From NCBI GenBank assembly GCA_007117555.1, contig SKGI01000084.1:1-22483 (forward strand): 22,483 nt of DNA, in the 5' to 3' direction. Each line of letters opens with the position of its first letter. Within the stretch, counting starts at the first letter, position 1. The translations under genes and the position numbers were made by a program. Below are positions 1 through 22,483 of this stretch, piece by piece. The notes under the pieces are model-generated. The model made no database searches. It worked only from the letters and a program-made list of their open reading frames with translations, and was not told the origin of the DNA. This DNA is from Candidatus Izemoplasma sp. Lineage in GTDB: Bacteria > Bacillota_I > Bacilli_A > Izemoplasmatales > Izemoplasmataceae.

Positions 1-737
1 CAAACAAAGCTAAATAAAAACACAATAATAATCGCTGGTACTGCGAGGGGTATCGCAATGCGTGTAAATATTTTAAAAGGGCCTGCTCCATCAAGTTGTG
101 CCGATTCTTCTAAACTTTTAGGAATCATCCTAAAAAACGAGAAAAAGATGAGAATATAAATAGCACCATTTAAACCGTGACCTAAAACGGCTGGATATAC
201 AAAAGCACGCACCGAACCGAGTAAATTATATTGACTGTAAAGCCGAAACATCGGCAACATCGTAATTTGGGGTGGGACGATAAACGTCATAATCATTAAG
301 ACAAATAATAAGCGTTTGAAAGGAAAACGATACCGTGCAAAGCCATAGCCGATTAAACCGCTTGACACGGTGGCGCTAATGGCGGGCAATCCCGCCAGGT
401 AAATCGCATCGAGCAATGCGCGTGGATAGTCAATCGTCGTCCACACCAAGCGATAATTTTCCCAATTCAATCGCGAAGGAATCCAACGGATCGAGACGCT
501 GATGATGTCACTGACCGTCATGAAGCTGTTTGTGAGCATATAAAGCATTGGATACATGTAAATGTAGCCTAAACTAATTAGCAGCGTATAAATCATCAGT
601 TTAAACAAAAAACCATCGGTGAAACGCATTCCTAAAAACATCCGTCTAAGCAGTTTTTTAAACTGATCAAAATCTTTGTCTTTCAACGCCTCAATTAGAC
701 GAATAAGGGGCGCGAATTTACGTTTGAGCGCGCTCAT
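1..737 (-). CDS. Carbohydrate ABC transporter permease, MalG type (3' end outside window)
   Basis: This is an inner-membrane subunit of a sugar ABC importer, of the MalG/binding-protein-dependent transport family (BPD_transp_1). The start ATG at 737 overlaps the stop of the preceding permease gene as ATGA, and an AAGGTG ribosome site lies just upstream. The reading frame stays open to base 1, so about 245 codons are present and the C-terminus is missing. The protein opens with a basic cytoplasmic stretch (SALKRKFAPLIRLIEAL), then a first membrane segment, further hydrophobic segments, and the EAA loop ESAQLDGAGPFKIFTRIAIP that contacts the ATPase. It follows a MalF-type partner directly, so the two should form one heterodimeric channel. 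The substrate cannot be read from sequence; the locus context suggests beta-glucan oligosaccharides. Confidence 0.9.
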   Translation of the reverse strand, partial: MSALKRKFAPLIRLIEALKDKDFDQFKKLLRRMFLGMRFTDGFLFKLMIYTLLISLGYIYMYPMLYMLTNSFMTVSDIISVSIRWIPSRLNWENYRLVWTTIDYPRALLDAIYLAGLPAISATVSSGLIGYGFARYRFPFKRLLFVLMIMTFIVPPQITMLPMFRLYSQYNLLGSVRAFVYPAVLGHGLNGAIYILIFFSFFRMIPKSLEESAQLDGAGPFKIFTRIAIPLAVPAIIIVFLFSFV

Positions 738-1780
738 TCTGTCACCTTCCTTCGCCAAGAGATAATCCCGATAAACAAGAGAATAATCAATGACATCACC
801 ACAAAGTAAATCCATGACAAGGTGGCACTATAGCCATAGCCTGTAGTGAGTGCAGGCGTTGACTCAGTTAAAATGAGCGTTCGAATATAAACAATCACTT
901 CATTCAAACTGAACACACTCATCGACACCACTGTAAAGACAACCGAAATGCTAATGAGTGGCATAATTGACGGCAACGTAATTTTCCAAAATGATTCCCA
1001 AGGACTCGCCCCATCAATCATTGACGCTTCATACACTTCTTTATCAATTTTTTGGAGTCCGGCAAGTAAAATCAAAATTTGAATACCCGCAAACCAAAGC
1101 ACCAGTAAAATCTCATCGAAAAGTGCTTGAATCGGATTGGCCAAGAAATCGCCAACATTGGCGATGATGATGTCAATGAACCGGTACTCACTAATAGAAG
1201 GTAAGGTGGTCGCACCTTGGTTCATCAGTTCACCGATGACCGGCCCAGAAGAAATAATGACCGGGAAAAAGAATACTGTCCGCCAAAAGCCTTTCCCGCG
1301 AATGTTTTGATTGATTAACATCGCAATGACTAAAGCAAACACAATCGTCACCGGCACATTCAACAACAAGCGTAATACATAGCGAATGAGAATTTGAACA
1401 AAGAAGGGATCCGATAAAAATGCGGCACGATAGTTGTTGAAGGCTTGAAACTCAAGGCGTAAACCAGAATCTTCTGCTGCATCGAAATACACTTTAAACA
1501 AGCTGAGATAAAATGTATTGGCAATTGGATAAAGTGCAAAAATCAAATACCCAACAATCCAGATTAAAATGAAACTTAAGCCAATAACACTCTCTCTACG
1601 ACGGTTTGTAATCGGCACATTCAGTCGATTGAATAAGCGAATGCGATGGTGATCAACATGCACAACTCGGTTGTGGACTAAGCGATGCAACAAACGACCG
1701 ATGGGTTGACGAATCTTACGGTCAAGGAAGGCTCCAATACGCGTTAAAAGCCGCTTAATGCGCGTTAATAAACGCTTCAT
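734..1780 (-). CDS. Carbohydrate ABC transporter permease, MalF type
   Basis: This 348-residue permease is the MalF-like partner of the MalG-type gene that follows, with a 4-base ATGA overlap. The start ATG at 1780 has a GGGAGGTG ribosome site 8 bases upstream and overlaps the DUF5696 stop. About 65 strongly basic residues precede the first membrane segment, beginning with a tandem KRLLTRI-KRLLTRI and rich in Arg and His. Around six hydrophobic segments follow. The ATPase-contacting EAA loop is visible near residues 250-275 (EVYEASMIDGASPWESFWKI). A substrate cannot be assigned. It may be served by the lipoprotein binding protein at 10931-12271, because the other binding protein already sits next to its own permease pair. 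That pairing is inference. Confidence 0.92.
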   Translation of the reverse strand: MKRLLTRIKRLLTRIGAFLDRKIRQPIGRLLHRLVHNRVVHVDHHRIRLFNRLNVPITNRRRESVIGLSFILIWIVGYLIFALYPIANTFYLSLFKVYFDAAEDSGLRLEFQAFNNYRAAFLSDPFFVQILIRYVLRLLLNVPVTIVFALVIAMLINQNIRGKGFWRTVFFFPVIISSGPVIGELMNQGATTLPSISEYRFIDIIIANVGDFLANPIQALFDEILLVLWFAGIQILILLAGLQKIDKEVYEASMIDGASPWESFWKITLPSIMPLISISVVFTVVSMSVFSLNEVIVYIRTLILTESTPALTTGYGYSATLSWIYFVVMSLIILLFIGIISWRRKVTE

Positions 1781-4140
1781 GGCGACACCTCCCTAACGAC
1801 GACTTGTTGGGGCTCAACCGCTACACCATCAATCACTTGAATAGTGGATGTATAGTTAACTAACAAAATAACCCCATTATCATAGGTCACTTGACTAAGA
1901 CCGATATCCGGGACTGTCCGCGCCACAATCGATGCCCCTTGCACGGCTTGAAGCGCTTCATTCACAAACTGATACTCCTCAATAATCTGATCTTGCCACA
2001 TCGAAAACTGTGTCGCATAAAGTGCTTCAATGTCTGTGCCCCGTAAAAGACTCGAACGGTTCTCTGTCAAAATATACGCTGGATAAATACCAAAGTCAAT
2101 CATCATCAAAAGCGGTGTGATGCCGAGACTGTTGAAATTTAAAAACTGACTGAACATCGACACATGACCACTTAAGACAATCGGCTTAAAGGGCACAAGA
2201 TCACTAAAATACGCAAGTTGTGAGTTAAATAATGCGGCATCAAAATAATCACGCATGTAAGGGAAGGCATACGCCATCGGACTCGCGTAATGGCCTATAT
2301 CTTCATACATGGTATAAATATCAGTATAATGACGCAACGCATCGCTACGTGTGTATGAATTCCGCTGATGGTAAGAAAAGAGTCGGTTCGCGATGTTTTC
2401 AAATAAGACTTCAACACCAAGCGCCCGGTAGTCTTCAAGATGGTCGCTTGCTAGACGGACACTTGTCGATGGATATAGTAAGTGTCGGTCTGTATACACA
2501 CATGTGTCACACGTCCTAGTCAATTTAAATCGGTTGACCCCTTCAGCCACATCGCTACGCGTTGTAATATTGGATGTCGCTTCGGTCGCGGTTTGATAAT
2601 TATTAACTAACAGCACGCGATGGCCATCTTCTTGAATGCCGTGCAGTGTCTCTTCAAAAGCACGCTTGCTGCCGATGCTGCGCTCAAAATTAACCGCTGC
2701 AGGGAGATGACCACTGTAGCCCCCTCGGTTCCAGCCGAGTAGTGAAATCGTTTGATTGCTCAAACCCGCAGTCATGAACGTATCCACCATGGTGCGCAGC
2801 CCTTCAAGCGAAGTCATCTCCACTTGGCGTGTGCCGATAAACGTACTTTGTGAATCGGCCATAAGCACTTGAAGATGGATGGGAATCGGGCCCGATGCAG
2901 GGGTTTGGGGTGTTAAATGACCTAGCCCAACCAAATACTGCTGGTACGTCCGAGCTAGCCCCACATAATCAGCCCGCTCATCCGCAAGAAATTTGTAATG
3001 GACTGTCACATCGTCTTTGCTTGCGGTATGGATGCGCATGGCACCACCCGTGCCATCTGAACTGAAGCTTTGGCGAAATGTCTGGTTAAAATCAAACTTC
3101 GTATACATGATGTTATAAGGAATGTTTGCGGCACCATTTGGATAAGCAAACAAGCGTGCATTCGTATCTCCTGATGCGATAACCCCTAAATACGCATGCT
3201 GTTTTACGCCATGAACTGCCCCAAAGACAGGCATGGATAATGGATAACTTGTGACCGATCTTCGTGTTGTAACAATCCCTTGATTCCCTCCATAAAACCG
3301 TTCTTCAAACGGTACAAGGAAACGCCCTTGATTGTCTTCATAACGAATCAAAGCCCCCACACCATCGGGAATAACCATATAACCGGGGATATCATCCATA
3401 TGGGTTGCCCCCATGCCCGGAAACAAAATCAGGCTGGCCAACCGAATGCGCTCGGGATAGCTTTCTTCAATGCTTTCAAATGGAATGTGCGCGGTTAACC
3501 CTGTTTCGGTCAACGTCACATGCAGTTCAAAACGAATGCCGATTTCAACTAATCCGAAATTAATCATTTGTTCTAAGGTGAAATCGCCTTCTAAATAGCG
3601 TGGATAGTTTTGTTGGCAAATACGACGTGTACAAAACCCCCCCACATAAACAGTAAGTTCTACTCGGTTATCTACGACCTGTTTTTCTATCACAAACTCA
3701 GTATCTACTAAACCGACATTTTGTCGCAAAGAATAATTCGTTTGCAAGTTAATGTAGTCTAACCCAACCCCACTACTAAGAAGCGGCGTAAACGTACCTG
3801 CATCCGGTTCGTCAATGGCGGTCGCAAACACATAGCCATTCACTTTATTCTCGACCTTAAAATTAAGTGTCTCAGGGTTCATATATAGGACAAACTGATC
3901 ATTTTCAAGTACCTGTTCGTCTGTTTCAAGAATTGGAATGATATGTTCAGGTGGGACTAAACTTAAATCATCCGGCTGATTAAAGCGCGACGACTGAAAC
4001 AACAAGTTCTCTAAGTAAGGCAATCGCTCAAGCGGAACATCCTCACTAAGTGGTGGTGCTTGACCCTCAGCCCGAACGATGACCCAAGCAGTCAAAGCTA
4101 TGAGGACAAATATCGAACTACGTTTAACGATCTGCAACAC
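1777..4140 (-). CDS. DUF5696-type secreted or membrane-anchored protein, possible glycoside hydrolase
   Basis: I chose the GTG at 4140 as start (787 residues). It has a GGAGGTG ribosome site exactly 7 bases upstream, whereas the in-frame ATG at 4164 lies inside the previous gene without such a site. The protein begins with a basic stretch and one hydrophobic segment (about residues 8-24), so it is exported and probably anchored. Residues about 70-410 look beta-rich. Residues about 420-700 look like an alternating alpha/beta barrel, and the end is a small beta domain (VTYDNGVILLVNYTS) like those closing many glycosidase barrels. I recognise it as similar to DUF5696 proteins, which have no established function. 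It contains exactly four cysteines as two close pairs (C170/C175 and C544/C547). It lies between an NHL-Yip1 protein and a permease pair. A glycosidase role is inference; a non-catalytic glucan-binding role is possible. Confidence 0.7.
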   Translation of the reverse strand: MLQIVKRSSIFVLIALTAWVIVRAEGQAPPLSEDVPLERLPYLENLLFQSSRFNQPDDLSLVPPEHIIPILETDEQVLENDQFVLYMNPETLNFKVENKVNGYVFATAIDEPDAGTFTPLLSSGVGLDYINLQTNYSLRQNVGLVDTEFVIEKQVVDNRVELTVYVGGFCTRRICQQNYPRYLEGDFTLEQMINFGLVEIGIRFELHVTLTETGLTAHIPFESIEESYPERIRLASLILFPGMGATHMDDIPGYMVIPDGVGALIRYEDNQGRFLVPFEERFYGGNQGIVTTRRSVTSYPLSMPVFGAVHGVKQHAYLGVIASGDTNARLFAYPNGAANIPYNIMYTKFDFNQTFRQSFSSDGTGGAMRIHTASKDDVTVHYKFLADERADYVGLARTYQQYLVGLGHLTPQTPASGPIPIHLQVLMADSQSTFIGTRQVEMTSLEGLRTMVDTFMTAGLSNQTISLLGWNRGGYSGHLPAAVNFERSIGSKRAFEETLHGIQEDGHRVLLVNNYQTATEATSNITTRSDVAEGVNRFKLTRTCDTCVYTDRHLLYPSTSVRLASDHLEDYRALGVEVLFENIANRLFSYHQRNSYTRSDALRHYTDIYTMYEDIGHYASPMAYAFPYMRDYFDAALFNSQLAYFSDLVPFKPIVLSGHVSMFSQFLNFNSLGITPLLMMIDFGIYPAYILTENRSSLLRGTDIEALYATQFSMWQDQIIEEYQFVNEALQAVQGASIVARTVPDIGLSQVTYDNGVILLVNYTSTIQVIDGVAVEPQQVVVREVSP

Positions 4141-6160
4141 GGTAATACACCTCCATGACGACATCCCGAACTAAAATCCCCAGTTCGTTCAAAAGGATAT
4201 ACACAATAAAGAGTCCCAACAAAGCCATGACCATCGTGAACGCTGAAATCATAATCGATGATACCGTTTCACTAACGCTGTAAAAGTGGGTCTCTTTGAC
4301 CATGAAAAAGAAATAGATAGCGCTGACACCTATCCCAATCACCCGCAAGAAATCAATTAAGAAGGCTTCATTATATGTCAAGAAATTAGAAAGAATTGTA
4401 ATGACTGGCAATGTGAGGAAAAAAGGTGAAAGGGCAAAGATGGTCGTAATATAAACATCACGGAAACGGCCTTCCCCTTCACGAATGGAACCAATCAGCG
4501 TGTTCGCCAACACAAATAGTCCAATCGGTAAAATAACTTTAACAATTTCTTCAAGCAAATTGATTTCATGTAAGTTGCGATGATTAAACAAAAAACTCAA
4601 CTGATAAATGTGGTGAATCCAAAGAAGAAAGAACAGCGCTAGCCAAATGGTTGCGGCATAAAAACTCACTTTCTTCTCCCGCTTGATCGCGTACGTTGCA
4701 TCGGCAGGATTACGCAAATAATTAAATACATACAATAGATCATCAATGAGAGTGACCTTATCACGAACCCGCCGTAACCCTTTTTTGAGTGGATCTATTA
4801 CAAAGTGGAAAAACTTTAACTTCAAGTTCACAACATACAAAAACAACAACGCAAACAACGCACCTAGTATCCAGCCAACATGATCAAGCAACCAGCGGTT
4901 GCGCACTTCCCAAAATGCATCGCTGTAACTGCCACGATCATACGCGAGCATAAACGCTTCGCGCGCTTCATCAAACTCACCTAACCCATAGTGCGCATTG
5001 CCAAGGCCGCGATGGGCCAAATCAAAGAAGTCATTCATACGTAAAACAAGTTCCCAAGGTTCTTGACTTTGCACATAAAATCCTTCTTGATAAAGCGCAA
5101 GTGCTGTATGCACCCGTTGTGTAAAGGTGGTTGGAAAGTATATTTGTAAAGTGCCTGCCGCACTGTCGAGTGTATAGATATTAAAATGCGAATCTACCGC
5201 AATGGCGGTCGGCGTGTTAAAAAGACCTTGGATTTGATTGCTGATGTCTAAGCCCCCAAACATAAACAACAAGTTCCCCTCAACATCATACTCATAAATC
5301 ATTCCAGCACGCGTCAACACATAGATGTTGCCGATGGGGCCTACGAATACATCGACTAGATCCGATGCGTTGAACATCGCAGGTAAAACATTTTGACCAC
5401 TGATGTTTAATCGTTTAACCCCGAAATTTTCAACCCCACGACTGACTGTATGAATCAAACCCCGGTTATCAATCGCCATGTTGGCGATTTCTGGCGGTGT
5501 TAAGTTAAACAGTCGGGCCCGTTGTTCTTCGGTAAAAAAAGTTTGTTGGAGTACAGTACGAAGTGTTGGGGCAATCGTATTCGTCCCAAAATAACCAAGA
5601 AACTGCCCCCCTGGACTAAACTGGGCTAACCCACGCGTTCCAAGATTTAAAATGTATACATTACCCCGTGTATCACTAATGATTTTATTCGGTTGAAACT
5701 CTTCTGTGCCAAAGAGTGGTGAATCAGGTCTTGTAAAGGTTTGGATGATCTCCCCCGTTGCGCTCAAACGATACGCCTGACGTGCAGCGCGGTCCGCTAC
5801 AAACACCTCACCCATCGCATTGACAAACACGCCGGTAGGATTGAGCAAAAAGTCGGCCCCAAAAATGTCAACGGTGTCTGATTCCATATCAAACACAATA
5901 ATTTGCCCGACACCGTCCACGCGTGTCGCAATGTAAATCACATTGTTCGCATCGATGTGAATATCTCTTGGCTCACCCAGTGAATGCCCCTGAATCTCTT
6001 GGACACTTAATAACGGTAAATAAGCTGTCTGAGTACGGACAAGACGATCATTACTCATCGTAAAAGTATGATAGCGGACACCTGTTTCTGCATTAATACG
6101 CGTACTAGAAAGCAGAAATAGCCCTAAAAGCGCACACAATATAGCAAACTTTTTCATCAT
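4124..6160 (-). CDS. NHL beta-propeller / TPR-like / Yip1 membrane fusion protein
   Basis: This 678-residue protein starts with a signal peptide ending near Ala24 (STRINA). Residues about 60-345 hold six NHL-type blades, each with a pattern like 'G.I/VYI/VAD....V..F' (for example GEVFVADRAARQAYRLS and GNIYVLTRAGMIYEYD), so a six-bladed extracytoplasmic propeller is likely. Residues about 350-420 resemble one or two TPR helices (HYGLGEFDEAREAFMLAYDRG). A membrane helix lies near 428-447. Residues about 460-660 form a Yip1-like domain with five hydrophobic segments. The start at 6160 overlaps the preceding permease stop, and a neighbouring ATG at 6157 is an equally possible start; the ribosome site is weak (GGGGTT). 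The stop overlaps the next gene by 17 bases. NHL propellers usually bind proteins, RNA or glycans; the role here is unknown. A sensor or organiser of the importer is speculation. Confidence 0.75.
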   Translation of the reverse strand: MMKKFAILCALLGLFLLSSTRINAETGVRYHTFTMSNDRLVRTQTAYLPLLSVQEIQGHSLGEPRDIHIDANNVIYIATRVDGVGQIIVFDMESDTVDIFGADFLLNPTGVFVNAMGEVFVADRAARQAYRLSATGEIIQTFTRPDSPLFGTEEFQPNKIISDTRGNVYILNLGTRGLAQFSPGGQFLGYFGTNTIAPTLRTVLQQTFFTEEQRARLFNLTPPEIANMAIDNRGLIHTVSRGVENFGVKRLNISGQNVLPAMFNASDLVDVFVGPIGNIYVLTRAGMIYEYDVEGNLLFMFGGLDISNQIQGLFNTPTAIAVDSHFNIYTLDSAAGTLQIYFPTTFTQRVHTALALYQEGFYVQSQEPWELVLRMNDFFDLAHRGLGNAHYGLGEFDEAREAFMLAYDRGSYSDAFWEVRNRWLLDHVGWILGALFALLFLYVVNLKLKFFHFVIDPLKKGLRRVRDKVTLIDDLLYVFNYLRNPADATYAIKREKKVSFYAATIWLALFFLLWIHHIYQLSFLFNHRNLHEINLLEEIVKVILPIGLFVLANTLIGSIREGEGRFRDVYITTIFALSPFFLTLPVITILSNFLTYNEAFLIDFLRVIGIGVSAIYFFFMVKETHFYSVSETVSSIMISAFTMVMALLGLFIVYILLNELGILVRDVVMEVYYRVADR

Positions 6161-7032
6161 TTCAACCCCGAATGCGCCATCGTGTTCATCACTTTATTTT
6201 GCAAGAAAATAAAGATGATAATGTTCGGCACGAACATGATTAAACTGGCCGCTGCCATCATCCCTTGTCCGGCGACAGGGTTACCGACAAGTGAGGCCAA
6301 GGTAGAGAAGTAAAACGAAAGGGTCTTCATACTTTCATCATCGACATACAAGGTCGAACCAACGACATCATTCCAAATAAGTTGAAACGATAAGATACCA
6401 ACTGTCGCCACTGCAGGCGCAATAATTGGCATGATGATGCGCAAGTATATTTGCATCTCACTCGCCCCATCAATCTTTGCTGATTCAATGACCTCATTCG
6501 GTGTCTGATCAATAAATTGTTTCACTAAAAAGAGGCCAACAGGCAACGCGATGAGGGGTAAAATTAAAACGAGATACCGATCGATGAGTCCAAGTCGTGC
6601 AATCGTCAAATAACGGGGAATCGTTACAGCAATCGGTACGAACATCAACGCAAGCGTGTTAATTTCAAACAATAACTTCTTCCCTTTAAACTTCAACTTA
6701 GACAGCGCGTACGCCGCCATCGTCGTCACTAATATACTTAGAAAGACACCGACCGATGTCACAAGTACGCTGTTAAATACATAACGGCTAAAAGGAATGC
6801 CTGTATTCGCTGCGACCGACACCAAATTACGGAAATTATCTAACGTTGGCCGGCGCACTAAAAACCGGGGCGGAAAGGCAAACAGTTCATTCATCGGTTT
6901 AAACGCGTGGCTAACAATAAACAACATCGGTAATGATACAAAAATAGCCATTGGGATTAAGACGATAAAAAACTTAATTTGACTCCGATGAAAATGTTTT
7001 GGATTAATTTTCATGCCACTAAACTTAGCCAT
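6157..7032 (-). CDS. Carbohydrate ABC transporter permease, MalG type
   Basis: This 291-residue inner-membrane permease has about six hydrophobic segments, the first near residues 20-45. Its EAA loop (ESAKIDGASEMQIYLRIIMP, about residues 187-206) is the site that docks the ATPase. The start ATG at 7032 follows a GGGGGGAGA ribosome site, and only 11 bases separate it from the previous permease. It ends with an ATGA overlap onto the NHL-Yip1 gene, so the two are translationally coupled. With the MalF-type gene before it and the fused binding protein before that, it forms the membrane part of one complete sugar importer apart from its ATPase. Confidence 0.93.
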   Translation of the reverse strand: MAKFSGMKINPKHFHRSQIKFFIVLIPMAIFVSLPMLFIVSHAFKPMNELFAFPPRFLVRRPTLDNFRNLVSVAANTGIPFSRYVFNSVLVTSVGVFLSILVTTMAAYALSKLKFKGKKLLFEINTLALMFVPIAVTIPRYLTIARLGLIDRYLVLILPLIALPVGLFLVKQFIDQTPNEVIESAKIDGASEMQIYLRIIMPIIAPAVATVGILSFQLIWNDVVGSTLYVDDESMKTLSFYFSTLASLVGNPVAGQGMMAAASLIMFVPNIIIFIFLQNKVMNTMAHSGLK

Positions 7033-7043
7033 CTGTCTCCCCC

Positions 7044-7928
7044 CTAATCCCGCTCGCCAAGCAAGCTGAATGTGACTTTACTAATGCTGTAAATCATAAT
7101 GAGAAGCACTACACTCACCGCTGAGGCATAACCCATTAAAAACCGAATAAAGCCAAAGTCTTCAATGTGATTAACCATCAGCTGACCGGCATACTGCGGT
7201 GTCGGGTTTGCGCCTGAAAGCTGCACACCGATCGCACCGACTTGGAAGGTGCCCACCACCGACATCACGGCCCCAAATAACATTTGCGGTTTCATAGACG
7301 GAATGGTGATGTAAAAAATTTCTTGCCAGCGGTTTTTTAAGCCATCCATATAGGCCGCTTCATACAACGTTTGATCAATATTCATAATCCCCGCTAACAT
7401 CGCAAGAAATCCTACACCCATACTCCCCCATAGGGATACGACAATCATAATGCTCATCAAATACTGTGGTGAAGTCAGAAACTGAATGGGTTCTTGTACA
7501 AGACCGACATTGAGTAACCAAGCGTTTAAATAGCCGGTTGCATTACCAGAAAAGAGCACTGTCCAAACAACCGCCATCGCGATACCAGCCGTCATCGATG
7601 GGCTGTAAAGTACTATCGCTAGTAATGTGCGGGGACGGTGCGGAATTTGCGCGAGCATCCAAGCTAAGACAAAACTCATGCCATAACCAATCGGTCCCAC
7701 AATAAAGGCAAAGCGAATGGTATTAGGTAAGACATGTTGCATGAAAACCTCATCGCGTGTTAACAGCTCAATATAGTTTCGTAACCCAACAAATTCAGGG
7801 GTTTCAATTGTATTAAAATAAGTAAAAGACAAACCAATCGCCAACAAAACGGGTATGACGATAAACGTCGCAAACAGCACAACATAAGGTGTTAAAAACC
7901 ACCAAGGTCCATTCATTTTTCTAATCAT
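7044..7928 (-). CDS. Carbohydrate ABC transporter permease, MalF type
   Basis: This permease belongs to the MalF/UgpA-like binding-protein-dependent family. The second in-frame ATG, at 7928, is the likely start: the AAGGAG ribosome site is 7 bases before it but only 1 base before the ATG at 7934. That gives 294 residues and an 8-base overlap with the end of the fused binding-protein gene. A first membrane segment begins around [19 protein letters not shown], and the EAA loop is [20 protein letters not shown] in the last third. It pairs with the MalG-type permease 11 bases downstream. Proximity makes the fused binding protein its likely substrate donor. Confidence 0.93.
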
Positions 7929-10872
7929 GGCCATGCTCCTTCAGCCAGGCGTCAATTGTTTCGATCGTTGGGACCCGGTATGGTCTCAAAATCGCACCAT
8001 CTTCAACATAACCAAACTCTTCCATGCGGAACAAAATTTCACGGTTGGCAATACGAACGGCTCGATCAAGCGTAATGCGTGGGTTGGCATCTTCAAAGAC
8101 GATGCGGTTCCAAGCATTCGAGATTTCTCGTTCAACCATGTAAGCCCCTGGAATGCGTGACGCTTCAATCGCATAGTCCCATTGATTCAAAATGACTTCG
8201 ATATGTTCTGGCGGTAAAGGCAATTGTGCAAATGCCTCAAGATTGGCGGTGTTCCACAAAAACTCTGTCCCATACGTTGTTTGTAAGCGCAGGGCGAAAT
8301 CAACTTGGACTGCCGTTGACATCCACCACTCTAAAAACGCCCATGAATCATCCGGTCGTGTTGTCGTGGATAAAATCATCGAAGACTGAGCTCCCGATGC
8401 CGCATAACGACGCACAGAACCATCTTCTTGAAGCACACCTGGGTGTAGCGCGATATTCCATTTACCGGCAATTTCTGGCGCCGCAATGGTTAACTGTAAG
8501 TAAGTGGCTAAATCACTAATCCCAATCGGCAACGTTCCAAAGCGGAAATGATTGTAAAAATTCGGCACTTGTTTAGGTAAGTTATAGAGCGTAAATAGCT
8601 CTGTCATCAAACGAATACCTTCAAGATTGGCTTCACTGTTAATGACGGTCGACATCCCATCTTCTGCATACAAACTGCCCCCAAACTGATGCAAGAAAGG
8701 CAATGTCGCCACAAACGGCTTAAAGCCACCGTGAAAAGCGATTGGGTGGAAGAAATTCATCCCTAAACGTTGTAGTTCAGGTAAAATTTCTACAACGTCG
8801 TCCCAAGTATCAGGAACAGGTAAATCCAACGCTTCAAAAATATCGCTCCGGTAAAAAGTGACCCAGAAATTTTGCGTCAACGGCAACCCAAACATGCCGT
8901 CTTCAAACGCATAAGGAATCATCACCCCAGGCGCAAACTGCGCAACCGTATCGGCATAACCGGAAAACTGTCTCAAATCAAGACTTGCCCCCCGAATGGC
9001 AAACTCATAAGGAATCCAGTGATTTACGCCAAGTGCGATGTCAGGTGCGCGATCGGCCGCACTTGCTAAAATGAGCTTGCTTTCATCAGGCATCAATGAA
9101 AGTCTTACCCGAATACCGGTTGCGGCGGTGAAATCATTGTCGATGATTTGTTGCATAATTTCGACATATTGACGCGGGTAATTGGCCCATACTTCAATCA
9201 CATCTTCTTCGGCTCGACCTGCTGCATAATCATGCGCTGTAAAAGACAAGAAAAACCGACGGACCGTTTCAAATGTACGGACCACAATATTGCTTGACGG
9301 TCGTGGCGCCCTGTCTTCACCTGTCACAAACAGCGCTTCTAAATCAAGGCCGTTTTCAAGGAGCACTTGCGCTGTACTACCTAAAAGCTGCGCAGTTGAA
9401 GCATCCCCATCCGCAAGCATCAACATCCTATTAGGAATGTCGTTGATATCACTGCGCAACGTTTCAAGTTGTCGAATCGCTAAACGAATGTTTGTGAGCT
9501 CCCCAGGTTCATGATGTTGACTGTACTGTTCAAGTTCCGTATTGATGTCTTCTAACGCTTCTATCCAGCGAGTCAGCCGGGGTTCTATATCGGGAATAAA
9601 CTGGACAAGTCGCCACGTTCGGAACCGGTCAACGGTATTCCCAGTCAAACGTTTGATTTCTAAACTCAATTCTGTAATTTCATCCATCATAGTCAAAATA
9701 TTCTCATACGCATTTCGGTACGGCTCTACGACGACTCTTAGACCAATTTCATGGGTGCCCGCTTCAAGATGAAACAAAAACGGCTCGTCATCACCGATGA
9801 GTTTACGCTCAAAACGGTTTGTAAAATGAAAAGGCACCATGGCGGCTTCCTCAAAAGGAACCGAACCATTAATGGTCAGCTCTCGGAAAACCGGCATTTG
9901 CATTAAATAATTTTGGCGATAATTGAAACCAAGATGGTATAACCCTGTCTCTTCGACTTCTACCTTAAAATACACGGTATCATTTCCGTGACGGAAACTC
10001 CAGCCATCAATCGTATTCAGTCGCAAATAACGGGAATCATACGCCGTAAAACCAGGATCCCTTTCACTGCGAAGACGGGTGGATGGATTGCTTTTCGATG
10101 TGAACGATTCAGCGCCGATAATCAACGTGTCTTGACCGCGTGGAACGCCTTCATGGGTGGCAAGATAGGTCGCATAACTCGGTGGGCTCTCAGGTGTCGA
10201 TGCGGTGAAAGTCCCTAACATAGCTTGCCCACGTAAAAGCTCAATTTCGATGGTGTTGATCCCTGCTTCAAGTTTAAACGTTAGCGGTTGAGCATTGAGC
10301 GCAGTGCCATCATGAAAGAACGTCGTTTTCATCGACCGAACTTTAATCGAATTGGGCAAAATTTCATGACCGTAACGATCCGTCGCAAACGTTTCACGAT
10401 CAAACACCCAACGCGTAGGTAAAGGTATGACACGACTTTCTTCAAACTGAAAAACGCCGTTGACACGCACAGCAAGCGTATTTGGCAAAATGTTCGCCCC
10501 AAGATCCATCTGATCCACCGCAAAGCGATAACGGCCCGCTTCGGGTGCGTCTAGCTCAAATTGAATCCGCTCACCCCGGCTCAAAGACACTGCCGGTTTG
10601 GCATATTCACTTGGTCCATCAGGACTAAGTGGGATATCATACTGGTCGGCATGGACTTGAATACTCGTACCCGCCGCAGGGAGTTGTGGCGCGCTTTGTC
10701 GTACTTGAAAGTACTGATTCGTATCCGTATCTAAAGGGGCAATCGCGTCTACCTTGATCACCGCCTCACGTGTACTTGTTCTACCAACACCCACCCAAAT
10801 GAGCGTGAGTACAAGTACAAGGCTTAATACCCACCACTTAGGTTGTCTTAATTTTTGTAAGTAACGCATCAT
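7921..10872 (-). CDS. Membrane-anchored extracellular solute-binding protein fused to two carbohydrate-binding-like domains
   Basis: I place the start at the ATG at 10872 (or the adjacent ATG at 10869), which follows a GAGGTGAT ribosome site. The longer frame to a TTG at 10911 runs through a hairpin. The product is about 983 residues, roughly twice the size of an ordinary solute-binding protein. Residues 12-30 form an N-terminal membrane anchor. There are no cysteines, so it is not a lipoprotein. Two beta-sandwich-like segments follow (about 75-225 and 250-385), each with patterns common in carbohydrate-binding modules, such as [13 protein letters not shown] and [16 protein letters not shown] helical, coiled-coil-like stretch spans about 385-525. 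The C-terminal 430 residues are a family 1 (MalE-like) binding protein ([19 protein letters not shown] through [11 protein letters not shown]). Two dedicated permeases follow. A long glucan may be held by the N-terminal domains and passed to the binding domain; that is inference. Confidence 0.85.
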
Positions 10873-10888
10873 ATCACCTCGAAAAGCA

Positions 10889-10918
10889 ATGAAGCTTGAC
10901 GGATTTGTCAAGCTTCAT
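10889..10918 (-). promoter_or_regulatory. Intergenic stem-loop after the lipoprotein binding-protein gene
   Basis: A perfect 12-base inverted repeat (ATGAAGCTTGAC / GTCAAGCTTCAT) with a 6-base loop sits in the 58-base gap after the binding-protein stop. It is followed by TGCTTTT and then by the ribosome site of the next gene. The U-rich tail is short, so full termination is doubtful. A partial terminator or a 3'-end stabiliser, as seen between malE and malF in enteric bacteria, is more likely. Either would raise binding-protein mRNA relative to the permease genes. Confidence 0.75.
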
Positions 10919-10930
10919 GCGTTTACCGTC

Positions 10931-12271
10931 TTAGTTTTGCATGGCCTCTTGAACCATTTGATTGAGTCTTTCTTCCCATTCACTTGCAAATGTATCCGGT
11001 GTCACTTCATTATTAGCAATACGTTCCCAGTAATTATTATCTTCATTGCCGACCCACTCCCAGAACGCTTTGTAGCCGGGTAGCCATTTGTCGACATCAG
11101 GTCGTGCTTGATCTAACAGTTCAATACTTTCACGTAACCCTTCAACATAATCGATAAAGATTTCAGCACGTGCCCAAACTTCATCATACTCAGCAATGGG
11201 GTAACGATCTAAGTACAGATCGCCACGTTCTTCCATCAAGTCAAGACGTGTCAGCCAACCTTGTTTGCCAAATGTCATCCATTTTGCGAGCAAGTAAGCT
11301 TCTTCAGGGTGTTCAGCTTGTGATGACACAACGATGAAGTCAAGAATGGTTGGTGGGAACTGTCCTGCATCCCCGCGAGGATAAGGCCAGAAACCAACAT
11401 CAAAGCCATACTCTTCTAACATCGTATCGATCATCCACAAGTTCCAAGATCCATCGATGCTCATCGCAGTATAGCCAGCAAGCCAAGGCCAAACATCGCC
11501 AATTTCAGCCAGTTCTTCTTCTGTATGAGACGCTGGAATACCCCGTGCCCATAGATCAAGTTTTGTATCGTAAGCGTCAATCCAAGCTGGATTGGTAAAG
11601 TTAAACCGCTCACCATCCCATGTGTTGTAACCGATAGTTTCATCATCTAGCATGGGGAAGGTTGTCTCAAAGTCGAGATCGCCAAACCACGGATCGATGG
11701 CATACACCATATCGTTTTCGCCAAGCACACGGATTTGTTCGGCTAAAGCAATAAAGTCATTGTAGTGCCAGTCTTTTGGTGGGATGGGCACATTGTAAAA
11801 ATCAAGTAATGTCAAGTTGATGTAAATACCTTTAATAAACTGAAATGATGGAATCCCATAACGGCCTGAGCCGTAAATGGCTGTTTGATCCACTTCTGGA
11901 TACACTAAAGCTGTGTCAGGATCGGCATCCCAGAAAGCTGAAATATCAAGTAGCATCCCATTGTCATAACCCGTGGGTACATTATCAATCGCAAAAACTT
12001 CAGGTAGAACGTCACCCGCTTGGGCATTGAGGAGACTTTCAGTAAAAGCAGCCCCAGCACCGGTAATATCCTGACGTAATTCGACAGTAATATTGGGGTA
12101 TTCGAGCATAAAAGCATCGATGAGACGTTGATTCAGTTCTTGATCGCCCCAGTCGGCATAGCTCAGCACGATGTTTCGTACAGGTATTGTATCGCCATTG
12201 TCGTCGTCACTACACGCCATAAGGACAAACGCGCCGATAAAGATTAGCAACAAGCTAAACCATTTTTTCAT
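10931..12271 (-). CDS. Extracellular sugar-binding lipoprotein of an ABC importer
   Basis: This is a family 1 (MalE-like) solute-binding protein that captures sugars at the cell surface for import. The start ATG at 12271 is preceded by AGAAAGGAG at good spacing; the longer frame to 12292 has none. The 446-residue product has a lipoprotein signal with lipobox LMAC, so Cys20 is the lipidated residue, followed by an acidic SDDD linker. The body shows the usual features: an N-terminal beta-alpha start (VLSYADWGDQELNQRLIDAF), an INLTLLDFYNVPIPPKDWHY segment typical of sugar binders, and a C-terminal segment with several Trp residues. It has no adjacent permease of its own. It could serve the second permease pair at 1-1780 or compete with the fused binding protein. 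Hairpins flank the gene on both sides. Confidence 0.92.
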   Translation of the reverse strand: MKKWFSLLLIFIGAFVLMACSDDDNGDTIPVRNIVLSYADWGDQELNQRLIDAFMLEYPNITVELRQDITGAGAAFTESLLNAQAGDVLPEVFAIDNVPTGYDNGMLLDISAFWDADPDTALVYPEVDQTAIYGSGRYGIPSFQFIKGIYINLTLLDFYNVPIPPKDWHYNDFIALAEQIRVLGENDMVYAIDPWFGDLDFETTFPMLDDETIGYNTWDGERFNFTNPAWIDAYDTKLDLWARGIPASHTEEELAEIGDVWPWLAGYTAMSIDGSWNLWMIDTMLEEYGFDVGFWPYPRGDAGQFPPTILDFIVVSSQAEHPEEAYLLAKWMTFGKQGWLTRLDLMEERGDLYLDRYPIAEYDEVWARAEIFIDYVEGLRESIELLDQARPDVDKWLPGYKAFWEWVGNEDNNYWERIANNEVTPDTFASEWEERLNQMVQEAMQN

Positions 12272-12296
12272 AATAAACTCCTTTCTTATCATGGGT

Positions 12297-12335
12297 ACTC
12301 GATGTGGGTGATGATCTCACCACCCACATGCGAGT
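12297..12335 (-). promoter_or_regulatory. Strong intergenic stem-loop before the lipoprotein binding-protein gene
   Basis: In the 93-base gap between the CBM lipoprotein stop and the binding-protein start, the minus strand forms a long hairpin. Its inner arms are ATGTGGGTGGTGA and TCATCACCCACAT with one G-U pair; the tip would open to give a normal loop. A single bulged C is followed by an outer ACTCG/CGAGT stem. There is no U-tract afterwards, so it is not a standard terminator. It lies about 26 bases before the start codon, just upstream of the AAGGAG site. A role in mRNA processing or 3'-end protection of the upstream transcript is the best guess. Confidence 0.75.
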
Positions 12336-12364
12336 GACACTATTTTTAATGCTTGTAAAGTCAA

Positions 12365-15300
12365 TTATTCTTCTGCAGGACCTGATTCCATTGTACCATT
12401 GAAGACGAGCTCAGCATCGACGAATTCGCCTTCGACTTCGACTTCAAGGGTGACATTGGCTAAATTAAATGTTTGGGGCGCATCTTCACCCGCAAACAAC
12501 ATCCCCATTTCAAACTTCAGTTGCGCTGGCACGCTGTAGTCAATTTCTGCATCGTCTAAAGTAAAGATTACTTCATAAGCTTCTAAATCACTATCGACTT
12601 CAAGCGTCTCCATGTGGTATGGCGTCCAGCCGCCACCACCGTGGCCAATTGCTAAAGTGATTTCACCTTCAACGGAAGCGCTCGCATAAAAACGTAAGCG
12701 ATACGTCGCACCCGTTTCAAATAAGAAAGAACCTTCATTGTCTGCACCTGTGCCAAGGGCAAAGGCATCTTGGATCACTTGCAGTTGCCAGTTTTCCCAG
12801 AAATTGATGGCTGTGATATTAACTGTCATTAGGTTATCCGCAAATGTCGCTTCTGCAGCGGAACCTTCCCAGTCGTTCACAAAGACACGCCAACCTGGAT
12901 ATTGTGGCTCATCGTTTCCAGGATCAGGGTCTGGATCAGGGTCAACCGCTTCGCCTGGTTCCATATTGCCATTGAAGACGAGCTCAGCATCGACGAATTC
13001 GCCTTCAACTTCAACTTCAAGGGTGACATTAGCTAAGTTAAACGTTTGGGGCGCATCTTCACCCGCAAACAACATCCCCATCTCAAACTTAAGCTGCGCT
13101 GGAATGCTGTAGTCGATTTCTGCATCGTCTAAAGTAAAGATTATTTCATACAGTTCTAAATCCGCATCGACTTCAAGAGCTTCCATGTGGTATGGCGTCC
13201 AACCGCCACCACCGTGGCCAATCGCTAAGGTGACTTCACCTTCAACGGAAGCACTCGCATAAAAACGTAAGCGATAGGTCGCACCCGTTTCAAATAAGAA
13301 CGAACCTTCATTGTCTGCGCCTGTGCCAAGGGCAAAGGCATCTTGGATTACTTGCAGTTGCCAATTTTCCCAGAAATTGATGGCTGTAATATCAACTGTC
13401 ATGACGTTGTCTTCAAACGTCGCTTCAGCTGCAGAACCTTCCCAGTCGTTCACAAAGACACGCCAACCTGGTTTTTGTGGTTCATCGATACCAGGATCTG
13501 GATCGGGGTCTGGGTCAACGCCTTCACCAGGTGCCATCTCACCATTCACAAGAAGACCTGCATCGACGAACTCGCCGTCTTCTTCAATTTCTAGTGTTAC
13601 GTGGCCAAGACGGAATTGTTGTGGGGCAAGCGCATCACTAAAGAGCATCCCCATCTCAAGCTTAAACTGACCAAGTACATCATAATCGCCTTCCGCATCG
13701 AGTGTGAACACAATCTCATGATGGGTCATCTCAGGACCGACTAAAATGCCTTCCTCAACAAAGTAAGGCGTCCAGCCACCGCCTGCATGACCAATCGCTA
13801 AGGTGATTTCACCAACCGTAGAGGCCATGGTATTGAAACGGACGCGGTAAGTCCGGCCTGCTTCAAACTGGATAGACCCTTCATTGTCTTCACCAGTGCC
13901 AAGCGCAAAGGCATCTTGGATAACTTGGAGTTGCCAATTTTGTGAGAAGTTAATCGCAGTAATGTCAAGGACAAGCATGCCATCCTCACCATAAATGTGC
14001 GCTTCAGAACCTTCCCAGTCATTGACGAATGCACGCCAACCCTCAAGGGCATAGACAGTGGGGGCTTCAGCCATATGGCCGTTGAAAATTAAATCAGTGG
14101 CGACGTATGCTTCGTCTTCAAGAACATCAATTTGTACGTTGGTCAAGTGGAAGCTTTGTGGGGCTTCAAGACCGCTAAACAGCATCGCCATTTCAAGTTT
14201 AAACTGCGCAGGTACACTATAATCGCCTTCTGCATCGAGCGTAAAAATGATTTCATGTGTTTCCATAGTTGTAGTGACGGTAATGTCATCCTTAACAAAA
14301 TAAGGATGCCAGCCGCCCACTTGATGGCCAATGGCTAATGTAACATCGCCTTCAACAGAAGCCATCGCATCAAACGTAACACGATACGTTTGACCCGCTT
14401 CTAAATAAAGCGAACCTTCATCAACATCTCCAAGACCCATCGCATACGCATCTTGGATAATTTGTAATTGCCAATTTTCCCAGAAATTAATGTTCGTCAG
14501 TTCAACCGACATCACGTTATCTTCAAAAGTCATGTCAGCGGCTGAACCATCCCAGTCATTGATAAATAGACGCCAACCAGGATACTGAGGGAGTTGCATC
14601 GAATCATCGGGTTCAATGACCGTGATAATCCGTGTAACGGTTGCAACATTACCCGCTTCATCGCTCACTGTGTAGACTACGGTATATTCGCCAAGTTCGT
14701 CTACATTAACATCCGATACAATGTGCTCAAGCGTCAAAGTAATTTCGCCATCGACATTATCCATCACCGAAACGCCCGCGAGCGGATCAAAGGGTTGACC
14801 GAGTGGAATCGAGACATCTGTCGCACCACTAATGACCGGTGGAATCGTGTCTTCAATATCGTCAATCGGTACGATGGAAACATTATCAAGGTAAATCGTC
14901 GTTAAATAATTATCCGGTCCGACCGTTCCTTTTTCAAAAAGAATGGCCCCATTCTCATTGGTCTCTTGCCCCATAATAAACTCAAACGAATACGTTTCCA
15001 TGTCCGTAGTCAAGTCAAAAATATCCGTTTGGCCTGGTTTAAAGTTATTAAACCAAGGTGGACCATCGAGCAGTTCACCAATTTGAACATGAATCGAACG
15101 TGGGAGTACAGAACGGGCATCAAACGAAACACGATAAGCTTGCCCTTGTTCAAAGGTAATGCCAGTGTTTTCTAGGCGCGGCTCCCACATACCACCGCTA
15201 ACTGAGTGAATCTCAATTTGGAGCTCACCATCGACAACTGTGTACGTTGCATTACCGCCTTCAAGGCCAGTCGTGGTAGTCCAAAATGCCATACCGAATG

Positions 15301-15661
15301 TGAAGTCACCGTTAGAAACCATGTCATCGCCGATGTCATCGGGGTTCACTACGACAAACAAGTAACGGGTTTTTTCTGTCCGGTTGCCGGCCGCATCTTC
15401 AATCGCATAGCGCAGGAAGTAACTGCCTACTGCATCGACATTAAATGTACCGGTCACAACGATTTGGTCGGTAATATCGCCGTCCGTATCGTCAATGGCT
15501 GTGACACCATCGAGGGGATCAAATTCTTCACCGACAAAGATGGTGATGTCTTCAACACCCGTTAAAACAGGTGGGGTGGTGTCTCTTGGGCTGACTTCGC
15601 CACAAGCAACAACCAAAAAGCTAAACCATACTGTGAGTAAAACGAGTAATACTTTTTTCAT
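12365..15661 (-). CDS. Multi-CBM4-like surface lipoprotein with DUF5011 domains, putative beta-glucan-capture protein
   Basis: This 1098-residue protein starts at the ATG at 15661 after an AAGGAGG ribosome site. Its lipoprotein signal has lipobox VVAC, lipidated at Cys20. Domains in order: an Ig-like DUF5011 domain (about 28-107, with EEFDPLDGVTAIDDTDGDIT), a CBM4/9-like module (about 113-266), a second DUF5011 domain (about 271-350), then four CBM4-like modules starting at residues 361, 540, 731 and 922. The last four share PGWR.F.NDW, a NW(Q)LQ.IQDA core, an LAIGH segment and conserved aromatic residues. Linkers before modules 3 and 4 carry Asp-Pro repeats (VDPDPDPDPG). No catalytic domain is visible. 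CBM4 modules are known to bind beta-1,3-glucan, xylan or cellulose; laminarin is preferred here because of the enzymes upstream. It would act as a Gram-positive-type counterpart of SusE/SusF surface glycan binders (inference). Confidence 0.85.
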   Translation of the reverse strand: MKKVLLVLLTVWFSFLVVACGEVSPRDTTPPVLTGVEDITIFVGEEFDPLDGVTAIDDTDGDITDQIVVTGTFNVDAVGSYFLRYAIEDAAGNRTEKTRYLFVVVNPDDIGDDMVSNGDFTFGMAFWTTTTGLEGGNATYTVVDGELQIEIHSVSGGMWEPRLENTGITFEQGQAYRVSFDARSVLPRSIHVQIGELLDGPPWFNNFKPGQTDIFDLTTDMETYSFEFIMGQETNENGAILFEKGTVGPDNYLTTIYLDNVSIVPIDDIEDTIPPVISGATDVSIPLGQPFDPLAGVSVMDNVDGEITLTLEHIVSDVNVDELGEYTVVYTVSDEAGNVATVTRIITVIEPDDSMQLPQYPGWRLFINDWDGSAADMTFEDNVMSVELTNINFWENWQLQIIQDAYAMGLGDVDEGSLYLEAGQTYRVTFDAMASVEGDVTLAIGHQVGGWHPYFVKDDITVTTTMETHEIIFTLDAEGDYSVPAQFKLEMAMLFSGLEAPQSFHLTNVQIDVLEDEAYVATDLIFNGHMAEAPTVYALEGWRAFVNDWEGSEAHIYGEDGMLVLDITAINFSQNWQLQVIQDAFALGTGEDNEGSIQFEAGRTYRVRFNTMASTVGEITLAIGHAGGGWTPYFVEEGILVGPEMTHHEIVFTLDAEGDYDVLGQFKLEMGMLFSDALAPQQFRLGHVTLEIEEDGEFVDAGLLVNGEMAPGEGVDPDPDPDPGIDEPQKPGWRVFVNDWEGSAAEATFEDNVMTVDITAINFWENWQLQVIQDAFALGTGADNEGSFLFETGATYRLRFYASASVEGEVTLAIGHGGGGWTPYHMEALEVDADLELYEIIFTLDDAEIDYSIPAQLKFEMGMLFAGEDAPQTFNLANVTLEVEVEGEFVDAELVFNGNMEPGEAVDPDPDPDPGNDEPQYPGWRVFVNDWEGSAAEATFADNLMTVNITAINFWENWQLQVIQDAFALGTGADNEGSFLFETGATYRLRFYASASVEGEITLAIGHGGGGWTPYHMETLEVDSDLEAYEVIFTLDDAEIDYSVPAQLKFEMGMLFAGEDAPQTFNLANVTLEVEVEGEFVDAELVFNGTMESGPAEE
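12368..14581 (-). repeat. Four tandem CBM4-like coding repeats; the last two nearly identical in DNA
   Basis: The units span 14581-14051, 14044-13514, 13471-12941 and 12898-12368, each about 531 bases, taking the PGWR/EGWR codons as the left edge. The spacing is 537 bases between units 1 and 2 and exactly 573 bases (191 codons) between units 2 and 3 and between units 3 and 4. The 36-base difference corresponds to the inserted Asp-Pro linker. Units 3 and 4 agree at roughly nine bases in ten by eye, with most differences at third codon positions, while units 1 and 2 are more diverged. This is the pattern of a recent in-frame duplication. Confidence 0.9.
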
Positions 15662-15682
15662 ACTTCTGAATCCTCCTTCTTT

Positions 15683-18600
15683 TTATTCATTCATATAAAT
15701 AGTGATTGAATCATAAAGCCCGTCTCTTATATCTTCAGCCATACTGCCTTTCAGCGCATCGCCTAAGATCATCGTTGTTTCCCCTTGACGCGTTACGGCA
15801 ATTTGATGAATATCGCAACGGTCAAAGGTATGGTCTCTTGAAGCATTCACATAAGTTACTTTGGTGTTTTTAAGGAACGTAAATTGAACCGTGTTGTCTG
15901 CTTTAAAAAACTTTTTATGTAAACGGGGTTTAAAGCGTAACACCAACGTATCGTTTTCAATGGTAAATGGGTTCCCCCCTGTCATCATCGTCACCCACAT
16001 AGACAACACTTCTACGGTTGAGCCACTTAAGCGAGCAAAAAAGCCTTGGCCGTGAATGGCGGGATCAGGATTGTTAGATGGGGCAATAAAACTTGAGTTT
16101 TCTAAAGGATTGCGACCGTATACATCTGGATCCATAAAACAAACAAAATTCGTTTCAATCGCTTCATAGAATTCTTCATATAAGCCCGCTTTTAACAACC
16201 CATACAAGTATTTATACGTCATATGCAAAAAGTTGCTTTCTCGTTCTAACCAACCCGGTGTGAAGGCATGAATACGACCGATTTCATGCGATTCTTCATC
16301 AAGCGGTACACTCGTTTTATACATTTTGAGTACGGAGTCATAGATGTCTGAGTGGGTAACGGCTTGATGCACCGCGTGACTCGAAGCTTGCATCAAACCG
16401 CTTTTAAGTAAGCGTGCTGGGGCTTCAAGAAACGGTGGCAGAGCATGTTTTGCATAACGAAGCGGCTTCACTGCAGGGTATTGTTTGTGTGTCAGAGCAG
16501 TGGGTGTGTCTAGCGATGCTTGTTCTAAAACATCATACGTTAAAAAGGTGGGCGGTAAGTAGTTAGACTGCTTTGTAAGGGTGTGCAATGCCTTGCTAAG
16601 CTGACCGCTTAACGTTTCAAGATAACGGTGAATGTCCTCTGAAGAAACTGATTTAGTCGTACCTGATAACCCAAATCGAACCGCTTCACGGTACTGTTCG
16701 CGCAACGTGACGCGTGAGGCATAATCGCCAAACTGGGCAAGACCCTCTAACAAAGTGACCAGTTCTTCTGGTAATGTTAATGGGCGTGTACTACGGTGTT
16801 CAAGAAGAAAGTGCACCACTCGCCACAGTTCAATCGTTTCTGAAACGCCCGAACCAAGCAAGCCTGGCAGACCGTTCATGGCATCATTCCAACCTGGTTT
16901 TTCCGCTTCCATCTCAATGCCGATATTTTCAGGATCGAGCTGGGCGTGCTTATTTAAAACGAGCATTAACAGCTTAATATAAAGTGTTGTCTCATAAGGT
17001 TTACCTTGACTCTTAACCCAGTTTTCTTGATAAGGATCCATATTCAAGCGTTTAATCTTTTCATGATCGAAATGACGCAAGCTACCATATTGACGAACTT
17101 TACCTTGAGGTGTTTTAACGATTTTTTCATGCTGGGGCTTCACCGTAACTGGGGTATCAAATGTTAAGTAGGACTGATCTTCAAACAACAAGTTTTCCAT
17201 CCGATCAGGATAGATGGCTTGATATGACTCAACTAAATCTAAAATGTATGTAAAATGATCAATCCAGTACCCTTCTCCATACTGTGCGTGGATGTGCGGC
17301 TCAGCAATCTTGATGATGTCCGCAAGATACTGTTCTGCGGGACTGCTTGTTTTCAGTTTTTTCGCTTCAACAAAGTTGACAATCGTTCCCGGTGTGAACG
17401 GTTTTTGTAAAAAGGTATGTAAACGGGGTGCATCCTCTTTGAAATGTTTTTCAAGGACGGATTGCGCGCCATTTTTAAGGATAAAGCGCATGCCGTTCAC
17501 GACAAGTGGGTTATAACCATCTAACTGAATTAAACTGGCAAAGAAACGAATGTTAAACCGACCGACTTCAGGGTGGATGAATGAATCAAGTCGACGATTT
17601 TGGCACACGTCGCGGAAGTTACCCCCACCTTGCGAGTAATATTCTGGCGCGAGACTAAAGAAATTATAATCCCGCTCGAGATCGCCATGGCGACGGGAGT
17701 AAAGATGATAGATCGTATCGCCGATTTTTTCGGGATAGCCCCCACGCAAAAAGTTATCGAGATAATTTTGTTTGACATATGCATCAAACAAAGGCACGGC
17801 TGTTTCGGTATGCACATCATTAAGCAATGATTCTAGCAATGTATCCATCTCAGCTTGTGCGACTTGAATGGCGTCTGCGTGAGCGATGTCTTTGAGTGTT
17901 GTTTTTAAGGTTTCATAGCGTGCTGCATGGCCGATCAAGGCATACAGTTTAACCGTTTCACCTGGTGCGAGTGTTTTTGTGAGTGGCACGAACGCACCTG
18001 GTATTTTATTGGCGGTGATTTGCGGTTGTTTAACAAACGCTTGAAACGGTGTCTCATAAAAGACTTTTGGGTGACGTTTAGATGTCTCTTGCCCAAATAC
18101 TGTACGCATATCAACCATCGGCCTTAGCCGTTTCGCCTCATCAAAGGCGACGTAAAATGTGCCATGCTCCACATCTTTCACTTCACTTGAATCATCCGTT
18201 GAAGCGCGCAGTACATAATACGCGCAATCATCTTCAAGGTGACGCACGTCCATCCAGCTCGCCAGCAAATTTGACGTCGCTTTGAACGCCATATTATCGA
18301 TGCCAGAAGGCAACAGTTCTGGGAGCCCATCTAATATTTCAAGATTCATGGGGGTGTTCGTTAAATTTTCAAACGTCACCGTACGCACTAAAGCCGCAAT
18401 CGGTTGGTTTGGAAGACCAAAGTAATCTATGGTCGTCTTTAAGCCGAGCGCTTCGTTCGTTTCGCTCAGCGCAAAACGTGCGCGACGGACAAACATCGAC
18501 TGTGGATGCACCCCAGCTTCACCAAAAGGTTCATACGTTTGGCCATGTGTTTTTATAAACGTTCTAAAGCCCGTTGTACTGACAGACTCGTACGCTTTAT

Positions 18601-18799
18601 TCGCGGGTGTAAAGGCCATGATGGGGTGGTTTTTATTGTTTAAGCCAAATCCCGCAATACCTTGACCACGGTTAACATAAAAGACCCACAAAGGAATGCC
18701 CATCTTTCCTGCGACACCTGGTAAAAAGTTCGCAAACGGGTTTTTAGATTGAAAATCATCCATCTTGAAGGTGCCTGTATTGCAATCATAAGCTGTCAT
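15683..18799 (-). CDS. GH94-clan glycan phosphorylase, probably beta-1,3-glucan type (GH161/GH149-like)
   Basis: This 1038-residue protein has no signal peptide, so it acts in the cytoplasm. Its start ATG at 18799 overlaps the GH30 stop as ATGA and is preceded by GAGGTGAT. The N-terminal beta-sandwich region contains GIPLWVFYVNRGQGIAGFG and PANKAYES. The (alpha/alpha)6 barrel region contains HGDLERDYNFFSLAPEYY, QYGEGYWIDHFTYILDLV and G636-W637-N638-D639 followed by AMNGLPGLLGSG, which resembles the WND pocket motif of GH94-type phosphorylases. A C-terminal region with MTGGNPFTIENDTLVLRFKP ends the fold. The length (over 1000) fits the GH149/GH161 beta-1,3-glucan phosphorylases better than the roughly 800-residue cellobiose enzymes. 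The expected reaction is phosphorolysis of beta-1,3-oligoglucan to glucose 1-phosphate. The family is fairly certain and the linkage less so. I have not assigned the general acid. Confidence 0.75.
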   Translation of the reverse strand: MTAYDCNTGTFKMDDFQSKNPFANFLPGVAGKMGIPLWVFYVNRGQGIAGFGLNNKNHPIMAFTPANKAYESVSTTGFRTFIKTHGQTYEPFGEAGVHPQSMFVRRARFALSETNEALGLKTTIDYFGLPNQPIAALVRTVTFENLTNTPMNLEILDGLPELLPSGIDNMAFKATSNLLASWMDVRHLEDDCAYYVLRASTDDSSEVKDVEHGTFYVAFDEAKRLRPMVDMRTVFGQETSKRHPKVFYETPFQAFVKQPQITANKIPGAFVPLTKTLAPGETVKLYALIGHAARYETLKTTLKDIAHADAIQVAQAEMDTLLESLLNDVHTETAVPLFDAYVKQNYLDNFLRGGYPEKIGDTIYHLYSRRHGDLERDYNFFSLAPEYYSQGGGNFRDVCQNRRLDSFIHPEVGRFNIRFFASLIQLDGYNPLVVNGMRFILKNGAQSVLEKHFKEDAPRLHTFLQKPFTPGTIVNFVEAKKLKTSSPAEQYLADIIKIAEPHIHAQYGEGYWIDHFTYILDLVESYQAIYPDRMENLLFEDQSYLTFDTPVTVKPQHEKIVKTPQGKVRQYGSLRHFDHEKIKRLNMDPYQENWVKSQGKPYETTLYIKLLMLVLNKHAQLDPENIGIEMEAEKPGWNDAMNGLPGLLGSGVSETIELWRVVHFLLEHRSTRPLTLPEELVTLLEGLAQFGDYASRVTLREQYREAVRFGLSGTTKSVSSEDIHRYLETLSGQLSKALHTLTKQSNYLPPTFLTYDVLEQASLDTPTALTHKQYPAVKPLRYAKHALPPFLEAPARLLKSGLMQASSHAVHQAVTHSDIYDSVLKMYKTSVPLDEESHEIGRIHAFTPGWLERESNFLHMTYKYLYGLLKAGLYEEFYEAIETNFVCFMDPDVYGRNPLENSSFIAPSNNPDPAIHGQGFFARLSGSTVEVLSMWVTMMTGGNPFTIENDTLVLRFKPRLHKKFFKADNTVQFTFLKNTKVTYVNASRDHTFDRCDIHQIAVTRQGETTMILGDALKGSMAEDIRDGLYDSITIYMNE

Positions 18800-20124
18800 A
18801 ACGCATCACCTCGTAACACAAAAGTTGATATACTGCGTCGGACACACGTCACATCGTGTGGACCCGTTGGCGTTTCAATTCGGATGCCGACATCGGCTTC
18901 ACTTTCATTTTGAATAATCAGAGCGATTGAGCCATCGGGATTTTTAAAGGCGACATGGCCAATATCAGGGTGTTCAAGCTTGCTTGCAATACGGATTGCG
19001 CCCGGTTTAACATGGGCAGAAAAATGTTGGATGGCATGGTAAGTGGTGTTGATGGTTAACGTATCAGCGGCCGCGTCATACAACATTGGGGCATCACAGT
19101 AGTTCCCGACATGATTGGGTCCACCTTGACTGTTTAAAATTAAGTTCCAATCAAGATAACCTTGACAGCCATTGCTAAAGTCACCAATCATATTGCGCGC
19201 ATATCGTTCGCCATTTTCAAAGACACCCGGTTGAGGCCCGCCTTCGATGCACCCTTCTGTAAAGAGTAAGCCTTTATCAGGAAATTCTTTATGGACCGTA
19301 CCCACTTGTTCAAAGTCCTCACTCACATACCAGTGAAAAGCCGTCCCCCAAACATACTGAGCGGCTTCAGGGTCGGAAAGAATGGCCCGTGCTCGTTCAA
19401 CCATTAAATCACGGTTGTGATCCCAAATGAGCAGTTTAACGTCTCGATATGGTGACGCATGAAGCATGGGGCCGAGATGTTCTTTAACAAAGTGTTTTTC
19501 TTCTTCTGCCGTATATTCACATGAATCCCAAACTTGAACCGCTGCAGGTTCATTTTGAACAGTGACCGCAAAGATTGAAAGACCTGCCTTCGTATACGCT
19601 TCGATAAACTTAATAAAATACCGTGCCCACAAATCATAATAGGACTTTAGAAGCTTGCCGCCTTGAGCCATTTGCTTATTTGTTTTCATCCATGCTGGTG
19701 GGCTCCACGGCGAGGCCAGTAAATCAATCGTGCGCCCCGCTTCAGCTTCGGCCGAGCGAATCATTGGCAACACATAACGCGTGTCACGTTCAATAGAAAA
19801 ACTTTCTAGCGTTGTGTCACCTTCATCAATATATGTATAGTGGCCCAACGCAAAATCACAACTGTGAATGGCGACGCGCCCAAGTGTGTACCCTAGACCC
19901 GTTAATGGATTGAAGTACGCTTCAAGAAAAGTGCGTTGATGTGCTTCAGACATCGAAGCAAACGTGATGGCGGCTGCTTCAGTGAAAGCGCCACCATAAC
20001 CTAAGACAGTTTGGTCGCGATCGGCTTCATCAAGAAAAAGCCTCAACGTCGTCGTTTCAGCTGGTCGTTTTACTTTTAAATGTCTAGTTCTTTGATATTT
20101 CGCCGTTTCATAATGATGAATCAT
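18796..20124 (-). CDS. GH30 family beta-glucosidase/glucanase, cytoplasmic
   Basis: This 442-residue enzyme belongs to glycoside hydrolase family 30 (glucosylceramidase-like, clan A). It shows the expected landmarks: the barrel start LGYGGAFTEAAA (about 41-52), LLASPWSPPAWMKTN (135-149), the acid/base Glu192 in TVQNEP, FHWY (263-266), the nucleophile Glu290 in LLFTEGC, and DWNLILNSQGGPNHVGN (325-341). A short beta-sandwich closes the C-terminus, as usual. There is no signal peptide, so it acts on imported material. The start ATG at 20124 has a GGGAGG site 6 bases before it, and it is the first gene after the control region. Subfamilies 1 and 3 include beta-glucosidases and endo-beta-1,6-glucanases. 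With a beta-1,3-glucan phosphorylase next door, trimming beta-1,6-linked glucose branches of laminarin-type oligosaccharides is a reasonable guess. Confidence 0.88.
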   Translation of the reverse strand: MIHHYETAKYQRTRHLKVKRPAETTTLRLFLDEADRDQTVLGYGGAFTEAAAITFASMSEAHQRTFLEAYFNPLTGLGYTLGRVAIHSCDFALGHYTYIDEGDTTLESFSIERDTRYVLPMIRSAEAEAGRTIDLLASPWSPPAWMKTNKQMAQGGKLLKSYYDLWARYFIKFIEAYTKAGLSIFAVTVQNEPAAVQVWDSCEYTAEEEKHFVKEHLGPMLHASPYRDVKLLIWDHNRDLMVERARAILSDPEAAQYVWGTAFHWYVSEDFEQVGTVHKEFPDKGLLFTEGCIEGGPQPGVFENGERYARNMIGDFSNGCQGYLDWNLILNSQGGPNHVGNYCDAPMLYDAAADTLTINTTYHAIQHFSAHVKPGAIRIASKLEHPDIGHVAFKNPDGSIALIIQNESEADVGIRIETPTGPHDVTCVRRSISTFVLRGDAL

Positions 20125-20142
20125 GGCGTCCTCCCAAACCTA

Positions 20143-20158
20143 ACTAAATCGTTTTCGT
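20143..20158 (-). promoter_or_regulatory. Operator-like repeat, copy 1 (proximal)
   Basis: The minus strand reads ACGAAAACGATTTAGT, which matches the copy at 20188-20203 at 14 of 16 positions. It lies 19-34 bases before the GH30 start codon, just upstream of the ribosome site, so a protein bound here would sit at or after the transcription start. The central CG within A and T runs is typical of LacI-family operators. No regulator gene is in the window. Confidence 0.45.
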
Positions 20159-20175
20159 TTATAGAATAACATACT

Positions 20176-20189
20176 TGTAAACGTTTTAC
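20176..20189. promoter_or_regulatory. cre/LacI-type operator-like site
   Basis: The plus strand reads TGTAAACGTTTTAC, matching the CcpA cre consensus TGWAANCGNTNWCA at 12 of 14 positions; the reverse strand also matches at 12 of 14. It contains the exact 8-base palindrome AAACGTTT. It abuts copy 2 of the operator-like repeat. Carbon-catabolite control or a dedicated LacI-type repressor are both possible. Confidence 0.45.
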
Positions 20190-20203
20190 TATAACGTTTT
20201 CGT
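20188..20203 (-). promoter_or_regulatory. Operator-like repeat, copy 2 (distal)
   Basis: The minus strand reads ACGAAAACGTTATAGT, the partner of the copy at 20143-20158. The copies are in the same orientation and 45 bases apart start to start, about four helical turns, so both would face the same side of the DNA. That spacing would suit cooperative binding, but binding itself is inference. Confidence 0.45.
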
Positions 20204-20248
20204 CTTTTATAAATAAGCCTTTATTTTATAAATAGTTCGTGTATATCA

Positions 20249-20287
20249 CCCAAAAACGCCTACCTTAATTGTGTAGGCGTTTGTGGG
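20249..20287 (-). terminator. Rho-independent terminator of the helicase gene
   Basis: The minus strand has a perfect 10-base stem (AAACGCCTAC / GTAGGCGTTT) with a 9-base loop and a run of five T bases at its 3' edge. Outer CCCA/TGGG pairing can extend it across one mismatch. It starts 33 bases after the helicase stop codon. It separates the helicase from the glucan operon transcriptionally. Confidence 0.82.
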
Positions 20288-20319
20288 TTATTTGTCATAG
20301 ATTTTCTTGATTTATATCG

Positions 20320-22483
20320 TTAAGAAGCTGATCTATTCTTCCAAAAATCTTTAAGCAAATCGATCATCATCTCGCCGTGTTCTACCGTTTGAACTTGCCA
20401 GTGTGCTGGCATGAGTGAACGGTAAAGTGTCGTGTCATAACGGGTATCTAGTAAAATCGCGATGCCTTGATCAGTCGCTGTGCGGATGACACGCCCAACC
20501 GCCTGAATGACCTTATTCATCCCAGGAAACGTATACGTATAATCGTAACCGTTAAAGCCGCGTTGATCAAAATACTCACGTAGATGTGCGGTTTGTTTAT
20601 TAAAGGCAGGTAAGGCGACCCCGACAATTAAAACCCCCGCTAACATATCGCCCACATAATCTACGCCTTCACTAAAACTGCCGCCCAATACAGAAAACAT
20701 CAATTTTGAGCGTTCGCCTCGGGTCTTAAATGTTTCGATAAATGTGTCCCGTTCAAAGGTCGTCATCGACCGCCTTTGGACCACAACATCGTAGCCTGTC
20801 TCATCAAAATCTTCAAGCACCATATCCATGTACGCATAGGAAGGGAAAAAGACAATATAGTTGCCCGTTTTCGCTTCAAGCATGGCATACAACGTGTCGA
20901 TGATATGTGTGACACTGCGTGGTCGATCGCGGTATTTCGTCGATGTCGTCGCATCCACAAACACACCAAGATGACGCGGATTAAATGGACTTGGAACTTC
21001 AAAGTGTTGGCCTTTTCCTTCCGTTAATAAGTCGGCGAAATAGGTGACGGGTTTAAGCGTGGCCGAAAAAAATACCGCGCCACCGCCCGCTTGGTCAAGT
21101 GTCTCATTTAAATGCTTTGCCGCATCAAGGCAAACAATTTCTACTGCGGGATCTAAGCCTTGGTCATTCGTCGTATACACAAAACGAAACGCTGCATTGT
21201 AATATTCACTAATGCGCATAAATTGTACCAACAAGAAATACCCTTCACGAATCGGCTTACGCATCGGATGCTTCTTATGGTCTTGAAGCCACTGATCAAA
21301 GCGGACCATCGTCTGGTGAACGTTCTCAAGCAACGTATTGTCAAGGGCGTTCTCGACATGATAATGCGTCTTGATGACGTCATAGTGAGCGATGCGGTCA
21401 TGAATCGCTTCAATCACTTTTTCAAGCTGCCGCGCAAGCCGTTTGACACGGTCCGTTTCACACTGTTTGGCCAAAGTTAACAGTGACGCAACATCCAGTC
21501 TAGCGGAATACATCGAGCGCGAACGTTCGACGAGATTGTGCGCCTCATCGACTAATAGCTTCGGTTTGAACGCGCCTTCTTCAAAAAACCGAATTAGGCG
21601 GATGCGTGGATCAAAGACATAGTTGAAGTCACAAATAATCACATCGGCGTGCAAGGCAATTTCAAGGGCAAACTCATGGGGACAAATCGTATGAAACTCA
21701 CCATACTGTTTAATGAGGTGTGCCGCATACACATCATCGTGCACAAACACATCTTCAAGCGCCGCACCTAAACGATTGTAAAAGCCTTTTGCATACGGAC
21801 AAATGTCTGGGTCGCAATCGACTTCATCGCGCAAACACATGGTTTCTTTTGAGTTGAGCGTCAGCGCTTTAATTTTAAGACCGTGTGCTTTAAGACGATT
21901 AACCATCTCAAGGGCAATGGTCTTTCCAGCATTTTTAGCGGTAAGATAAAACAGTTTTTCTTTGGCATCGTTTAATGTCTTAAGCCCTGCAAATAAGCCT
22001 GCGATTGTTTTACCGATGCCTGTGGGGGCAGTGGCATACACGATTTCCTTACGGATAAGCGTCTGATAGACGGCCCCCATAAAATGATACTGTCCTTCAC
22101 GAAAAGCTGGATACGGAAATGTTAGTCCTTCAAGGGTGCGTGTTTTTTCCGCTGCGTGGCGATCCATTATATCGACCCAATCAAGATACCTTGTGAGGGC
22201 CGCTTCTATTTGTGGTTTCAATGTCCCCATGCGTAGTTGTTTTGTGAATGTTTTAATTTGACGACTTTCTGTATGAATATATGTCAGCTGGCCTATAACA
22301 CTTTTGATCCCATGCATCAGACCATACAAATACGCATAAAATTTGAGTTGCATCATATGGGCAGGATATGTATCTTCTTGAATAATCGATAAATCGGTCG
22401 CGGTACTTTTTATCTCTTCAAGCACCGTTTTACCGGCTTGATTTAAAACCCCATCAATCTGGCCAGTGATGTGCACATCATGA
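20320..22483 (-). CDS. PD-(D/E)XK nuclease plus Fe-S XPD/DinG-type DNA helicase (5' end outside window)
   Basis: The frame is open to the window edge: His and Asp codons precede the GTG at 22476, so about 720 C-terminal residues are present and the true start lies outside. Numbering from that GTG, residues about 5-50 match the core of a Cas4/RecB-like PD-(D/E)XK nuclease: GQID (Asp8), LEEIKS (Glu21, Lys23) and QLKFYAYLYG (Gln43, Tyr47). The superfamily 2 helicase follows, with Walker A ATAPTGIGKT (148-157), DEAH (310-313), FFSATLKP, GSFSEGVDYVGD and QAVGRVIRT. Four cysteines in the right place (Cys214, Cys221, Cys226, Cys265) should bind a 4Fe-4S cluster as in XPD and DinG. It probably unwinds damaged or branched DNA in repair. 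Nothing links it to the sugar genes, and a terminator separates them. Confidence 0.9.
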   Translation of the reverse strand, partial: HDVHITGQIDGVLNQAGKTVLEEIKSTATDLSIIQEDTYPAHMMQLKFYAYLYGLMHGIKSVIGQLTYIHTESRQIKTFTKQLRMGTLKPQIEAALTRYLDWVDIMDRHAAEKTRTLEGLTFPYPAFREGQYHFMGAVYQTLIRKEIVYATAPTGIGKTIAGLFAGLKTLNDAKEKLFYLTAKNAGKTIALEMVNRLKAHGLKIKALTLNSKETMCLRDEVDCDPDICPYAKGFYNRLGAALEDVFVHDDVYAAHLIKQYGEFHTICPHEFALEIALHADVIICDFNYVFDPRIRLIRFFEEGAFKPKLLVDEAHNLVERSRSMYSARLDVASLLTLAKQCETDRVKRLARQLEKVIEAIHDRIAHYDVIKTHYHVENALDNTLLENVHQTMVRFDQWLQDHKKHPMRKPIREGYFLLVQFMRISEYYNAAFRFVYTTNDQGLDPAVEIVCLDAAKHLNETLDQAGGGAVFFSATLKPVTYFADLLTEGKGQHFEVPSPFNPRHLGVFVDATTSTKYRDRPRSVTHIIDTLYAMLEAKTGNYIVFFPSYAYMDMVLEDFDETGYDVVVQRRSMTTFERDTFIETFKTRGERSKLMFSVLGGSFSEGVDYVGDMLAGVLIVGVALPAFNKQTAHLREYFDQRGFNGYDYTYTFPGMNKVIQAVGRVIRTATDQGIAILLDTRYDTTLYRSLMPAHWQVQTVEHGEMMIDLLKDFWKNRSAS

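Follow-up and report, generated by a model that had tools for sequence, protein, structure and literature searches.

What do two large membrane or exported proteins contribute to sugar uptake when their genes lie directly between the permease genes of an ABC importer? The question is raised by a 22,483-nucleotide stretch of contig SKGI01000084.1 from a Candidatus Izemoplasma sp. metagenome-assembled genome (MAG; assembly GCA_007117555.1), hereafter the window, in which a protein with NHL propeller, TPR, and Yip1 regions and a DUF5696 protein are encoded amid four permeases. The best reading is a general importer unit for glycan oligosaccharides that would serve β-1,3/1,6-glucan in the window. 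More specifically, we assign a probability of about 0.6 to the view that the block represents a single copy of a conserved unit for glycan import, i.e., a surface platform, a membrane-tethered binding protein (SBP980), two MalFG-type permease pairs, and a shared ATPase.

Gene layout of the locus

The main genes of the window are transcribed from the minus strand in the order helicase, GH30, GH161, CBM lipoprotein, SBP2, SBP980, permeases A and B, NHL/TPR/Yip1 protein, DUF5696 protein, and permeases D and C (Table 1). Among named homologues, the nearest are from MAGs of Acholeplasmatales and Izemoplasmataceae, and searches of the window with Rfam and ARAGORN returned no matches.

Table 1. Products encoded in the window, by position on the forward strand
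Product	Position	Strand	Evidence
Permease C (MalG-type), 271 aa, cut by contig end	3..815	-	BPD_transp_1 37.7 bits
Permease D (MalF-type), 348 aa	734..1780	-	BPD_transp_1 38.1 bits; 4-base overlap with DUF5696
DUF5696 protein, GH129-like fold (predicted), N-terminal membrane anchor or signal	1777..4164	-	Pfam DUF5696 454.6 bits
NHL-propeller/TPR/Yip1 membrane protein, 678 aa	4124..6160	-	NHL 25 bits (cut-off 20)
Permease B (MalG-type), 291 aa	6157..7032	-	BPD_transp_1 48.5 bits
Permease A (MalF-type), 296 aa	7044..7934	-	BPD_transp_1 42 bits
SBP980: N-terminal membrane anchor, ca. 560-residue region without family, solute-binding domain	7921..10872	-	SBP_bac_1 51.7 bits
SBP2, lipoprotein binding protein	10931..12292	-	SBP_bac_1 52.6 bits
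1098-aa lipoprotein, Ig-like and CBM_4_9 domains, repeated C-terminal module	12365..15661	-	CBM_4_9 99.8 bits; Bact_surface_Ig-like 112.2 bits
GH161 glucan phosphorylase, 1038 aa	15683..18799	-	PDB 9qqk 'GH161A' E 6.2e-233
GH30 glucosidase, 442 aa	18796..20124	-	Glyco_hydro_30 259.6 bits

A preliminary description of this DNA had delimited a tightly spaced block of five genes, from DUF5696 to SBP980, and we confirm both its position and its spacing: the junctions DUF5696/propeller, propeller/B, B/A, and A/SBP980 are a 41-base overlap, a 4-base overlap, an 11-base gap, and a 14-base overlap, respectively. An alternative TTG start would place the start of SBP980 at position 10911, and DUF5696 homologues begin at the equivalent of position 4140 (787 aa). 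The idea that the unit closes at position 1777 is rejected because permeases D and C come after DUF5696 as further members; between SBP980 and permease C, at which the contig stops, all junctions are overlaps or the 11-base gap.

Three of the five genes had been described as a sugar importer, which holds true for a binding protein with an SBP_bac_1 domain and two BPD_transp_1 permeases with EAA loops. Both permease pairs of the window show these permease features, and together with a binding protein this is the make-up of a CUT1-type sugar ABC importer. In the operon of the window, whose source MAG has a completeness of 51%, Pfam revealed no gene for an ATP-binding subunit. In a crude motif scan of 112 loci, 6 had ATPase-like ORFs, which lie outside the seven-part core, and ugpC directly adjoins the unit copy of Paenibacillus cellulosilyticus. 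A shared UgpC/MsmX-type ATPase would drive both permease pairs.

A fixed order of seven parts in distant bacteria

Across 101 loci examined with seven profiles, the order SBP980, permease A, permease B, NHL-propeller/TPR/Yip1 protein, DUF5696 protein, permease D, and permease C was kept in 84/84 of those with enough flank (at least 6.5 kb before and at least 2.5 kb after DUF5696). The window itself falls outside the 84, its permease C being cut at the contig end. Because the same order recurs in every one of these loci, we reject a chance cluster or an oddity of the window. The 101 loci comprise the best 80 of 336 DUF5696-encoding stretches from named genome contigs, which had been scanned with a DUF5696 alignment, the window, and 20 further genome stretches that were picked on known DUF5696 or propeller places and are thus not an independent sample. 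The seven profiles were built from the scored loci themselves, and order and linkage come mostly from loci anchored on DUF5696.

As far as contig ends permitted, the individual parts were present in 88/88 (SBP980), 93/93 (A), 95/95 (B), 97/97 (propeller), 91/94 (D), and 91/91 (C) cases. The three failures of permease D under the position rule (L075, with an open frame extending far upstream, L076, and L079) are included in the 84/84 order test. Hosts among the 84 include Izemoplasmatales, Haloplasma, Acholeplasmataceae, Bacillaceae, Paenibacillaceae, Erysipelotrichaceae, Lachnospiraceae, and Chloroflexota records, and the unit spans Izemoplasmatales to Bacillaceae, Paenibacillaceae, Clostridia, and Chloroflexota. 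The sole plasmid records matched, two in number, carry the unit order under PGAP names: Paenibacillus cellulosilyticus NZ_CP054609 (ugpC, SBP, two permeases, YIP1, DUF5696, two permeases, then flavin-dependent oxidoreductases and more SBPs) and Butyrivibrio fibrisolvens pNP243 (GH43, SBP, two permeases, NHL protein, YIP1, DUF5696, two permeases, two SBPs).

Linkage is also seen from other anchors. In a survey of 392 genomes, DUF5696 was found among the matches listed in 107 at E 0.001 and in 56 over the Pfam cut-off, and we counted only the 49 genomes with strong matches (at least 186 bits); the 7 uncounted genomes have partial matches of 35-55 bits in ORFs of ca. 600-660 aa, without a propeller match. 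The propeller profile occurred in 48 of the 392 genomes, and all of these are within the 49 with strong DUF5696 among the matches listed. With at most 3 candidates scored per genome in this survey, 13/97 DUF5696 places at first seemed unlinked, and 12 genomes were then scored in full. In these, 41/45 DUF5696 places have a same-strand upstream propeller gene within 6 kb and 39/45 have SBP980 upstream; conversely, DUF5696 is found within 6 kb for 59/64 propeller or Yip1 places and downstream within 9 kb for 40/46 SBP980 places. Apart from one 18-bit propeller match (G024:C58) and genome G017, all misses fall at contig ends. A neighbourhood search for scattered copies of the two large genes thus came out in favour of their link to the importer, as had been proposed, both by the 84/84 order and by the 12-genome linkage.

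Genome G017 holds the one locus that counts against strict interdependence of the parts. There, a 343-codon DUF5696 remnant after GH30 is followed by permeases D and C, GH16, LacI, and GH16, and searches of this genome for the propeller protein and SBP980 found neither. The earlier proposal that all five products are needed together is therefore backed by the fixed linkage but is not absolute. Since D and C persist in G017 while the front half is missing, the two permease pairs can probably work apart.

One assembly or two importers?

The EAA-loop glycine is kept in all four permease classes. In a permease tree of 28 of the 101 loci, A (24/24) and B (26/26) form single clades and C (22/25) and D (21/22) nearly do so; of the 15 DEC-labelled rows in this tree, 12 are low-scoring cassette permeases and 3 are outsiders (two from L083, one from L105). 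Permease A is the most conserved part of the unit, with a mean identity of 0.71 over 63 loci, and distance matrices of the parts correlate at 0.80-0.95, values uncorrected for species relatedness.

These data bear on the alternative that the operon encodes two separate ABC importers, with SBP980, A, and B handling one product of the polymer, D and C handling another together with SBP2 or a binding protein encoded later, and the propeller and DUF5696 proteins serving one of them or acting outside transport. Each pair seems complete and, by its EAA glycine, ATPase-competent; conservation is higher in A and B than in D and C; extra binding proteins adjoin permease C in some loci (L069; Butyrivibrio); and G017 retains D and C alone of the permeases. 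Independent importers would be expected to reshuffle, but the positions of the pairs around the propeller and DUF5696 genes are kept in all 84 loci, even with differing enzyme sets, and we consider two separate importers unlikely.

For the single import unit, gene order, anchoring, and common inheritance lead us to infer contact among the seven products, a role for the DUF5696 and propeller proteins in holding or feeding the binding protein, and import of parts of one polymer by both permease pairs. The ectodomains of the propeller/TPR and DUF5696 proteins would form a surface platform that may hold the membrane-tethered binding protein beside the two MalFG-type permease pairs, and lipoproteins and outside enzymes would feed oligosaccharides into this platform.

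Propeller protein, binding proteins, and surface lipoprotein

Both Yip1, at 16.6 bits against a cut-off of 28.6, and TPR fail to reach their Pfam cut-offs in the propeller protein of the window. Yip1 appears in the precomputed Pfam annotation of many propeller homologues and exceeds the cut-off in L106 and L108. The NHL and Yip1 parts are fused in 87 loci and encoded by two adjacent genes in 10, and they are also split in Butyrivibrio. Proteins that occur as one chain in certain genomes and as products of adjoining genes in others usually function together. A search of open-licence PMC papers for YIP1 family proteins with an ABC transporter and glucan returned nothing related, as judged by title and abstract.

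We also considered that the propeller/Yip1 and DUF5696 proteins might sense bound glycan and thereby control transport or expression, rather than being a structural part of uptake. This seems quite improbable, given that Pfam scans of the window proteins and of some homologues found no cytoplasmic signalling domain in either and that the place between the permease genes is kept whatever regulator is present.

SBP980 carries its SBP_bac_1 domain at residues 584-869 of the 996-aa form, and its C-terminal part matches Lin1841 of Listeria innocua (PDB 5ysb, E 3.3e-13). The N-terminal hydrophobic segment is kept among homologues, with a lipobox pattern in 1/85, and CBM_35 lies slightly under the cut-off in three of them. 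SBP2 adjoins the unit as a common but not constant partner, and its relatives have the lipobox pattern in 64/67 cases. Most copies of the unit are accompanied by additional binding proteins. In the 1098-aa lipoprotein, lipobox and repeats are visible in the translation; with its CBM_4_9 domain, it is a probable glucan-binding surface protein.

Fold and acidic positions of the DUF5696 protein

The predicted single-chain fold of the DUF5696 protein is an N-terminal β-sandwich, a (β/α)8 barrel, and a C-terminal β domain, i.e., that of the GH129 type. A DUF5696 profile (A4) matched PDB chains 8rzk at E 3.4e-11 and 5wzq at E 7.3e-4, and the single-branch profiles A1 and A3 reached only E 0.15 and 0.021 against GH129 chains. 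The N-terminal hydrophobic segment is kept, with a lipobox pattern in 4/95 proteins. Compared with characterised GH129 enzymes (NagBb, ZgGH129), identity is only 14%, and DUF5696 adjoins importer genes in the loci seen here instead of standing alone. The Pfam family PF11308 (Glyco_hydro_129) gave no match in 149 genomes nor in control genomes, which is thus not evidence of absence, and active-site positions were therefore mapped only via HMMER alignments to PDB chains. We weighed the acidic positions against what we take to be the catalytic roles in GH129; the accessible part of a review (PMC8106489) gives no active-site residue numbers. DUF5696 and PF18952 are named in no paper among the open-licence PMC papers searched.

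That DUF5696 is an active surface glycosidase, trimming the polymer or its side chains right before import, is an alternative that we regard as doubtful. The GH129-type fold and the profile match speak for it. So does position 682, which is D or E in 221/221 members. Position 581, which was aligned to D486 of ZgGH129 by extending a profile alignment, is acidic in 177/221. Of the 82 proteins from fused-type loci, 65 have an acidic residue at position 581, and 79 carry D or E at both 429 and 647, which would leave room for catalysis by these proteins. In split-type loci, however, the corresponding counts are 2/10 and 0/10; position 682 lies within a helix according to DSSP and not at a strand end; and position 621, after strand β5, is proline in 213/221. 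Among 26 diverse members, 11 columns are invariant and none of them is D or E. Moreover, the unit is found with enzymes for unlike polymers. Judging from profiles and predicted fold, DUF5696 is a remote relative of GH129 glycosidases in which the barrel-end acids are not kept family-wide. Most likely, it descends from a GH129-like glycosidase and serves as a subunit for glycan binding or structure, not as an enzyme with a single fixed reaction. The suggestion that the assembly cuts a polymer before import hence keeps the fold on its side but has become doubtful with the variable barrel-end acids across the family.

Flanking enzymes and substrate

Enzyme sets over the 101 loci were of β-1,2-glucan types in 49, of β-1,3-glucan types in 24, of both in 0, and of neither in 28, several of which are short contigs. 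Typing used reference enzymes at 80 bits or more, with PF10091 proteins, SOGP, and GH35-like proteins as β-1,2 types and GH16, GH161, GH30, and GH5 as β-1,3 types. PF10091 proteins are presumably GH144, and we assume that the GH144, SOGP, and GH35 proteins of these loci act on β-1,2-glucan.

In the window, GH161 has no Pfam family, and its match to 9qqk spans residues 9-1029, i.e., a full-length GH161 similarity. The best PDB match of GH30 is 2wnw (E 2.5e-97), followed by lysosomal glucosylceramidases. Because neither enzyme shows a signal peptide by eye, breakdown by both is probably cytoplasmic. The unit in the window would import β-1,3-gluco-oligosaccharides with β-1,6 branches (laminarin type), which GH30 and GH161 would break down inside the cell. 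For comparison, the available text of PMC6484121 attributes laminarin use to GH161 that lies next to GH30 and GH16 and predicts the GH30 of B. weihaiensis to be secreted.

Divergent copies of the unit adjoin NamZ, GHL10, NAGPA, and DUF4127 genes or GH13 and GH31 genes, i.e., putative α-glucan or peptidoglycan-type enzymes, and GH43 adjoins the Butyrivibrio copy. Across the loci as a whole, the core is thus constant while the enzymes change. As divergent copies adjoin NamZ, GHL10, NAGPA, GH13, GH31, or GH43, we reject a glucan-only system: glucan, the substrate envisaged in the preliminary description, fits the window with its GH161 and GH30 but not the unit as a whole.

Tentatively, and at less than even odds, the constant core could be a new type of glycan-uptake machine, a single membrane assembly in which two coupled ABC importers with four permeases surround a propeller/TPR/Yip1 scaffold and a glycosidase-derived, GH129-fold subunit repurposed for handling substrate. 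Such an assembly would be a widespread counterpart of SusCD that is re-specialised by enzyme swaps for β-1,2-glucan, β-1,3-glucan, α-glucan, and peptidoglycan-type fragments.

Relation to known systems

The C-terminal domain of SBP980 and the BPD_transp_1 permease pairs resemble CUT1-type importers such as MalEFGK2 or the Lin1841 β-1,2-glucan importer, whereas the second permease pair, the tethered binding protein of ca. 980 aa, and the propeller/Yip1 and DUF5696 proteins are extra. Glycosidase-fold or additional membrane subunits that a transporter needs are known from the SLC3 heavy chains (rBAT, 4F2hc) and from MusI of the Corynebacterium maltose importer, and these may serve, by analogy, as a precedent for the extra subunits of the unit.

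Parts of such loci may have been described before. According to the sections of PMC6484121 at hand, A. laidlawii has GH161 beside two permeases without an SBP, adjoining a GH94 cluster whose ABC transporter comprises an SBP, and B. weihaiensis has GH161, GH30, GH1, and GH16 together. The GH161 clusters are described as having no ATPase gene, as is seen in the unit, and those sections mention neither DUF5696 nor a Yip1/NHL protein. Compared by that description, the Acholeplasma GH161 locus may be the same unit, partly described. The consulted portion of the B. weihaiensis genome paper (PMC5128808) reports a GH30/GH1/glucanase locus and mentions no importer of the seven-part type, and one ABC importer is described for Blautia producta in the corresponding portion of PMC10318527.

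The unit combines two sugar importers with three surface proteins that are as yet unstudied. Its fixed order in distant bacteria and its reuse with different sugar-cutting enzymes suggest that it is a machine, so far undescribed, by which fragments of glycan polymers are taken up. Pfam found no TonB-dependent porin or SusD family member among the 12 proteins of the window, which has ABC-type permeases instead, and the likeness to SusCD of Bacteroidota is one of shared logic only: a constant uptake core, changing glycan enzymes, and several copies per genome, with up to 7 DUF5696 places per genome observed here. If the parts do act as one machine, polymer fragments would be taken up by many bacteria of soil, gut, and sediment through a type of importer that is absent from the papers we found, gene neighbourhood would predict its substrate as with SusCD, and there would be a function for the DUF5696 and NHL/Yip1 proteins. 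Hosts of the β-1,2-glucan version include culturable Bacillaceae and Paenibacillus, which makes the question directly testable.

Variants of the unit and possibly related proteins in other genomes

The copy of the seven-part unit on a plasmid of Paenibacillus cellulosilyticus has several LLM-class flavin-dependent oxidoreductases and additional solute-binding proteins (SBPs) as neighbors in place of glycosidases, and its substrate may be something other than plain glucan. At a reduced locus in genome G017, a truncated DUF5696 gene directly adjoins GH30; after it come permeases D and C, both intact, and then GH16 and LacI. This arrangement is apparently a natural deletion. Seven DUF5696 places each, part of them partial, are found in G066 (1.3 Mb) and G211 (2.3 Mb), the former of which also carries a copy of the unit with β-1,2-glucan-type enzymes alongside (L115). 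Among the matches listed, partial DUF5696-family matches of 35–55 bits in G180, G199, G355, G368, G411, G162, and G284 come from ORFs of ca. 600–660 aa in genomes without the NHL-propeller/TPR/Yip1 protein; these ORFs possibly represent a family related to DUF5696.

Additional features of the window

Ahead of its first membrane segment, permease D carries a basic N-terminal extension of ca. 60 residues, and permease D of Bacillaceae is shorter by about this length. The repeated module of the 1098-aa lipoprotein (ca. 170 residues, ca. four copies, motif VFVNDWEGS...NFWENWQLQVIQDAFALG) lies C-terminal to its Ig-like and CBM_4_9 domains, and relatives of this protein are encoded close to further copies of the unit. 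The helicase gene located 195 bases upstream of GH30 on the same strand is probably unrelated.

Coordinates of the features discussed
Feature	Location	Positions	Strand	Content
Permease D	window	734-1780	-	basic N-terminal extension
1098-aa lipoprotein	window	12365-15661	-	Ig-like, CBM_4_9, repeated module
DinG/XPD-like helicase	window	20320-22476	-	Helicase_C_2, DEAD_2
Reduced locus (L118)	G017:C3	8891-12005		GH30, truncated DUF5696, permeases D and C, GH16, LacI
Plasmid copy (L112)	P. cellulosilyticus plasmid	18201-27424		unit, LLM-class oxidoreductases, extra SBPs
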